Assembly (NCBI RefSeq): GCF_003670115.1
Contig: NZ_QQTY01000002.1
Coordinates: 62,001-126,000 of the forward strand
Reading direction: 5' to 3'
DNA: 64,000 nucleotides
From: Natronorubrum halophilum
GTDB taxonomy: Archaea > Halobacteriota > Halobacteria > Halobacteriales > Natrialbaceae
Shown here piece by piece: positions 1-64,000 of this stretch; the first letter of the stretch is position 1, and every line of letters starts with the position of its first letter. The notes below the pieces were generated by a model. It was not told the DNA's origin, searched no databases, and saw only the letters and a list, made by a program, of their open reading frames with translations. The position numbers and the translations under genes were made by a program.

Positions 1-5
1 GCTCT

Positions 6-1268
<1,263 letters not shown>

Positions 1269-1400
1269 CTCGTCTGTACGGTTCTCCGACGGGGGTAAAA
1301 GGTCTACCATTTCCATCGACGGATGACGAAAGTTGGTCGCTGCTCGGTCGGGAACCGTCCAACGGTCCGCGTGGAAATCGGCTGCCGTTTCGAACCGGGC

Positions 1401-1688
1401 TCACTCGCTCGAGGCGGTCGATTCGCGGGTTCGATCCCAGTATCTAACGATCACCCCGACACCGACGACGACGACGCACGCTCCGGCGAATCCCAGGAGC
1501 GCTCGTCCGGTCGCGATCAGTAGGGACTCCGCAAGCGTAACCCAGAACACGGCCAGGACGGTGATTCCGACGACGACGAGCGTTGAGCCGATATCGACGT
1601 AATCCCGGCTCTCGTCGACTGCCAGCCGACCGACCGCGACGGCCGACATTACCGCACAGAAGGCGACGAGCAGGATGACCGGCGTCAT
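1401..1688 (-). CDS. Small membrane protein, unknown function
   Basis: A 95-residue protein with about three hydrophobic helices (roughly residues 1-18, 28-55 and 58-80) and a charged C-terminal tail (RYWDRTRESTASSE). No catalytic motif is visible. The open frame continues 52 codons upstream, but that extension is basic and low-hydrophobicity, so I start at the MTPVILL methionine. It lies between icd (same strand) and the divergent asparaginase gene. A haloarchaeal hypothetical; no function can be assigned. Confidence 0.6.
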   Translation of the reverse strand: MTPVILLVAFCAVMSAVAVGRLAVDESRDYVDIGSTLVVVGITVLAVFWVTLAESLLIATGRALLGFAGACVVVVGVGVIVRYWDRTRESTASSE

Positions 1689-1873
1689 TGTCGTCACCGG
1701 TACACAGGCCGGTATGGTAAGTGTGAGGATTTGCCGTCGGTGGACGATCCACGTCACGCGACCCCACCGAACCGGGTCGGTGAAGCCGCTCGCTGACGTG
1801 TGGCGGTCGGTCACCCCGTTCACCGTCCGGCGCGACGGAAACACATTTTCACGGTCGGCTCGCAGGGGAGCGT

Positions 1874-2803
1874 ATGCACGTGCTCGTCCACGGCGGTGCT
1901 GGCAGTATCCCGGACGACCCCGAGGTCAGACAGGCGGTCCTCGAACGGGCCGCTACCGCCGGTGCGGAACGATCAGCGACCGTCGATGCGGTTGTGGAAG
2001 CGGTGACCGTCCTCGAGTCCGACCCGCGATTCAATGCCGGAGTCGGCAGTGCCGTCCAGAGCGACGGCGAGATTCGGACCGATGCGGGGCTCATGACCGA
2101 CGATCGATCGGTCGGGGCCGCCTGCTCGATGCCGGGCGTCGAACACGCGGTCGGCGTCGCCCGACTCGTCATGGAGGAAACCCCGCACGGACTCCTCTCG
2201 GGCGACCACGCCGTCGCCCTGGCGGACGCGTTCGGTATCGAGACGGGCGTCGACCTCTGGTCGGATCGCACGCGAAAGAAGTGGGCCGACCTCGAGGCCC
2301 CGTCCGGGGGGCCGAACGCGCAACTCGAGTGGATCCGCGAGCGGTACGGACGGTCGGATCCCGGCGGTCGCGGGAGAGACGATGGGGGCGGCGAGACGGG
2401 GTCAGAATCCGTCCGCGACCTCGATCACGACACCGTCGGCGCCGTCGCGTTCGACGGCGACGCGCTCGCTGCGGCGACCTCCACGGGCGGTCGATGGCTC
2501 GCGCTCGCGGGGCGCGTTGGCGACGTTCCACAGGTCGGTGCCGGCTTCTACTGTTCGCCTGCGGCCGCCGTCAGCGCGACGGGTGCCGGCGAAGATATCG
2601 CTCGCGTGACCCTCTCGAGACGTACCGCTCGCCACATCGAACGCGGCTGTACCGCCGACGAAGCGACGGCGCGTGCGCTCGAGGAGTTCGCCGACTGCAC
2701 CGGTTCGACCGCCGGTATCATCGCGATCGACGCGCGCGGCACGCTCGGGTCGGCCTACAACAGCGCCGAAATGCAGACCGCGCGAGCGGTTCGGCGGCCG
2801 TGA
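1874..2803 (+). CDS. Isoaspartyl peptidase / plant-type L-asparaginase (Ntn hydrolase)
   Basis: An N-terminal nucleophile hydrolase that should autocleave and then hydrolyse isoaspartyl dipeptides or asparagine. The fold opens with VHGGAG. The oxyanion/substrate segment NAGVGSAVQSDGEIRTDAG is at about residues 54-72. The autocleavage site is HDTVGAVA with the nucleophile at Thr187, followed by STGGR and GAGFYCSPAAAVSATGAGE. A Gly/Asp-rich linker (about 160-184) precedes the cleavage site, as is usual for this family. 309 residues is full length. An ATTTTCAC element at 1841-1850 sits 24-33 bases before the ATG, consistent with leaderless transcription. Monocistronic by spacing. Confidence 0.92.
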   Translation: MHVLVHGGAGSIPDDPEVRQAVLERAATAGAERSATVDAVVEAVTVLESDPRFNAGVGSAVQSDGEIRTDAGLMTDDRSVGAACSMPGVEHAVGVARLVMEETPHGLLSGDHAVALADAFGIETGVDLWSDRTRKKWADLEAPSGGPNAQLEWIRERYGRSDPGGRGRDDGGGETGSESVRDLDHDTVGAVAFDGDALAAATSTGGRWLALAGRVGDVPQVGAGFYCSPAAAVSATGAGEDIARVTLSRRTARHIERGCTADEATARALEEFADCTGSTAGIIAIDARGTLGSAYNSAEMQTARAVRRP

Positions 2804-2971
2804 CTGCTCGGCATCAGCGGTTCTACCCGCCGTTCAGTGGCGTTGTCGATGAACTCGAAGGAACCCGCGGTGGTACGGTGTTTCCCGCCTCACTGCGGCC
2901 CACGCGCCCACTGCGTTCCACGAGAACATATCGCACGGCACGAACCTGCGCTCTCAGCCCGTCATAGATTT

Positions 2972-3000
2972 CGACAATTGTCGTGAGACAGCTTTATTAT
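2972..3000 (+). promoter_or_regulatory. Leaderless promoter with a 12-bp perfect palindrome
   Basis: A TTTATTAT box A at 2993-3000 lies 24-31 bases before the ATG at 3024. Just upstream, CGACAATTGTCG (2972-2983) is a perfect 12-bp palindrome at the position where BRE or activator sites sit in archaeal promoters. It probably controls the zinc-ribbon microprotein gene downstream; the controlling protein is unknown. Confidence 0.6.
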
Positions 3001-3023
3001 TGTCGTTACCAATCTCGAAGCCA

Positions 3024-3158
3024 ATGTTCGAATCACCCTATCACGCGGCGCGACACTGCCCTGACTGTTCGACGACGCTGTCGAACGTCCAGGGTGTCGC
3101 CGCCTGTCCGGAGTGTAACTGGGTCGACGCTGACCGACGCTCGATTTCGTCGGTGTGA
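3024..3158 (+). CDS. 44-residue zinc-ribbon microprotein
   Basis: The frame starts at ATG 3024 and ends at TGA 3156-3158. It encodes a 44-residue protein with two Cys pairs, CPDC at residues 12-15 and CPEC at about 28-31, spaced as in a zinc ribbon. Small proteins with two CPxC(G) knuckles are numerous in haloarchaea, and several have been linked to regulation, biofilm or stress phenotypes; a role here is inference. A well placed TTTATTAT box and a palindrome precede it, which supports real expression. It is too short for most ORF-length cut-offs. It lies between the asparaginase and methionine aminopeptidase genes, all on the same strand. Confidence 0.75.
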
Positions 3159-3266
3159 TCGGCGGTCCGTCATCGCCTTCGATCGGATTCTCGAGGGCGG
3201 TCGATCGCCGCCGGGTCGCAGGCCGGAGGCGGAACCTCTTTTTGCCGACCGATACAACCCCGGTGC

Positions 3267-4178
3267 ATGACCGAATCCGAAGTGGACTTGCAGACGGAGC
3301 AGTACGAAAGGCACCGCGAAGCCGGGAAGATTCTCGCGCAGGTGCGCGAAGAGACGGCCGAGCGCGTCGAGGTCGGCGTGAGCCACCTCGAGATCGCCCA
3401 GTACGCGGAGGATCGGATCCGCGAACTCGGCGGGAAACCCGCCTTCCCGGTCAACATCTCGATCGACGAGGAAGCCGCCCACGCGACGCCGTCGATCGGC
3501 GACGAGACGACGTTCGGCGAGGAGATGATCAACCTCGATATCGGCGTCCACATCGACGGCTGGCTCGCCGACACCGCGATCACCGTCGACCTCTCGGGCA
3601 ACCCCGAACTCGCAGAGGCCTCCGAGCAGGCGCTCGAGGCCGCGATCGACGTGACCGAGCCGGGTATCGAGACCGGCGAGATCGGGGCCGAGATCGAGGA
3701 CGTGATCGACGGCTACGGCTACAACCCCGTCGTCAATCTCACCGGGCACGGACTGGGTCACTGGGAACAACACACCAGTCCGAACATTCCGAACCGCGCC
3801 GTCTCGCAGGGAACGACGCTCGAGGTTGGCGACGTCGTGGCTATCGAACCCTTCGCGACCGACGGCGGCGGCAAAGTCACCGAGGGTGCCACCGAGGAAA
3901 TCTTCTCGCTCGAGCGCGAGGGATCCGTTCGAAACCGCCAGGCGCGCGAGGCGCTCGAGCAGATCACCGAGGAGTTTCGGACGCTGCCCTTTGCCACGCG
4001 GTGGCTCGAAACCGACCGCGCGGAGATGGCGCTCCGTCGGCTCAAGCGCAACAACATCGTCCACGGCTATCCGGTGCTTCAGGAGGACGACGGCTTCCTC
4101 GTCAGTCAGAAAGAGCACACGGTGATCATCACCGAAGACGGCTGTGAAGTGACGACGGCGAGCGCGGGTCGCCAGTAA
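3267..4178 (+). CDS. map: Methionine aminopeptidase, type II
   Basis: Removes the initiator methionine from nascent proteins; a cytoplasmic dinuclear metalloenzyme. The pita-bread fold motifs are visible: the AHATPS substrate histidine (about residue 72), metal ligands in NLDIGVHIDGWLADTA (about 89-104), the histidine of GHGLGHWEQH (about 160), EPFATDGGG with its metal-binding glutamate, and a late glutamate in QKEHTVII. The inserted helical domain (about residues 195-265) marks type II. 303 residues matches archaeal MetAP. A run of Ts at 3239-3243, about 24-28 bases before the ATG, suggests a leaderless transcript. Confidence 0.96.
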   Translation: MTESEVDLQTEQYERHREAGKILAQVREETAERVEVGVSHLEIAQYAEDRIRELGGKPAFPVNISIDEEAAHATPSIGDETTFGEEMINLDIGVHIDGWLADTAITVDLSGNPELAEASEQALEAAIDVTEPGIETGEIGAEIEDVIDGYGYNPVVNLTGHGLGHWEQHTSPNIPNRAVSQGTTLEVGDVVAIEPFATDGGGKVTEGATEEIFSLEREGSVRNRQAREALEQITEEFRTLPFATRWLETDRAEMALRRLKRNNIVHGYPVLQEDDGFLVSQKEHTVIITEDGCEVTTASAGRQ

Positions 4179-4309
4179 TCAGCGATCGGCCGCGAGAGCG
4201 TATTCGTCGATTCGCCCCGGACGGCAAGAGAACGGGAGACCAAACGAGCGGGCAACGGGAAGCGGAGTTACTGTACCGATCGTCGCACCGGTCGGATCGC
4301 CGAGCGATC

Positions 4310-4510
4310 TCAAGCGTTGTTCATCCGCTGGCTCGCGCGTTTGCCACACCGCTGGCACTCGGCCACGCGGTAGGGCTCGCGCGAGAACTGCGCGTTCTCC
4401 TTTTTGAGGCTCTCGGTCCGAATCTGGACGGATACCTCGTGAAGCGTTTCGAGGCCGCAGTCATCGCAGTGCTCGGTCATCCCGTTGAAGGAATCGTCAG
4501 TCGTTGCCAT
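4310..4510 (-). CDS. Small zinc-ribbon protein, conserved in haloarchaea
   Basis: A 66-residue protein with CDDCG (about residues 15-19) and CQRCG (about 52-56), a two-knuckle zinc ribbon with a charged middle segment. It resembles a conserved haloarchaeal family of unknown function (I think DUF7835, from memory and unverified). A CTTATATC stretch at 4537-4544 gives a good TATA box 27-34 bases upstream on this strand, supporting the ATG at 4510. It is divergent from the HIT-family gene, with which it shares the 4511-4755 intergenic region. Confidence 0.8.
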   Translation of the reverse strand: MATTDDSFNGMTEHCDDCGLETLHEVSVQIRTESLKKENAQFSREPYRVAECQRCGKRASQRMNNA

Positions 4511-4755
4511 TATCGAGACCTTTCGGTAGTACAGCCTTATATCTCTGCTTCATTTCGAGCGCTGAGTCGAAAAACTACGAGACTGGGTTATCGACGCCGT
4601 ACGACGGGACGAAATCGTCCGATCCCGTTTATCGAGGGGTTTCGAACGTTCGTTTTCGAACGGGTATCGTCACTGAACCCAATCACACCGATCACGGGAC
4701 GGCCGCGTGTTCGCTTTCGGTGGCTACTATAGGCGTTCCTCGAGTGGTATCGGGT

Positions 4756-5295
4756 ATGGAGCAGGTGTTTGCCCCGTGGCGGATCGAGTGGATCAGGCGC
4801 GAGGAGAAAACCCCCGACGTCGACGACTGCGTCTTCTGTGAACTCCCCGAGCAGGAATCCGACAGGGAGAACCTACTCGTCGCGCGCAGCGACCACGCGT
4901 TCGTTCTCCTGAACAACTATCCCTACAACCCGGGCCATACGATGGTGATTCCCTACGCCCACACCGGCGACTACGGCGACCTCACCGACGAACAGTTGCT
5001 CGATCACGCCCGCTTGAAACAGCGCACCTTCGACGCGCTCGAGGTCGCCCTCGAACCGGACGGGTTCAACGCCGGCCTGAACCTCGGTGACGGGGCCGGC
5101 GGCTCCATCGACGACCACCTGCACACCCACGTCGTCCCGCGCTGGGAGGGCGACACCAACTTCATGCCCGTCCTGAGCGACACGTCGGTGATCATCGAAG
5201 CGCTCGAGGAGACCTACGACCACCTGCACGAGGCGTTCGCCGGGCAAGAGGGTGCCGTCGTGCCGGGCGAAGACAGCGCCGTCGTTTTCGAGTGA
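4756..5295 (+). CDS. HIT-family nucleotide hydrolase
   Basis: A histidine-triad protein of 179 residues that probably hydrolyses dinucleoside polyphosphates or adenylylated substrates. The triad HLHTHVVPRW places His121, His123 and His125, with the middle histidine family as nucleophile. The N-terminal CVFC (residues 25-28) together with the nearby histidines matches the zinc-binding HIT/GalT-like subgroup. The core NNYPYNPGHTMVIPY is at about 53-67. The frame is open for 84 codons upstream, but the ATG at 4756 follows an ACTATA box at 4726-4731, and the upstream peptide has no family resemblance. Confidence 0.92.
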   Translation: MEQVFAPWRIEWIRREEKTPDVDDCVFCELPEQESDRENLLVARSDHAFVLLNNYPYNPGHTMVIPYAHTGDYGDLTDEQLLDHARLKQRTFDALEVALEPDGFNAGLNLGDGAGGSIDDHLHTHVVPRWEGDTNFMPVLSDTSVIIEALEETYDHLHEAFAGQEGAVVPGEDSAVVFE

Positions 5296-5383
5296 CCCCA
5301 CTCGAAGCGACAGCCCGAACGTCCAGCCCTCACGCCGGACCGGCCGTACGTTTTTACTGGGTTGTCTCGTGATCTCGAGTAGC

Positions 5384-5788
5384 ATGGAGTACGAGGTCGT
5401 TCACACCGACGACGTCCCGAAGACGGATCTCTCGAAGATCGACGAGGTGCCGCCGGATCTCCAGATCCGGGCGATAGACGAGGTGCTTCCCACCGAGCAC
5501 GTCCAGCTCAAGCTCTGGTACTTCGATCCCGGCGAGGAGATCCGATATCACGCCCACGCCGAACAGGAGGAGCTCTACTACGTCCTCGAGGGCGAGTTCT
5601 CGCTAAAACTCGGTCGATCGGGGGACGAAGCGTACGTCGAGGCCGGTCCGGGCACGTTCTGGATCGCGAAACCAGAAGTCGGACACGGGCATCGAAACGT
5701 CGGCGACGAGCGGGGCGTCGTCCTCGCGATCGGCGCACCCGCGGTCGAGGATCCCGGTCTCGACCCGCACGGCCTCGAGGACGAGTAG
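5384..5788 (+). CDS. Cupin-domain protein
   Basis: A single-domain cupin of 134 residues. The metal-binding motif YHAHAEQEELYYVLEG (about residues 50-65) carries the two histidines and the glutamate. The second motif, GHGHRN (about 98-103), supplies the last histidine. The substrate cannot be predicted. The ATG at 5384 is chosen because a GTTTTTACT box lies about 27-34 bases upstream and homology begins there; the open frame extends further but overlaps the HIT gene end. The tail of the gene abuts a 21-bp tandem repeat. Confidence 0.88.
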   Translation: MEYEVVHTDDVPKTDLSKIDEVPPDLQIRAIDEVLPTEHVQLKLWYFDPGEEIRYHAHAEQEELYYVLEGEFSLKLGRSGDEAYVEAGPGTFWIAKPEVGHGHRNVGDERGVVLAIGAPAVEDPGLDPHGLEDE

Positions 5789-5800
5789 CGATCCCGGCGA

Positions 5801-5864
5801 CGGGTCAAGCGCGGTTCGCGCCGGGGTCAAGCGTGATTCGTGCGGGGTCAGGCGTAGTTCGCGT
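5801..5864 (+). repeat. Three tandem 21-22 bp repeats at a gene 3' end
   Basis: Imperfect units at 5801-5822, 5823-5843 and 5844-5864 share GGGTCAAGCG followed by GGTTCGCG-like sequence. The third unit contains the stop codon of the minus-strand glutaredoxin-like gene (5848-5850), so the array looks like serial duplication of that gene's 3' end into the convergent intergenic gap. Confidence 0.75.
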
Positions 5865-6084
5865 CGAGGTAGTCGAGAATGCGTTCGGACTCCGGCATCG
5901 TGACCCCGCGCTCGTCGTCGACGATGACCGGAACCTGCCGCTGGCCCGAAATTCGCTTTACCTCGTCGCGTTTCGAGTGGAGTCCTTCGGTCCAGACGCT
6001 GTCGTAGTCGACCTCGAGTTCGTCGAGGCGGTCGGCGACGAGTTCGCAGTACGGACAGCCCTCGAGCTGATACAGGGTAACCAT
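5848..6084 (-). CDS. Glutaredoxin-like / GST N-terminal domain thiol protein
   Basis: A 78-residue thioredoxin-fold protein starting MVTLYQLEGCPYC, with a CPYC active site at about residues 10-13. RQVPVIV (cis-proline) is at about 49-55 and the C-terminal ESERILDYL helix follows. It probably performs thiol-disulfide exchange with haloarchaeal low-molecular-weight thiols; the partner is not shown by the sequence. The ATG at 6084 is chosen over an open 50-codon upstream stretch with no fold resemblance. It is divergent from the peroxiredoxin-like gene at 6192, suggesting a redox pair. Confidence 0.88.
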   Translation of the reverse strand: MVTLYQLEGCPYCELVADRLDELEVDYDSVWTEGLHSKRDEVKRISGQRQVPVIVDDERGVTMPESERILDYLDANYA

Positions 6085-6191
6085 ACCCGATCCTTCAGTT
6101 CGCGTCGACAAAAGCGTAGGTGTCGGCGTGCGGTGAAGCGGCGTTCTGCCGCCGAACGGAGGTTTTTGTCGCTTCGCGGGGGAATCGGGGT

Positions 6192-6671
6192 ATGCCACCG
6201 CTCGAGGGAGACACCGTTCCGGCGTTCGAGGCACTGCTGTGCGACGGCGAGACGTTCCGCTCGACGGCGCTCTCAGAGGCGCTCGGGGACCGGGGCGGCG
6301 TCGTCGTCTGTACCGGCTTCGCGTTCAGCGCGATCGCCCAGAACTGGTGGAAACGGTTCGTCCGCGCCGGCTGGGGCGAGTTCGAGGACGTCTCGGTGCT
6401 GGGCGTGAGCCGCGACGGCCCCTACGCGCAAAACGAGTTCCTGCGCTGGCTGGACGAGCCCGCGTTCCGCTTTTTCGCGGACGTCGACGGCGCGGTGAGC
6501 GAGTCGCTCGACCTGCTCGCCGACCGCGATCACATGGCGAACGTCTCGACGCCGTGGCGGTCCGCGTTCGTGGTCGATGCAGACCGGGAGGTCCGGTACG
6601 CGTTCGTCGCGGACGACTGGATCTCGCCGCTTCCTCGAGAAGAAATCGAATCGGCCGTCGCGGAGCTGTGA
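6192..6671 (+). CDS. Peroxiredoxin-like protein lacking the peroxidatic cysteine
   Basis: 159 residues with the AhpC/TSA-type thioredoxin fold: GDTVPAFEALLCDG at the N terminus, then VVVCTGFAFSAIAQNWW, VLGVSRDGPYAQNEF, and a conserved Trp/Arg near TPWRSAFVVD. In active peroxiredoxins the loop after the first core strand reads (F/Y)Tx(V/x)C. Here the corresponding stretch is FSAIA, so alanine replaces the expected peroxidatic cysteine; a cysteine sits earlier, in VVCTG. It may be a non-peroxidase redoxin or a reductant-binding protein. The start at 6192 is chosen for the family N terminus. Confidence 0.8.
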   Translation: MPPLEGDTVPAFEALLCDGETFRSTALSEALGDRGGVVVCTGFAFSAIAQNWWKRFVRAGWGEFEDVSVLGVSRDGPYAQNEFLRWLDEPAFRFFADVDGAVSESLDLLADRDHMANVSTPWRSAFVVDADREVRYAFVADDWISPLPREEIESAVAEL

Positions 6672-6706
6672 GCGACGGTATCCGAACCAGCTCCGTCCGA
6701 ATCGGA

Positions 6707-7960
6707 TCAGACCGGTTTCCCGAACGCGTACATCGTCTCGTGGGCGGTTATCTCGAGGTCGATAAAGTCGCCGGGCTCGAGGCCGTACTCGGTGGCGTTC
6801 TGGACGATGATCTGGCGGTAAGCTGAATCGCGGCACTTAACGGAGTCGGCGGTCCCCTGCTCGACCACGAGCACGTCTTCGCGCGTCTCGCCGACCATGT
6901 CGGCGTAGGCCTCGCTGACGATATCGCGCTTGACCGCGCTCATCTCCTTCGAGCGCACTTTCTTGATCGTCCCGCCGAGGCCCTTCATCTCGGCGGCGTC
7001 GGTACCCGGCCGCTTCGAGAACCGCGTGACGTTGAGCTTCTCCGGTCGGGTTTCCCGCAACAGGGCCATCGACTGGGCGTGATCGTGGTCCGTTTCGGTC
7101 GGGAAGCCGACGATGAAGTCCGTCGAGAGCGTCCAGTAGTCGAGTGCGGAATCGAAGGTCTCGACGACCTCGAGGTACTCCTCGACCTGGTGTTGGCGGC
7201 GCATGTCACCCAGCACGTCGTCGCTCCCGGATTGGACGGGCGCGTGCAGGAAGTCGTAGAGTTCGTCGTACTCGGCGAACACGGCGGCCAACTCCTCGCG
7301 GATGCCGTGGACGCCCTTCGGGTTGGCCATCCCCACGCGGACCCGGAACTCGCCGTCGATCTCGCAGATCTCCTCGAGCAGCCGGTGAAGCTTGCGTTCG
7401 CCCTCGTCCCAGCCGTAGACGCCGGTGTCTTGGCCGGTAATCCGGATCTCCCTCGCGCCGGCGTGGATCAACGCGCGCGCTTTCTCGACGTTCTCCTCGA
7501 TGGAGGGCGACTCGATCTTCCCGGTGGCCTGCTTGGTGATGCAGTACGAGCAGTCGGACATACACCCGCGTGCGATGGGGAGGATACCGACGACGCCGTC
7601 GAGAATCGGCTCCGCGTCGGGAGTCGTCGTCGGACACTCGCCGTTCGTGACGGCTTCGGGAACCTCGTCCCAGTGGAGCACCTGTCCGTCGACGTCGGCC
7701 TTCGCGAACTCTTCGCCCTGCGCGAGGGCCATACAGCCCGTGATGAAGAGGTCGGCCGTCTCGTCGGCGAGCTCTTCGGCCCGGCGGAGCATGTTCCGCT
7801 CGGTCTTCTCGACGACCGTACAGGTGTTGAGAATGGCGACGTCGGCCTCGTCCGCGCCGTCGACCTGGTAGTGGCCCGCATCGCGGAGCCGTCGCTCGAT
7901 CTCGCGGCTCTCCCCGCGATTCGACGTACAGCCGTACGTTTCGATGTGGTACCGGGCCAT
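6707..7960 (-). CDS. tRNA methylthiotransferase (MiaB/MtaB-type radical SAM)
   Basis: Adds a methylthio group to a modified adenosine at tRNA position 37, most likely t6A to ms2t6A as in the archaeal/eukaryotic e-MtaB group. The 417-residue protein has the UPF0004 domain with cluster cysteines C11 (YGCTSNRGE), C47 (NTCTV) and C76 (TGCMA). The radical-SAM CxxxCxxC is C133-C137-C140 (GCMSDCSYC). A C-terminal TRAM domain follows (about 355-417, VLVVEQGTADSVKCRDS...). The start at 7960 directly precedes the conserved MARYHIETYGC; upstream in-frame codons are unlike the family. Confidence 0.94.
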   Translation of the reverse strand: MARYHIETYGCTSNRGESREIERRLRDAGHYQVDGADEADVAILNTCTVVEKTERNMLRRAEELADETADLFITGCMALAQGEEFAKADVDGQVLHWDEVPEAVTNGECPTTTPDAEPILDGVVGILPIARGCMSDCSYCITKQATGKIESPSIEENVEKARALIHAGAREIRITGQDTGVYGWDEGERKLHRLLEEICEIDGEFRVRVGMANPKGVHGIREELAAVFAEYDELYDFLHAPVQSGSDDVLGDMRRQHQVEEYLEVVETFDSALDYWTLSTDFIVGFPTETDHDHAQSMALLRETRPEKLNVTRFSKRPGTDAAEMKGLGGTIKKVRSKEMSAVKRDIVSEAYADMVGETREDVLVVEQGTADSVKCRDSAYRQIIVQNATEYGLEPGDFIDLEITAHETMYAFGKPV

Positions 7961-8188
7961 TCGCTTGGCAAAGTATGGGACCTCGGAGGGCAAAAGCGCG
8001 ACGAATCCCGTCGGTCCGTGTCGAGCGTGCACCTCCAACGCGGGCCGGCTGGTCCGTGGAATTCCGTGTAACCGGTTACAACCGCCCCGGAACCCCGCGC
8101 TCGAGAGAACTACTAGGAGCCTCGTCTTCGTCGGTGTACGCGTAACGATTTCCGGGGAGAACCGACTCGGTCGAACCGTCGCCGACAG

Positions 8189-8509
8189 CTACTCTTCGCC
8201 GTCAGACAGCGCCTCGAGCGCCTCGCGACCGACGTAGAGGTTCCGGCGGCCCGTGGGCTCCTGGGTGATCAGCACGCCGGCCGAAAAGTCGGGGGTCCCG
8301 TTATCGTCGTAGATCGCTTCGGGATTCGTTCCGATGCGGACCGACTCGCGAACGGAAAACATCGCCTCCCGGACCGCGTCTGCCCGGTCGTCCGCCGCGG
8401 CGATGTTCCGGTACTCGAGGTCCTCGTCGCGGGCCGCCAGGCGCTCGAGGACGGTCTCGACGTGGTCTGGGGCGGTGTCGCCGTTGTATATGTAGCTCCG
8501 GACGCGCAT
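8189..8509 (-). CDS. Conserved haloarchaeal protein, unknown function
   Basis: A 106-residue acidic protein without membrane segments, starting MRVRSYIYNGD and ending ALSDGEE. The middle (about 36-65) looks alpha/beta (YRNIAAADDRADAVREAMFSVRESVRIG). The C-terminal half has GVLITQEPTGRRNLYVGREALEAL. No catalytic motif is recognised. The frame is open far upstream (to 9679), but that part is antisense to the membrane protein at 8584-9609, so the ATG at 8509 is the sensible start. Co-directional with the permease upstream, with a 74-base gap. Confidence 0.7.
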   Translation of the reverse strand: MRVRSYIYNGDTAPDHVETVLERLAARDEDLEYRNIAAADDRADAVREAMFSVRESVRIGTNPEAIYDDNGTPDFSAGVLITQEPTGRRNLYVGREALEALSDGEE

Positions 8510-8583
8510 GGGTGCGCTTCGGGTCGAACGATCTTGAACGCTGTCGGTTACGGCGCGGCGAACTCGCTTCCGGGTCGCTCCGC

Positions 8584-9609
8584 TCACGTCTCGGTCGTTC
8601 CGGACTCGCCCGCGAGGCGGTCGTAGTTCTCGTCGACGACGCTGATCGTCGTGAGCAGCGCGCCGAGGATCACGGGTCCGAAGAACAGTCCCATCACGCC
8701 GAAGGCGTAGACGCCCCCGAGGACGCCGAGGATGATCACGGCGGGGTTGAGTTCGGCGTAGCGATCGACGACGATCGGTCGCAGATAGTCGTCCGAGACG
8801 CCGACGATGACGGTGCTGTAGACCGCCAGCGCGACGGCGAGAACCGGTTCGCCGGTCAACAGCAGGTAGCCGACGGCCGGCCCCCAGACCAGGAACGCAC
8901 CGATCAGCGGGATGAGCGCGAGGATCACCATGACGAACGTCCAGAACGCGGCGTTTGGGACGCCGGTTGCGAACAGCCCCAGGCCGGCGATGACGCCCTG
9001 TATGATCGCGATCAGAACGTGACCGGCCAGGACCGCCCACATGACCTCCTCGAGTTCGCCGTAGAGGTCGTGCTGTACGTCGCTGGGAAGCGGCGTCATG
9101 TCGTGAATCCAGGCCATCAGGTCGTCGCCGTCTTTGAGCAAGTAGTAGACGAGGAAGAGCGCCAGTCCGAGCCCGATCAGGGCGTGGGTCAGCGCGCCGA
9201 ACCACTCGGTCGATCGCTCGAGGACGACCGTCCCGATCTGCTGGGCCGACCCCGTCACCGACGACGCGATATCGACGGTCACGCCGGTTTCGGCTTCGAT
9301 CAGGTCCTCGATCGCGCTCAACTGGAGCGACTCGGCGTCGGCGTTCTGGAGCATCTCCACGGCGTCCCCGGCGAACAGGCCGATGACGAGCACGAACGGC
9401 ACGATGAACGCGACGATCGCGAGTAAGACCAGCGCAAACGCCGCGACCGTCGGCGACGTCCGCCTCTCGAGTCGCCACTGGAGGGGGTAGAGCACGAACG
9501 CGATGAGCACGGCTCCGAGGACGTACTGCAAGAACGGTGTGACGAGTTGCCACGAGAGATACGCCATGGCGACGACGAGGGCCAGAAGATATCCCTTGCT
9601 TAAGTTCAC
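8584..9609 (-). CDS. AI-2E family transporter (PerM-like membrane protein)
   Basis: A 341-residue polytopic membrane protein of the AI-2E/PerM exporter family. It has two N-terminal helix pairs, an extracytoplasmic/helical segment (about 90-150), then PLIGAFLVWGPAVGYLL and a final block containing VVDRYAELNPAVIILGVLGG and GPVILGALLT, typical of the family. Some members export small molecules or act as Na+/H+ antiporters; the substrate here is unknown. The start codon is GTG at 9609. A GATAAAG box at 9633-9639 on this strand lies 24-30 bases upstream and supports it. Confidence 0.9.
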   Translation of the reverse strand: MNLSKGYLLALVVAMAYLSWQLVTPFLQYVLGAVLIAFVLYPLQWRLERRTSPTVAAFALVLLAIVAFIVPFVLVIGLFAGDAVEMLQNADAESLQLSAIEDLIEAETGVTVDIASSVTGSAQQIGTVVLERSTEWFGALTHALIGLGLALFLVYYLLKDGDDLMAWIHDMTPLPSDVQHDLYGELEEVMWAVLAGHVLIAIIQGVIAGLGLFATGVPNAAFWTFVMVILALIPLIGAFLVWGPAVGYLLLTGEPVLAVALAVYSTVIVGVSDDYLRPIVVDRYAELNPAVIILGVLGGVYAFGVMGLFFGPVILGALLTTISVVDENYDRLAGESGTTET

Positions 9610-9723
9610 ACGTTCGGTTCCACGACGTATCAGATAAAGTTGGTCCAGACATATCCAGCGTCGGGACTGTCCCAGTCACTCGTCACACGGCTTCAAGGGT
9701 CTGGTTCGCCAACGTCGGAACGA

Positions 9724-10458
9724 ATGTCGACCCAGCTCGATCCCCTCTCCCTCTCGGCCGATTTGCTGTACGCGGTCAAAACCGAGGGCGATACCGACTG
9801 GCTACGAGACCACCTCGCGACGCTCGAACGCTCACACCTCCACCGAACGCTCTCCAGTCGCGAGGGGAAACTCGCGTTCTGGCTCAACTGTTACAACGCC
9901 TACGCCCAGTTGCTTCTGGAGGCGGAGCCGTCGTCGCTCGAGGGGAGCCGCCGTCAGCGCTGGAAGTTCGTCACCCGCGATCGGATTCCGGTGGGCGGCG
10001 TCTGGTTGAGTCTCAACGATATCGAACACGGACTGCTCCGGCGTTCGAAGCACCCGTGGGGCTTCGGCTACCTGCCTCGAGTGCTGCCCTCGGCGTTCGA
10101 ACGGGAGTTTCGACTGCCCGAGTGCGATCCTCGGATCCACTTTGCGATCAGTCACGGTGCCGAGCACTGTCCGCCGGTGACGGTCTACTCGCCGGCCGAC
10201 GTCGACGCGGAACTCGACATCGCCGTCGAGTGGTTTCTCGAGGAGAGCGTCAGCTACGATCCGGACGCCGGCGTCGCCACGGTTCCGCGACTGTTCCGTC
10301 GCTACCGCGGTGATTTCGGCGGCAAACGCGGCGTCATCGCGTTTCTCCGGGAGTACAACGCCGTTCCAGAGGGAGTGAGGCCGACCCTCGAGTACGAATC
10401 CACGATCGGCGATCCGGAGTTCGAGTTCGACTTCGAACTGGACGGCTTCCCGCCGTAA
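9724..10458 (+). CDS. DUF547-domain protein
   Basis: A 244-residue protein matching the DUF547 pattern: KLAFWLNCYNAYAQ (about 57-70), IPVGGVWLSLNDIEHGLLR (about 89-107), DPRIHFAISHGAEHCPPVTVYSPADVDAELD (about 138-168) and FGGKRGVIAFL near the C terminus. The conserved Cys/His/Asn positions suggest a papain-like or transglutaminase-like fold, but the activity of the family is not established. No signal peptide is seen. The ATG at 9724 is preferred; the frame is open 28 codons upstream. Divergent from the PerM gene. Confidence 0.85.
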   Translation: MSTQLDPLSLSADLLYAVKTEGDTDWLRDHLATLERSHLHRTLSSREGKLAFWLNCYNAYAQLLLEAEPSSLEGSRRQRWKFVTRDRIPVGGVWLSLNDIEHGLLRRSKHPWGFGYLPRVLPSAFEREFRLPECDPRIHFAISHGAEHCPPVTVYSPADVDAELDIAVEWFLEESVSYDPDAGVATVPRLFRRYRGDFGGKRGVIAFLREYNAVPEGVRPTLEYESTIGDPEFEFDFELDGFPP

Positions 10459-10470
10459 TCCGGCCGTCTC

Positions 10471-11025
10471 TCAGTTCTCGCGTCCCTCGATACTCGCGGC
10501 GGGTGCGCTTTGCATCACGCTTCGCACGGCGCGCTCGGCGTTCGACCGCGAGGTGTAGCCCTCGCCGCTGTCGGCGATGATGTTTCCGTTCCAGTGGACG
10601 AGTCGCCAGCGCCACTCGTCGGCGCGGTCTTCGTAGACCTCGAACCGACTGGTTCGCTCGTCGGGTTGTGCCCGTTGCCGTTTCCCGTCCGTTTCCGAAT
10701 CCACGTCCGACGCCGATTCATCGCTCTCGACACCGGATTCCTCGAGTTCGCTGTCCGCGAGCTGGATGCTCGAGCCCTCCGAGTCGTCCCACTCGAGTTC
10801 GATTTCCAGTTCGGCGACGGGCGTTTCGTCGTCGTCGCCGTCGCGTTCGACCTCGAATTCCGCGGCCACTCGCGGCGGGACCGTGACCGTCGCGGTCCGC
10901 TCCCCGTCGTCTATGCGCAACGGGCGATCCGCCGCCAGCGCGGCCGCGAACTCCCGGAAGACGGCGGCGAGTTCGTCGCGGTCGTACGCGCGCTCGAGTT
11001 CGAATTCGATCGATGACTCGGCCAT
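10471..11025 (-). CDS. Amphi-Trp / DUF1508 (YegP-like) two-domain protein
   Basis: A 184-residue protein in three parts. Residues 1-85 resemble the amphi-Trp domain (ELERAYDRDELAAVFREFAAAL, strand-rich core ending ELEIELEWDD). Residues 86-125 are an acidic linker. Residues about 126-184 form a YegP/DUF1508-type repeat (FEVYEDRADEWRWRLVHWNGNIIADSGEGYTSRSNAERAV). This architecture recurs in haloarchaea; the function is unknown, and DUF1508 domains are often small stress-related proteins. Its start overlaps nothing if the divergent HNH-like gene begins at 11130. Confidence 0.82.
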   Translation of the reverse strand: MAESSIEFELERAYDRDELAAVFREFAAALAADRPLRIDDGERTATVTVPPRVAAEFEVERDGDDDETPVAELEIELEWDDSEGSSIQLADSELEESGVESDESASDVDSETDGKRQRAQPDERTSRFEVYEDRADEWRWRLVHWNGNIIADSGEGYTSRSNAERAVRSVMQSAPAASIEGREN

Positions 11026-11129
11026 ACGCTGGCTACAACGTCCGACAGGTAATACTGTCGGCCGGCGCTCCCGGTCCGTCGGTTCCGAGAGCCGGTGCGC
11101 TTTTGTCGTCGCGCTGTCTTCGCTCGCCC

Positions 11130-11942
11130 GTGACTTCCCGCGATCGGCAGGACGACCGGCGAGCCGTCTTCGAGCGAGACGATCACGCGTGCCGACACTG
11201 TGAGGGCGCCGGTGACGCGGCCGATCCGGCGGCGCTCCGAACGGTTCCCGTGGGCGGCGTCCCGCTCGAGGGAACGGTCCACGAGAGCGCGCTCGTGACC
11301 GTCTGTGCGGACTGCTTCGCGACGCTCCGAACGCCGTCCGACTCGGCCGAACCGGAAATATCGGCTTCGCGCCGCGACCTGTTCACCCTCGTTCGGGAGA
11401 CGACCCGCGTTCAGGGCGGCGTCATCTCCGACGTCGCGTCGTTCGCCTCGCTCGCAACGTCGGTGCCGACGACGCTCGCCGACGCTGACGACGAGGCGTC
11501 GTTCGACGGCGAAACTACGGCGGACTACCGTCGCGCCCGTCGTGACGTTCTGCTCGCGATCGATCTCGTCGACGCCCGCCTCGAGCGCCTCGCCGCGGTC
11601 GACGAGACGGCGTTCGACGCCGACGTTCGCTCGTCGCTCGAGGCGTTCTCGGTGTCGGCGGCCGACCTGCAGTCGACGCTTCGAACCGTCGTCGACCGGG
11701 CCGAGACGGTCCCCGCCGGACTCGAGCGCTGTCACGGCTGTTTCGACGCGCTCGAGTCCGGTCGCTGTTCGACCTGCGGACTCGAGGCCCGGTCGACGGC
11801 CGACTGGCGGCGCGACGACGGCGGTCTCGCGTTCGAGCGACTCTTCTCGGCGGTCAACGACGAATTGCAACGCGCCTCGGCGACGACGGAGACGCTGACC
11901 GATCGGGCGACGGCGCTCGCGACGCAGCTTTCGGAGTCCTGA
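11130..11942 (+). CDS. HNH-like protein with degenerate active site
   Basis: A 270-residue protein, probably from GTG 11130 (MTSRDRQDDRRAVFERD). Residues 10-70 follow the HNH endonuclease layout: RRAVFERDDHACRHC...VPVGG...LVTVCADCFATL. Both zinc-knuckle Cys pairs (CRHC, CADC) are kept, but the central His-His of active HNH nucleases (usually HHI) is replaced by LRTVPVGG. The long helical C-terminal region holds a second knuckle pair, CHGC...CSTCG (about 200-215). It is probably a zinc-binding DNA- or RNA-associated protein without nuclease activity. The frame is open back to 11013. Confidence 0.65.
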   Translation: MTSRDRQDDRRAVFERDDHACRHCEGAGDAADPAALRTVPVGGVPLEGTVHESALVTVCADCFATLRTPSDSAEPEISASRRDLFTLVRETTRVQGGVISDVASFASLATSVPTTLADADDEASFDGETTADYRRARRDVLLAIDLVDARLERLAAVDETAFDADVRSSLEAFSVSAADLQSTLRTVVDRAETVPAGLERCHGCFDALESGRCSTCGLEARSTADWRRDDGGLAFERLFSAVNDELQRASATTETLTDRATALATQLSES

Positions 11943-12131
11943 ACCGGCATCTTCGCTCCGTCGAGAGCGTCTCGCTCGATTGGTGTAGGCCCGTTGAACT
12001 CCTCGGAGCACGCGGGATCACTGTAGTAGTTCGGCCGGATGAAGGCCTTTCTCGAGCTACAGTTACCGATAAGATGACGCGCGGTGTGTAACCGCTACCG
12101 CCAGAGCGGTTCCACAACGGCGGTCGTGACG

Positions 12132-12695
12132 ATGAAGACTCAATACTACACGGCGACGAGCATCGACGGGTATCTCGCCGACGAGGACGGCTCGCTCGAC
12201 TGGCTCTTCCAGTTCGGCGACATCGATGGCGTGGATGACGACTACCAGCAGTTCGTGGATCAGGTCGGTTCCCTGGCCATGGGCTCGACGACCTACGAGT
12301 GGCTCCTCGAGCACGAAAATCTACTGGAGGAGCCGGAAAAATGGCCGTACGAGGTGCCGGCGTGGGTGTTTAGCAGTCGAGAGTTACCGGCGGTCGACGG
12401 TGCGAACGTTCGCTTCGTGCAGGGGGACGTCGCACCCGTCCACGCGGATATGGTGGCGGCCGCAGACGGGAAGAACGTCTGGCTCGTCGGCGGCGGTGAC
12501 CTCGTCGGGCAGTTCCACGATCACGGTCTCCTCGACGAAATCGTTCTCAGCGTCGCTCCCGTCACGCTCGCTTCGGGCGCGCCGCTGTTACCGCGCAGGA
12601 TCACCACCCCGCCCCTGAAACTGGCTACCGTGCAAAAACACGGCGACGTTTTCGCGGTTCTAACCTACGAGGTGCCACGATCGAGCGAGGACTAA
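12132..12695 (+). CDS. RibD C-terminal / dihydrofolate reductase-family protein
   Basis: A 187-residue NAD(P)H-dependent reductase-like protein of the RibD C-terminal family. Core motifs: YYTATSIDGYLADEDGSLDWLFQFG at the N terminus, LAMGSTTYEWLL (about 49-60), then KNVWLVGGGDLVGQFHDHGLLDEIVLSVAPVTLASGAPLLP (about 113-153), which contains the nucleotide-binding GGG and the family's LLDE. Stand-alone members are common in actinobacteria and haloarchaea and their substrate is unknown; this is not DHFR proper. The ATG at 12132 fits the family start. Confidence 0.87.
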   Translation: MKTQYYTATSIDGYLADEDGSLDWLFQFGDIDGVDDDYQQFVDQVGSLAMGSTTYEWLLEHENLLEEPEKWPYEVPAWVFSSRELPAVDGANVRFVQGDVAPVHADMVAAADGKNVWLVGGGDLVGQFHDHGLLDEIVLSVAPVTLASGAPLLPRRITTPPLKLATVQKHGDVFAVLTYEVPRSSED

Positions 12696-12794
12696 TCGGG
12701 AGAGTTCTTCTTCCGCCGACTACTGACGAACGGGGAGTGGATACCGCTCGATCCGCGTCGTTTCTTCCGCGGATCGCGACCGCTATCGGTACCG

Positions 12795-13571
12795 TTACAG
12801 GTTCGTGGCGGCCTCGAGCGCGATATCGATCGCGCGGCCGACGTTGTTCTTCGCCTTGTCCGGCAGTTCGTCGTCCTCCGTGTCGGTCCCCTTCTGAGTG
12901 CCCTCGACGAGGTTGCCGTCGACGGTACAGATCGCGCCGGCGCGCAGGCCCTTCCGGCGGGCCAGCGAGAAGACCGCGGCGGCTTCCATCTCGACCGAGA
13001 GGAGGCCGGCGGCTTCCCAGTCGTCGACGGCGGCGTCGGACTCGGCGTAGTAGGCGTCGTCGGAGGCGATCGGTCCGACGTGGACCCGGTTCGCGGCGTC
13101 GCCGCTCTCCCCATCCGCGGCCCGAGCGGCCGCGCGCTCCTCGTTCGCCTCTGCGGAGTCGACGAGCGCCGATAGCACGTCGTAGTCCGGGACGGCGGGG
13201 TACTCGACGGCCTCGTACCGTTTCGAGGTCCCCTCGTTTTTCGCTGCCCCGGTCGCGACGATCATGTCGCCGATCTCGATGTCGGACTGGAGCGCACCGG
13301 TCGTCCCCACGCGGATGAACGTCTCGACGCCGACGTTCGCCAGTTCCTCGACGGCGATGGCGGCCGACGGGCAGCCGATCCCCGTCGAACAGATCGTCAG
13401 CTCCTGGCCCTCGTAGGTGGCGTTTACGACCTTGTACTCTCGGTTTTCGGCGATCGTCTCGGATTCCTCGCAGTGGCTGGCGATGCGGTCGACGCGACCG
13501 GGGTCGCCCGGAATGAGTACTCGATCGGTCACGTCACCGTCGTCGACCAGCAGGTGTGGCTGCGTTGCCAT
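12795..13571 (-). CDS. Nucleoside phosphorylase (uridine/guanosine phosphorylase family)
   Basis: Phosphorolysis of a nucleoside to base and ribose 1-phosphate; NP-I family, cytoplasmic. Of 258 residues: LIPGDPGRVDRIA (phosphate loop, about 19-31), EYKVVNATYEG, STGIGCPSAAI, IRVGTTGALQ (about 86-95) and LLSVEMEAAAVFSLA (ribose-binding Glu-Met-Glu, about 190-204). These resemble uridine phosphorylase sequences, but a haloarchaeal relative is known to act on guanosine, so substrate is open. A TTTTTT run at 13595-13601 on this strand lies 24-30 bases upstream of the ATG. First enzyme of the putative pentose cluster. Confidence 0.92.
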   Translation of the reverse strand: MATQPHLLVDDGDVTDRVLIPGDPGRVDRIASHCEESETIAENREYKVVNATYEGQELTICSTGIGCPSAAIAVEELANVGVETFIRVGTTGALQSDIEIGDMIVATGAAKNEGTSKRYEAVEYPAVPDYDVLSALVDSAEANEERAAARAADGESGDAANRVHVGPIASDDAYYAESDAAVDDWEAAGLLSVEMEAAAVFSLARRKGLRAGAICTVDGNLVEGTQKGTDTEDDELPDKAKNNVGRAIDIALEAATNL

Positions 13572-13699
13572 ACCCGTTGATTCCTGTGTGGCGAGAAAAA
13601 AGGTTCGAGGACGAGTCCCGAGCGCCCGCGACTTCGCGACTTACGGTCGTTCCCGTCCTATCCGCTGCCGATAATCGGTCGAGTAGCGACGCCGTTCGA

Positions 13700-14002
13700 T
13701 CACCCCGTCGGAGACACCTCTATCCGGTCGGGCCGAACCGAAACCGTCGCCTCTTCGACCGTGAATTCGACGGTCCCCGCTGCCCGGCTTCCCCCGGCGT
13801 GGGTGTCCGCGAAGAGGGAATCGAGTGCGTCGGGGTCGATGTAGTCGTACAGCCGCGTACTGCTCTCTACGACGTCTTCCCCGTAATACTGGGCCAGCGC
13901 TGTCGCAGTTGCAATACTTGGCGATTCCTCCGTGCCTCGATCGTACTGGATGCGACGTTTAAATTCACATCCATGGGACTCGCTGATCCTTCGTTCCGTC
14001 AT
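13700..14002 (-). CDS. HalOD1 output-domain protein
   Basis: A 100-residue protein with the halobacterial output domain 1 pattern: SPSIATATALAQYYGEDVVESSTRLYDYIDPDALDSLF (about 27-64), then VEFTVEEATVSVRPDRIEV. The domain is found alone or at the C terminus of haloarchaeal sensor/regulator proteins and is thought to be an output module; the target is unknown. It lies between the nucleoside phosphorylase and PfkB kinase genes on the same strand, which could make it a local regulator, though that is inference. Confidence 0.88.
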   Translation of the reverse strand: MTERRISESHGCEFKRRIQYDRGTEESPSIATATALAQYYGEDVVESSTRLYDYIDPDALDSLFADTHAGGSRAAGTVEFTVEEATVSVRPDRIEVSPTG

Positions 14003-14146
14003 GTCTCTGTCTCTGTCACGTCTCCGTGACTCTCTATCCGAGTGGCCAACGTCGTCGCCTATATAATTACCGTCAGACGACGTTCGGTGAGAATCGCTTG
14101 ATGGCGTCGGGTTCGACCGATACGTGACGGGATATATGGGCGTCGG

Positions 14147-15031
14147 TTACGATCGATCGGTTAGAAACCGTTCGACGACGGCCGCCGTCGGTGCGCTGCG
14201 CGCCCCTTCCTGTCCCGCGGTGAGGGCTCCGCACGCGTTCGCGTACTCGAGTGCGTCCTCGATACCGCGGCCCTCGAGTCGGGTCGCGATGAAGCCCGCC
14301 GCGAACGCATCGCCGGCCCCGGCGGTGTCGACGGCGTCGATGTCGAATCCCGAGTGGGTGTACGTTCCGTTCGGCGTCCGGACCTCTGCGCCGTCGTCGC
14401 CGGACGTGATCACGACGATCCGGTCGTTCGAACCGCCGCTGATTGCGCCGTCGTCGGCCAGCGTTGCGGCCTCGCGAGCGGTGACGAACAGGACGTCGGT
14501 CGCGGCGAGCGTCTCGCTGTACTCGCGGTCGCCAAAGCGCCGCCCGGGGTCGAAACTGACGGTGACGTCGGCCTCAGCGGCGACGGACGCGATGGCTGCG
14601 GCGGTTTCCGGGCGCTGGCTCGTGAGGTGGACGTGGTCGACGGACCGGATTCGGGAGCGATCGAGATCGGCCGGCCGTACGGCCTCGTTGCTGCCGTCGT
14701 TGCCGAGTACCGAGACCTCCCCGCAGTCATCGACGAGCAGGTACTTGACCGACGTTTCGGCGTCCTCGATGACGTGCAGGCCCGCCAGCGAGACGCCCGC
14801 GTCCTCGAGTTCGCGTCTGGCGAGCAGGCCGTTGTCGTCGTCGCCGACGCTGCCGATCAGCCCCGTCTCGACCTCGAGGCGGGACAACGCGGCGGCGACG
14901 TTTGCGGCGCTCCCGCCGCCGGACTGGCGCTGGGAGTGGATCGTCGCCTCACCGTCGGCTTCGGGGAGCCGATCGACGCGGAGCGTCACGTCCCAGTTGA
15001 CGTGACCGGCAGTGAGTACGGTGGGAACCAT
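14147..15031 (-). CDS. PfkB-family sugar kinase (candidate ribose-1-phosphate kinase)
   Basis: A ribokinase-fold kinase of 294 residues. It opens with AGHVNWDVTLRVDRLPEADGE, then GGGSAANVAAALSRLE (sugar-binding region, about 38-53), and the catalytic anion-hole motif DTAGAGDAFAAGFIA (about 243-257) near the C terminus. Families of this type phosphorylate ribose, adenosine or other sugars. In halophilic archaea one PfkB member is an ATP-dependent ribose-1-phosphate kinase. The location between a nucleoside phosphorylase and ribose-1,5-bisphosphate isomerase makes that role attractive here, but it is inferred from context. It follows the DUF63 gene by 37 bases. Confidence 0.88.
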   Translation of the reverse strand: MVPTVLTAGHVNWDVTLRVDRLPEADGEATIHSQRQSGGGSAANVAAALSRLEVETGLIGSVGDDDNGLLARRELEDAGVSLAGLHVIEDAETSVKYLLVDDCGEVSVLGNDGSNEAVRPADLDRSRIRSVDHVHLTSQRPETAAAIASVAAEADVTVSFDPGRRFGDREYSETLAATDVLFVTAREAATLADDGAISGGSNDRIVVITSGDDGAEVRTPNGTYTHSGFDIDAVDTAGAGDAFAAGFIATRLEGRGIEDALEYANACGALTAGQEGARSAPTAAVVERFLTDRS

Positions 15032-15068
15032 TCGATGGTACGGAAAGACGGCGTCGCCTGAAAAAAGT

Positions 15069-15890
15069 CTAGGTGACGAAAAAGAGCAAGACGTTGTGAA
15101 TACCCGGACCGAGGCCGACCGCCGCGACCAGCGCGAGAATCGTTCGCGCTTGCTGTGGTCGGTCGTCGACGTACTCCTTGAACAACCCGAGGATCACCAG
15201 CGCGAGGGCGACCTTGACGAGGATGAACAGCCAGCCAGCGCCGATGTACTCCTCGGTCGGCAGCGATTCGCCGGCCTCGAGAAGTATCATCGAGAGCGGG
15301 ACCTCTTCTCCAGCGCCGAGGACGTCGAAGCCGATGGCCGTCGAAACGCCGTCGAGCGCGTGGCCGAAGACGACGAGCACGCCGGTGAGACTCGTCGTCG
15401 CGGCGACGTCGGTGAACCAGAGGCTGAGCGCGATCCAGGCGACTGCGGTGACGATTCCGGCGACGACGACGGCGATGACGGGCCAGAACGGTTCGAACGT
15501 CCCCTCCTCCCAGCTATTGTTGAGCGTGATCGCGACGAAAACGGCGAAGAACGCGGTGCCGGAGAGACCGACGGGTCTCGAGATCGTCGACTGCAGGCCG
15601 CCGGCGTGGAGGAAGATCGCGATAATCCACGCGAGTCCGGCGACGATCGCCGTCACCAGATAGACGCTCGGCGAGGCGAACAGTATCTCGATGCGGTTCG
15701 GAAAGGCCCCCATCCGGTGGAGCACGTGCAGGGTCGACCCGAACATCATCCACGGTGCAAACGCCAGGACCGTCCCGTCGGTTACCGGCGGCTCGAGAAC
15801 CCACAGCAGGGCGATGATCCCAGCGAGTATCACGAGTATCGGAACGAGGAGGTACCACGGCGGGAGCACGAACCCCTCGGGTAATACCAT
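15069..15890 (-). CDS. DUF63-family membrane protein
   Basis: A 273-residue integral membrane protein of the archaeal DUF63 family with about seven to eight helices. It starts MVLPEGFVLPPWYLLVPILVILAG, with MMFGSTLHVLHRMG and VVFGHALDGVSTAIGFDVLG (about residue 175) holding the conserved charged and His residues in membrane-proximal positions. Function is unknown. I use the ATG at 15890; a GTG two codons upstream is in frame. A GTGTTAGTC element at about 15914-15922 is near the expected promoter distance. It probably heads a transcript running into the PfkB kinase gene. Confidence 0.88.
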   Translation of the reverse strand: MVLPEGFVLPPWYLLVPILVILAGIIALLWVLEPPVTDGTVLAFAPWMMFGSTLHVLHRMGAFPNRIEILFASPSVYLVTAIVAGLAWIIAIFLHAGGLQSTISRPVGLSGTAFFAVFVAITLNNSWEEGTFEPFWPVIAVVVAGIVTAVAWIALSLWFTDVAATTSLTGVLVVFGHALDGVSTAIGFDVLGAGEEVPLSMILLEAGESLPTEEYIGAGWLFILVKVALALVILGLFKEYVDDRPQQARTILALVAAVGLGPGIHNVLLFFVT

Positions 15891-16021
15891 ATACACCTAC
15901 TGGCACACACCAGCGACTAACACTTTCCGATTGCCAGTGATTCTCTCGGACGAAATTTTCCCGGCCGGGGGGCGCGTACGGCGTCCGATACTGGCCGACG
16001 ACGCGCCACCACGAACGCGAT

Positions 16022-16131
16022 GAGTCGAACCGCTATCGGTTCCGGTCGAACCGTTATCGCCACCTGAGCGAACTGTTATCACTACCTGAGCGAACCAGTA
16101 TCACCCCTTGCTCGAATCGCTATCGCTCCCA
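16022..16131 (+). repeat. Five tandem 22-bp imperfect repeats downstream of the isomerase gene
   Basis: Units at 16022-16043, 16044-16065, 16066-16087, 16088-16109 and 16110-16131 share GAGCGAACCGTTATCGC-type sequence. The last unit overlaps the stop codon of the minus-strand isomerase gene (16120-16122). The period (22) is not a multiple of three, so it is not a coding repeat. Confidence 0.85.
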
Positions 16132-17097
16132 CGGCTCGCCCGTCGTCTCGCCGAACAGTTCCCGCATGAGGGTCACGATGCTCTCCGGCGGGAACTGGCC
16201 GCGCTCGGTGACGATGGCGTCGACGTATCGCGGTGGCGTGACGTCGAAGCCGGGATTCTCGACGGTGAGACCGTCATCCAACGCCCCGCCGGTGATGTCG
16301 GTTCGTTCCTCGTCTCCGATCACCTCGCTTTCGGCGCGCATCTCGATTTCGACCGTGTGGCCCGTCATCGTGTCCGGATGCAGCTTGATGGTCTGGGCGG
16401 CGACCATCACCGGCACGCCGCGCTCGCGGGCGTTGACCGCTAACCCGCTGGTCCCGATCTTGTTGATAACGCTCCCGTCGGCGGCGATGCTGTCCGCTCC
16501 GACCAGCACGTGATCCGCTTCGTCCAGATACCGCCGGGCCGCGTTGTCGACGATCAGCGTCACCGGGATCCCCAGCTCGCGCAACCGCCGAGCCGTGATG
16601 TGGCCCTGCTTTCTGGGGCGGGTCTCCTTGACGATCGCTTCGATCTCTTTGCCGTCCTCGAGGGCGGCCTCGAGACAGGAGAGGGCGTCAGTCGAGTGGC
16701 AGTGAGTCATCACGATGTCGCCGTCGCGCAATCGGTTCGAGCCGACCGCTCCCAGGCTGGCCTGGGCCTGCGCCAGTTCGCGTTGGAACTCCTCGGCGCG
16801 GGCGATGGTCGCGTCCCGTAGCTCCGCGACGGTCTCGCCGTCCATTCCGCGGAGGACGTACCGAAGCGCGTTCGGGAGACTCACCGCGGTTGGACGCGTC
16901 TCGTAGAGCGTTTTCGCGGCGACTCGCAACTGGCGCTGGAACGCCACCGGTCGCTTCGCCTGTGATCGTTCGGCCTGCGTCGCAAGCGCCTCGGCGGCCG
17001 CGTCGGCGATGGTCGCCGCTCCGCGAATCCGCATTGCGGCGATATCCTCGGCGGTCGCCACGACGTCGGGGTCGACGTCAGGCTGACGGTCATCCAT
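16120..17097 (-). CDS. Ribose-1,5-bisphosphate isomerase (eIF2B-like fold)
   Basis: Converts ribose 1,5-bisphosphate to ribulose 1,5-bisphosphate in archaeal pentose-bisphosphate metabolism. Of 325 residues, the landmarks are MRIRGAATIADAAAEAL (substrate loop), VMTHCHSTDALSCLEAAL with the candidate catalytic Cys, KETRPRKQG, and VLVGADSIAADGSVINKIGTSGLAVNARE with the catalytic Asp. The family also includes eIF2B and MtnA, but the R15P-isomerase pattern fits best. I use ATG 17097, since a TTTTT run sits about 26 bases upstream; ATG 17112 and TTG 17124 are in-frame alternatives. Divergent from deoC. Confidence 0.88.
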   Translation of the reverse strand: MDDRQPDVDPDVVATAEDIAAMRIRGAATIADAAAEALATQAERSQAKRPVAFQRQLRVAAKTLYETRPTAVSLPNALRYVLRGMDGETVAELRDATIARAEEFQRELAQAQASLGAVGSNRLRDGDIVMTHCHSTDALSCLEAALEDGKEIEAIVKETRPRKQGHITARRLRELGIPVTLIVDNAARRYLDEADHVLVGADSIAADGSVINKIGTSGLAVNARERGVPVMVAAQTIKLHPDTMTGHTVEIEMRAESEVIGDEERTDITGGALDDGLTVENPGFDVTPPRYVDAIVTERGQFPPESIVTLMRELFGETTGEPWER

Positions 17098-17170
17098 GCT
17101 AACCGATTGCATTTCGGCGGGCAAAAAGCGATCGGGCGGGTTTTTTAGTCTCGGGTGAGTCCCACCCCGT
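17098..17170. promoter_or_regulatory. Divergent promoter region, isomerase / deoC
   Basis: The 73-base gap contains a TTTTT run on the minus strand at 17123-17127 (about 26 bases before ATG 17097) and a TTTTTTA run on the plus strand at about 17143-17149 (about 25 bases before ATG 17171). Both suit leaderless archaeal promoters, so the two pentose genes may be co-regulated from this gap. Confidence 0.5.
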
Positions 17171-17848
17171 ATGAACCGCAGCGAACTCGCCCCGCTGATC
17201 GATCACACTGTTCTCGGTCCCGAAACCTCCCCCGCAGACGTTCGGGAGGTTCTCGACGATGCACAGGAATACGGCATGAACGCCTGTATTCCGCCCTACG
17301 CGCTCGAGGAGGCCAGCGACTACGCACCCGACGTCACGCTCGCGACGGTAATCGGCTTTCCGCACGGACAGAACGACCACGACGTGAAACGTCGGGAGGG
17401 CGTCCTCGCCTGGAAGGCTGGTGCCGACGAACTCGACGTCGTCATCAACGTCGGTCGGCTGAAAGCGGGCGAGGACGACGCCGTCAGAGCCGAGTTGGCG
17501 GAACTCGTCGCCGCAGTCCCGATTCCGGTGAAGGTGATCATCGAGACCGCGCTGTTGACCGACGCGGAGAAACACCGGGCCTGCGAGGCTGCCGTCGCGG
17601 CCGACGCGTCGATGGTGAAGACGTCGACGGGGTTCGCAAGCGTCGATCCCGCGGATCGACGTGCGGACGGTGAAACCGTAAGCAGCGGCGCGACGATCCC
17701 GGACGTCGAACTCATGAGCGAGTACCGGCCGGTCAAAGCCAGCGGCGGCGTCGGCAGCTACGAGGAGGCGATGGCCATGCTCGAGGCCGGTGCCGAACGG
17801 ATCGGGGCCTCGAGCGGCGTGGCGATCCTCGAGGGCGCGCCGGAGTAG
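17171..17848 (+). CDS. deoC: Deoxyribose-phosphate aldolase
   Basis: Cleaves 2-deoxyribose 5-phosphate to glyceraldehyde 3-phosphate and acetaldehyde; class I aldolase, cytoplasmic. Of 225 residues: [16 protein letters not shown] at the N terminus, [15 protein letters not shown] (about 95-109), [12 protein letters not shown] (about 121-132), the Schiff-base lysine in VKTSTGF (about 154-160) and [17 protein letters not shown] (proton-relay Lys, about 190-206). A short Asp/Gly-containing insertion (about 165-178) follows the TGF loop. It completes a nucleoside-sugar salvage set with the phosphorylase and isomerase. Confidence 0.95.
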
Positions 17849-17925
17849 TCCGCGAAGAACGGAGGACCCACGATCGAACCGCCGTCTCGGTTTGCGTCGT
17901 CGCTATCCGTCTCGAACGAGACGGG

Positions 17926-19116
17926 TTACGGTTCGTCGTTGTCGATAATTCGATCGATCAGCTCGCTGTCGTCGCTCCCGAGCGCCGAGCGCACCAGGAG
18001 GTGGCCGCCGAGGAGCGAGGGACTGATCACCACGTTCGCTCCGGCGCGCTCGAGTTTCTCCGTATTCTCCCTGTCGGTTGCGGCGGCAACGATTCGGGTG
18101 TTCGGTGCAAGCTGACGCGCGGTAAGTATCGCGAGCGCGTCTTCTGCGTCGTGGTTCGTCGCGACGAGGATGGCGCTCGCCCGCTCGATCTTGGCCCGCT
18201 CGAGGGGCTCTTCGTCGCTCGGATTTCCGGTGACCACCGCTATTCCGCGATCGGAGAGCTTCGGTGCGACGTCGCGATTACTCGTCACGACGACGAACTC
18301 CCGGTTGTTGGTCGCGAGTTCGTCGACGATCGGTTCCGTCAGTTCGCCGTAGCCGAGGACGAGGATGTGGTCCTCGAGCAACTCGAGTTGTGATTCTGTC
18401 ATCTTTCCGAGCGTTTTCGTAATTCGCGACTGGATCGCCGGGCCGACCAGCGCCCCGATAGCGATACCGAAACTGGCCACGCCGAGGACGAGTACGGACA
18501 TCGTAAACAACAGTGCCTCCGTCGAGTCCATATTCGGCGTCACGTCACCGTAGCCGACCGTACTCGAGGTGATCAGCGTAAAGTAGAAGGCGTCGAGAAT
18601 ACCGTCGATATCGTCGAAGTGGTCGCGGAGGGCGTAGCCGCCGATGGTGCCGTACAACTGGACGCCGATCAGCGCCGAACCGGCCGCGATCTGTGTCGCA
18701 CTCAGCGAGAGCGATTTGGTGAAGCGCTTGCGACTGAGCAACAGAACGGGGATCGTAATCAACGAGAGGATGATCAACGGGAACGAGTACTGACTCAACT
18801 GAAGGAGTCCCTGCGCCGCCGTCAGCGGGAGCAACAACAGCGTCGCCCACCAGCCGACACGGAGGCCCCGCCGAAGCGCAAGCGCGCTGCCGACCATCAG
18901 AAAGCCCGTGAGTGCGCCGGTGAAACCGGCGGCGTCCCGAACGGCGACGGGGACGTACGGTGCGAGCGGTCCGTAGACGATATCGGTGCCGATGTTGACG
19001 ATGGCCGTCGCGACCGATAGCAGGGCAACGATCAGCGCGAGCGCGACGGCTGCACGCATCGAGAGGACCCGCCGCCAGTTCTCCGGCAACCGCGCCCGAA
19101 ACGACCGATCGTCCAT
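17926..19116 (-). CDS. NAD-binding potassium channel protein (Kch-like, RCK)
   Basis: A K+ channel subunit of 396 residues. About four N-terminal helices (residues 20-150) precede a pore unit with the selectivity filter TSSTVGYGDVTPN (about 188-200), then a final helix (about 208-232). A RCK/TrkA-N domain follows (VLGYGELTEPIVDEL Rossmann motif at about 255) and continues to the C terminus. MSMDDRS-type N terminus: ATG 19116 is chosen; another ATG lies two codons upstream. It faces the RCK-C-like tandem genes at 19329-21816, so this stretch is a potassium block. Confidence 0.93.
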   Translation of the reverse strand: MDDRSFRARLPENWRRVLSMRAAVALALIVALLSVATAIVNIGTDIVYGPLAPYVPVAVRDAAGFTGALTGFLMVGSALALRRGLRVGWWATLLLLPLTAAQGLLQLSQYSFPLIILSLITIPVLLLSRKRFTKSLSLSATQIAAGSALIGVQLYGTIGGYALRDHFDDIDGILDAFYFTLITSSTVGYGDVTPNMDSTEALLFTMSVLVLGVASFGIAIGALVGPAIQSRITKTLGKMTESQLELLEDHILVLGYGELTEPIVDELATNNREFVVVTSNRDVAPKLSDRGIAVVTGNPSDEEPLERAKIERASAILVATNHDAEDALAILTARQLAPNTRIVAAATDRENTEKLERAGANVVISPSLLGGHLLVRSALGSDDSELIDRIIDNDEP

Positions 19117-19328
19117 ACACACCGGTCTGCGTCGGCGTCAGTTAAACACCTTCGTTGTCGGCCGTTCGCCGCAGCGATTTCGGTTCGCCGCTCTCGAGGC
19201 CGCTGCTGGGTCCGAACTCCGGAGGCGGACGCCGGTTTCGCGGATCGAACGCGCGTTTTCTCCGCGCCCCCTCGACCGTCGATTCCGCGGTCGGTGCTGA
19301 TTTAACGGTTCCGTCCCACCCGTCCACA

Positions 19329-20585
19329 ATGACGCTTCCGGTCGAAGTACTGCTCGGGCTCTACCTCGGTCTGTTGACGGGAATCGTACCCGCCTTCGTT
19401 TCCGGGTCGCTCGGCTTTCTGGTTCGGTATTTCACCGGTGTGACGCTCCCCGGCTTCGGTGTCGTCGTCCTCGCGCTCTCGATCGCCAGCGTGCAGGGCG
19501 GGTTGCTCGGCCTCGTCGAACCCAATATCGCACAGTCGCCGCGGCTGTTGGTCGCCGTCCTCGTCGTGCTCATGCTCGCCCTCTACGCCCACAACCAGGG
19601 CGACAAACTCGGTGCCGAACTCCCGCGTCGGCTCTCGTTCACCTCGATTCGCCAGCGGACGCTCTCGACCGACGTCGTCGAACTCGTCGGTAACATGGGT
19701 CGCGTCACGGTTCGGCCGACCGGCGAAATCCGAAACATGGAGGGGTATCCGCCGCTCTCTCCCGACCTCCACAGAACGATCAAAACCGGATCGTGGAGCC
19801 TCCCCGCCGACATTCCCCTCTCGGAGCTCGAGGTCCGTCTCGAGGAGCGCCTGCGGACGGACCACGACCTCGCCGACGTCGACGTGACGATCGACGAGCA
19901 AGCGCGCGCGACGATCATCGCGGCACCGCCGTCGAGCGGCCTCTCGCGACGGGTCCCCGAGGGAAAACGCGCCGTTTCGATCGCGACGCTGGTGCCGACG
20001 GGGCTGGCTCGCGGGGACACGGTAGCCATCCGCGCGGGCGATCGGTCGGTCAGCGGCTCGGTACTGAGCGCCAGAACCGAACTCGACGAGGAACGCGGCG
20101 AGGCGGCGGTCGGCGACGACGCGGACGAACCCGGTGGAACCCCCGTCCCCGACGGCGGCGAGACGGAACCGGAACCCGAACCGGCTGCCAGAACGAGCGC
20201 AGCAGCGAGCGTCGGCGGCGTCGGCCGGGTCACCGTCGCCGTCGCCCGCCGGGACGTCAAGCCGCTGCTCGAGGCCGAGAGCCCGCGGCTGGTCGTCCGG
20301 TCGCGAGGGACGAGTCGCGAGTTCGAGGCCTTCGCGCTGGTCAAGCGGGCCGGGTACGTGATCCGTCGCGTCACCATCGGCTCGAGCGGGGCGGTCGACG
20401 AGACCGTTTCGTCGTCGGACGTCCTGGTGCTCGCCGTCCGGCGGCAGGGAAGCGAGACGAGCGGCCGTCGCCACGGCTGGGTGTTCGGGACCGGTATCGA
20501 GCGTCGTCTCGAGGCCGGCGACGAGGTGTTCGTCGCGGGGCCGGAGGCGGCGACCGAGGCGTTCGTGGAGGGGATCGCTCGATGA
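19329..20585 (+). CDS. Membrane protein with RCK/TrkA-C-like domains (copy 1)
   Basis: A 418-residue protein with three N-terminal helices (about 7-28, 35-60 and 67-85), a cytoplasmic region of about 300 residues with two beta-rich segments, an acidic Pro/Glu linker (about 255-285), and a terminal TrkA-C-like module. That module has FALVKRAGYVIRRVTIGSSGAVDETVSSSDVLVLAVRR and ERRLEAGDEVFVAGPEAATEAF. Annotated relatives are called potassium-transport TrkA-like proteins, but no Rossmann NAD-binding domain is present. A GATTTAACG box at about 19298-19306 supports ATG 19329. Followed after 49 bases by a related gene. Confidence 0.75.
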   Translation: MTLPVEVLLGLYLGLLTGIVPAFVSGSLGFLVRYFTGVTLPGFGVVVLALSIASVQGGLLGLVEPNIAQSPRLLVAVLVVLMLALYAHNQGDKLGAELPRRLSFTSIRQRTLSTDVVELVGNMGRVTVRPTGEIRNMEGYPPLSPDLHRTIKTGSWSLPADIPLSELEVRLEERLRTDHDLADVDVTIDEQARATIIAAPPSSGLSRRVPEGKRAVSIATLVPTGLARGDTVAIRAGDRSVSGSVLSARTELDEERGEAAVGDDADEPGGTPVPDGGETEPEPEPAARTSAAASVGGVGRVTVAVARRDVKPLLEAESPRLVVRSRGTSREFEAFALVKRAGYVIRRVTIGSSGAVDETVSSSDVLVLAVRRQGSETSGRRHGWVFGTGIERRLEAGDEVFVAGPEAATEAFVEGIAR

Positions 20586-20634
20586 GGGCGGTGTTCGCTC
20601 CGCGCTCGGCGCGTCCCGCTCGAGGTGAGCGCGC

Positions 20635-21816
20635 GTGATCGATCCCGTGGTCGCACAGTCGATCGCGTCGGAGACGCTCCTCGATGCGATCCTTCGGCTC
20701 CTGGGGTTCAGCCTCCTCGCGGGCGGGACGGCCGCGGGTGCGGCGTTCGTCTTCCACTGGTACAGCGCCGACGAGATTCCCGAGGGGGTCGCGATCTTGC
20801 TCGGCGTTTCGATGGTCGCGATCTGGCTGAACACCAAGACGGCGCTTCAGCAGGCGATCATCGGCGATACGGGAATGCTCGAGCCGAGCACCGCCGTCTA
20901 CACCGTCGCCGCGTTCGTGGTGAGCGCGATCGCCGCAGACGGCGGCCGGCGACTGGGGGAGCACCTCGCCCGGAACGTGTTCTCGATCACGGCGGCCCGG
21001 ACGATCACCGAAGTCGGCCAGCTCGTTCGCTCGGCCGGCCGCGTCGTCACCGTAGAACTCCCCGACACGATCGAGGATATCGACGGCTACGATCCCGTCG
21101 ACGCGTCGACGAAAATCGAACTGGCCGGAGAGACGTTTCTCTTCCCGCGGCGACTGCCCCTCGAGCAACTGCGCGAGCGGTTGATCGTTCGCCTCGAGCG
21201 CGATCACGGAATCGGCCACGTCGACGTCGAACTCGCGGCCGACGGCACGGTCGACTACCTCGCGGTCGGCAGCCGCCCGGCGGGTATCGGCCCGACGCTC
21301 GCGCCGGGGAGCGTCGCCGTTGCGATCCGCGGCGATCCCGCAGCCGACGCCAGTCCGGGCGATGCCGTTCGCATCTGGCGACGCGAGGGGGACTCGCTTC
21401 GGCGAGCAACCGGCGGCGAACTCCGCGGGGTCGCCGACGACGTGGTCACCGTTGCTATCGATGCCGACGACGCGCAGACGCTCGCGTCCGACGCTCTCCA
21501 CCGGCTCGTCACGCTCCCGCGGAATCCCGGCGCGGAACGAGATCTCGTCTCGCTGCTCCGGGCGGCCGACGAAACCGTGACCACGCTGTCCGTCACCGCG
21601 GGCGACCCGCTCGAGGGGGTGCCGATCGATTCCTTGCCGGTGCTCGTCGTCGCCGTCGAGCGCGAGGGTCCCGAATCCGGCGACCGGCTGGCGTTTCCGG
21701 CGGGCGACACGCGACTCGAGGCCGGCGACGTGGTCTACGTCCTAGGCCGTCCGGAGGCGCTGCGTCGGATCGGCGAACTCGACGGAAACGGCACCGTTCC
21801 CGACCCCAGCCCGTAA
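20635..21816 (+). CDS. Membrane protein with RCK/TrkA-C-like domains (copy 2)
   Basis: A 393-residue relative of the preceding gene: three N-terminal helices (about 18-40, 50-64 and 80-100), then AARTITEVGQLVRSAGRVVTVELPDTIEDIDGYDPVD. This parallels DVVELVGNMGRVTVRPTGEIRNMEGYPPL in copy 1, so the pair arose by duplication. The C terminus ends in a TrkA-C-like module (ADETVTTLSVTAGDPLEG...TRLEAGDVVYVLGRPEALRRIGEL). Start is GTG 20635 with GAGGTGA a few bases upstream. The two copies are probably cotranscribed and may form a heteromeric membrane complex; that is inference. Confidence 0.75.
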   Translation: MIDPVVAQSIASETLLDAILRLLGFSLLAGGTAAGAAFVFHWYSADEIPEGVAILLGVSMVAIWLNTKTALQQAIIGDTGMLEPSTAVYTVAAFVVSAIAADGGRRLGEHLARNVFSITAARTITEVGQLVRSAGRVVTVELPDTIEDIDGYDPVDASTKIELAGETFLFPRRLPLEQLRERLIVRLERDHGIGHVDVELAADGTVDYLAVGSRPAGIGPTLAPGSVAVAIRGDPAADASPGDAVRIWRREGDSLRRATGGELRGVADDVVTVAIDADDAQTLASDALHRLVTLPRNPGAERDLVSLLRAADETVTTLSVTAGDPLEGVPIDSLPVLVVAVEREGPESGDRLAFPAGDTRLEAGDVVYVLGRPEALRRIGELDGNGTVPDPSP

Positions 21817-21889
21817 TCCGCTCTCAGCGGCGGTCGAAAACGCACGCGAGAGCGGTAGCTACTTGGCTCCGGCACCGATACCGCCACGT

Positions 21890-22174
21890 ATGACTCTGGA
21901 GTGGAAGCTCTTTGCCGACCTCGCCGAACGTGCGGGTGACAAACGCGTTTCCGTCGACGTCACGGCCGGGGACACCGTCGGGGACGCGCTCGAGGCCCTC
22001 GTTGCCGGCCGACCGGACCTCGAGGAGCGCGTTCTCGACGGCGACGGCGAGTTACGATCCCAGATCCACGTGCTCCGGAACGGGAACAACGTCCTCGTCG
22101 ACGAGGAGGGCCTCGAGACGGAACTCGAGGGGGACGACGAACTGGCGCTGTTCCCGCCGGTCAGCGGCGGCTAA
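21890..22174 (+). CDS. Small archaeal modifier / MoaD-like ubiquitin-fold protein
   Basis: A 94-residue beta-grasp protein: MTLEWKLFADLAERAG at the N terminus, DTVGDALEALVAGRPDLEERVLD, LRNGNNVLVDEEGLETEL, and a C-terminal DELALFPPVSGG. The terminal Gly-Gly is the hallmark of MoaD/ThiS/SAMP proteins that are adenylated and thiocarboxylated or conjugated to lysines. It could serve in molybdopterin sulfur transfer, in sampylation, or in both, as for SAMP1. Its stop overlaps the convergent stop at 22171 by four bases. Confidence 0.9.
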   Translation: MTLEWKLFADLAERAGDKRVSVDVTAGDTVGDALEALVAGRPDLEERVLDGDGELRSQIHVLRNGNNVLVDEEGLETELEGDDELALFPPVSGG

Positions 22175-22527
22175 CGGATCACGGCGCACCGTTCGTTTTC
22201 CGAAGCGTCCCGCTCGACTCGATCGGTGCGTTCGTCGACGACTCGATACCGGCGGGAAACGTCCGCGCCCTCGGGGTGGATCAGTACGGTGCCATCCTCG
22301 CAGTAGGGCTCCTGAAACCAGTCAGCGGCGACCGGGTAACACTGTAGCAGCGACGTCCCCTCGGTGAATGCGCCTGCGAGCGTGATGTGTTTGCGGATGT
22401 CCGGTGCGATGACGACGAGGGTCCCCTCGAAGCCGCGGTGTCGATCGGGTGTCTCGAGTCCGGTGTCGGTGAACGCGAGTTCGCCGCCGTCGACGACTTC
22501 GCTGGGTTCGTACGGAGGGTGTTGCAT
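22171..22527 (-). CDS. Conserved hypothetical protein
   Basis: A 118-residue soluble acidic protein from ATG 22527 (MQHPPYEPSEVVDGG); an ATG at 22563 is in frame and cannot be excluded. Strand-rich core GFEGTLVVIAPDIRKHITLAGAFTEGTSLLQCYPVAADWFQEPYCEDGTVLIHP. No motif is recognised. It follows the GNAT gene on the same strand (60-96 bases, depending on start), so the two may form one transcript. Confidence 0.65.
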   Translation of the reverse strand: MQHPPYEPSEVVDGGELAFTDTGLETPDRHRGFEGTLVVIAPDIRKHITLAGAFTEGTSLLQCYPVAADWFQEPYCEDGTVLIHPEGADVSRRYRVVDERTDRVERDASENERCAVIR

Positions 22528-22623
22528 GGGTTCGATACGTTGCTGATTTCGCTGACGGGTCATGAACTCCGAGGAGGATATTCTGAGCTGGAAACAGCTC
22601 CGCCTCGAGATCGAGATGACGCG

Positions 22624-23640
22624 TCACTGACGTGGCTTGTCGTCGCTCGCACCGTCGCGTTGCTCGGCCGTCAGATCGATCCCGAGGACGAAGTCCGGCT
22701 CTTCGAAAATTCCGGCACCGGCGTACGGCGCGTCGGTCACGTACCGCGCGGTTTCGGGAATCAAGACGCGCGCGCTGTCGGCACCGCACTCCGCGGCGTC
22801 GCGCGCGATCGCCGCGAACAGCGAACGCGCAGCATCGACGTCGTCCCACACGCCGACGCCGTACTCGGCCCACGTCTCGGTCTCGCCGCCGTCGGGTTCG
22901 TCGTCGCCGTCGTCGGTCTCGGTTTCGACGGGCCGCTCGTAGGTCCGCGAGCGGTAGGCCGCTCCCGCGAGTCCGTCCTCGCACTCGACGGCGAACACCG
23001 CCGTCTCGTCGGCGAGCCGTTCGAAATCCGCTCGAGCGAGCTCTCGAACCGCCCACGATTCCTCCGGTGCCAGTCCGAGCCCGCTCAGCCGTTCGCGCGC
23101 GTCGCTGTGGGTCCAGTAGCGCCACGCCGCCGCGGGATCGCTCGAGACCCGACAGGGTCCGTCGGCGGTCGGATCCGGCTCGGGACGGGCGAACCGAAAC
23201 TCGGTGATCGGGTCGTAGCCGCTGGTCCGTGCGGCACCGAGCGAGGCCGCGTTCCACGAGAAGATCATGACGCGGGCGACCGTCGCGCCCTGCGCTCGAG
23301 CCCACTCGAAACAGGCCTCGTTCAGTCGTCGGCTCACGCCCTTCCGCCGGTGGGCCGATGCGACGCGCAGCCCCTGAAACCACGCCTCATCAGGGGTGAG
23401 CATGACCGCCTGGATGACGCCCGCGACTTCGCCGTCGATCTCCGCGAGGAACGTCTTCTTTCCCGTTTCGTCGTCGTCCTCAAGCCAGTCGTGGTAGATC
23501 TCCGGGATGTAATCACCGCCGCGGTCGGGCCAGATGTCGCTCGTGAAGGCGGCGACGGCGTCGTAATCGTCGTGGGTCGCGCGGCGGATTTCGATCACCG
23601 TCTCGGCTCCGATCGCCGTTGTGGAGGGTTCGTCCGTCAT
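22624..23640 (-). CDS. GNAT-family N-acetyltransferase
   Basis: An acetyltransferase of 338 residues with a clear N-terminal GNAT domain: IEIRRATHDDYDAVAAFT (about 16-33), FLAEIDGEVAGVIQAVML (about 64-81) and the acetyl-CoA loop FQGLRVASAHRRKGVSRRLNEACFEWARAQGA (about 88-119; R-x-x-G-x-S). The C-terminal half (about 160-330) is a second, more divergent segment that may be a degenerate GNAT repeat. Acceptor substrate unknown. The upstream gene on the same strand is GatD (ends at 23720). Confidence 0.88.
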   Translation of the reverse strand: MTDEPSTTAIGAETVIEIRRATHDDYDAVAAFTSDIWPDRGGDYIPEIYHDWLEDDDETGKKTFLAEIDGEVAGVIQAVMLTPDEAWFQGLRVASAHRRKGVSRRLNEACFEWARAQGATVARVMIFSWNAASLGAARTSGYDPITEFRFARPEPDPTADGPCRVSSDPAAAWRYWTHSDARERLSGLGLAPEESWAVRELARADFERLADETAVFAVECEDGLAGAAYRSRTYERPVETETDDGDDEPDGGETETWAEYGVGVWDDVDAARSLFAAIARDAAECGADSARVLIPETARYVTDAPYAGAGIFEEPDFVLGIDLTAEQRDGASDDKPRQ

Positions 23641-23719
23641 TAGTTCTCACATACTCGTCCCGCACATGGTCGTACGGTGCTGGAACGCGGCTCTTTCTCG
23701 CGCTCCGTCGCTCGAGCGC

Positions 23720-24970
23720 TCACTCCCAAGGGACCGACCGCTCCTGAATCTCGCCGGCCAGCGAGGTCTGCATCGCGGCCTCGACGTCCTCGCTGTTCTC
23801 GAGCGCCCACATCAGTTTCACCTTCGCGGTGCCCGGCAGGGTGTCTCCCGCCTCGACGACGCCCGCCTCGAGCAGGTCGCGGCCGGTGTCGTAGACGCGG
23901 TCGCAGACGCGCCCCTCGAGACATTGACTGGTCATGACGACCGTCGTCCCGTTCTCGATCAGCTCCTCGATCCGGGGGATCAGGTCGGTGTGGACGTGTC
24001 CGAGACCGGTCCCCTCGATGACCAGGCCCGCCGCACCCTCGACGACGTCGAGGAAGGCGGGGTCCATTCCCGGCGTGAACTTGAGGAGTTCGACGTCGCG
24101 CTCGAGGGACGGGGCGAGTTCGAGGGCGGCCTCGTCGCGTTTCTGGTAGTCCCGCCGGAACTCGATTTCCTCGCGTTCGTAGTCGATTTCCCCGAGCGGC
24201 TTCGCACCGACGGTCTCGAACGCGTCGCGCCGGGAGGTGTGATTCTTCCGAACACGCGTGCCGCGGTGGAGCGCACAGACGTCGTCGTTCTCGGAGGCGT
24301 GCATGCAGACCAGCACCTCCGCGCAGTCGCTCTTCGCCGCCTCGACGGCCGAAACGGCGTTCATCACGTTGTCGGAGGACGGCCGGTCGGCCGAGCGCTG
24401 GGAGCCCGTAAAGACGACCGGGACGGTCGTCTCGAGCATGAACGCGAGGACGGACGCCGAGTACTGCATCGTGTCGGTGCCGTGCATGACGACGACCCCG
24501 TCGGCTCCGGTTTCGATCTCTTCGCGCACCGCTCGAGCGAGGTCCTGCCAGATCGGCGGCTCCATGTTCTCCGAGAGGATGTTCGCGACGACGCGCCCGC
24601 GGTAGTTCGCGCGGCCCGCGAGGTCGGGAACGGCGCGCAGGACGTCCTCGGCGTCGAACTGCGCCGTCACGGCACCCGTCCGGTAGTCGACCGTCGACGC
24701 GATCGTCCCGCCCGTCGAGAGCAGTGAAATCGTCGGCAGGTCGTCGTCGAACTCGATTTCGGAGCCGCTCTCCTCGTCTGCGTCGTCCGCGCCGTCGATC
24801 TCGTAGACGTCTTCGGCGAGGAGTTCGATGTCGGCATCGTCTCGGTCGACGCCGACGTTGTAGCCGCCCTCGAGTTTCACAACGAGGTGTTCGTCGGTGC
24901 TCGAGGGGAGCAACACGCCTTCGTACGTGCGATCCGCGCGGTCGACGCGAACGCGATCGCCTGGATTCAT
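23720..24970 (-). CDS. gatD: Glutamyl-tRNA(Gln) amidotransferase subunit D
   Basis: The glutaminase subunit of archaeal GatDE, which transamidates Glu-tRNA(Gln) to Gln-tRNA(Gln). The 416-residue protein has an N-terminal small beta-barrel (PGDRVRVDRADRTYEGVLLP) and an asparaginase-like domain. Motifs are LLSTGGTIASTVDY (first catalytic Thr, about 83-96), VVVMHGTDTMQYSAS (second Thr/Asp, about 158-172), FTGSQRSADRPSSDN, and a lysine in KNHTSRRDAF. GatE is not in this window. Full length for archaeal GatD. Confidence 0.96.
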   Translation of the reverse strand: MNPGDRVRVDRADRTYEGVLLPSSTDEHLVVKLEGGYNVGVDRDDADIELLAEDVYEIDGADDADEESGSEIEFDDDLPTISLLSTGGTIASTVDYRTGAVTAQFDAEDVLRAVPDLAGRANYRGRVVANILSENMEPPIWQDLARAVREEIETGADGVVVMHGTDTMQYSASVLAFMLETTVPVVFTGSQRSADRPSSDNVMNAVSAVEAAKSDCAEVLVCMHASENDDVCALHRGTRVRKNHTSRRDAFETVGAKPLGEIDYEREEIEFRRDYQKRDEAALELAPSLERDVELLKFTPGMDPAFLDVVEGAAGLVIEGTGLGHVHTDLIPRIEELIENGTTVVMTSQCLEGRVCDRVYDTGRDLLEAGVVEAGDTLPGTAKVKLMWALENSEDVEAAMQTSLAGEIQERSVPWE

Positions 24971-25026
24971 GGCTCAGCGTTGCGCGGCGTTGGACTTGAA
25001 GGCACGCTTTCGTACGTCCCCCGCCG

Positions 25027-25224
25027 CTAGCCGAACAGCCCGAGCAACACCAGCCCCAGTCCGGTCAACAGGAGCACGCCCGCGATCATCGCGGTCAACA
25101 TCTGTAGCGACGCCTCGTCGTCGTCGTCCAACTCGAGTCGCGGATAGAGATGTCGGGCACCGACCAAGGCACCGATCCCCAGGGCGAGTGCGCTGACACC
25201 GAACGCGAGCAGTTCGGCGTTCAT
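25027..25224 (-). CDS. Small two-helix membrane protein
   Basis: A 65-residue protein with two hydrophobic helices (about 5-28 and 42-64) separated by an acidic loop (PRLELDDDDEASLQ). No motif is recognised. It lies immediately upstream of gatD on the same strand. A similarly sized two-helix protein follows at 25330; whether they are related is unclear. Confidence 0.65.
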   Translation of the reverse strand: MNAELLAFGVSALALGIGALVGARHLYPRLELDDDDEASLQMLTAMIAGVLLLTGLGLVLLGLFG

Positions 25225-25329
25225 CGTCCGTTAGTATCCGTCCTGTGGTGAAAAAATAGCTCCCTCGAATCGTGTGGCGAAAACCGGCGTCTGAGCCGTC
25301 AATCCTCCCGTGACTCACACTTCCACAGG

Positions 25330-25539
25330 TCATCCGACGTACGCACCCACGGCAGCGGACAGAAACACCGTCCCGATCGCGAGGCCGCAGATCGCGATTC
25401 CGGTCCCGAGCAGTCGCATCAGGTCCGTCATCAACTTCGGATACTCCGGCTGGGGCTCGAGGTTCGCGACGAGGACGGAACAGAAGATGCCGACTGCAGC
25501 GGCGAACAGCCCGAACGCGGCCGGCGGAACCCACTCCAT
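25330..25539 (-). CDS. Small two-helix membrane protein
   Basis: A 69-residue protein with hydrophobic helices at about 5-25 and 43-66 separated by a short charged loop (NLEPQPEYPKLMTDLMRLLG). Unknown function. Coding is supported by its hydrophobic pattern and its clean ATG at 25539; divergent from the membrane protein gene at 25623. Confidence 0.6.
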   Translation of the reverse strand: MEWVPPAAFGLFAAAVGIFCSVLVANLEPQPEYPKLMTDLMRLLGTGIAICGLAIGTVFLSAAVGAYVG

Positions 25540-25622
25540 GACACCGGTGGGGTGGCCGGGGTCCTATACCCTGCGGCCGAGCAAGGAAAAAACCCATGCG
25601 GTCTCCCGACCAACGGCTCACT

Positions 25623-26273
25623 ATGAGCGACCGCTCGGACGAGGTGACCGAGAGCCGGGACACCGAGGACCTCCTCGAGGAAACGGAGAACCTGCTGTCC
25701 GGGACGGGTGGCGGGACCGAAACGAGCGAGTCACGGACGTCGGCCGACGCCGAGGCTGGTCGGTCCCGGAAGCCGGGTCCGAACTCGCCAACTCCGGATG
25801 CTCCCCGCGGCGAGGACCCGACGGACGATGGCTCGTGGTGGTCTTCGTCCGCCGAATCCGCCGAACCCCGATCCGACACGACGGCCGGGTCCTCGCGATT
25901 TGACAGGCTGAAGTCGTGGCTCTCGGTCGATAGCTTCTTCTCGCCGAAGGCGTTTCTCGCGCTCGTCCTCCTCATCGGCTCGGGGCTACTCGCGGGCGCG
26001 ACGGTGTTGCCGTTCGGCGGTCGAATGATCGGCATGTTCGCCGTCGCGTTTATGATCGGGTTAGTCACGTCCAAACGGCGTTACCTCGAGGTGGCGGCCG
26101 CCGGCACGTCGGTCGGTGCCGTGTCCGCGGTGGTCGGAAACATGTTTCTCGCCGTCGCCGGCTCTTTCCAGACGGTCGTCGCCGTCGGCGTCGCCGTCGG
26201 ACTGGTCGCGTGTCTCATCGGGTACTACTTCGGCCGCGACCTGCGCGACGGGCTGTCTCGCGACATCGAGTGA
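25623..26273 (+). CDS. Membrane protein with acidic N-terminal domain, unknown function
   Basis: 216 residues: an acidic, Ser/Thr-rich, probably disordered N-terminal half (1-95, rich in E, D, S and G), then SWLSVDSFFSPKAFLALVLLIGSGLLAG and three further hydrophobic helices ending in VACLIGYYFGRDLRDGLSRDIE. The helices carry a Gly-rich pattern (GGRMIGMFAVAFMIG). No named family is recognised with confidence. The ATG at 25623 fits the N-terminal composition. Confidence 0.65.
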   Translation: MSDRSDEVTESRDTEDLLEETENLLSGTGGGTETSESRTSADAEAGRSRKPGPNSPTPDAPRGEDPTDDGSWWSSSAESAEPRSDTTAGSSRFDRLKSWLSVDSFFSPKAFLALVLLIGSGLLAGATVLPFGGRMIGMFAVAFMIGLVTSKRRYLEVAAAGTSVGAVSAVVGNMFLAVAGSFQTVVAVGVAVGLVACLIGYYFGRDLRDGLSRDIE

Positions 26274-26321
26274 CCGATACGCGCCGCTTCGTCTCTTTTC
26301 ACTGACCGCGAGAAGCGTTCG

Positions 26322-26978
26322 TCAGCCCGTCGTCAACTCCCAGCCCCGCTCGGTTCGACGGACGACCCCCTTGTCCGCCATCGACTCGAGAATTTCGGCG
26401 ACGACCTCGCGAGGCGCGTCGATATCCCGGCCGAGTTCGCCGACCGATTTCGGCTCGGTGCGAATACTCGCCAACACGTCGGCGTAGATCCGACTCTCGG
26501 GGCCGGTGCCGACGGTCTCTGAGATCCGATCGAGAACGTCACAGAGCTGTCCCTGTACCCACCGCTGGGCCAGCGAGAGTTCGTTCTCGAGTTGCTCTAA
26601 GTCCTCGAGGGAGCCCAGTAATTCGTCGATTTCGCCCGTCTCGTCCCAGGCGATGTCCAGCGTGAGGTGCCGACAGGTCGTGATATCGAAGCTGCTGTTC
26701 GCCGGATAGGCGCTCTTGCTTGCGAAGCCGTAGGGCGAGACGTTGACCTCGAGACGAACGTTGCGGGCGATGTGAAAGTACTTCCGGCGCTGGTCGTCGA
26801 CCCGACTCTCGATCAGCCCCGCCTCCTCGAGCTTTCGGAGGTGTTCGATGACCGCTTTGGGACTCACGCCGAGATAATCGGATATTTCGGTGACATAACA
26901 GGGTTTGCGGGCGAGCAGTCGGAGAATGCGTCTCCGGTTTTCGTTCCCCAACAAATCCAACAATGCGGCGGAGTCCAT
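26322..26978 (-). CDS. ArsR-like winged-helix transcriptional regulator
   Basis: A 218-residue regulator starting MDSAALLDLLGNENRRRILRLLARKPCYVTEISDYLGVSPKAVIEHLRKLEEAGLIES; this is an ArsR/HTH_20-type winged helix at residues 1-70. A middle beta/helical segment follows with Cys in ITTCRHLTLDIAW. The C-terminal part (about 155-218) has a second winged-helix-like module: SIRTEPKSVGELGRDIDAPREVVAEILESMADKGVVRRTERGWELT. Two DNA-binding modules in one chain are plausible. The frame is open far upstream, but the family starts at ATG 26978; a CTTTTC box lies about 26 bases before it. Confidence 0.85.
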   Translation of the reverse strand: MDSAALLDLLGNENRRRILRLLARKPCYVTEISDYLGVSPKAVIEHLRKLEEAGLIESRVDDQRRKYFHIARNVRLEVNVSPYGFASKSAYPANSSFDITTCRHLTLDIAWDETGEIDELLGSLEDLEQLENELSLAQRWVQGQLCDVLDRISETVGTGPESRIYADVLASIRTEPKSVGELGRDIDAPREVVAEILESMADKGVVRRTERGWELTTG

Positions 26979-27114
26979 CGAGAGGGGGTTGGGGGTCGCC
27001 GCTGAAAAGCGTGTCTGCTCGCTCTGGTAGTCAGTTCCGTCTCCGGGACACCGCCACGCGATACCGCGACCCCGTTTATGGCTGTGTACAGGCGTCGAGC
27101 GGTTATAACGAGTT

Positions 27115-28077
27115 TCAGTCGGTGCTATCGTTGTCAGGCGAGCCCGCTCCTGATGCGTCGCTCGAGTCGTTCGTCGGATCGATATCCGAGCCCTGTCCGA
27201 TGCCGCGGTCGCTCCCCGGTTCGGCGTTCGAATTGTTTTCTGGACCGCCCTCGTTCTCCTGTCCGGAGCTGGAATTGTTCGCCGAACCGGGATCTGGCCC
27301 TCGCTCGGAATCCGGGCCGTTCTCCGATGCCTGTCCGGGGCTGGAATCGTTCCCCTGACCGTTATCGGCTCCCCCGACGGAACTCGAGCTGTTTTCCGAT
27401 GCCTGTTCAGGGATCGAGCCGTTTGCCGACCCGTTTCCCGACGAGGTAGCGTGAGCCGGCGGTCCCGCGTTCTCTTGGCTCTGTGTGGTACTCGAGGACT
27501 GGTTTCCCGGTTCGGCCGACGTCCCATCGCCGGGCGTTCCGCTGGAGCCGGCGAGTCCCCGCGCGATCTCGGCTACTTCGGGGCCCTCGAGTTCCGAGGC
27601 GTTCGCTCGGAGTTCGGCGAGTCGCTCGGTGTCGACACCGACTTTCTCGGCCCGGTGCTCGGTCCGCTCGGCCGAGCGGTTGAGCGCCTGGATCTTGACG
27701 GTGAGTCGGGTCATCCGCGCCTGGTACTCACCGCGGTGGAGTTCGTCCTCCCGCTCGCTGAGTGCCTCGCGTTCGGCCTCGAGTTCTCCGAGTTGCCCTT
27801 CGAGGTCGTTCGTACGCTCGAGAACGAGGTCCGCCTGACTGTCGTTGTCCGCCGCGCCGTACTTCGCTTCGAACATTCCGGCCTCGACCGTGCTCTCGGT
27901 GTCGGCGGCACTGGATTGCATGAACGTCGAAACGGAGGTCCCCGTCTCCGACTCCGGCGCGTCGTCTCCACCGTCGTCGGCGAGTACGCCCACGACGGCA
28001 CCGCTCGCCGCGGGGGCGACCGTGAGCCCGATGATGGCGACCAGCACGAAGAGTGCGGTCGACCGAGTGGTAGTCAT
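27115..28077 (-). CDS. Secreted coiled-coil protein with low-complexity Ser/Asn/Gly tail
   Basis: A 320-residue exported protein (from ATG 28077; an ATG at 28101 is in frame). It has a hydrophobic signal (TALFVLVAIIGLTVAPAASG), then FEAKYGAADNDSQADLVLERTNDLEGQLGELEAEREALSEREDEL and further charged helices that form a coiled coil at about 75-160. The C-terminal half is a Ser/Asn/Gly/Asp-rich tail with repeated N-x-S/T sequons (NSS, NDS, NGS), likely N-glycosylated and extended on the cell surface. No PGF-CTERM or lipobox is seen. Function unknown. Confidence 0.7.
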   Translation of the reverse strand: MTTTRSTALFVLVAIIGLTVAPAASGAVVGVLADDGGDDAPESETGTSVSTFMQSSAADTESTVEAGMFEAKYGAADNDSQADLVLERTNDLEGQLGELEAEREALSEREDELHRGEYQARMTRLTVKIQALNRSAERTEHRAEKVGVDTERLAELRANASELEGPEVAEIARGLAGSSGTPGDGTSAEPGNQSSSTTQSQENAGPPAHATSSGNGSANGSIPEQASENSSSSVGGADNGQGNDSSPGQASENGPDSERGPDPGSANNSSSGQENEGGPENNSNAEPGSDRGIGQGSDIDPTNDSSDASGAGSPDNDSTD

Positions 28078-28101
28078 TACTGACTCCGTCGTATTGAACA
28101 T

Positions 28102-28488
28102 ACTAAAAAGACGGACCTTCGTTCGAACCGTTCAATTCGTCCAGAAGCGTTGCGAGTTCGTTCGAAACGTTTACGCCAGTTTCAACTACCGTTGCTCTCG
28201 TCCAACCGGGGCTTGAAGCTCGAGATTCTGATTCTCTGCCTGCGGTTTACGCCCGGCAACGGTACTCCCGGCCCTGGGCGCTGTCGACTCACCACCTTAC
28301 CCTGTGATTATTGTTCACACTCGCCGTTTAATCGACCATCCATTCTACGATTGTTGATATCCATCCACACAGTACGACCAATCGTACAATTTAAAACGGG
28401 ACGACGACCGTTCTTCCCCATTGATTGTCCTTCGACTTAACTCTATCCGAAAATAGTTATCCCTCGCCGCCCCGTGTGTCTAGTTAGC
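28102..28488. other. 387-base intergenic region, AT-richer in its right half
   Basis: No coding potential seen. The right half is clearly less GC-rich than its surroundings and holds an inverted repeat and a TTTAAAA box, reported separately, plus a second TATA-like stretch (AAAATAGTTA, about 28450-28459) some 30 bases before the gene at 28489. Confidence 0.6.
28346..28396 (+). promoter_or_regulatory. Inverted repeats just upstream of a TTTAAAA box
   Basis: GTACGA (28372-28377) and TCGTAC (28382-28387) form a 6-bp dyad with a four-base centre. TACGATTG (28346-28353) is also the exact reverse complement of CAATCGTA (28379-28386). TTTAAAA follows at 28390-28396. This looks like an operator abutting a promoter pointing right, but the nearest start (28489) is about 93 bases away. 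Confidence 0.45.
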
Positions 28489-28833
28489 ATGTTTGAGGTG
28501 TTTTCGCGGAGCTACTACCTCGGACGACTCTACGTGACTCCCTCCGGCGGGGACCACGCCCTGATGCACAGCGAGCAACACGAACGGATCAACGAGGAGG
28601 TCTACGCGACCGGCGACGGTATCGAGCGCCTCGACGCGCCGCTGGTGATGAAACTCGAGTCACAGCACTTCCCCGTCCACGGCGACGAGAACGTGCCGAC
28701 GAACACGCTCGCCCTCCCCGAGTCGGTGCTCGAGGGGAGCGACGTTCGAAACCCGCCCTCGCTTCGAGAGGTGCTGCTCGCCCGTCGCGAGCGCGCACAG
28801 CAGTTACTCAAATTCGCCGGCGGGTGGTCGTAA
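28489..28833 (+). CDS. Conserved haloarchaeal protein, unknown function
   Basis: A 114-residue soluble protein: MFEVFSRSYYLGRLYVTPSGGDHALMHSEQHERINEEVYATGDG, then PLVMKLESQHFPVHGDENVPTNTLALPESVL and a basic C-terminal helix (LREVLLARRERAQQLLKF). It resembles a haloarchaea-restricted family of unknown function (perhaps DUF5802, unverified). ATG 28489 is preferred over an upstream in-frame GTG at 28474. A TATA-like stretch lies about 30 bases upstream. Confidence 0.75.
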   Translation: MFEVFSRSYYLGRLYVTPSGGDHALMHSEQHERINEEVYATGDGIERLDAPLVMKLESQHFPVHGDENVPTNTLALPESVLEGSDVRNPPSLREVLLARRERAQQLLKFAGGWS

Positions 28834-28976
28834 CCGTCGAATAAACGGATTACCGGCGCAACCCAGAGGGGTTCGGGGCCGCCCCGGGGACGGCTTTCGA
28901 CCGACGGCATCCGGCCCCGGAAACGACCGGCGGTCGCCGGAACCTAGAAGTATTTTCGCTTCGCCCCTTCGACCGG

Positions 28977-29912
28977 ATGCTTGATGAGTTGCTCGGCCGC
29001 GCCTCGCTCAAAGCGCGCATCGACGAACTCGAGGAGGAAAACGAGCGCTTGCAAAACCGCTACGAGGCCGAGTCCGAACGTCGGGCGGACGCGGCCACGG
29101 CCAGACAGGAGGTCGAAGCAGAGGTCAACCGACTCGAGGACCGTATCGCTCAACTCGAGGGCGAACTCGACCGGACGGACGTGGACGAGTCCGCCCTCGA
29201 GATCCGCCGTCGCGAACAGCTTCGCGGGAGTCGACTCGCCGAGATATTCGATCGACTGACGTCTGTTCGGACGGCACCCGAAGGTGCCCTGACGGCCGTC
29301 GTCGACGAGCACGGTGGCGTCGACCGGCTTTGGAACGACTTCGATATCGACCTCGAGGGCGTCCTGGGCGACCGAACCGCGCTCGTCGACGACGCCGCGC
29401 CCTGCGTGTTGTGCGTCGACGATGCCGAGCTGGTCGCCGTCACGCTCGAGCCGCCGGCCGTGCCCGACCGCGACCCGGCCGCCGCCTGGTCAGATCGGTT
29501 CCGCCTCGAGCGCGAGTGGTTCCTCCCGACCGGGCGCTACGCGCTCGCGCTCGTCCGCACCGATCTGTTCGCGCTCGGCGTCTACGAGGGCGACGAGCGC
29601 GTCGACTACCGCGGCTTCGAGAGCGACGTCAAGGGAAGCCACTCGAAGGGCGGGTTCTCACAGGCGCGCTTCGAACGCATCCGCGACGACCAGATCGACG
29701 ACCACCTCGAGCGCTGTGCGGACGCCCTCGCCGACGCCGAGGGGATCGATCGCCTCTTCGTGGTCGGCCAGCGCGGCGTCGTCGACACGCTCGTCGAGGA
29801 ACGAGACCTCGAGCCCGCCGGAACCGCCGCCGTCGACGCGACCGGCGACCCGAAACCGGCGCTCGAGGACGCCCACCACTCGTTCTGGACGACCGATCTG
29901 CGGGTGCTGTAG
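28977..29912 (+). CDS. Vms1/Ankzf1 (VLRF1)-like peptidyl-tRNA hydrolase
   Basis: A 311-residue protein. Residues about 10-70 form a coiled coil rich in E, R and L heptads. The rest (about 85-311) resembles the VLRF1 release-factor-like domain of Vms1/ANKZF1. It contains GSHSKGGFSQARFERIRDDQIDDHLERCADAL (about 221-252), carrying the catalytic-loop glutamine in GGxSQxRxxR and the flanking helix. Eukaryotic Vms1 cleaves peptidyl-tRNA on stalled 60S ribosomes; here a ribosome-rescue role is inferred. The leading coiled coil could dock on the ribosome. Confidence 0.8.
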   Translation: MLDELLGRASLKARIDELEEENERLQNRYEAESERRADAATARQEVEAEVNRLEDRIAQLEGELDRTDVDESALEIRRREQLRGSRLAEIFDRLTSVRTAPEGALTAVVDEHGGVDRLWNDFDIDLEGVLGDRTALVDDAAPCVLCVDDAELVAVTLEPPAVPDRDPAAAWSDRFRLEREWFLPTGRYALALVRTDLFALGVYEGDERVDYRGFESDVKGSHSKGGFSQARFERIRDDQIDDHLERCADALADAEGIDRLFVVGQRGVVDTLVEERDLEPAGTAAVDATGDPKPALEDAHHSFWTTDLRVL

Positions 29913-29932
29913 CCCGCTGGTATCGATCTCGG

Positions 29933-29960
29933 CCGTTCCGATCCGTTCCGATCCGTTCCA
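29933..29960 (+). repeat. 10-bp tandem repeat CCGTTCCGAT, 2.8 copies
   Basis: Copies at 29933-29942, 29943-29952 and a partial copy at 29953-29960, shortly after the stop of the VLRF1-like gene. The significance is unknown; a short microsatellite-like expansion. Confidence 0.7.
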
Positions 29961-30036
29961 ACCGGTCGTGAACCCTCTCCACTTCGCTACCGTCGTCAAT
30001 ATCTACCATTAAGTAGGGCGTTACCGATGCTCCGGT

Positions 30037-31056
30037 ATGAACGTCGCAATTCTCGCTCACGAGAAGTTCCCGAACCGGGCCAAGACCGCACTCGGCGTGT
30101 TGCGCTACGCCGACTACGACGTCGTCGGCGTCCTCGACCGCGACAACGCGGGACGGCGGGTCAACGACTTCGTCCCGGACGTACAGGACGCACCGATTTA
30201 CGAGGAACTGGCCGACCTCGAGGCAGACGACGTCGACGCCCTGTTGATCGGGATCGCGCCCATCGGCGGCGGCCTCGACGAAAGCTGGCGTCCGGACGTT
30301 CGAACCGCGCTCGAGTACGGCTGCGACGTCATCTCGGGACTGCACTACTTCCTGAACGACGACGAGGAGTTCGCCCAACTTGCGGCCGAGAAGGGCTGTG
30401 AACTCCGGGACGTTCGGAAGCCGCCCGAAGACCTCACGGTCAGCCAGGGCATCGCCGGCGAGGTCGACGCGGAGGTCGTTCTCACCGTCGGCACCGACTG
30501 CTCGGTCGGCAAGATGACCGTCTCGATGGAACTGGCTCGAGCGGCCCGCGAGGCCGGCCACGACGCCGCCGTCATCCCCACCGGCCAGACGGGGATCATG
30601 ATCGAAGGCTGGGGGAATCCGATCGATCGCGTCGTCTCCGATTTCACCGCGGGTGCCGTCGAGGAGATGATCCTCGAGAAGGGCGACGAGCACGACTACC
30701 TCTTCGTCGAGGGCCAGGGCAGTATCGTCCACCCGGCGTACTCTGCGGTCACCTGCGGGATCCTCCACGGGTCGATGGCCGACAAACTCGTCCTCTGTCA
30801 CGTCGCCGGCCAGGAGGCGATCCACGGCTACGAGTCGTTCTCGCTTCCCGACCTCGAGACGTACGTCGACCTCTACGAGGGACTCGCCGCACCGGTCGCG
30901 GAAAGCGAGGTCGTCGCCGGCGCGATAAACACCGCCCACCTCGAGGACGATGCCGACGCCCGCGAGGCGATCGACGAGTACGCCAGCGACGTCGGCGTTC
31001 CCGCATCGGACGTCATCCGCTTTGGAACCGACGAGGTACTCGAGACGTTACTCTGA
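30037..31056 (+). CDS. DUF1611-family protein (P-loop, NAD-binding-like)
   Basis: A 339-residue protein of the DUF1611 family with an N-terminal Rossmann-like domain (about 1-130) and a P-loop domain. The P-loop reads GTDCSVGKMT (residues 152-161), followed by IPTGQTGIMIEGWG, YLFVEGQGSIVHPAYSAVT (Walker-B-like) and GILHGSMADKLVLCHV. It is cotranscribed with the dipeptide epimerase (one base between stop and ATG), a pairing common in archaea and bacteria and linked to D-/L-amino-acid or dipeptide turnover. A CATTAAGTAG box at about 30007-30016 precedes it. Confidence 0.87.
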   Translation: MNVAILAHEKFPNRAKTALGVLRYADYDVVGVLDRDNAGRRVNDFVPDVQDAPIYEELADLEADDVDALLIGIAPIGGGLDESWRPDVRTALEYGCDVISGLHYFLNDDEEFAQLAAEKGCELRDVRKPPEDLTVSQGIAGEVDAEVVLTVGTDCSVGKMTVSMELARAAREAGHDAAVIPTGQTGIMIEGWGNPIDRVVSDFTAGAVEEMILEKGDEHDYLFVEGQGSIVHPAYSAVTCGILHGSMADKLVLCHVAGQEAIHGYESFSLPDLETYVDLYEGLAAPVAESEVVAGAINTAHLEDDADAREAIDEYASDVGVPASDVIRFGTDEVLETLL

Positions 31057-31057
31057 G

Positions 31058-32098
31058 ATGACCCTCGAAACTTCCTTCCAGCGGCGCTCGCTCCCGCTCG
31101 AGTACCCGTTCACGATCGCTCGCGGAACGACGACCGAGACCGAAGTGGTGACGGTTCGCGTCGAGGATGACGACGGGAACGTCGGGATCGGCGGTGCGGG
31201 GCCGTCTTCGCACTACGGCGAAACCGCGGCGACCGTCGAGGCCGTCCTGCCCGACCTGCTCGCGGTGGTCGAAGCCGTCGACGATCCGCACAACCTCGCG
31301 CGGATCGAACGCCGCATGCGCGAGACGGTCGAGCGCAATCCGGCCGCGCGGACCGCGGTCAGTATCGCCTGCCACGATCTCGCGGCGAAACGGCTCGACG
31401 TTCCGCTCTACCGGTACTGGGGGCTCGACCCCGCCGACACGCTCGAGACCTCCTACACCATCGGACTCGACGAGACGGAGACGATGCGCGAGAAGACGGA
31501 AACGGCCCTCGAGCGCGGCTACGGGATCTTGAAAGTCAAACTCGGAACGGATCGCGATATCGAAATCGTCCGGACGATTCGGTCCGTCGCGCCCGACGTT
31601 CGCCTCTTCGTCGACGCGAACGAGGCCTGGACGCCCCGCGAGGCGGTCGCGAAGATCGACCGCCTCGCCGAGTTCGACCTCGAGTTCATCGAACAGCCCG
31701 TTCCCGCCGAGAACCGCGAGGGGCTTCGGTTCGTCTACGAACGCTCGGTGCTGCCGATCGCCGCCGACGAGTCCTGCATCACGCTCGAGGATATTCCGCG
31801 GATCGCAGACCGGTGTGACATCGCGAACCTGAAGCTGATGAAGTGTGGCGGCCTGCGGGAAGCGAAGCGAATGATCCACGCCGCTCGCGCCCACGGTCTG
31901 GAGGTCATGTGCGGCTGTATGACCGAATCAAACGCCTCGATCGCCGCGGCCTGCCACCTCGCGCCGCTGCTCGACTACGCCGACCTCGACGGCTCGCTGT
32001 TGCTCGCCGACGACCCCTACGGCGGCGTCCCGCTGTCGGACGGCCGAATCGAACTCGACGGCCTCGAGCGGCCGGGAACCGGCGCGGTCCTCGAGTAG
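31058..32098 (+). CDS. Dipeptide epimerase (enolase superfamily)
   Basis: Epimerises dipeptides such as L-Ala-D-Glu/L-Ala-L-Glu or related substrates. The 346-residue protein has the enolase-superfamily layout: a capping domain (about 1-125), then the catalytic-barrel lysine in KVKLG (about 158-162), metal ligands in LFVDANEAWT (about 190), FIEQPVPAEN (about 215) and IAADESC (about 240), and a second catalytic Lys in NLKLMKCGG (about 266). The ATG at 31058 is one base after the DUF1611 stop, so translation is probably coupled. The family has drifted in specificity, so the real dipeptide is open. Confidence 0.92.
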   Translation: MTLETSFQRRSLPLEYPFTIARGTTTETEVVTVRVEDDDGNVGIGGAGPSSHYGETAATVEAVLPDLLAVVEAVDDPHNLARIERRMRETVERNPAARTAVSIACHDLAAKRLDVPLYRYWGLDPADTLETSYTIGLDETETMREKTETALERGYGILKVKLGTDRDIEIVRTIRSVAPDVRLFVDANEAWTPREAVAKIDRLAEFDLEFIEQPVPAENREGLRFVYERSVLPIAADESCITLEDIPRIADRCDIANLKLMKCGGLREAKRMIHAARAHGLEVMCGCMTESNASIAAACHLAPLLDYADLDGSLLLADDPYGGVPLSDGRIELDGLERPGTGAVLE

Positions 32099-32168
32099 TC
32101 ACGCGACGGGACTGTCAGGACAGCCGTCGACAGGGATTTACAACGATCGTCGGTGTGGAATCCCCGAT

Positions 32169-33014
32169 ATGGACGACGAGAGCCGAACCGTCTCCCGTCG
32201 GACGCTTTTGCGAGCCTCGGCGAGCGGAGCCGCGGTTTCGACGGTCGGGACGGGGCAAGTGAGCGCGAGCGACTCCGATGAGGTCCAACCGCGATTCGAC
32301 GATCACTGTCCCGACGCGACCCTCGAGCCGACGATGGGACACTGCGTGGAGGGCGGCATGGACGGCTGTGCGGACGAGCACCCGGCGACGGTGGAACTGC
32401 GAACAGCGGTACAGCGGTCGCTCGAGGAGCGCTATCCCGACGTCGCCGCGCTGGTCGACGCGGGGTACAAGCCGTACTTCGACACGCTCGATCGGGACGA
32501 CGACAGTTACGCGCACTGGATCAATCCGGCGTATATCGGCGACGACGCGATTCTCGATCCCGAACGACCGGCGTCGCTGCTCGTCGACGGCGAATCGTGG
32601 CGGTCGATCGGCGCGATGTTCGTGGCGACGCGCGACGGCGAGCGGGTCGATCCGCCGCCGGTCTACGCCGAGGACGCCCACTGTTCGCCCTGGCACTACC
32701 ACGCCGGCCTCCCCGGGCGGTTCGCGTGGTGGTACTATCAACAGGTCTACGAGCAAAACGCCGCCGACGGGGACGTCCGGCTCCCCTGTCGGACGCCCTG
32801 TATGCTCCACGTCTGGGCCGTCGACCACCCCGAGAGCGTCTACGCCCACCACGCGCCGCCGGTCGAGAACCGCGATCTGGACCCGGCCGACGATCCGGAC
32901 CTCGAGACCGACGCCGAACCCGGTTCCGACGCCCTGACCTGGGAGACGTTGCCGGATGACCTCGTACCCGACCGGTTGCCGGACGAGTTCGCGGCGCTGA
33001 TCCCCGGATTGTAG
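32169..33014 (+). CDS. Tat-exported protein with His/Cys-rich core, unknown function
   Basis: 281 residues with a twin-arginine signal (SRRTLLRAS at about 9-17, then a hydrophobic stretch ending VSASDSDE). The mature part has DHCPDATLEPTMGHCVEGGMDGCADEHPATVEL (conserved Cys/His), YAHWINPAYIGDDAILDPERPASLLVDGE and AEDAHCSPWHYHAGLPGRFAWWYYQQVYEQ, then CRTPCMLHVWAVDHPESVYAHHAPP. The many His and paired Cys suggest metal binding or disulfides. No named family is recognised. Lone gene between the epimerase and halocyanin. Confidence 0.75.
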   Translation: MDDESRTVSRRTLLRASASGAAVSTVGTGQVSASDSDEVQPRFDDHCPDATLEPTMGHCVEGGMDGCADEHPATVELRTAVQRSLEERYPDVAALVDAGYKPYFDTLDRDDDSYAHWINPAYIGDDAILDPERPASLLVDGESWRSIGAMFVATRDGERVDPPPVYAEDAHCSPWHYHAGLPGRFAWWYYQQVYEQNAADGDVRLPCRTPCMLHVWAVDHPESVYAHHAPPVENRDLDPADDPDLETDAEPGSDALTWETLPDDLVPDRLPDEFAALIPGL

Positions 33015-33358
33015 TCGGTAATCCGATTTCGCGATTCAGAGCGAGGAAAAACGGCCGAATTCTTCGATTCGGCAGCTACGTGTGCATCCTGAGTTCCGTT
33101 TGAACGCGTTTCGATCGTCATAGTGTGCGTTACGCGCCACCTTCAGCGGGGAGAATCGGGACCGGCCAGCTTTGGCTCTGAAAGAAAGTATCTTCCGAAG
33201 TGAGTCGTTCTCGCGGGCGTCTAAGCAAAGCCTCAGCGTTTCGATAACCGCTATCGGATACTGTTGGTGCACGGCGAGTTACCTATCTAACCAGATTTGA
33301 TTCCCATGCATTGGCCGGGGATCTGACTATTCGTATCGAGTGTGTAACAAGACAAACG
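33015..33358. other. 344-base intergenic region without a recognisable gene
   Basis: A minus-strand frame at 33036-33272 (78 codons) is open but shows no motif or family resemblance. The region is less GC-rich than its neighbours, and a GACTATTCG element at about 33325-33333, 26-33 bases before the halocyanin ATG, is a plausible promoter. Otherwise nothing is seen. Confidence 0.55.
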
Positions 33359-34000
33359 ATGCGAGACGCGAACATATCCCGACGGCAGGTGCTCAAGCTA
33401 ACAGGTGTCGCGACGTCAACAGCGTTCGTCGCCGGCTGCGGTGACGGTGGCAACGGCGGTGACGGTGGTAACGGCGGCAACGGCGGCAACGGCGGCAACG
33501 GCGGTGACGGCGTCGAGATCGAACCCGGTACGCAGATCGATTTCGACGGGCAGACGTCCGGCTGGGTCGGCATCGCACCTGACTCGATCGCGGACGAGGA
33601 GAACCCGACGCTCATCCTCCAAGAGGGGGAAACCTACGAGATCGGCTGGAGCGAGGGCGACGGCCAGGAGCACAACATCGAGATCCGCGACGACAGCGAC
33701 GAGATCGTCGACGACCTCGCGACCGAGACGACCACCGAACCCGGCGACGACCAGTGGTTGGAGTTCGAGGCCAGCAGCGAGATGACCTCGTACATCTGCG
33801 AGGTCCACCCGGATACGATGATCGGTGAGATTCAGGTCGGCGGTGGCGGCGGTGGCGGCAACGAGACCGACGGCGGCAACGAGACCAATGGTAGCAATGA
33901 AACCGACGGCGGCAACGAGACCAATGACAGCAATGAAACCGACGGCGGCAACGAGACCAATGACAGCAATGAAACCGACGGTGGCAACGAGACCGGCTAA
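33359..34000 (+). CDS. Halocyanin-type blue copper lipoprotein with repeat tail
   Basis: A Tat-exported, lipid-anchored copper protein of 213 residues. The signal is SRRQVLKLTGVATSTAFVAGC with the lipobox cysteine at residue 27. A Gly/Asn/Asp linker (28-50) precedes a cupredoxin domain with copper ligands His (QEHNIEI), Cys and His (YICEVHPD) and Met (TMIG). The tail after about residue 160 repeats NETDGGNETN-type units, giving many N-x-T/S sequons. It could shuttle electrons in respiration. A TATA-like element at 33325-33333 is placed for a leaderless start. Confidence 0.93.
   Translation: MRDANISRRQVLKLTGVATSTAFVAGCGDGGNGGDGGNGGNGGNGGNGGDGVEIEPGTQIDFDGQTSGWVGIAPDSIADEENPTLILQEGETYEIGWSEGDGQEHNIEIRDDSDEIVDDLATETTTEPGDDQWLEFEASSEMTSYICEVHPDTMIGEIQVGGGGGGGNETDGGNETNGSNETDGGNETNDSNETDGGNETNDSNETDGGNETG
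33430..33512 (+). repeat. GGN-type repeat coding the Gly/Asn linker of halocyanin
   Basis: Consecutive GGCAACGGC and GGTGACGGC triplet groups encode a (GGN/GGD) linker just after the lipobox. The array may expand and contract by slippage. Confidence 0.7.
33878..33985 (+). repeat. Three 36-bp tandem repeats in the halocyanin tail
   Basis: Units at 33878-33913, 33914-33949 and 33950-33985, the last two nearly identical, each coding a 12-residue segment with two to three N-linked glycosylation sequons. A partial unit follows before the stop. Confidence 0.85.
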
Positions 34001-34429
34001 CGACCGCTACTTCGATGGCTCTTGTAGGAGTTCGACCAGGTGAGTGAGACGAACGAGGGAAAATCCCGACGAAAGAGGTGTACCGAACGCGGTTTCACGG
34101 GTCAAACTGCGTACCGGATCTGTGTTACTGCCTACCTGGACCGAGCACCCGCTCCGAACATCTATTATGTTGTCACGTCCCACATACGTCTCGCGTACGG
34201 CCTCCAGAACGGAGAACGTGACAGTCCGCGTATCGTCCGCTAACTGGGAGCACTGGAATCATGAATGGCGAACGATACCGGTGTTGCCGGTCTTCTGGAT
34301 CGCCGGGCACGTAATCGGCTTTCTGGGCGACGTCCATCTGTCTCCCGCAGTGATTCCCGACGAAATCGTAGCGGGACTGTTCGGCGTTCTCGCGTTGCTG
34401 CTGGGCGGTATTTTCCTCGCGCTGATCGA
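34001..34429. other. 429-base gap with a degraded-looking membrane ORF
   Basis: A plus-strand frame (34044-34550) contains two believable helices (about 34280-34340 and 34374-34430), described separately; nothing else is apparent. The plus-strand frame then runs antisense into the P-loop kinase gene. Confidence 0.5.
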
Positions 34430-34433
34430 TTAC
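34218..34433 (+). pseudogene. Remnant or short membrane protein with two helices
   Basis: Read from about GTG 34218, the frame gives VTVRVSSANWEHWNHEWRTIPVLPVFWIAGHVIGFLG, a loop PAVIPDEIVA, then GLFGVLALLLGGIFLALIDY, two good transmembrane segments. Past 34433 the frame enters sequence antisense to the kinase gene and turns Ser/Ala-rich without resemblance, up to a stop at 34550. I read it as a truncated gene whose end was overwritten, or a small membrane protein whose real C terminus is unclear. Confidence 0.35.
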
Positions 34434-34894
34434 TCGGCAGGGCTGCTCCACGCCTCGAGCGCGCCTTCGATCCGATCGACCGCGTCTTCGATATCGCACG
34501 CATCAGTATCGATCTCGAGTGCGTTTTCGGGCGCGTCGAACTCGCGGTAGACCACGTGGACGCCACGTTCGTCGATCGAATCCGCTCGCGACCGATTGCG
34601 CTCGAGGCAGGTCTCGAGGCTCGCGGTGACGCGAACGAACCGAACGTCCGCGCGCGCCTCGAGGGTTCGAAACTGGGCCTGCCACTCCCGCCGGTAGAAC
34701 GTCCCGTCGACGACGGTGATCGCCTCGTCCGGATCCGCCGTGACTCGCTCGTACAGTTGCTCGTAGGTGCGACTCGAGAAGTCGTCGGAATGGTGGACGA
34801 CGACGGATTCGCCGCCGGCCTCGAGTCGCTTTCGGAGGGCCGTGGCGATGGTCGTCTTGCCCGCGCCCGGCGGCCCGCAGACGACGAGGATCAC
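34430..34894 (-). CDS. P-loop kinase / AAA-type ATP-binding protein
   Basis: A 154-residue kinase-like protein from GTG 34894 (VILVVCGPPGAGKTTIATALRKRLE). The P-loop GPPGAGKTT is at about residues 7-15. Then HHSDDFSSRTYEQLYERV, VVDGTFYRREWQAQFRTL and VRFVRVTASLETCLERNRSR follow, as in the adenylylsulfate/seryl-tRNA(Sec)/polynucleotide kinase-like group. The substrate is not predictable. The frame is open further upstream (to 35020), but that part overlaps the lipoprotein gene and is basic; a weak TTAG box lies about 25 bases before the GTG. Confidence 0.78.
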   Translation of the reverse strand: MILVVCGPPGAGKTTIATALRKRLEAGGESVVVHHSDDFSSRTYEQLYERVTADPDEAITVVDGTFYRREWQAQFRTLEARADVRFVRVTASLETCLERNRSRADSIDERGVHVVYREFDAPENALEIDTDACDIEDAVDRIEGALEAWSSPAE

Positions 34895-34959
34895 AACCGC
34901 CAGTAGGGGTTCGGTCCCTAACAGTCGTCGGATTCGGTCTCGAAGACGAGGCTCTCCGA

Positions 34960-35433
34960 CTACGTCTCGTTCACGCCCGAAACGATCACGCTTTCGGACG
35001 CTAGCACTCGAGGGTAACACTTCTCGGCCGCCAACAGTGCAGTAAGTTGCTCTTCCTCGAGCCTGTACTCCCGGTGCAGACAGGTGCGTCCGCCTTTCGC
35101 TTTGAGTATTCTGTTAGAAGATCGCTTCTCACCCGCAATAACGTGAGTTCTAGTCCACTCCCGATCGGGATCCGGTTCGACGACGACCTCCCGATGGACG
35201 AATCCGTCCCCTCCGGAATCGACCGCGAAATCGTGCCACTCGCCGAGCCCGTCGGTCGCTTCCAGCGCGAAGTGGAACGTACGAGTGTCGTCCGTGAAGT
35301 TTGCCAGATCCAGATACATCTCCTCCAGTGATTGGTTCCGTCGTGAATCATCACTCCGAAAATCGGCACAACCAGCGGCTCCTGAGAGCAGTCCGGCGCT
35401 ACAGAGAGCGAATCGGCGCCGCGAGAGAGACAT
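34960..35433 (-). CDS. Tat-exported lipoprotein, unknown function
   Basis: A 157-residue protein from ATG 35433 with Tat motif SRRRFALCSAGLLSGAAGC (lipobox GAAGC, anchoring cysteine at about residue 22). The mature part is beta-rich: LANFTDDTRTFHFALEATDGLGEWHDFAVDS and REVVVEPDPDREWTRTHVIAG. A short Lys-rich stretch and paired Cys (TCLH, EKCY) follow. No family recognised; surface-exposed. Another in-frame ATG lies six codons upstream (35451). Confidence 0.75.
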   Translation of the reverse strand: MSLSRRRFALCSAGLLSGAAGCADFRSDDSRRNQSLEEMYLDLANFTDDTRTFHFALEATDGLGEWHDFAVDSGGDGFVHREVVVEPDPDREWTRTHVIAGEKRSSNRILKAKGGRTCLHREYRLEEEQLTALLAAEKCYPRVLASESVIVSGVNET

Positions 35434-35632
35434 ATCGATAACATACCGCAACCGAATAATAATTCTGACCTTTTCAGGGCGAAAGTACTACTCGAACGGC
35501 CGTCTCCGAGACGACTCGTCGGAGTCGCGCCTGTTCCCGTTCCGAACGGGCGGGCCGGTCTCGACGCGACGAAGGCGAGCAACGGTTTCCGCTTCCCCCA
35601 TCGATTTACCGATCACGGACGATCGATCACGT

Positions 35633-35977
35633 ATGGGCTACGACACTGCCAGCAAGACCGATCCGGAGTCAGTCATCGACGAGGAGTGGGGCGGCATGTG
35701 GTTCCTCAAGGACGAACTCGACAGCGATCACGTCGGGATCTCCGTCCTCGAACTCGAGCCCGGCGGCAAGGGGATGGAACACGACGAGGCCGACCGCGGT
35801 CAGGAGGAGATCTACTACGTCGTCAGCGGCACCGCGGAGGTCGGACTGACCGATCGCGACGAGACGGTCTCCCTCGAGGAGGACGACCTCATCCGACTCG
35901 ATCCCGAGGAGACCCGCCAGATTCACAACCGAAGCGACGAACGCATAAAACTCGTGCTCGTCGGCGCGCCGCTTTGA
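35633..35977 (+). CDS. Cupin-domain protein
   Basis: A 114-residue single-cupin protein. Metal-binding motif 1 spans MEHDEADRGQEEIYYVVSGTAEVGL (about residues 48-72); motif 2 centres on IHNRSDERIKLVLVG near the C terminus. One histidine of motif 1 and His of motif 2 are present. The start at 35633 follows the family; the frame is open far upstream but overlaps the divergent lipoprotein gene. Substrate unknown. Confidence 0.85.
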   Translation: MGYDTASKTDPESVIDEEWGGMWFLKDELDSDHVGISVLELEPGGKGMEHDEADRGQEEIYYVVSGTAEVGLTDRDETVSLEEDDLIRLDPEETRQIHNRSDERIKLVLVGAPL

Positions 35978-36079
35978 GGCCCCGGCTGCGTGACCGAGGG
36001 TCGTAGCGATACCGGAGGGGACGGTGAGTATGGAGTACCAGCGCGCCACCGCTCGTGACCCGTCCGGTCGGACCGATCG

Positions 36080-36364
36080 TCAGATAACGTCGTCGGGGTC
36101 GTGAGTGTCGGCCATTCGCCTGGCTTCGGTAGCGTACTGCGATTGCAGATCGGCGTCGTCGACGCTACCGAGATTGTCGGGATCGGCGTCGATGGCGGCG
36201 GTCGTGTCTCGAGCGTCCGTAAAGGAGGTGAGCGCGCGCTCCTTGCGGAAGTATCGATCCCCGTCCGGAGTCGCGTAGGTGAGGATGATCAGGTTCTGTT
36301 CGTCGTCGGAGTAGGTCCGTTCGACGAGCCAGACGCGAACGGTGTCGCTGGCAGTGCTTGCCAT
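36080..36364 (-). CDS. Small conserved haloarchaeal protein, unknown function
   Basis: A 94-residue acidic protein, MASTASDTVRVWLVERTYSDDEQNLIILTYATPDGDRYFRKERALTSF..., ending in a charged stretch (ARRMADTHDPDDVI). The first half is beta-hairpin-like. No family is known to me. It is encoded just downstream of the first member of the membrane-protein array on the same strand (44-base gap) and could be transcribed with it. Confidence 0.7.
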   Translation of the reverse strand: MASTASDTVRVWLVERTYSDDEQNLIILTYATPDGDRYFRKERALTSFTDARDTTAAIDADPDNLGSVDDADLQSQYATEARRMADTHDPDDVI

Positions 36365-36408
36365 AGGTCGCTGTTCGTCGCCGAGCCCGAAGTATCTCGG
36401 GGCGACGC

Positions 36409-37446
36409 TCACTCCCAGTCGATCTCCTCGCCGCGACTCGAGTCCCGCAGGATGAAGGGGCCGATCGCCAGCGTTCGCTTCGCCATCGTCGCGATTCGCA
36501 GGACGAACGCGATCAGTAGCAAGAACGGCGTGACGGCGATTGTCGCCGTCACGGCGACGACCCAGACGATCGTGTCGATCCCGAGTACGCTCCCGGTTAC
36601 GACATCGACGTCGAAGAACAGCAGCATCGACATCGTGACGACCAGCGCGGGCACGGCGACGTACATCATCGCCCGCGAGAGGTTGATCAGCTCCCACTGG
36701 AAGTACAGCGTCTTGAAGTGCTCCCGGGCGAGGCCGAACAGTTTCAGCGACTCGAGCAGTTCGTCGTAGGCCTCCTCCGCCTCCTCGTCGAAGGAGTCGA
36801 CGTGCGAGTTTTTGATTCGGCGGGCGCGAAAGATCTTCCAGGAGTAGTTGTAGTCCAGCGCGGCTTTCACGACGCTGTACGTCCCGAACTGGGCGTCCTC
36901 GAGATCGTCCCGGATCGAGTCGGCGTGGGTCGTCAGGTTGTCGACGAAGTCGTCCACGCGTTCTTTGAGCTCCTCGTCGCGGCTGTCGGAGACGGCCCCG
37001 CGGAAGTCGTTCGCTCGCTCCTCGGAGGCGGCGATGATCGCCTGGACGAACGACGCCGGCTCCGGCGGGCTGATCGGCGCGTCGATCGAACTCTCGACGT
37101 CCGTGCGGAACTCGAGCGCGCCGTCGAGGCGCTCGCGCTGGTCTTCGACGGCACCCAGTTCCTGGGACAGCACCAGCGAGTTGATGGTCACGACGAGGGT
37201 GACGCCGGTGATGAGTGCGGTGACGAGCGCCTGAAAGAGCGTGCCGACGGGATCTTTCTCGCCCATCAGCGCTTGCAGCGAGACGGGACTGAGTTCGCTG
37301 ACGAGTAACAATCCGACGAAGACGAACAGCATGAACCCGGCGGTGACGAGCCACCGATTCGCGTTCAACAGGATCTCGTGTTTCCAGGTCGGATCTTCGC
37401 TCCGCTCGGCCATCGTATCGCTCGGTTGGGAACCATCGCCGCTCAT
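36409..37446 (-). CDS. Four-helix membrane protein, paralog 1 of an array
   Basis: 345 residues: a short acidic N-terminal tail, two helices (about 30-55 and 72-92), a soluble helical domain of about 150 residues, and two C-terminal helices (about 264-290 and 295-320). Hallmark motifs shared across the array: INSLVLSQELGAVEDQRERL, ISPPEPASF, QFGTYSVVKAALDYNYSWKIF, LFGLAREHFKTLYFQWELINLSRAM and LRIATMAKRTLAIGPFILRD. The layout of two helices, soluble domain, two helices resembles bestrophin-like channels in outline only. Unknown function. Confidence 0.75.
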   Translation of the reverse strand: MSGDGSQPSDTMAERSEDPTWKHEILLNANRWLVTAGFMLFVFVGLLLVSELSPVSLQALMGEKDPVGTLFQALVTALITGVTLVVTINSLVLSQELGAVEDQRERLDGALEFRTDVESSIDAPISPPEPASFVQAIIAASEERANDFRGAVSDSRDEELKERVDDFVDNLTTHADSIRDDLEDAQFGTYSVVKAALDYNYSWKIFRARRIKNSHVDSFDEEAEEAYDELLESLKLFGLAREHFKTLYFQWELINLSRAMMYVAVPALVVTMSMLLFFDVDVVTGSVLGIDTIVWVVAVTATIAVTPFLLLIAFVLRIATMAKRTLAIGPFILRDSSRGEEIDWE

Positions 37447-37510
37447 CGCTTGATCGCGAGGATACCACGATGGGGCGGAAATAGCTACGGATATCGCTCG
37501 TGGACGCGAT

Positions 37511-38536
37511 TCATCCGAGGTCTTCGTCTCGCTCGGACTCTCGGAGGATGAACGGCCCCATCGCCAGCGTTCGCTTGGCGACGGTGGCGATCCGGAGGAT
37601 GTACACGATGAAGACGACGAACGGCGAGATGCCGATGACGAAGCCGGCGCTGGTGATCCAGACGAGGTTGTCGATGCCGAGCGTCGTCCCGATGAACGTG
37701 CTTCCGTCGACGTACATGATCATGATCGCCATGACCGTCAGCGCAGGCACCGAGATGTACAACAGCGCGCGCGAGAGATTGATCAGCTCCCACTGGAAGT
37801 ACAGCGTCTTGAAGTGCTCGCGGGTCGGCCCGAACAGCTGTAACGTGTCGATCATGTGGCCGATCTTCTCCGACGCGTCGTCGGAGAGCGAGTCGTCGTG
37901 GTCGGCCCGGATCTTGCGCGCGTCGTAGATCTTCCGCGAGTAGTTGAAATTGAGCGCGCTCCAGATCACCTCGAAGGTTCCGAACTGGGAGTTCTCGAGG
38001 CCGCTTTTGACGCTCTCGGCATTCCCCGTCGCGTCGTCGACGTAGTCGGCGATCTTCTCCCGGAGCGCTTCGTCGCGTTCGTCTTCCATGGTCTCCTCGA
38101 GTTCGTTCGCGCGCTCGTGGACGCCGTCGACGAGTTCCCAGAGAAACGCGGCGGGTTCGGGCGGGCTCGTCTCTTCCTCGATCGTGTCCTCGACGTCCTC
38201 TCGGAACTCCATCGAGCCTTGCATCCGATCGCGCTGTTGCCCGACCGCGCCGAGTTCCTGGGAGAGCACCAGCTGGTTGATCGTCACGACGATCGAGGTG
38301 CCCGTGATGATCGCGCCGATGAACGACGAGAAGAGCCAGAACGTACCGTTGTGGGTCTCGACGATCGTCCGCAGCGGTGCGAGGCCGAGCAAGCTGGTTG
38401 CGACGAGGACCGCGTAGACGACGACCAGGATCGCGCCCGTAAACGCCCACCGATTCAACTTGAGTAATACCCACAGCCGCACACCACCGAGTCTGTCCCC
38501 GTCGTTCGACTCGTCACTCGAGTCCACGTCGCTCAT
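37511..38536 (-). CDS. Four-helix membrane protein, paralog 2 of an array
   Basis: 341 residues with the same layout as paralog 1. Shared motifs: TINQLVLSQELGAVGQQRDRM, EETSPPEPAAFLWEL, SQFGTFEVIWSALNFNYSRKIY, LFGPTREHFKTLYFQWELINLSRALLY and YILRIATVAKRTLAMGPFILRES. ATG 38536 is used (an in-frame TTG is one codon upstream). It lies 64 bases upstream of paralog 1 on the same strand, so the two may be one operon. Confidence 0.75.
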   Translation of the reverse strand: MSDVDSSDESNDGDRLGGVRLWVLLKLNRWAFTGAILVVVYAVLVATSLLGLAPLRTIVETHNGTFWLFSSFIGAIITGTSIVVTINQLVLSQELGAVGQQRDRMQGSMEFREDVEDTIEEETSPPEPAAFLWELVDGVHERANELEETMEDERDEALREKIADYVDDATGNAESVKSGLENSQFGTFEVIWSALNFNYSRKIYDARKIRADHDDSLSDDASEKIGHMIDTLQLFGPTREHFKTLYFQWELINLSRALLYISVPALTVMAIMIMYVDGSTFIGTTLGIDNLVWITSAGFVIGISPFVVFIVYILRIATVAKRTLAMGPFILRESERDEDLG

Positions 38537-38750
38537 CAACTGTCGAAACGGACGACAGCGGCGGACAAAATACCCCTCCCGGAAGTCGACGGCCTCGTGT
38601 CAGTTGGGACCGAGTTACGTACCTGACAACGTTCATTCCGTTCCGGGTCGAGCGTCCGTCGGTCTCGAGCCGAACCCGCTCGAGCGGGTCGGTGCGATGT
38701 TACGAGCAACGATAACACTTGTACGACCGGCGCTTGTGGGTTCGACCTGT

Positions 38751-39797
38751 ATGAGCGAGTCCGGTAGGAACGATGAAACAGCGAATACGATAGCGGACCG
38801 CGTTCGCGGCGGGAAACCGGCGGTGTGGTTTCTGGTAAAGGGAAATCGGCTGGCCATCGCTGGTACGATGCTCGGTACCGCGTACGTCTTGCTCATCGCA
38901 CTCGGCGAATTCGGGCCGGGATCGATCTCGAAACTGTTCGGACCCGATCCGATATTCGCGCTGTTTACGCCGATCGTCATCGGCATCATCATGGGCGTCA
39001 GCCTCGTCTTGACGTTCAACCAGCTGGTCCTCTCGGAGGAACTCGGTCCCGTCGGCGACCAGCGCGAGCGGATGGCCGAGGCGATGGAGTTCCGTCGAGA
39101 CGTCGAAGCCGCCGTCGGTCGGGAGACCAGTCCGCCGGAACCCTCCTCGTTTCTGCGCGGGCTCGTCGAGACGACCGGGACGCACGCACAGACGATTCTC
39201 GACCGACTCGAGGCCGAGTCCGACCTCGACGAGACGGCTCGCGAGGAGGTCTCCGAGTACGCTCACGGGATCGCCGAAGATGCACGACGCGTCACGTCCG
39301 ATCTCGAGGGTAAGCAGTTCGGAACGTTCGACGTAGTGGCGTCGGTGCTCGAGTACAACTACTCCTGGAAGACCTACACCGGTCGGCGGATTCGGAACCG
39401 CCACGCCGAGGCGCTTTCGGACGAGACGCTCGAGGCCTTCGAGAACCTGCTCAGCGACCTCGAGTTCTTCGGGCCGGCCCGCGAGCACTTCAAGACGCTG
39501 TACTTCCGGTGGGAGATCATCAACATCTCGCGGGCGCTGGTGTACGTCTCCGTGCCCGCGTTGGCGGTCTCCGCCTACATGATCTTGATCTTCGAGACGG
39601 GCGATATCGCCGGCACGACGGCCGGCGTCGATCACGGACTGGCGGTCGTCGGCCTCGCCTTCGCGATCGGCGTGACGCCGTTCTCGATCTTCCTTTCGTA
39701 CATCCTCCGGATCGTCACCGTCGCCAAGTGGACGCTGGCGATCGGCCCGTTCATCCTCCGGGAAACCGATCGCGGGTCGGATGTCGAATGGGAGTGA
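38751..39797 (+). CDS. Four-helix membrane protein, paralog 3 of an array
   Basis: 348 residues with the array layout: VLTFNQLVLSEELGPVGDQRERM, ETSPPEPSSFLRGL, KQFGTFDVVASVLEYNYSWKTY, FFGPAREHFKTLYFRWEIINISRALVY and YILRIVTVAKWTLAIGPFILRET. It is on the plus strand, divergent from paralogs 1 and 2 and convergent with paralog 4. ATG 38751 is chosen because the upstream open stretch (from 38460) is antisense to the paralog 2 gene start. Function unknown. Confidence 0.75.
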   Translation: MSESGRNDETANTIADRVRGGKPAVWFLVKGNRLAIAGTMLGTAYVLLIALGEFGPGSISKLFGPDPIFALFTPIVIGIIMGVSLVLTFNQLVLSEELGPVGDQRERMAEAMEFRRDVEAAVGRETSPPEPSSFLRGLVETTGTHAQTILDRLEAESDLDETAREEVSEYAHGIAEDARRVTSDLEGKQFGTFDVVASVLEYNYSWKTYTGRRIRNRHAEALSDETLEAFENLLSDLEFFGPAREHFKTLYFRWEIINISRALVYVSVPALAVSAYMILIFETGDIAGTTAGVDHGLAVVGLAFAIGVTPFSIFLSYILRIVTVAKWTLAIGPFILRETDRGSDVEWE

Positions 39798-39827
39798 TCG
39801 CGACGCGCGAGTCGTGAAGCCGTCGAC

Positions 39828-40880
39828 TCAGTCGCCGTCGTCGTCGGTGACGTCGAACGGACCGGCGTCGGGATCTTTCTGCGGTAACATCGGCCCGATG
39901 GACGACGTTCGACGGGTGACCGTCGCCGTCCGAAGGATGTACGACACCAGCAAGGCGAGCGGCGAGACGACGATCCCGACGAGTGCGCTGACGATATAGG
40001 GGAGGTAGACCACGCTGATCGTCGGACCGGTGAAATCCGCGTAGATGAAGCCGACCAGCATGGCCGACAGGATCGCCGGCAGGCCGCAGTAGATCGTCAA
40101 CTGCGAGAACCTGGTCAGCTCCCGCTGCAGGTACGTCGTCTTGAAGTGCTCGCGAGTCGTGATGAACAGTTCCAGCGTCTCGATCAGCTCGTCTATCGCC
40201 GCGGTCGCCTCGTCGGACAGCGAGTCGGCGTACCGTTCCCGGAGCTGTCTGGCGACGTACAGTTGCCAGGCGGCGTCGTAGGCGATCGCCGCCGAAACCG
40301 CCTGAAACGTCCCGAACGTCGTATGCTCGAGCGTATCGTCGACCTGTTCGGTACTCTCCTCGATACCGTTCGTGTACTTACCGATCAACGCCCTAATCTC
40401 GGAGTCGCCGAGGCTGTCGGTAGCGTCGTCGAGGGCCGTGGCGTGGTCGTTGATCGCTTCGATGAGTACCTCGAGCAATCGCGACGGCGAGGCGGGACTC
40501 GCGGGCACGCTCGCCGCCTCCGCGACGTTCGATCGGAACTCCATCACGCCCTCGAGTTGGTCGCGCGCGCCGCCGGCGGATGCGAACTCTTGAGAGAGGA
40601 TGAGCTGGTTGATCGAGACGACGAGCGTGACCAGCGAAAAGGTTCCCGCGATCATCCCGCTGGCGACTCGGGTGATCGAGGCGTCGTTAGTGAAGGCGAT
40701 GACCCCGATCTCGTTCAGGCTGAGAAATAGCACAAAGACGGCGGCGGAGATGAGCATCGCGATGAACAGACGGTCCCCCTCGACCAGAACCCACTCTCGG
40801 AGTCGGGTTACCGAATCGGTTCGCTTCCCCATCTCCGTACCGTGGGACTCGAGCGTCTCGTCGGTCTCGGACGACCCCAT
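39828..40880 (-). CDS. Four-helix membrane protein, divergent paralog 4 of an array
   Basis: 350 residues. The layout and most motifs persist but are eroded: SINQLILSQEFASAGGARDQL, SPASPSRLLEVL, TTFGTFQAVSAAIAYDAAWQLY, LFITTREHFKTTYLQRELTRFSQL and YILRTATVTRRTSSIGPMLP. The Tyr-Phe-Gln-Trp-Glu-Leu core (TLYFQWELINLSRA in the others) is the most changed part. It ends with its 3' end facing paralog 3. A possible change of partner or role. Confidence 0.72.
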   Translation of the reverse strand: MGSSETDETLESHGTEMGKRTDSVTRLREWVLVEGDRLFIAMLISAAVFVLFLSLNEIGVIAFTNDASITRVASGMIAGTFSLVTLVVSINQLILSQEFASAGGARDQLEGVMEFRSNVAEAASVPASPASPSRLLEVLIEAINDHATALDDATDSLGDSEIRALIGKYTNGIEESTEQVDDTLEHTTFGTFQAVSAAIAYDAAWQLYVARQLRERYADSLSDEATAAIDELIETLELFITTREHFKTTYLQRELTRFSQLTIYCGLPAILSAMLVGFIYADFTGPTISVVYLPYIVSALVGIVVSPLALLVSYILRTATVTRRTSSIGPMLPQKDPDAGPFDVTDDDGD

Positions 40881-41080
40881 ACTGTCACGGTCGCGGGAGG
40901 CGACAATAAGGCCCTGCGTTGCACATACTGACTCCCTGTTCGTTCGCGTACCGTGACGGGTTCGGATCGATTCCGACGAACGAACCCGAACACTGACGGT
41001 TCAGGGCCTACACTGAAATGCGTCCGGGCTGATGGTTTCACCATGTCCGGTTATGTGAACCGTCCGCGAGTCCGTCCTCC

Positions 41081-41605
41081 ATGCCGAACGAGGGATCGAC
41101 GCCGATGACCCCCTCGACACTGAGTCGTCGTCGGCTGCTTGCTACGTTCGGGGTCGGATCCGCGGCCGCCCTCGCCGGCTGTAACGACGGGGGTCCCGGC
41201 ATAGACGGCAACCCGGAGTACCAGGGCGGCAATATCGGCGAAATCGACGGCGAACCGCGCACGGAGGACGAACTGGTCGCCGCGGATTCCCTCGCCCAAC
41301 AGGAGATCAGCGAGAGCGTCACCCCCCTCGAGGGGCTCTCACTCGTCGATCACGAGTTCGTTTTCGAGGGCGGGTATCTCGGCTCGACCGTTCAGGGAAC
41401 CGTCGAAAACACCAGTGGCGATCGGATCGAGTTCGCGGAGGTCCGCGTTCGGGTCTACAACGACGCCGGCAATCAAATCGGCCGATACCTCGCTACTACC
41501 GGCGATTTCGACCCCGACACGAACTGGGAGTTTCAGGTCGTCATCCTGAAGCCCCCGTCGAATCTCGCCGAGTACGATATTACCGTTCTCGGGACGCCGA
41601 CTTGA
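41081..41605 (+). CDS. Tat lipoprotein with FxLYD-like domain
   Basis: 174 residues with a twin-arginine lipobox signal (SRRRLLATFGVGSAAALAGC, cysteine at about 34). The mature part has DHEFVFEGGYLGSTVQGTVENTSGDRIEFAEVRVRVYNDAGNQIGRYLATTGDFDPDTNWEFQVVIL, typical of the beta-sandwich FxLYD domain found in surface lipoproteins. Function unknown; extracellular. In-frame ATG at 41105 is an alternative. Confidence 0.87.
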   Translation: MPNEGSTPMTPSTLSRRRLLATFGVGSAAALAGCNDGGPGIDGNPEYQGGNIGEIDGEPRTEDELVAADSLAQQEISESVTPLEGLSLVDHEFVFEGGYLGSTVQGTVENTSGDRIEFAEVRVRVYNDAGNQIGRYLATTGDFDPDTNWEFQVVILKPPSNLAEYDITVLGTPT

Positions 41606-41652
41606 GCCGAGCGTCGACGTGGATCGGTCCCCGTTGCGCACCGCCGAAATCG

Positions 41653-41994
41653 CTACTCGCTCTCGAGCAGTGAGTCGTCGACGCCCTCGCGGACGGTCTC
41701 GGGAGAGATGGCGAGCGTGTACGCGGGACGTCCTTTTCCGGTCGGTGAGGTCCGTTCGGTGTCGATCTCTTCGACGAACCCTTCGTCCTCGAGACGGTAC
41801 AGCGAGCGCATCACGTCCGCTTCGGTGATCGTGCCGACGACCTCCGTATCGACGTTCTCGAGTTGGGTTCGACAGACCCGCCGAAGGTCGTGCGTCTGGA
41901 TCGACGTTTCGCTTTCGCGGTGTTGGACGGTGACTCCGAGTAGAACGACCTGTTCGGTCAGTGAGAGGTTCTCGAACCTCGGTTCAGTAGTCAT
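41653..41994 (-). CDS. Winged-helix DNA-binding protein
   Basis: A 113-residue protein: LSLTEQVVLLGVTVQHRESETSIQTHDLRRVCRTQLENV (helices 1-2), ITEADVMRSLYRLEDEGFVEEIDTERTSPTGKGRPAYTLAI (recognition helix, wing with KGRPAYTL) and an acidic tail. It resembles a haloarchaeal wHTH family related to Orc/Cdc6-type winged helices; it probably binds DNA or acts as a repressor, targets unknown. It lies just downstream of PspA on the same strand. Confidence 0.78.
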   Translation of the reverse strand: MTTEPRFENLSLTEQVVLLGVTVQHRESETSIQTHDLRRVCRTQLENVDTEVVGTITEADVMRSLYRLEDEGFVEEIDTERTSPTGKGRPAYTLAISPETVREGVDDSLLESE

Positions 41995-42111
41995 AGTTGG
42001 CGTTCCACCTCGTCCGTGGTAGTCGTTGCTTTTCGATACAGTGTGAGCAAACCTGATGAATAGTCGAGCGCGTCACGTTCCCACGCGGCCGGCGGACGGA
42101 CGGCGTCGCGA

Positions 42112-42945
42112 TCAGGTGTTCTCTTCGTCCTGTAGCTCCGCGAGTTCGGCTTCGACCTCGCTGTCGTCGACGTCCGCTTCCATCTCCTCGAGTTCCTCCT
42201 CCGACACCTCGTCTTCGGTATCGCTATCGGGTGTCGGCTCGGCCTCTTCCTCGCCCATGTCGGATTTGAGCGTCTCGAGTTCGGCCTCGACGCCGCTGTC
42301 GGTCGAGAGCGCCTCGAGTTCGCGGTCGATGTTGTCCTTGTCCGAGAGCACGTCGTCGAACGCGCCGGTTTCGTGGAGTTCGTCGAGCGCGGCGGCGCGC
42401 GCCTCCATGTCCTCGGTCTGTTCCTCGGCGCGTTCGATGGCGCGGCCGACGTCCTCGAACTCCTCACCCGTCGCCGTCATCGCTTCCGAAACCGTCGAAC
42501 TGGCCTCGGCGGCCTCGTAGCGCGCCTTCATCGTCTCCTTTTTGGTGCGGAACTCCTCGATGCGGTTCTGGAGTTCGTTTTTCTGCTCGATGAGCTGATC
42601 TTGCTGTCCCTGCAGATCTGAGACCTGGCGCTCGAGATCCTCGATCTGGTTCATCTTCGTCTTCTTCTTCTCGAGGGCGCGTCGCGCCAGATCCTCGCGG
42701 TCCTGTTGGACCGCAGTTCGGGCCTGTTCGTTGTGTTTCTCGACGTTGTCCTCGAGCCGTCGCTTTTGCATCTCGAGGCGCTTTTTCTGCGTGGTGAGAT
42801 CGGCGATGCCGCGTTTGACGTCCTGGAGTTGGTCGCGCATCTGCTCGTAGGAGTAATCGAGCGTCTGCGTCGGATCCTCGGCTCGGTTGAGCACCGAGTT
42901 GATCTTCGACCGGATGACGTAGGAGGTCCGAGAGAGGATGCCCAT
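42112..42945 (-). CDS. PspA/IM30-family membrane-stress protein
   Basis: A 277-residue protein, predominantly coiled coil: ILSRTSYVIRSKINSVLNRAEDPTQTLDYSYEQMRDQLQDVKRGIADLTTQKKRLEMQ is the canonical PspA N-terminal hairpin (about 3-60). Long heptads follow to about 180. Then comes an acidic, probably disordered tail of about 80 residues rich in E and D, which is longer than in typical PspA. The family binds and stabilises membranes; an ESCRT-III-related fold. Possibly transcribed with the winged-helix gene after it. Confidence 0.93.
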   Translation of the reverse strand: MGILSRTSYVIRSKINSVLNRAEDPTQTLDYSYEQMRDQLQDVKRGIADLTTQKKRLEMQKRRLEDNVEKHNEQARTAVQQDREDLARRALEKKKTKMNQIEDLERQVSDLQGQQDQLIEQKNELQNRIEEFRTKKETMKARYEAAEASSTVSEAMTATGEEFEDVGRAIERAEEQTEDMEARAAALDELHETGAFDDVLSDKDNIDRELEALSTDSGVEAELETLKSDMGEEEAEPTPDSDTEDEVSEEELEEMEADVDDSEVEAELAELQDEENT

Positions 42946-43059
42946 ACTCGTACGTATCGCTCGTCACCCTTAAAAACATCACATCAGCGACAGACAATGA
43001 ACACAGCACATCCGGCGGTTCTCGCCGATTTGATTAGTCGTCGCGTCGCTAGTCCAGGT

Positions 43060-43671
43060 ATGAACGACATTCTCGTACCCGGCGGTCGCGACGTTCGCGG
43101 GACGCTCGAGACGCCCGACGCGGACGATCCGGACGCGATCGTCGTCGCCTGCCCGCCACATCCCCAACGCGGCGGTTCGCGCAGCGATCGGCGTCTCGTC
43201 GCGGTCGGCGACGCGATCCGCGAGGCGGGCGTCGCCTGCCTCCGCTTCGACTACGGTACGTGGGACGAGGGTTACGGCGAGCGCGAGGACGTTCGTAACG
43301 CCGTCCGGTGGGCCGCCGATCGCTACGACTCCGTCGGGCTGTTCGGCTACAGCTTCGGCGCGACACTCTCCCTGCTCGCCGCGGCGACTGTCGACCGCGA
43401 GATCGACGCCGTTTCCGCCCTCGCACCGACGGCTCGACTCGCCGACGACCTCGACGCCCGCGCTGCGCTCGAGGCCCTCGAGTGTCCGGTCCAGATCTGC
43501 TACGGCGAGCGCGATTCGACCGTCGACTGGGAACCGGTCGTCGAACGCGCTCGAGCGCGCGGCGACGCGGTCACTGCACTGCCGGCCGATCACTTCTTCG
43601 TCGGCCAGAACGGAACGATCGCCGACGCGGTCGGCGACTTCTTCGAACGGACGCTGCTCGAGTCCGCCTAA
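43060..43671 (+). CDS. Alpha/beta hydrolase (dienelactone hydrolase-like)
   Basis: 203 residues of alpha/beta hydrolase fold. Nucleophile elbow GYSFGATLS (Ser, about 95), acid in ICYGERDSTVDWEPV (Asp, about 151) and catalytic histidine in LPADHFFVGQ (about 176). The N terminus runs ACPPHPQRGGSRSDRRLVAVGDAIREAGVACLRFDYGTWDEGYGE. Substrate unknown. ATG 43060 is preferred to an in-frame ATG at 42997. Confidence 0.88.
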   Translation: MNDILVPGGRDVRGTLETPDADDPDAIVVACPPHPQRGGSRSDRRLVAVGDAIREAGVACLRFDYGTWDEGYGEREDVRNAVRWAADRYDSVGLFGYSFGATLSLLAAATVDREIDAVSALAPTARLADDLDARAALEALECPVQICYGERDSTVDWEPVVERARARGDAVTALPADHFFVGQNGTIADAVGDFFERTLLESA

Positions 43672-43687
43672 CGGCCGCGGACTCCGC

Positions 43688-45544
43688 TCAGTCCCGACCG
43701 TGTCGAGTCAGACACTTCGAGAGCCCGATCAACTCGACGGGTTCGGAGTTATCCGGCGAGTAGACGACCATCTGGCCCTTCTCCATGTAGGGCACCTTCG
43801 ACTCGAGGTTGCTCGGGATGTTGACGCTCTTGATCGCGTCCTCGTCGCCGAGGTTGAGCACGATGGTGGTGTTGATCTGTTTGAAGACGGCGTCGTGGAT
43901 GTCCTGCGGATCCTGGGTGATGAGGAAGAGCCCGAGTCGCTCCTTGCGGCCCTGTTTGGCGGCTTCGGTGAACTTTCGGATGACCTTGCCCGCCTGCACG
44001 CTGTCGGCGTCGGTCAGGAAGTTGTGCGCCTCGTCCATGCCGAGGACGAGCGGCGTCTCCTTGATCCGGTCGTAGGCCGGGTCGTTCGAGAGCTTTTCGT
44101 CGATCAGCAGCGAGGAGACGGCGAGAACGATCGCTTCCGTCGCTCGCGTGTCGTTGATGTGGTAGGTGGGGACGACGGTGAGTCCGCCCGGACGGACGAA
44201 CTCGTGGACGAGGTCCGTGATCGGCCGCGCGTCCTGATCGAAGACGTGACCGAATCCGAGCACGCGGCGGCGGACGGCGTCGAAGGTCGCCTCGTGGACG
44301 CGCCCGGACTCGTCGAGTTCCTCGCGCAACGCGGGGTCGTCGAGGAAGGTCGTGAACTCCTCGTACGTACCGGCGTCGCCGTACTGCTTCCGGAATCGCG
44401 GCAAGAGCACGCTGACCAGCGCGCCGTACTGGTTGTCGTTTAACCCGCTGCCCGCGACCAGCCACGGGTTCTCGTAGACCATCGCGAAGGGAATCGTGAA
44501 CTCGACCTGTTCCGCGCGGTGGTGTCCCGCCGAGTACGTCGCCGACCCGACTTTCGGAATGAACGCCGTCGTGTCCTCGTGGCCGCCGTAATCGATCCCC
44601 TCTCGCTCGAGCCGCCGCGCGAAGTCGTCGTCCAGTTCCGGATTGTCGTCGTGCATCTGGGCGTACTCGTCCTGGGGGTCGAACTGGACGACGGCGGTGC
44701 CGACCTCGCGACCGTCGTCCATCGGATAGGTCCGCTCGTCCGCGAGGTACTGCCGGAGGACGTTCTTCGCGCCGTGGGTCTTCCCCGATCCCGTCCCGCC
44801 GGCGATCAGGGTGTGCCGGAACACGAGCGGATCGCCGGCCTCGTAGTCGTCTTTGAGCCGATAATCGATCGTCGGCGGCGACGCCGCGGTCCTGACCTTC
44901 TCGCCGCCGACCGAGAGGTGGCCCAGAAAGACGCCGTCCTCGGGGATCTTCAGCCCGGTCTTGATCTCCGCGGTGTCGTCCGCCGTCCGGATCACCGTCT
45001 GGGGTTTGGGCACGCGATCGGTCATCCGCCGTTTGAGTTCCCCGTCATCGTCGTACAGGACGGCGATCGGTTCGACGGACGCGACGAACTTGTAATCCGC
45101 TTCGTCGACCTCGTCCGCCCGCATCGCGCGTCGCGAGTGAATCTCCGTCGCGTCGTCGGCGTGGTACTGCTGGGCGTACTCGAGGCCGGTAATGCGACAG
45201 AACAGCGTCTCGTCGTCGGGGTAGGGTGCGAGCAGGTAGCTCCCGATGCGGATCGACGATCGATTGCCCTGAGTCACGTACGCGCGCAACGTCGTCTCGT
45301 CCTCGTCTTCGGCGATGCGAAGGCCCTGAGAGACGCAGATCGTCCCGATACCGACGTCCTCGCCGCGCGGTTCGACGGGCGTGGGTTCGAACTCCTCGTT
45401 CGTTCCCGCGTTCGTACCTGTCGAGTCGTCTGCACTCGTCTCGGATGACGAAGATACGCCCGTATCGGACGACAGGTCGCCTGTCGCGCCGGAATCAGCG
45501 TCTGCGTCGGCGTTGAATTCGCCGAAATCACCCAGATCGGTCAT
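43688..45544 (-). CDS. herA: HerA-like DNA-translocating ATPase
   Basis: A hexameric HerA/FtsK-family helicase, 618 residues. An acidic disordered N terminus (1-60) precedes a HAS-barrel (about 62-165). The ATPase core has Walker A AGGTGSGKTHGAKN (about 248-261), Walker B LVLGMDEAHNF, sensor FLITQDPQDI and the conserved KQGRKERL. HerA works with NurA nuclease in end resection; a NurA-like gene lies 2.6 kb upstream on the same strand, and no Mre11/Rad50 gene is present here. ATG 45544 is used. Confidence 0.87.
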   Translation of the reverse strand: MTDLGDFGEFNADADADSGATGDLSSDTGVSSSSETSADDSTGTNAGTNEEFEPTPVEPRGEDVGIGTICVSQGLRIAEDEDETTLRAYVTQGNRSSIRIGSYLLAPYPDDETLFCRITGLEYAQQYHADDATEIHSRRAMRADEVDEADYKFVASVEPIAVLYDDDGELKRRMTDRVPKPQTVIRTADDTAEIKTGLKIPEDGVFLGHLSVGGEKVRTAASPPTIDYRLKDDYEAGDPLVFRHTLIAGGTGSGKTHGAKNVLRQYLADERTYPMDDGREVGTAVVQFDPQDEYAQMHDDNPELDDDFARRLEREGIDYGGHEDTTAFIPKVGSATYSAGHHRAEQVEFTIPFAMVYENPWLVAGSGLNDNQYGALVSVLLPRFRKQYGDAGTYEEFTTFLDDPALREELDESGRVHEATFDAVRRRVLGFGHVFDQDARPITDLVHEFVRPGGLTVVPTYHINDTRATEAIVLAVSSLLIDEKLSNDPAYDRIKETPLVLGMDEAHNFLTDADSVQAGKVIRKFTEAAKQGRKERLGLFLITQDPQDIHDAVFKQINTTIVLNLGDEDAIKSVNIPSNLESKVPYMEKGQMVVYSPDNSEPVELIGLSKCLTRHGRD

Positions 45545-45849
45545 ATCAACTTCATCTGGCCCGGTCCTCAAACGCGTTTCCCTCCCGTCGCGACCGTAAC
45601 GTGTGTGGAAAAATACAATTCCACTGCACCGGTACACACTGCACTGTCGGAGAAGCGGGATCGTTCACCGGTCTCCGACCGCTCCACTCGGTCGTGGCGG
45701 CGGGTTTCGGTCGGCGACTCGAGCCGGCGGGACGTAACTCGACAGCGAGGATCAGTTGATGCGTTCGGAAAAACGGTCGTCAGGAACGTCGTTGGCACGG
45801 ATGGGGGCCGTGTGGACAGCGAGGCGGAGGCTACCCGCGGACGAGGGTC
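45545..45849. other. 305-base intergenic region upstream of herA
   Basis: No gene is supported. A plus-strand frame (45605-45853) is Arg/Ser-rich and shows no motif. On the minus strand a GTATTTTTCC stretch near 45608-45618 is AT-rich but about 65 bases from the herA ATG. Confidence 0.5.
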
Positions 45850-46491
45850 CTAGTCGGAGATCTGGACGGTCGACATCGTCTTCTCGTGTCGTGTGACCAG
45901 CCCGGACTCGTGATCGAACTCGAGGACGCCAATGTCCGCCAGCAACGGGAGGTGCGCGTGGTAGAGCGAGAGCTTCGCGCGTTCGGGGTCGGAGAGCGAG
46001 TCGACGTCCTGGGAGGCGACGGTCGATGCGAGTTGTTCGACGGACAGCGGTCGGTCGTGCTCCGCCAGACTCGAGAGCACGTGCATCCGAACCGGGTGGA
46101 CGAGCGCCTCGAGCAGCTGATCGCCGTTTTCGCTCTCGTAGAGGTCGAGCAGCGTCGAGAGGTCGTTCGGATGGACCGGCGGTTCGTCGGCGAGTTCGAC
46201 ACCGGTTTCGGCGTCCCACTCGACGATGTTGTACTCGGCCAGTCGCGGCAGATGATTGTGAACGAGATCGATTCGGACCTCGTGTCGCGCCCGTCCGTTC
46301 GAGACGTCGAACTGCCCGTTCTCGATGAGCTCCGTCGTAAGCGACGCCAGTGATAGCCGGGTCTGATGGTCGCCGAGAATATCGAGGAGACGGACTCGCT
46401 GTGGATGACAAAGCACATCGTAACACTCCGTCGGGACGTTTTCCAGTGGGCCCCGTCTCCCGTCTCCGCCGAAGTGAACATCCGAACTCAT
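45850..46491 (-). CDS. Two-copy winged-helix protein (DUF7344-like)
   Basis: 213 residues holding a duplicated winged-helix module. The first copy: YDVLCHPQRVRLLDILGDHQTRLSLASLTTELIENG...RHEVRIDLVHNHLPRLAEYNIVEWDAETGVELA; the second: LLEALVHPVRMHVLSSLAEHDRPLSVEQLASTVA...AKLSLYHAHLPLLADIGVLEFDHESGLVTRHEKT. Both have the HPxRxxxL helix and the HxHLPxLA pattern. Likely a transcriptional regulator; targets unknown. A GCTTATCC box at about 46516-46523 on this strand suggests a leaderless transcript, supporting ATG 46491. Confidence 0.82.
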   Translation of the reverse strand: MSSDVHFGGDGRRGPLENVPTECYDVLCHPQRVRLLDILGDHQTRLSLASLTTELIENGQFDVSNGRARHEVRIDLVHNHLPRLAEYNIVEWDAETGVELADEPPVHPNDLSTLLDLYESENGDQLLEALVHPVRMHVLSSLAEHDRPLSVEQLASTVASQDVDSLSDPERAKLSLYHAHLPLLADIGVLEFDHESGLVTRHEKTMSTVQISD

Positions 46492-46557
46492 TATTCGCAC
46501 TAACAACTGCAGCGGGGATAAGCACGGTTCCAAAACGATTTGGGTCGGGAATGAGTT

Positions 46558-46582
46558 ATTACCCTTATAATACGTGGGTAAT
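46558..46582. promoter_or_regulatory. Inverted repeat flanking a TATA box
   Basis: ATTACCC (46558-46564) and GGGTAAT (46576-46582) are exact reverse complements flanking TTATAATAC (46565-46573). A TATA box inside a 7-bp dyad suits repressor control. It lies 67 bases beyond the winged-helix gene start and about 200 bases before the gene at 46779, so the transcript it starts is unclear. Confidence 0.5.
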
Positions 46583-46778
46583 CCCTGGTGATCGTGAAAC
46601 AGCTTCGTACTGGCAGTATCACGCGATCGGGAAACGAGGTACTAGCGGGTTCCGTTCCACGCGGCGTCGGAACGAGGTGGCCAGATCGCCGTCGCCTCCC
46701 ATCTCGAGCGTGCTGGCGAGCGGACACGATCGGCTTCCGGGCACGGTCTTTTTGCAGTCACGTGCCCTACGGACGGGT

Positions 46779-47123
46779 ATGATACTGGTACGCGGTCGTG
46801 CCGGCGGAACCGAACTCACCGGCACGCTGTACGAACGGGGCGAACGAGCGCCGTCGTTCCGCGGCGCTCCGGACGAAGACGCCGCGTACGTCTGGGTCTG
46901 TGACGAGTTCTACGAGGTCGACAGCGGCGGTTCGACGCAGCTCGTCGACGGCCGCGAAGTAAATCTCGCGTTCGAGTCGCCCATGCCGCGCGGATTCGAC
47001 ACCCGCGAACAGGCCCTCGACGGGGCGAGAGAACACGTCCGGACGCAGTTCGCTCGAATCGGCATCGACCCCACGGCCGTGGCCCTCGAGGTCGAAAAGG
47101 ACGCGTCCGAGACGGGCGATTAG
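46779..47123 (+). CDS. Conserved haloarchaeal protein (DUF7113-like)
   Basis: A 114-residue acidic protein: MILVRGRAGGTELTGTLYERGERAPSFRGAPDEDAAYVWVCDEFYEVDSGGSTQLVDGREVNLAFESPMPRGFDTREQALDGAREHVRTQFARIGI. Beta-strand rich with a terminal helix; no signal or membrane segment. Family identity is from memory and unverified. Its stop overlaps the convergent cohesin-protein stop at 47120 by four bases. Confidence 0.75.
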   Translation: MILVRGRAGGTELTGTLYERGERAPSFRGAPDEDAAYVWVCDEFYEVDSGGSTQLVDGREVNLAFESPMPRGFDTREQALDGAREHVRTQFARIGIDPTAVALEVEKDASETGD

Positions 47124-48058
47124 TCCCGACTTCGAGTTCGACGCGCCCCTCGAGCGACGACGAATGTACCACCGATGGCGAGCAGCGCCGCGAGGCCGCC
47201 CGTAAACCCGGGCACCGAGTCGTCGGTGGATTCGCTATCGGTGACGGCTTCGTCGTCCGTTTCCGTCGTCTCGATTTCGTCCGGATCCGGATTGTAGAAC
47301 GACGAGACGTCCTCGCCGCCGCCGTCGATCTCGACGGTGACGCCCTGCTCGTGGATCGGCAACGGCCATTCGCGGACGAGTTGCACGCTGCTCTCGTCGA
47401 AGGAGATAACCGCGTCCGCGGGGTCGGCGTCTTCGGCGACCGCGACGGTCAACGTGGCGAGTTCGCCGGTACCCGTCGCCCCGTTGGCGGCGGGCGCTCG
47501 GTACTGGTTGAGGACCGCCGTCCCCTCCTCGTGCGTGAGTCCCGTCTCGACGTGGACGTCGGTCTCTTCCCCCTGCTCGAGCCACGGCCCCGCCTCGATA
47601 TCCGTGATCTCGAGGTAGTCGGGATGGTACTGGGCGACGAGATCGACGGCTTCGACGCCCTCGCCGCCGTGTCCGCCGTCGCTGACCATCTCCACCTCGA
47701 TCGTGAACTCCTCGCCGGGGTCGGCCTCGACGGAGTGCGGCGACGGCGTGATGACCGCAACCTGATCGCCGGCGAGGGCCGTCCCGACGGCGATTCCGAG
47801 CGCCGAGACGACGAGTAGGGCGACGGCCGTCGCGACGAGCAGTAGCTGGCACCGCTCGCGATCGTCCGTCCGCTGGGTAACTGTCTCATGTGAGTCGGTG
47901 AACTGCTGTCCGGCGAACTCGTTTGCGTTCGTTTCAGTACCCGTGAACTTAGGCGGTGTCCTCGGTATCAGTGCGTGCAGCGGTCTCGCCGCTCTCGTCC
48001 GCGTCGTCGTGTCGCACTTGCGCGTGTGACGGTCTCGATGGCCACTACTACCGTTCAC
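47120..48058 (-). CDS. PGF-CTERM-anchored protein with a cohesin domain
   Basis: 312 residues from GTG 48058 (start uncertain). A hydrophobic segment LLLVATAVALLVVSALGIAVGTALAG (about 71-96) serves as signal or anchor. The cohesin domain spans about 105-245: SPHSVEADPGEEFTIEVEMVSDG, VDLVAQYHPDYLEITDIEAGPW, NGATGTGELATLTVAV, AVISFDESSVQLVREWPLP. The C terminus has the sorting signature SVPGFTGGLAALLAIGGTFVV with basic tail, the substrate of archaeosortase. In the cell envelope; likely binds dockerins. Confidence 0.85.
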   Translation of the reverse strand: MNGSSGHRDRHTRKCDTTTRTRAARPLHALIPRTPPKFTGTETNANEFAGQQFTDSHETVTQRTDDRERCQLLLVATAVALLVVSALGIAVGTALAGDQVAVITPSPHSVEADPGEEFTIEVEMVSDGGHGGEGVEAVDLVAQYHPDYLEITDIEAGPWLEQGEETDVHVETGLTHEEGTAVLNQYRAPAANGATGTGELATLTVAVAEDADPADAVISFDESSVQLVREWPLPIHEQGVTVEIDGGGEDVSSFYNPDPDEIETTETDDEAVTDSESTDDSVPGFTGGLAALLAIGGTFVVARGARRTRSRD

Positions 48059-48102
48059 ACGTTTCCGCTCCCCTGATCGCGGTTCTTACGCGAGTAGGAC
48101 TC

Positions 48103-49374
48103 CTACTCCACGTTCCATCGGTGATCGTCGTAGGTCCGGTCCTGAGACGTGTCGAACTGCGTCTCGAGCGTTTCGCGGAGCGACGCCTTCTCCGAGCGGC
48201 TGATTCGAGCGAGTTCGTCGGCCTTCTCGACGATCGTCGGCGGTCCGTGGGCGATCGCGACGTCCTGTAACAGCTGGATCGTCAGCCGATCGCGCGTCTC
48301 CGGATCGCGGGTGAACGCGTAGGGCGCCTCGACCCGATAGACGAGGTCGTCGCGCGGGTCGTAGACGACGAAAAAGGTCACCTCGTAGTCCTCGAGCGGC
48401 CGTTCGCGCTCGACGCCGAGCGCGTCGCCGTCGACCGACAGCGGTCGATCGACGCCGCCTCGAGAGCGGAACCAGTTGGTGTAGGTCAGCGCCGACTCGT
48501 CCCGTTCCCAGCGCGTGCCGTCGATATCGTCGACGTACTCGCCGCGCTCGAGCAATCGCGTAAACAGGGCCGAGTCGTCGTTCCACGGCGTACTCACGTC
48601 GATCTCCCGCTTGTTTTTCAGCGTTCGCGTGATCACGCGCGTCGCCGGATTCTTGACGAATCCCACGAGGGGAACGCCCCGATCGATGAACCGCTCGACC
48701 AGTCGGATGTAGTTCTCGAGGACCGTCGTCGGCCGCGGATCCTCGATCAGGAAGTCAGCGAGGTCGGGGTGTTGATCCGCCCAGCGGAGCAGTCCGCGCG
48801 GGTAGAGCGGGCCGTCGAGCACCAGGAGGTCTTCGACGTCCGCGGCGTGATCGCGGGCGTGTTTGCTCTCGGCGAGGTAGAGCGCGAGCGCGTGGACGAC
48901 GCCCTCGGCGAATCGCGGGAGGGGTGGAATCTTCACGGCGCGGCTCTGGCTGTAGCCCGCGTCGAATTTTCCCCACGTCTCGTCGACCGTCATCGTCGTG
49001 TCGTTCGAGTGGACCGTCATCACGGTGGTCCGGGAGCGGTGGAGGTCGAGATCGCTCGGCGTCGCGCTCATCGCCGCCTGGGCGATGTCGATGACGAGGC
49101 CGTTTTTGAACGTCGTCGGATTGATCGTCCCCGCGTCGAGCCCGTTCTCGGTCGGGAACGGCCGATCGTGGAGGGCGACGTCTTCGCAGTCGACGTGCCG
49201 ACGAACCCGTTCGTCGACCGGTTCGACGACCGTCCGGCCGTCGTCCGCGAGCGGGTCGAGAAACGATTCCCAGACCGTCTCGGCGAACGCGCGGCGGTCG
49301 CGCTCGTCAGCCCCGTGATCGATCCGCCTCGCGAGTCGCGCGATGCCGTCGAAGTGGACCGGATCGAGCGTCAT
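48103..49374 (-). CDS. nurA: NurA-domain nuclease
   Basis: A 423-residue protein with NurA-like features: GLVIDIAQAAMSATPSDLDLHRSRTTVMTVHSNDT (about 92-126), VVHALALYLAESKHARDHAADVEDLLVLDGPLYPRGLLRWAD (Asp-Gly metal motif, about 165-205), LVGFVKNPATRVITRTL and a C-terminal DRLTIQLLQDVAIAHGPPTIVEKADELARIS. NurA is a 5'-3' nuclease that works with HerA in end resection. The HerA-like gene lies downstream on the same strand, separated by three genes. ATG 49374 is preferred to an upstream GTG-type start. Confidence 0.82.
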   Translation of the reverse strand: MTLDPVHFDGIARLARRIDHGADERDRRAFAETVWESFLDPLADDGRTVVEPVDERVRRHVDCEDVALHDRPFPTENGLDAGTINPTTFKNGLVIDIAQAAMSATPSDLDLHRSRTTVMTVHSNDTTMTVDETWGKFDAGYSQSRAVKIPPLPRFAEGVVHALALYLAESKHARDHAADVEDLLVLDGPLYPRGLLRWADQHPDLADFLIEDPRPTTVLENYIRLVERFIDRGVPLVGFVKNPATRVITRTLKNKREIDVSTPWNDDSALFTRLLERGEYVDDIDGTRWERDESALTYTNWFRSRGGVDRPLSVDGDALGVERERPLEDYEVTFFVVYDPRDDLVYRVEAPYAFTRDPETRDRLTIQLLQDVAIAHGPPTIVEKADELARISRSEKASLRETLETQFDTSQDRTYDDHRWNVE

Positions 49375-49449
49375 GTGTGGTGGCGCACATCCCACCCGCA
49401 AAAAGTCAGCGGTCAGCCGGTCCGTCGCGGGTGTAACTCGAGAGCGGGT

Positions 49450-49475
49450 AAATTATTATCAGAAAACGTATACGT
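49450..49475 (+). promoter_or_regulatory. AT-rich box and 10-bp palindrome before the rubredoxin-like gene
   Basis: AATTATTAT at about 49451-49459 resembles a TATA box, and ACGTATACGT (49466-49475) is a perfect palindrome 26-36 bases before ATG 49502. The palindrome lies between the box and the gene, where a repressor could act. Confidence 0.4.
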
Positions 49476-49501
49476 GATGCTGGTATGAATGGTGATACCC
49501 G

Positions 49502-49762
49502 ATGTCCAAGCGACGGATGAAAGCGATCGAAACCGAGGATCACGCGATCAACTGGCGACAGCGCGGCGCGGCCGTCACGCTGTACGACGAAGCCAACTCG
49601 GACGCCTGGGTCCGAATGACGTTCGAAGCTGGAACCCCGCCAGAGCATCGCCTCTACATGGTCTGTGACGATTGTGGGGCCGTTTTCGCCCAGCGGACCA
49701 CACCCGGAACGTGCACCGTCTGTGGCGACTGCGGCGCGACCTACGATCACCGCCGCGACTAG
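49502..49762 (+). CDS. Rubredoxin-like zinc-ribbon protein
   Basis: An 86-residue protein: YDEANSDAWVRMTFEAGTPPEHRLYMVCDDCGAVFAQRTTPGTCTVCGDCGATYDH. Two CxxCG knuckles (CDDCG and CTVCG) plus a further Cys pair give the rubredoxin-like or zinc-ribbon pattern seen in a haloarchaeal family (I believe DUF7130, unverified). It may bind Fe or Zn; function unknown. The Lys/Arg-rich N terminus (MSKRRMKA) could contact nucleic acid. Confidence 0.8.
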   Translation: MSKRRMKAIETEDHAINWRQRGAAVTLYDEANSDAWVRMTFEAGTPPEHRLYMVCDDCGAVFAQRTTPGTCTVCGDCGATYDHRRD

Positions 49763-49863
49763 AATCGGACTCCGTTGACGCGACAGCGACGGTCGACCGA
49801 TTTCCTCGAGTATTGATCGCGCGGAAGTATGACGTATTTCTTATCTGTTCATCAGAAACGCCC

Positions 49864-50280
49864 TCACTCGAGAAATCGCTCCTGTATGGTTCCGGTCGGC
49901 ATCATACACTGCTCTTTCTGTCCGAACACCCGGTAGCGGTGGGCGGCGACGAAATCGTACATCCGGTCTCGCAACCGCCGCGGGAGGTATCGGAAGGGGC
50001 CGAGCAGTCGGTAGACGCCGCCGAGCAACTGCGCGATCCGGATCACCGCCGCCGACTTGACGTACGTGTCGTCGCCCTCGATCAGGACGACCGACTCGAG
50101 GTCGTGATCCTCGAGGCCGTGGTCGGCCAGCAACTGCTGGCCCACCGCGGACTGCAGCGACGCGAAGTAAAACTGCCCCTCGGTGTCTCGGGGAACGATA
50201 AACTGTACGAAGCCGTGACAGAGGTTGCAGACGCCGTCGAAGAGGACGATCGGTTCGTCGTCCGGGATGTCCGTTCCCAT
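49864..50280 (-). CDS. DCC-family thiol-disulfide oxidoreductase
   Basis: A 138-residue protein of the DCC/DUF393 family. VLFDGVCNLCHGFVQFIVPRDTEGQFYFASLQS contains the signature DGVCNLC (about 15-21), resembling a CxxC thioredoxin motif. SVVLIEGDDTYVKSAAVIRI, YRLLGPFRYLPRRLRDRMYDFVAAHRYRVFG follow. Predicted to do thiol-disulfide exchange; partners unknown. Confidence 0.92.
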   Translation of the reverse strand: MGTDIPDDEPIVLFDGVCNLCHGFVQFIVPRDTEGQFYFASLQSAVGQQLLADHGLEDHDLESVVLIEGDDTYVKSAAVIRIAQLLGGVYRLLGPFRYLPRRLRDRMYDFVAAHRYRVFGQKEQCMMPTGTIQERFLE

Positions 50281-50372
50281 CGATTGTCGTCCGTTCGGGC
50301 GTGAGACAGTTCAGCGTTCCGATCAGCCGCGTTCGAGCGTCGCCCCGTCGCTACGCGGTCCCGTGTTCGAAC

Positions 50373-52637
50373 TCACAGTGAGCTAAGCACCGCCACCGGA
50401 CAGGTCGCGTTGCGAACCACGTACTCGACGTTGGGGCCGAAGAACGCTCGATGAGTTACCGGTCGCGTGTTCGATCCCATCAGGATCACGTCGGCGTCGT
50501 TACGATCAGCGATGTCGACGAGTTCCGAACCGGGGGTATCCGATACCGTGACCGTGGTCACGACCTTTGCGCCGAGTTGTCGACCGAGTTCGGCCTCGCG
50601 GTCGACGATCTGATTGCCGATCTCTATCTCTTGAGAGAGGGAGGCTCTTCCGGTGAACTGGTCGCCCGATTGCGGGCCGGCGACGACGTGCGCGATTTCG
50701 ACCAGGGCGTTTTCCTCGACTGCGATGGTAAACGCGACTTCGGCGGCGTGTCGACTCGCCTGGGTCCCGATCACGGGCAACAGAATCCGTCGGATCGGTT
50801 CGTCTACCAGCGCCGGCTCTCGTTTCATGGCTTCCGACGTGCTAACGACCATGGCCGGACACGGCGTCTCCTGGACGACGTGATCGACGGTCGTGCTAAA
50901 CAGCGGCTTGTTGGGGTTGCTACCGAGGGTTCGTTCGCCGAGAACCACCAGGTCGTATCCGGCGTTCACGTTCTCCAGAATGGTGTCCGCCACGCTCTCG
51001 TTGGTTTCCTGTATGAGCCGTCTGATCGTCCCTTCTTGTTCCCCCAGTCTGCTTTCAACCCGCGTGAAAGTCGACTCGGCCTCGTCGGACTCGATTTGCT
51101 GTTTCGGTCCCGTCTTCTCCGATCGGTTCCGCTCTCGAGCGAGGAAGGGATGCCTGAGCCAGTTCCGAGACCGACTGCGTGTGCTTCTCAACGCGTCAGA
51201 GTTCGTGACACAGAGGAGATCGATATCGGTCTGGAGGTGCCGGAGCAACGGGCTGATCAGCCGGGCGGCGTACCGCGTATCGACGGTTCCCCGCGTCGGC
51301 AACAACACTCGAGTGAGATTGTTGACGAAGCTGTCCTGTAAATACTCCTCGCGTTCGATTCGGGTCCGCTCCTCCGCACCCATTTCGATCTTCGGAATCG
51401 ACCAGCGCATGATCGCGGGGGCCATCAGCGACGTCACGATGGCGACCATGACGATAATGCTGTACATGTTCGTCGTCAGGATTCCGAGCCCGAGCCCGAT
51501 CGTGGCGACGATAATCTCCATCGCCCCTCGAGCGTTCATGCCGCCGCCGATCGTCACCCCCTCCCACTTCGAGAGTCCGGCCAGTCCCGAGACGCCCATG
51601 ATACCGCCGAATTTTCCGACGCACGCGACGACGAGGACGACGAGACCGACGGTGAAGACGGTCGGATCGGTCAACGACGAAACGTCCATCCGCAACCCCG
51701 CGATCGCGAAGAACAGCGGCGCAAAGACGGAGAGGGTCATCGTCTCGAAGGTGTGTCGAACCTGGTAGTCGAAGCGTTTCACCTGGCCGACCAGTATGCC
51801 GACGACGAACGCGCCGAGGATCGCCTCGAGGCCCATGTACTGGGTGATCGCTCCCGCGGCGAGTGTAAAGATCATCAGCGTCGACAGCAACGCGGTATCG
51901 CTCCCGATGGCGTTGTCGACCCATCTGATCGTGCTCGCGATCAGGCGTCGGCCGACGGTGAACGCGACGCCGAGAAAGACGAGTACCGAAAGAACGGTCG
52001 TTGCGGCCGAACCGAGGTCGACGACGCCCGTTCGAGCGAGTCCGGCGACGGTCGCCAGCAGGATCCATCCGATCGTATCGTCGACCATCCCCGCTGCGAG
52101 AATTAGTTGTCCGATATCCCGACGAATAACGTCCAGTTCGATGAGTATTTTCGCGATGACCGGAATCGCGGAGATGCTCATCGCGGTGGCGATAAACAGG
52201 CTGAACACGACCCGCTGGTCCGGCGACGCGATGAATTCGGTCGGAAGGTACCACCCCAGCAGGAAGCCGGTCGTAAAGGGCACCACGATACCGCCGAGCG
52301 AGAGGAAGATCGCCGTTCGCCCTTTACTGATAATCAGGTCGATGTCCGTCTCGAGGCCGGTAACGACCAGCAACATGATGAGGCCGATCCAGGAGACGAT
52401 CTCGAGGAGGTGAAACTGGCTCTCCGAAACCACGAACAGCGTCTCGTACACGCCCGGTGCGACGAACCCCAGCAGCGAGGGTCCGAGGACCACGCCCGCG
52501 AGGAGTTCGCCGACGACCGCCGGCTGACCGATCGAACTGAACGCTTCGCCCAGTATCCGTGCGACGAAGAGCAACACGGCGAGCTGTACGATAACGAGGT
52601 AAAGCTCGTGGTGGCCGAGCGGTTCGATAATTTCCAT
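50373..52637 (-). CDS. Cation/proton antiporter fused to universal-stress domains
   Basis: A 754-residue protein. The N-terminal part (about 1-420) is a CPA2/KefB-type antiporter with about twelve helices: VGELLAGVVLGPSLLGF, AAGMVDDTIGWILLATVAGL (conserved Asp pair), LEAILGAFVVGILVGQV, GMNARGAMEIIVATIGLGLGI. A linker (about 430-520) leads to two UspA-type modules; the second ends ADVILMGSNTRPVTHRAFFGPNVEYVVRNATCPVAVLSS (G-S-N-T nucleotide loop). The Usp domains may regulate transport by nucleotide. ATG 52637 is preferred to GTG 52646. Confidence 0.9.
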   Translation of the reverse strand: MEIIEPLGHHELYLVIVQLAVLLFVARILGEAFSSIGQPAVVGELLAGVVLGPSLLGFVAPGVYETLFVVSESQFHLLEIVSWIGLIMLLVVTGLETDIDLIISKGRTAIFLSLGGIVVPFTTGFLLGWYLPTEFIASPDQRVVFSLFIATAMSISAIPVIAKILIELDVIRRDIGQLILAAGMVDDTIGWILLATVAGLARTGVVDLGSAATTVLSVLVFLGVAFTVGRRLIASTIRWVDNAIGSDTALLSTLMIFTLAAGAITQYMGLEAILGAFVVGILVGQVKRFDYQVRHTFETMTLSVFAPLFFAIAGLRMDVSSLTDPTVFTVGLVVLVVACVGKFGGIMGVSGLAGLSKWEGVTIGGGMNARGAMEIIVATIGLGLGILTTNMYSIIVMVAIVTSLMAPAIMRWSIPKIEMGAEERTRIEREEYLQDSFVNNLTRVLLPTRGTVDTRYAARLISPLLRHLQTDIDLLCVTNSDALRSTRSRSRNWLRHPFLARERNRSEKTGPKQQIESDEAESTFTRVESRLGEQEGTIRRLIQETNESVADTILENVNAGYDLVVLGERTLGSNPNKPLFSTTVDHVVQETPCPAMVVSTSEAMKREPALVDEPIRRILLPVIGTQASRHAAEVAFTIAVEENALVEIAHVVAGPQSGDQFTGRASLSQEIEIGNQIVDREAELGRQLGAKVVTTVTVSDTPGSELVDIADRNDADVILMGSNTRPVTHRAFFGPNVEYVVRNATCPVAVLSSL

Positions 52638-52802
52638 GGAGTCCACTCGCAGTAGCTGTCGCCCCGCATGCTACACCACCGTCATACTTCAGTCCCCAGT
52701 AAGCGGTCTGTGACAGTATCGAGAACGTATAGCTGCGCTCGAGGAAGGTATCGGCCCGACGACAACGACAGCTAATTACCCGCGGCTGCTGACCCGTCGA
52801 AC

Positions 52803-54380
52803 ATGGATGCAGCGCTGATCATCCTCGACGGGTGGGGACTCGGCGATGGAACGAGCAGAGACGCCGTCGACGCGGCCGAAACGCCGACGTTCGACTCGCT
52901 CGCGGAGTCGGGCGCGTACGGCTCGCTCGAGGTCGCGGGTCGACGGGTCGGCCTCCCTGAGGGCCAGATGGGCAACAGCGAGGTCGGCCACCTCAACATC
53001 GGGGCTGGGCGCGTGGTCCACCAGGAGTACACCCGCATCTCGGATTCCATTGCGGACGGATCCTTCCGGGAAAACGACGCGATCAATGCGGCATTTGAGC
53101 ACGCCCGCGAAAACGGGGGTCGCGTCCACTTCCTCGGACTCGTCAGCGACGGCGGGGTTCACTCGGATCACGAGCACCTGCACGCGCTGATCGCGTTGGC
53201 CGCGGATCGCGACGTCGAGGCCGTCACGCATGCCTTCACCGACGGACGGGATACGTCGCCGACCGGCGGTCGAGAGTACCTCGCGGACCTCGAGTCGGTC
53301 GTCGCCGAACACGGCACGGGCGACGTGGCGACGGTCTCGGGCCGGTACTACGCGATGGATCGCGACCAGAACTGGGAGCGCACGAAGCGAGTCTACGACG
53401 CGATCGTCGAGCGCGAGACCGAGTGGACCGCCGAGTCGGCCGTCGACGCCGTCGAGGCGTCGTACGATCGCGGCGAGACGGACGAGTTCGTCGAACCGAC
53501 CGCCGTCGACGGTCAACCCGCACTCGAGGATGGCGACTCGGTCGTCTGGTTCAACTTCCGCTCGGACCGCGCTCGGCAACTCACGCGGATGCTCGCGGAC
53601 ATTCGTTCGGAGGATTGGGCGGACGAGTTCGAGACCGACCCGCCGAAGACGGAGGTCGTGATGTTGACCCAGTACGACGAGACGTTCGATCTCCCGATCG
53701 CCTATCCGCCGAACCAGCCCGAACAGGTGCTCGGCGAGGTGCTCGCCGACGCGGGAAAGACGCAGCTTCGGATCGCCGAGTCGGAGAAGTACGCCCACGT
53801 CACCTACTTCCTGAACGGCGGCCGCGAGGTCGAGTTCGACGGCGAAACTCGACGGATCGTCGAGAGTCCCGACGTGCCGACCTACGACCTCCAGCCCGAG
53901 ATGAGCGCACCCGAGGTGACCGACACGGCGATCGATACCATCGAATCGGACGATCCGGACGTCCTCGTGCTCAACTACGCCAATCCCGACATGGTCGGCC
54001 ACACGGGCGACTACGAGGCCGCCATCGAGGCCGTCGAAGCCGTCGACGCGGAACTCGGTCGGCTCACGGACGCGCTCCGAGCGGCCGGCGCGCACGTCAT
54101 CGTCACCGCGGATCACGGCAACGCCGACGATATGGGGACTGAGGAGGACCCGCACACCGCACACACGTACAACCTCGTACCGGTCGTCTACGTGGCTCCC
54201 GATGGCACTGCCGGCGGTGAGCGAACCGGCGACGGTTCGCGATCCTCGTCGGAGCAGCGCTCCGACGGCGGTCGAACGATCCACGAGGGCGGCACGCTCG
54301 CCGACATCGCGCCGACGATCCTCGAGTTGATCGACCTCGAGCAGCCGCCCGAGATGACCGGCGAATCGCTGCTCGAGTAG
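52803..54380 (+). CDS. gpmI: 2,3-bisphosphoglycerate-independent phosphoglycerate mutase
   Basis: Interconverts 3- and 2-phosphoglycerate in glycolysis/gluconeogenesis. The 525-residue protein belongs to the alkaline phosphatase superfamily: LIILDGWGLGD (metal, residues 5-15), MGNSEVGHLNIGAGRVV (phosphoserine Ser at about 59), FTDGRDTSP, WFNFRSDRARQLTRM, LNYANPDMVGHTGDYEA and VTADHGNADDMG. A low-complexity insert (TAGGERTGDGSRSSSEQRSDGG) lies in the C-terminal loop before the final IHEGGTLADIAPTILEL. A GCTAATTACC box at about 52770-52779 supports ATG 52803. Confidence 0.96.
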   Translation: MDAALIILDGWGLGDGTSRDAVDAAETPTFDSLAESGAYGSLEVAGRRVGLPEGQMGNSEVGHLNIGAGRVVHQEYTRISDSIADGSFRENDAINAAFEHARENGGRVHFLGLVSDGGVHSDHEHLHALIALAADRDVEAVTHAFTDGRDTSPTGGREYLADLESVVAEHGTGDVATVSGRYYAMDRDQNWERTKRVYDAIVERETEWTAESAVDAVEASYDRGETDEFVEPTAVDGQPALEDGDSVVWFNFRSDRARQLTRMLADIRSEDWADEFETDPPKTEVVMLTQYDETFDLPIAYPPNQPEQVLGEVLADAGKTQLRIAESEKYAHVTYFLNGGREVEFDGETRRIVESPDVPTYDLQPEMSAPEVTDTAIDTIESDDPDVLVLNYANPDMVGHTGDYEAAIEAVEAVDAELGRLTDALRAAGAHVIVTADHGNADDMGTEEDPHTAHTYNLVPVVYVAPDGTAGGERTGDGSRSSSEQRSDGGRTIHEGGTLADIAPTILELIDLEQPPEMTGESLLE

Positions 54381-54401
54381 TCTCGGTACTGCGGCGCGGT
54401 T

Positions 54402-55925
54402 TCAGACGAGGTTGAGCAGCGGGACGACGCCGAACCAGACCAGAAACCCCAGCGAGGCGACCATCAGCCCGTCGATACGCGCGGGCTCGCTCCGACCGCG
54501 CAACCGATTCTGCAGGAGCCAGACGAGTCCGGACGCGTGGGGAACGCTGAGGAGGACGAGCGGCCCGTAGGCGCCGCCGGCCACGCCCGACGCCACCCAG
54601 ACGATCGCCGTCAGGCTGGCGAGTATCGCGGTCGCCATCGCGACCGTCGCAGCGCCGTCGATGCCGAAGCGGACGGCGATCGTTTCCTTGCCGACGGCGC
54701 GGTCCGCGGCGCGATCCGGAACGCCCGCCAGCGTGATCGACGGAAGCACCGACAGCAAGAACGGGATCGAGAGAAGCCACGGCAGCGGATCGGTCGCCGC
54801 GCCGCCGAGGAGGACGAAGCCGCAGATCAACACGCCGACGCTGTGGGTGACGGCCACGTCCAGTTCCCCGAGCGTGCGGTACGATAGCTCGAGCGGCGGG
54901 ATCGTGTATCCCAGCGCCAGCAGCCCGAGAACGGCCATGACGGCCGCTGCAGCGACGGGTGAGCCGGGACCGACCGCGACGGCAACGCCGCCGAACGCAA
55001 CGGCCAGCAGGAGCGCGACCCCGATTCCGCGCCGGAGGTCGGCGAAGTTCAGTTCGCCGTCCACCAGTACCTGAGAGCCGCCGGTGAACGGTCCGGCGAA
55101 CCCGTTCTCGCGGTCGGAGGGATAGTCGACGTACTCGTTGCTCAGGACGGTCGCCGCCTCGAGGAAGAACAGAAAGGCGAATCCGAGCCAGTAGACCGGT
55201 GACGAGAGCACGGCGCTCGAGCCCGCCGCCGCCAGCGCGCCGATGGTGTACGCCACCCACGACATCGGATAGAACTGCAGTCGCAGGGCTTTCAGCCACG
55301 CGGTCGCCGTCTGCCGGACTCGAGTCGACCGAGACTCCGGGCCGGTGGCGAGCCCTCGGCCTAGCCGAGTCGCCTTCTCGAGCCACCCCTCGCGCTCCTC
55401 GGGGGTCGACGATTCGACCGGGCCGAGGTTCGTAATCCGCGTGGTTCGAACGCCAGCGTAGCCCAGCGTCGCGCGTTTGACGGCGTTGTTGCCCGGCTGG
55501 CGATAGATCCAGCGGTAGACCCACGGCGGCATGTCCATCGTGACGATCAGTTCGGCGGTTCTACCGGAAAGCAGTTCCTCGTGGCCCGCACCCTCTCCCT
55601 CGTCGTACTCGAAGAACGCGAAGCCCGGCGTAAAGACCCGGTCGAAGAAACCCTTGAGCCGCGCCGGCATGGTTCCCCACCAGTTCGGATAGACGAAGAC
55701 GAGGTGGTCCGCCCAGCGAATCCGCTCCTGGGCCTCGCGGAGATCGGGTTCCATTCGCTGGTCGGCGGGCGACTCCGCGCGAACGTCGGGATCGAACTCG
55801 CAGTCGGCGACGGCGAGCTCTCGGACCTCGACGCCGGCCTCGAGCGCTCCGTCTCGGTAGGCCTCGGCTAGCGCGCCGCAGAGACTGTCGGTTCGGGGAT
55901 GACCGAGGATGATCAAGACATTCAT
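54402..55925 (-). CDS. Flavodoxin-fold NAD(P)H oxidoreductase fused to UbiA prenyltransferase
   Basis: 507 residues in two modules. The first (about 1-200) is a quinone-reductase-type flavodoxin fold: NVLIILGHPRTDSLCGALAEAY, VFVYPNWWGTMPARLKGFFDRVFTPGFAF (FMN-binding) and ELIVTMDMPPW. The second (about 215-507) is a UbiA-type polytopic membrane domain with aspartate-rich motifs NEYVDYPSDRENGF (about 260-273) and GVPDRAADRAVGKETIAV (about 395-412). A natural fusion that would couple prenylation with reduction of a quinone precursor. ATG 55925. Confidence 0.9.
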   Translation of the reverse strand: MNVLIILGHPRTDSLCGALAEAYRDGALEAGVEVRELAVADCEFDPDVRAESPADQRMEPDLREAQERIRWADHLVFVYPNWWGTMPARLKGFFDRVFTPGFAFFEYDEGEGAGHEELLSGRTAELIVTMDMPPWVYRWIYRQPGNNAVKRATLGYAGVRTTRITNLGPVESSTPEEREGWLEKATRLGRGLATGPESRSTRVRQTATAWLKALRLQFYPMSWVAYTIGALAAAGSSAVLSSPVYWLGFAFLFFLEAATVLSNEYVDYPSDRENGFAGPFTGGSQVLVDGELNFADLRRGIGVALLLAVAFGGVAVAVGPGSPVAAAAVMAVLGLLALGYTIPPLELSYRTLGELDVAVTHSVGVLICGFVLLGGAATDPLPWLLSIPFLLSVLPSITLAGVPDRAADRAVGKETIAVRFGIDGAATVAMATAILASLTAIVWVASGVAGGAYGPLVLLSVPHASGLVWLLQNRLRGRSEPARIDGLMVASLGFLVWFGVVPLLNLV

Positions 55926-56130
55926 TCAGCGTCGTACCCGCCCATAACGACGGCGATGTCCGAAAAGATAGGGCCTGATGGACTTCGTCGCGGAGCGCTG
56001 GCGATTCACCTGCGACTCGAACGCGCCCTCGAACCCGTGCGACCCGGTATCGGTACGAACCTCTCGTGAGCGCGCAATAGCCATCATATCAACGTTCAAT
56101 ACCGTTTCGAACTCGAGTGGGTCCACGGAG

Positions 56131-56538
56131 ATGTCCACGTCCGACCCCACCCCCGAAACCACCGACCGAGTCGTCGAGGACTACGTCTTCGGCGTTCGCA
56201 TCGTCAGCGAGACCGACGGGCGCTATCGATTCGAGGCACCCGAACACACCGATATCGCGTTCGACGGACTCGAGGACGCCCGTCTGTACGCAGACGTCTA
56301 CTTCGACGTCAACGGTTTCGTCGAGGAGGGCACCGGCGAGCGCGGCGTTCCCCCGGAGGTCGTACAGGCCGGTAAGGACACCCTCGCGGCGTACCTCGTG
56401 ACGATGCCCTGGGCCGACGTCAACTGGGTCGCCTCCTTTTACGGAACGACGCCGCAGGAAATCGAACGCTACTGCACGTGGGTCTGCGACCGCGCCGCGG
56501 AGATCCGAACCGAAGCGACGAACCGGGACCTCGAGTAG
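56131..56538 (+). CDS. Conserved haloarchaeal protein, unknown function
   Basis: A 135-residue soluble acidic protein: TDRVVEDYVFGVRIVSETDGRYRFEAPEHTDIAFDGLEDARLYADVYFDVNGFVEEGTGERGVPPEVVQAGKDTLAAYLVTMPWADVNWVASFYGTTPQEIERYCTWVCDRAAEIR. Beta-strand N terminus, helical C terminus. No motif or family known. ATG 56131 is preferred over an open stretch upstream (from 55978). Confidence 0.75.
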   Translation: MSTSDPTPETTDRVVEDYVFGVRIVSETDGRYRFEAPEHTDIAFDGLEDARLYADVYFDVNGFVEEGTGERGVPPEVVQAGKDTLAAYLVTMPWADVNWVASFYGTTPQEIERYCTWVCDRAAEIRTEATNRDLE

Positions 56539-56864
56539 TCGCCTGCGCTGCCGCCGCATCGACCCGACCGTCGCCCGCTCTTCTCCCCGACGCGGTATCC
56601 AGACCGTGAGCCGCGCCGCTCGCTTTCGGCACGGTGAGCGACGGGACACCGGTGTTCACCGGGTCGACCACCGTCGACTCGAGGGCTGCTTCCCGCACGT
56701 CGCCGCCTCCACGCGCCTGTCGTTCGACACGTCTGAAATGGATATATAGCTCTCATTGGATCCAGTCTCATTACCGAGGAATACAAACTCCACTATCGTA
56801 TGACTTTACGCCCCGTAGTAATATTATAAAATCTGATACCACAACGAAGGAGTTCTCCGCCTGC
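56539..56864. other. 326-base intergenic region before the PhoX-like gene
   Basis: GC content falls sharply in the right half. TTATAAAA at 56824-56831 lies 34-41 bases before the ATG at 56865, and an AAGGAG-type Shine-Dalgarno sits between them. No ORF of substance is seen. Confidence 0.6.
56824..56852 (+). promoter_or_regulatory. TATA box and Shine-Dalgarno of the PhoX-like gene
   Basis: TTATAAAA (56824-56831) and AAGGAG (about 56846-56851) precede ATG 56865. The spacing fits a short-leader transcript, unlike most genes here, which look leaderless. Confidence 0.55.
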
Positions 56865-59486
56865 ATGGTCGAATTTACCAGGCGGAAGCTGATGGCGAGC
56901 TCGGCGGCGGCCGCCATCGGCATCGGTGCGATCGGTACCGTGACTGGACAGGAAGACGGCGACACGCCCGGAGCACCGCGGATCAACGGCGATATCAAGC
57001 GCCTCGCGACCACGGCCCACGGCGCCGAGGTCACCGGTCCGTTCGTGTTCGAGAACGGCGAGGTCCTGTTCAGCCTCCAGCACCCGAGTCGAGACAACCC
57101 CGCGCCGTACGACACGGCGGCGGTCGGCGTCCTCGCGGGTCTCCAGTTCACGTTCAACGGGAGAAGCGACGAGTTCGACGAACTCGAGGCCCCGCGATCG
57201 AACGCGGCACAAGAGCGCGTCCAGGTCGCCGGCGGCGAGTACGATATCCTCGTCCAGGAGGGCGACGCGATCAACGGCGGCGACGAGCGGTGGGGCCACC
57301 CCCAGACGCCCGACGGCACCGATCTCGGCGAGTTCGTCGGCAGCCGGTACGGCGACGTCGGCTACAACCCCGACATGAACTTCTTCGTCTCGACCGACGA
57401 GGAGGGACTCGAGGGCTACCTCTTTACGAACAACGAGACGAGTCCGGGCTGTATCAGCCGAACGCCGATCAGCCGCGGCGAGGACGGCTGGGAGGCCGAC
57501 CACGAGCACGCGATGGAACTCGAGAATCTCGAGCGCTTCCGCGAGATCGGCGGCACCCGAATCAACTGTTACGGGGACCTGAGTCCGTGGGAAACGCCGA
57601 TGTCCTCGGAAGAGGATTACAGCCATCCGCGCGTGTCGGGGACGGCGACGGTCAACGACATCGTCGAGGCCGGTAGCGGCGTCGGCCTGCGCGGCGCGGC
57701 GGCGTTCTGGAACCGGCCGAACCCGACCGAGATCGCGGGTGCGCTCGACGAACTGTTCGACGATAGCTGGAATCCGCAGGGGACGTGGGCGCTGGGCGGC
57801 GTCGAGATGCTGGCCTACTACCTCGGCGCCGACCCCGTCGATCAGGACGGCGATACGAATACGACGGACCCGATCGGCGACGTCTACCCCAACCCCTACC
57901 GGTACGGTCGCATCGTCGAGGTCACGGATCCGACGGCCGCGGAACCGACCCCCGTCAAGCACCACGTCATGGGTCGGGCCGCCTTCGAGTGTCCCGAGTT
58001 CCTGCCCGACGAGCGGACCGTCTATCTCGCCTCCGACGGGGCGAACAAGGGCCTCTACAAATTCGTCGCCGAGGACCCGATCCCGAGTTACGACGACCGG
58101 ATGAACGTCCGCGGGACGCTGTACGCCGTCCACGTGACCAACGACGAGGCTGCGACAAATCGCCCGCCGGCCGAGGTCGACCTCGAGATCGAGTGGATCG
58201 AACTCGGCACCGCGAGCAACGCCGAGGTCGAGTCCTGGATCGCCGACTACGACGACGTCACGCAGGTCGACTACCTCGAGACCCACGCCGAGACCGACTG
58301 GGAGGAGGACCTCGAGACTGCGCTCGCCGAGGCCGACGAGACGGTCGCGGTCGAGGGCAATCGGAACTACATCACTGACGAGGACGTTCTCGAATGGGCC
58401 CGACAGTACGAGGAACGCGGCCCCGACGGCGTCGACGAGGACCTGCGCCGCGTCCCCTTCCTCGAGACCCGCGCGGCCGCCAAGGAGATCGGCGCCACCA
58501 TCGAGTTCCGCAAGGCCGAGGGAATCGACTCGCTCGACGACGCCGAGCCCGGCGACTTCCTCTACATAGGGATTTCGGAGCTCAACGACGGTATGAGCGA
58601 CGACGAGGGCGATATTCGGATGGACCGCGTCGACGGCGGCGTCGTCTACCGGGCCGAACTCGAGGAGGATTACAACGTCTCGACGCTCGAACCCGCGGTC
58701 GTCGGCCCCGACGCAACTGACGCCGAGTCGACCCTCGACGTGGCACCCATCAACGTCGACAACGTCATGGTGCTCGATGACGGCCGCGTCCTCCTCTGTG
58801 AGGACAAGGGGAGCTTCGGCCGCTCGTATCCAAACGACGCCCTGTGGGTCTACGAGCCGCCAGCGGTCCTCAGCGTCGACTCGGTGGCGATCAGTCACGA
58901 GTCGACTGGCGAGGCCGACCTGACGCTCTCGTCGGTACCCGACGGCCTCGCGGGCGGTCGCGTCACCGTCTCGGTCGACCAGACCGACGTCGCCGAGATC
59001 GTCGACGCCAGCTATCACGACGCGCTCGAACTCACCGCCGGCCCGTCGATCAGCGCCGACGGATCGTCGGTCGAGTTCCGCTTTGCAGATCTCGAGAACG
59101 AAATCGAGTCCGGCGGACGAAACGTCACGGTGGCGACGCTCGAACTCGAGGGCGTCGGCACGGGGACGGCCGATATCACGGTCGACGTGCACGAACTGGA
59201 CGACGATTCGGGGATGCCCATCGAACCGCAAGCCCGCCCCGGCGTCGTCGTCACCGGTCCGCCGGCGATCGGCGGCGGACCGGGCGGCAGGGCTCCGACC
59301 GATCCCGACGGCGACGGTCGGTTCGAGGACGTCAACGGCAACGGCCGACTCGACTACGACGACGTGGTCGTCCTGTTCGAGCACATCGAGGCGGATTCCG
59401 TCCAGCTCAACGACAAGGCCTTCGACTTCAACGAGAACGGACGCATCGACTACGACGACGCCGTCGCGCTGTACGACGAACTGTAA
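56865..59486 (+). CDS. Secreted PhoX-like phosphatase with cohesin-like and dockerin modules
   Basis: 873 residues. A Tat signal (TRRKLMASSAAAAIGIGAIG) leads into a DUF839/PhoX-type beta-propeller-like region (about 60-650): EDGWEADHEHAMELEN, GTRINCYGDLSPWETPMSSEEDYSHPR, HHVMGRAAFECPEF, ASDGANKGLYKFVAED and NVMVLDDGRVLLCEDKG. A cohesin-like beta domain follows (about 665-795, VPDGLAGGRVTVSVDQTDVAEIVDAS...), then a dockerin-type pair of calcium loops (about 818-830 DVNGNGRLDYDD and about 853-865 DFNENGRIDYDD). The protein probably scavenges phosphate and docks to an anchored partner. Start at 56865. Confidence 0.87.
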   Translation: MVEFTRRKLMASSAAAAIGIGAIGTVTGQEDGDTPGAPRINGDIKRLATTAHGAEVTGPFVFENGEVLFSLQHPSRDNPAPYDTAAVGVLAGLQFTFNGRSDEFDELEAPRSNAAQERVQVAGGEYDILVQEGDAINGGDERWGHPQTPDGTDLGEFVGSRYGDVGYNPDMNFFVSTDEEGLEGYLFTNNETSPGCISRTPISRGEDGWEADHEHAMELENLERFREIGGTRINCYGDLSPWETPMSSEEDYSHPRVSGTATVNDIVEAGSGVGLRGAAAFWNRPNPTEIAGALDELFDDSWNPQGTWALGGVEMLAYYLGADPVDQDGDTNTTDPIGDVYPNPYRYGRIVEVTDPTAAEPTPVKHHVMGRAAFECPEFLPDERTVYLASDGANKGLYKFVAEDPIPSYDDRMNVRGTLYAVHVTNDEAATNRPPAEVDLEIEWIELGTASNAEVESWIADYDDVTQVDYLETHAETDWEEDLETALAEADETVAVEGNRNYITDEDVLEWARQYEERGPDGVDEDLRRVPFLETRAAAKEIGATIEFRKAEGIDSLDDAEPGDFLYIGISELNDGMSDDEGDIRMDRVDGGVVYRAELEEDYNVSTLEPAVVGPDATDAESTLDVAPINVDNVMVLDDGRVLLCEDKGSFGRSYPNDALWVYEPPAVLSVDSVAISHESTGEADLTLSSVPDGLAGGRVTVSVDQTDVAEIVDASYHDALELTAGPSISADGSSVEFRFADLENEIESGGRNVTVATLELEGVGTGTADITVDVHELDDDSGMPIEPQARPGVVVTGPPAIGGGPGGRAPTDPDGDGRFEDVNGNGRLDYDDVVVLFEHIEADSVQLNDKAFDFNENGRIDYDDAVALYDEL

Positions 59487-59489
59487 CCG

Positions 59490-60218
59490 ATGGACTGTCA
59501 CGACGTCGATCCACCGGCCTCCGCCGTTCGACGAGCGAGTCACTCACTTGGCCGCTGGCGAGCGATTCGAGTGCTCGTCGTCGCCGTCGTACTCGTCGCA
59601 CTCGGGGCGATAGCGATCGGTTCGGTCGCCGGAAGCGAGGGGAGCAACGCCTCGAGCGCGACCGACGCCGAACTCGTCGTCTCGGACGCGACTGTCGATC
59701 CTACCGGCACGGAAACGCACCGTCTCGCGTTGACCGACGCGCCGGAGGGGCTGGCGGGATTCGAGGTCACGCTCGCGCTGGAGTCCGGCGACGTCGCGAC
59801 GGTGACGAACGCCAGTTACCCGGACCACTTCGGGCTGACGACCGATCCCGCGGTGAGCGCGGACGGTCGGACCGTCACCGTCGAAGCGGCCGACCTCGGC
59901 GACGAGATTACGTCCGGAGCGACGGACGTCACGCTGGCGGAGATCGACGTCGCCGGCGTCGAGCCCGGCGAGACGGAACTGCAGGTCACTGATCTACAGA
60001 TCGACGCCGACGGCGGGAGCGCCATCGAACCGTCGCTCGAGGCGGGGACGGTGACCGTCGGCGACGGGGCGGCCGGATCATCGTCCCAGAACGACGACGG
60101 CACGGAAACTGGAACGGAGTCGGAAGCCGACTCGGACTCGGTCCCCGGCTTCGCGGCCGGAGTCACGATCGCAGCGCTCGCGACGGTCGCGACCGTCCTG
60201 TTCGTACGGCGCACCTGA
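59490..60218 (+). CDS. PGF-CTERM-anchored protein with cohesin-like domain
   Basis: 242 residues, starting three bases after the PhoX-like stop, so probably translationally coupled. A hydrophobic segment (IRVLVVAVVLVALGAIAIGSVAG, about 26-48) precedes a cohesin-like beta domain (about 60-190) that clearly matches the corresponding module in PhoX: EGLAGFEVTLAL vs DGLAGGRVTVSV, VTNASYPD vs IVDASYHD, and SAIEPSLEAGTV vs MPIEPQARPGVV. The C terminus is SVPGFAAGVTIAALATVATVLFVRRT, a PGF-CTERM sorting signal. Located in the cell surface; presumed partner of the dockerin. Confidence 0.85.
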   Translation: MDCHDVDPPASAVRRASHSLGRWRAIRVLVVAVVLVALGAIAIGSVAGSEGSNASSATDAELVVSDATVDPTGTETHRLALTDAPEGLAGFEVTLALESGDVATVTNASYPDHFGLTTDPAVSADGRTVTVEAADLGDEITSGATDVTLAEIDVAGVEPGETELQVTDLQIDADGGSAIEPSLEAGTVTVGDGAAGSSSQNDDGTETGTESEADSDSVPGFAAGVTIAALATVATVLFVRRT

Positions 60219-60370
60219 CGCTCCCAACGCTTTCTTTTGTCACGGCCCGAATCGATTCCGGTATGGCTCTCTGAAAGGCTGGCTCGAGGCTATCGGAACA
60301 ACTGAAACGATTTACACACCCACCACACTCGTCTGGCAGCTTTACACTCCTCGACGACAACAGGGGGGGT

Positions 60371-61657
60371 ATGGGAGACGATCCGGATACCCAAAAGTTC
60401 GCCACGAACAGCATCCACGCCGGCCAGGAACCCGATCCGACGACGGGGGCTCGAGCGCCGCCGATCTATCAGACCACCTCCTACGAGTTCGAGGATACCG
60501 ACCACGCGGCCGCGCTGTTCGGCCTGGAAGAGTTCGGGAACATCTACTCGCGGATCATGAACCCGACGAACGCGATGTTAGAGGAGCGCATTGCGACCCT
60601 CGAGGGCGGCGTCGGCGCGCTCGCCACGGCGTCGGGGATGGCCGCGTTCGACCTCGCGACGTTCATCCTCGCCGACGTGGGTGACAACATCGTGAGCGCG
60701 TCGTCGCTCTACGGCGGGACCTACACCTATCTCACGCACACGGTCGCAAAGCGGGGCGTCGAGACGACGTTCGTCGACACGCTGGATTACGAGGCCTACG
60801 ACGACGCGATCGACGACGACACCGCGTTCGTCCACCTGGAGACGATCGGTAACCCGGCGCTCGTGACGCCGGATATCGAGCGGATCGCGGATATCGCCCA
60901 CGACCACGACGTGCCGCTGTTCGTCGACAATACCTTCGCGACGCCGTATCTGTGCCGGCCGCTCGAGCACGGCGCCGACCTCGTCTGGAACTCGACGACG
61001 AAGTGGCTCCACGGCGCCGGGTCGACGGTCGGCGGCGTGCTCGTCGACGGGGGCTCGTTCCCGTGGGACGAGGGCGACTACCCCGAGATCACCGAGCCGA
61101 ATCCGGCCTACCACGGAGTCAACTTCCACGAAACCTTCGGCGATCAGGCGTTCTCGATCGTCGCCCGTACCCGCGGGCTTCGTGATCTGGGCAACCAACA
61201 GTCGCCGTTCGACGCCTGGACGACCCTGCAGAAACTCGAGTCGCTGCCCCTCCGGATGGACAAACACTGCGAGAACGCGATGGCCGTCGCGGAGTTCCTC
61301 GAGGATCACGACGCAGTCGCCTGGGTGAACTACCCCGGCCTCGAGAGCCACGAGACCCACGAGAACGCGAGGGAGTACCTCGAAGGCGGGTACGGCGGCA
61401 TGATCACGTTCGGCCTCGAAGGCGGTTACGACGCCGCGGAGACGGTCTGCAACGGGGTCGACCTCGCGAGCCTGCTGGCGAACGTCGGCGACGCCAAGAC
61501 GCTGATCATCCATCCCGCGAGCACGACACACCAGCAACTCTCCGAGGAGGAGAAACTCGCGAGCGGCACCACCGACGACCTCGTCCGTCTCTCGGTCGGG
61601 ATCGAGGACGTCGACGACGTGATCGCCGATCTCGAGCAGGCGATCGAACTGACGTAA
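60371..61657 (+). CDS. O-acetylhomoserine sulfhydrylase-type PLP enzyme
   Basis: 428 residues of the Cys/Met-metabolism PLP family, closest in feel to O-acetylhomoserine aminocarboxypropyltransferase. [88 protein letters not shown], the PLP lysine in [16 protein letters not shown] (about 214), and [12 protein letters not shown] near the C terminus. It probably incorporates sulfide to make homocysteine. A CTTTACAC box (about 60340-60347) lies before ATG 60371. Confidence 0.94.
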
Positions 61658-61768
61658 CGATCAGCGTCGTTGCTCGGCGTACTGGTCGATACATCCGCCT
61701 GCGGTTTTGTTCTCAGCGAGTCGACAACAGCCCCCGTCGTTAAGGTGACTGGGTTCGATCGATGAATT

Positions 61769-62158
61769 ATGCCTACAGGAATACTTACCGACGATACCGC
61801 GGAGCAGATCGTGACAACCTGTCGGACTGCGGTCGGCGATAGCCTGCGATCGGTTACGTACTTCACCCGCGACGATTACGAGCAGGTGTATCTCCGCGAG
61901 GACTTAGAGCGCGACGCCGACCTCTCGACGTTCATCGGCCACGAGTGGCGCGGCTTCAAGACGGCACAAACCGCCTACGACGGCTCCGAACTGGGCGACT
62001 ACAACTACACCATTCGGGTCTTCGATAACGGCTTTCTGATCCGCGTGACCACCGACAGCGAGGGCGTCTTCGCGACGACGGACGGGCTCACGGTCAAGGA
62101 TTTCGAAGAAGTCGCGACGGCGCTCCGTTCGTTCTTGAGCGATCGCAGGGTCAACTAA
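61769..62158 (+). CDS. Conserved haloarchaeal protein, unknown function
   Basis: A 129-residue protein: DDTAEQIVTTCRTAVGDSLRSVTYFTRDDYEQVYLREDLERDADLSTFIGHEWRGFKTAQTAYDGSELGDYNYTIRVFDNGFLIRVTTDSEGVFATTDGLTVKDFEEVATALRSFL. Alpha/beta pattern, resembles a haloarchaeal family of unknown function (DUF7522, unverified). A GTTAAGG box at about 61739-61745 lies 24-30 bases upstream. Confidence 0.78.
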   Translation: MPTGILTDDTAEQIVTTCRTAVGDSLRSVTYFTRDDYEQVYLREDLERDADLSTFIGHEWRGFKTAQTAYDGSELGDYNYTIRVFDNGFLIRVTTDSEGVFATTDGLTVKDFEEVATALRSFLSDRRVN

Positions 62159-62568
62159 CGGGACGCTGTCGACGTATCGGCTGTCGTTCCCCGCTCGTGG
62201 TCGTTCGTGTCGGCTCCGCCCGTCGTACGACTCGAGTGGGAACCGATCGGCAGTCCGCAGCCGTGCTCGCCGTCTATACCGAGAAGACGGGCGAACCGGC
62301 GATGTTCGGCGGCGTGTCTATCGAGACTCATACCGTCGAAAAACGATGATATCCGTTGTAGTAATGCAGACCATTTGCCGCGGAAACGCCCGACTATGGT
62401 CGTGAAACGATCCCGGTGCCCGCTATCGATTTTCCCGCTGTAACAGTTTCATTCCGCCTCGGTGGAACATCGACCGAGGTCGCTTTCTAGTCGCCCCGTT
62501 TCGCCGGGCGAGGCGTCGCGTCTGTTCGTCCCGTAACACCCTTTTCCGTCACGCCCGTCGTTCCGGTA
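62159..62568. other. 410-base intergenic region
   Basis: A plus-strand frame at 62207-62443 has no motif and is dominated by Arg/Pro/Ser. Another frame ending near 62350 spells SAAVLAVYTEKTGEPAMFGG, which looks protein-like and may be a gene remnant, but it lacks a convincing start. No tRNA-like structure seen. Confidence 0.45.
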
Positions 62569-63096
62569 ATGACCGAACTCCCAGGGCTCGTCGAGCGCGA
62601 ACTCGAGACCCACGACGCCTTCGAGTCGACCGACGACGCCAGCTACGACCTCACGACGACAGTCTTCGAGACGGCAGTCACCGCGGTCGAGGCGGAGGGA
62701 AAGCGGGACGGGCGGTTTCACGTTACCGTAACCCTCCCGACGCTCGATGCCGCCGTCGCGAACGAGGCCGTCGCCGCAGCCGTCGAAGACGGCTGGTTCG
62801 AGACCCTCGAGCGACGACTCGAGGACGTGTTTACCGTCGCCCGCACGGGAACGCACGAGGAACCCGCCATCGACCGGGATACGAACACCGTCACGGTGAC
62901 CCTCGAGTACGTCGCCTGGGACGCGGCCGAGGGCGTCGAGGACGCGAAGGCGCTCGTCGAGTACGTCGAGGGAACCTTCGCCCAGGGGATCGTCCCCGGC
63001 TACGAGTATCGCGGCGAAGCGGCGGCGCTACTCGACAACGCCCAAAACCGCGGCCAACAGGCGGCAGACGGAGACCGTGGCGGGATGCCGATGTAA
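62569..63096 (+). CDS. DUF5813-like conserved haloarchaeal protein
   Basis: A 175-residue acidic soluble protein: MTELPGLVERELETHDAFESTDDASYDLTTTVFETAVTAVEAEGKRDGRFHVTVTLPTLDAAVANEAVAAAVEDGWFETLERRLEDVFTVAR, then TVTVTLEYVAWDAAEGVEDAKALVEYVEGTFAQGIVPGYEYRGEAAALL. Beta and helical elements; unknown function. Family assignment is from memory. Confidence 0.8.
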   Translation: MTELPGLVERELETHDAFESTDDASYDLTTTVFETAVTAVEAEGKRDGRFHVTVTLPTLDAAVANEAVAAAVEDGWFETLERRLEDVFTVARTGTHEEPAIDRDTNTVTVTLEYVAWDAAEGVEDAKALVEYVEGTFAQGIVPGYEYRGEAAALLDNAQNRGQQAADGDRGGMPM

Positions 63097-63314
63097 AACC
63101 GGTTGTGCCGCGAGCGAGCCACCGACTGGCCCGCGAGGAAACGAAGCCACGCTGTAAATAGAGCGAATAGGTATCGGTTGTTACGGCCACCGAGGGATCG
63201 GACGTCACGGCCAGCGACGATTCCCCGGTCCCTCGAGCAATCAGCGCAAAGCGCCGTCGACCGCGAACGAGAGCGTGCAGGACCGCCCCCAGCGAATTTT
63301 AGCTCGCCGGTTCG

Positions 63315-63545
63315 CTACCCCATCGCGATGTACGTCTTCGTATCGGTTATGCCCTCGAGCGCCTGGATGCCCGAGGAGACGGCCTCGAGCACGTTGTAGA
63401 CTTCGGGGGCGTCGACTTCGGCGATGACGTCGTAGGTGCCGGCGACGATGTGGGCCTCCGAGACGGACTCGAGGTCCCTGATCGCCGCGAGCAGCCCCTC
63501 GGACTCTCCGGCGGCCGTTTTGATCATGATAAACGCGTGAACCAT
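63315..63545 (-). CDS. Lrp/AsnC-type RAM-domain protein (no DNA-binding domain)
   Basis: A 76-residue stand-alone RAM (effector-binding) domain: VHAFIMIKTAAGESEGLLAAIRDLESVSEAHIVAGTYDVIAEVDAPEVYNVLEAVSSGIQALEGITDTKTYIAMG. The usual N-terminal helix-turn-helix of Lrp is absent. Divergent from trkA across a 121-base gap. A TTTTAGT box on this strand at about 63574-63580 and a GTGTG-TA-TA-CACAC dyad between it and the ATG suggest regulation. Confidence 0.9.
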   Translation of the reverse strand: MVHAFIMIKTAAGESEGLLAAIRDLESVSEAHIVAGTYDVIAEVDAPEVYNVLEAVSSGIQALEGITDTKTYIAMG

Positions 63546-63553
63546 CTGTTTGG

Positions 63554-63572
63554 GTGTGGTACACTATCACAC
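63554..63572. promoter_or_regulatory. 19-bp dyad GTGTGnTAnnnTAnCACAC (candidate operator)
   Basis: A nearly perfect dyad of 19 bases covering the expected transcription start of the RAM-domain gene (9-27 bases upstream of ATG 63545) and lying just before its TTTTAGT box. Its placement suits repressor binding; it may also influence trkA. The binding protein is unknown. Confidence 0.6.
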
Positions 63573-63666
63573 GACTAAAACCTTTGCCTAGCTGGGCGAA
63601 CGGTTCGAACAGTTGGCATGGTAACTCGGGGCAAACTTATTGGCGGGCGCGAGCGTACCCCTGTCC

Positions 63667-64000
63667 ATGCGGTTCGTGATCATTGGCGCTGGACGAGTAG
63701 GGCTGCGCACAGCGCGCGTCCTGCGCGACGAGGGCCACGAGGTGACGGTGATCGAACGGGACGAGGCGATGATTCGACGCGCTCGAACGCAGGAGTTTAC
63801 CGTCGTCGAGGGCGACGGCTCTCACGAGACGGTCCTCGAGGAGGCCGGTATCGCCGACGCTGACGCGCTGGGCGCGTTGACGGGTTCCCTGAACGTCAAC
63901 TTCACCGCCTGTATGATCGCAAAGCACTACGGCTGCCGGACGATCATGCGCATCGACGAAGCCTACCGCGAGGGCATCTATCGTAAGTACGCCGACGAGG
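63667..64000 (+). CDS. trkA: TrkA-type K+ uptake regulator, N-terminal part (cut by window edge)
   Basis: Reads MRFVIIGAGRVGLRTARVLRDEGHEVTVIERDEAMIRRARTQEFTVVEGDGSHETVLEEAGIADADALGALTGSLNVNFTACMIAKHYGCRTIMRIDEAYREGIYRKYADE, about 111 residues, then the window ends. GAGRVG is the Rossmann NAD-binding loop; the Glu after the second strand binds the ribose of NAD(H). It is the gating subunit of Trk-type K+ transporters. An AACTTATTGG box (63634-63643) is placed for a leaderless start. Confidence 0.92.
   Translation, partial: MRFVIIGAGRVGLRTARVLRDEGHEVTVIERDEAMIRRARTQEFTVVEGDGSHETVLEEAGIADADALGALTGSLNVNFTACMIAKHYGCRTIMRIDEAYREGIYRKYADE

Follow-up and report, generated by a model that had tools for sequence, protein, structure and literature searches.

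The two adjacent genes at 56865–60218 of the window (the whole 64-kb stretch of DNA that was analysed) most probably encode a cellulosome-like docking system, in which a PhoX-family phosphatase would be tethered to the cell surface through the cohesin of a neighboring anchor protein. We put the probability of this reading at about 0.74. The first gene (56865–59486) encodes an 873-residue PhoX-family protein with a C-terminal cohesin and dockerin, delineated from the open reading frame list, the translation and Pfam. The second (59490–60218) encodes a 242-residue single-cohesin protein (the anchor), delineated from the open reading frame list, the translation and conservation in relatives. All features described here lie on the forward strand. 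We infer the binding of the two proteins, the resulting anchoring and localisation, and the physiological benefit from the architecture, models and conservation described below.

PhoX begins with an export signal (56865–56951) containing a twin-arginine motif, TRRKLM, that we read as a Tat signal; its RR is invariant in 7 orthologues, and export by the Tat route is probable. The catalytic domain (residues about 30–664; 56952–58856) matches Pfam PhoX (PF05787) with 84.5 bits (E 1.2e-23) against a cut-off of 24. In a profile search it also matches the Pseudomonas fluorescens PhoX structures 3zwu/4amf (E 4e-9), and the comparison with these structures aligns the motif NC..G.SPWET / NC..GKTPWGT. 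PhoX is a predicted phosphatase with a divergent catalytic domain. The remainder of the protein consists of a cohesin module (residues 665–800; 58857–59264) and the dockerin (residues 810–873; 59292–59483). The sequence-only reading had described this end as a cohesin-like module followed by two dockerin-type calcium loops, and both the coordinates and the loops (DVNGNGRLDYDD and DFNENGRIDYDD) are as it gave them.

The cohesin module of PhoX and that of the anchor (residues 60–191; 59667–60062) are homologous. They align without gaps over about 135 residues, with a Smith-Waterman score of 233 against 44 ± 8 for shuffled sequences (Z 23), and a profile-profile comparison with hhalign gives E 4.6e-24. 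The earlier observation that the neighbor three bases downstream carries a matching module is therefore confirmed. AlphaFold2 (AF2) modelled the anchor cohesin with pLDDT mostly 90–97. The closest structure to this model is the Clostridium cellulolyticum cohesin 1g1k (VIA Z 15.8, rmsd 2.1, 130 residues), entries 1–49 of the VIA list are all cohesins or cohesin-like modules, and the best Foldseek match to a cohesin has E 4.5e-9. For the PhoX module model, the first VIA match is the Archaeoglobus fulgidus cohesin 2xdh (Z 11.6), and Foldseek matches cohesins with E 1.3e-8. Weak hits to the M18 peptidase, lethal factor and GAPDH families, which have no relation to cohesins, were attributed to chance.

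The Pfam cohesin model (PF00963) matches neither module, whether applied to the two proteins or searched genome-wide, and a search of PDB sequences with the anchor sequence profile recovered no solved cohesin. Profile comparison of the anchor with PF00963-positive haloarchaeal proteins gave a probability of 94%, over an alignment that consists partly of the shared PGF-CTERM end, and so adds little to the cohesin assignment. The cohesin identity therefore rests on fold and homology: a strict PF00963 label is disfavored, the fold is not. Judged from the models, both modules are cohesin folds (nine-stranded β sandwiches) that the Pfam sequence model misses. The family placement made in the sequence-only reading accordingly holds for the fold of the modules and for the Dockerin_1 character of the tail, but not for PF00963 membership.

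The PhoX tail fits the description of a type-I dockerin, two 12-residue EF-hand-like Ca2+ loops with helices in about 60–70 residues, and on its sequence we assign it as one. The Ca2+ loops start at residues 822 (DVNGNGRLDYDD; repeat 1, 59328–59387) and 854 (DFNENGRIDYDD; repeat 2, 59424–59483), each loop is followed by a helix, and the 20-residue repeats share 11 identities. The Pfam Dockerin_1 score is 20.5 bits for whole PhoX, 22.5 bits for the tail alone and 26.1 bits in the genome-wide search, only the last exceeding the cut-off of 22.9 bits. Dockerin_1 is matched by 19 of 20 orthologous PhoX tails. Alignment with the CelS dockerin of solved structure is weak (E 0.08). The dockerin region has low confidence in both AF2 models, and the fold-comparison lists for the PhoX tail, made with this low-confidence part of the model, contain no dockerin entries.

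In each repeat of a dockerin, specificity is decided at positions 10 and 11, and symmetry between the two repeats accompanies dual-mode binding (PMC8063739). These positions are YD in both repeats of this PhoX dockerin. Of 35 distinct PhoX dockerins, 34 have Tyr at position 10 of each repeat, and 24 show the exact YD/YD combination. The corresponding residues are F[ED]/FD in SNase-type dockerins and AT/TT, TS/TS, FN/FN or H[AGET]/[FY][SA] in dockerins of glycoside-hydrolase clusters.

The anchor gene follows directly on PhoX: the two open reading frames share a reading frame and are separated by the PhoX stop codon TAA and one spacer codon, CCG (59484–59489), which implies co-transcription and probably coupled translation. 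The anchor N-terminus (59490–59633) is a hydrophobic signal-peptide region, poorly conserved and always hydrophobic among aligned orthologues. An acidic linker rich in Ser, Asp, Thr and Glu (60063–60140) connects the cohesin to a C-terminal segment (60141–60215) in which VPGF is followed by a hydrophobic stretch and RR. This end had been read as a PGF-CTERM sorting signal. The motif, hydrophobic stretch and basic end fit such a signal, exact PGF occurs in 14 of 16 aligned orthologues, and a profile search found archaeosortase A (ArtA) encoded in the same genome (335 bits). The formal model falls short, however: the anchor scores 17.7 bits against the TIGR04126 (PGF-CTERM) cut-off of 24.5, and E 0.01 is reached by 4 of the 16 orthologues. 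In S-layer proteins, processing at PGF and attachment to lipid are established (PMC8875312 and the work it cites). Outside Natrialbaceae, several anchors end in a plain hydrophobic stretch with no PGF; the conserved trait of the anchors is a predicted C-terminal membrane anchor.

Named relatives (Natrinema, Natrialba, Halopiger, Haloterrigena and Halovivax) point to a Natrialbaceae-type haloarchaeon as the source of the window. We surveyed 125 Natrialbaceae genomes from 29 genera using three queries: the anchor, the tail of PhoX and its catalytic domain. Relatives of the anchor or of its module occur in 55 of the genomes and 18 of the genera. An adjacent anchor gene is present at 43 of 44 loci with a tailed PhoX and at none of 20 loci with a tail-less PhoX (Fisher p 1e-15 for the table 43/1/0/20, a value that takes no account of the relatedness of the genomes). 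At all 30 loci inspected, the anchor gene starts between −4 and +28 nt from the PhoX stop. A congener (G101) supplies a natural joint absence: its PhoX stops soon after the catalytic domain and there is no anchor, with the same flanking genes. Beyond the family, PhoX-tail and anchor matches are adjacent in 23 genomes, of which several loci were inspected. The conserved pairing in relatives on which the sequence-only reading depended is thus present. No relatives of the anchor were found in the viral contigs searched.

In a tree of 95 cohesins, all 30 PhoX anchors form one clade, and all 28 PhoX cohesins form its sister clade. Most glycoside-hydrolase anchors group with scaffoldin cohesins from the same type of cluster; the anchor of locus L059 is a long branch of uncertain placement. 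This clade separation, together with the class-specific dockerin residues, is the pattern that separate cognate systems would be expected to leave.

We propose that PhoX is exported, probably by Tat, and that after export of both proteins its Ca2+-loaded dockerin would bind the anchor cohesin. The anchor would be fixed in the membrane by its C-terminus, the PGF-CTERM probably being processed by ArtA. With its dockerin bound to the membrane-held anchor, the phosphatase would be retained at the cell surface, and the phosphate it frees could be captured locally. The cohesin of PhoX itself would constitute a second socket, which may accept a further PhoX or a different dockerin-bearing protein. 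An AF2 chain fusing the dockerin to the anchor, in which the TAA stop was read as Gly purely to join both proteins, gave a pTM of 0.56; the anchor cohesin was well modelled and the dockerin had pLDDT of about 45–62, so this model carries no weight for or against docking.

That second socket raises the alternative that the PhoX dockerin mainly binds the cohesin of another PhoX, giving chains or oligomers, with the anchor cohesin serving just to cap or start them. The intact PhoX tails examined all have a cohesin of their own beside the dockerin, tailed PhoX proteins without an adjacent anchor exist (G023, G348 and G161), and at several loci tandem PhoX genes are served by a single anchor (L070, L071 and L048), all as chain formation would have it. 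Chain formation leaves unexplained, however, why the anchor is near-constantly present and why tail and anchor are absent together. The anchor and PhoX cohesins have also stayed in separate clades and so are not interchangeable copies. We regard chains as the principal arrangement as unlikely. The adjacency of the anchor gene could instead be incidental, the dockerin binding other cellular cohesins, namely PF00963-positive single-cohesin proteins with PGF-CTERM. The genome does encode three further PF00963 proteins above the cut-off with PGF-like tails, one of them within the window (47120–48058), yet no dockerin gene was seen beside 47120–48058, and the nearly complete co-occurrence of the tail with an adjacent anchor leaves such a partnership a slim chance.

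Docking might also have been lost altogether, the Ca2+ loops merely stabilising the C-terminus or the cohesins acting as homotypic adhesion domains. The A. fulgidus cohesin reportedly forms dimers and tetramers in solution, which would suit the homotypic version. Among PhoX dockerins, however, conservation extends to both Ca2+ loops, the spacing between them and the pseudo-twofold recognition positions, and the anchor accompanies the tail in presence as in absence; we therefore consider loss of docking very improbable. The preferred reading, docking of PhoX on the adjacent anchor, has a direct and already known precedent in a tested archaeal cohesin-dockerin pair encoded by adjacent genes, A. 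fulgidus AF2375/AF2376. The AF2375 dockerin binds the AF2376 cohesin strongly and specifically, and the open reading frames are adjacent (PMC9705933, which cites Voronov-Goldman 2011). As in the PhoX/anchor pair, the dockerin ends one protein (AF2375 residues 432–506) and the cohesin is on its neighbor (AF2376 residues 29–162). The A. fulgidus cohesin 2xdh superposes on the anchor (VIA Z 15.3) as well as on the PhoX module, with sequence identities of only 11–14% in the fold alignment. Unlike AF2375/AF2376, the haloarchaeal dockerin protein is recognisable as a phosphatase, the neighboring protein terminates in a PGF-CTERM-like segment, and conservation of the pair extends over many haloarchaea.

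Clostridium thermocellum OlpA and OlpC and Ruminococcus flavefaciens ScaE likewise combine a cohesin with a surface anchor and receive a dockerin protein, and the bacterial cohesin structures 3ul4, 4dh2 and 2zf9 are among the fold matches of the anchor. The haloarchaeal proteins differ from these cellulosome anchors in having an archaeal PGF-CTERM or plain hydrophobic C-terminus, a non-cellulolytic enzyme, and no multi-cohesin scaffoldin at the PhoX locus. ANME archaea resemble the PhoX/anchor pair in being archaeal and in carrying non-cellulolytic dockerin proteins; some of their proteins are scaffoldin-like and contain as many as 5 cohesins (PMC9012536). Their dockerin proteins differ, comprising ABC substrate-binding and S-layer proteins, and no defined enzyme/anchor pair of adjacent genes is reported (PMC9012536). 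Against this background, an assigned enzyme for an archaeal dockerin, the clean tail/anchor co-occurrence and the multi-cohesin scaffoldin relatives described below stand out. We found no description of the haloarchaeal pair or of the scaffoldins in the literature searched, mainly open-access papers, and a study of cellulose use in haloarchaea mentions neither cohesin nor dockerin (PMC10267330). Archaeal cohesins and dockerins have so far been an oddity with no clear role; the PhoX pair supplies a concrete enzyme and anchor. A conserved pair with a natural joint absence, in culturable haloarchaea, makes that role experimentally approachable, and the pair would also provide a salt-stable docking module.

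The PhoX locus has no multi-cohesin scaffoldin and no dockerin-bearing polysaccharide hydrolases, and thus does not qualify as a cellulosome. Considering haloarchaea as a whole, we lean towards an order-wide use of cohesin-dockerin surface docking, in which each system (PhoX, subtilase, SNase/DUF4350 and glycoside hydrolase) would have its own dockerin specificity and its own membrane-anchored cohesin, and in which some lineages would have true multi-cohesin cellulosomes. A candidate is Halovivax sp. KZCA124 (L057), where a homologous single-cohesin PGF-CTERM anchor is encoded between a GH5 protein that has ten cohesin modules in tandem and two kinds of dockerin-bearing enzyme, GH5 and FN3/CBM5_12. 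Archaea have been thought to lack large multi-cohesin scaffoldins (PMC9012536); the related haloarchaeal clusters, with up to 10 cohesins per protein compared with up to 5 in ANME, suggest that large scaffolds, described as absent or of modest size in archaea, do occur in haloarchaea. Smaller clusters in other genomes comprise a GH5-dockerin protein, a GH5 protein that carries one or two cohesins and has a PKD-like terminus, and an anchor. The genome studied here encodes another pair on the same enzyme/anchor plan: a subtilase that carries a dockerin (Dockerin_1, 36.8 bits) as well as a cohesin-like module and, after it, a PGF-CTERM protein.

At locus L121 of the N. halophilum genome (G000:C4, 1806-6313), a subtilase with a C-terminal dockerin (36.8 bits) is followed by a 291-residue PGF-CTERM protein as the next gene product, and the two are predicted to constitute a second enzyme/anchor pair of this genome. 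A single-cohesin protein with a PGF-CTERM-like end is encoded on the reverse strand at 47120-48058 (PF00963, 33.9 bits), with no dockerin gene found adjoining it; two more such proteins are encoded elsewhere in the genome.

The cellulosome-like cluster of Halovivax sp. KZCA124 (L057; G008:C1:1620000-1634000, 882-13040) encodes dockerin-bearing GH5 enzymes and a GH5 protein carrying ten cohesins in tandem. The corresponding GH5 protein has fewer than ten in the other haloarchaeal clusters of this type (L058, L059, L063-L067, L069), and most clusters, L057 included, contain a single-cohesin PGF-CTERM anchor. A third class of enzyme/anchor arrangement is represented by SNase/DUF4350 proteins of about 1150-1500 residues (L060, L061, L062), each ending in a cohesin-dockerin and each followed within a few nucleotides by a single-cohesin anchor gene.

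The N-terminal segment of PhoX (56979-57100) contains GAEVTGPFVFENGEVLFSLQHP, which resembles, at only 5 bits, a motif near the C-terminus of the P. fluorescens enzyme, GCEVTG..LFVGIQHPG. This resemblance hints at a circularly permuted propeller, a permutation that a Pfam run on this fragment did not confirm. Upstream of PhoX lies a gene for an uncharacterized 186-residue protein without a Pfam match (55978-56538, forward strand). Homologs (46-79% identity) adjoin PhoX in several haloarchaeal families, the tail-less PhoX of the congener G101 also has a similar neighbor, and the protein is a possible PhoX accessory factor.
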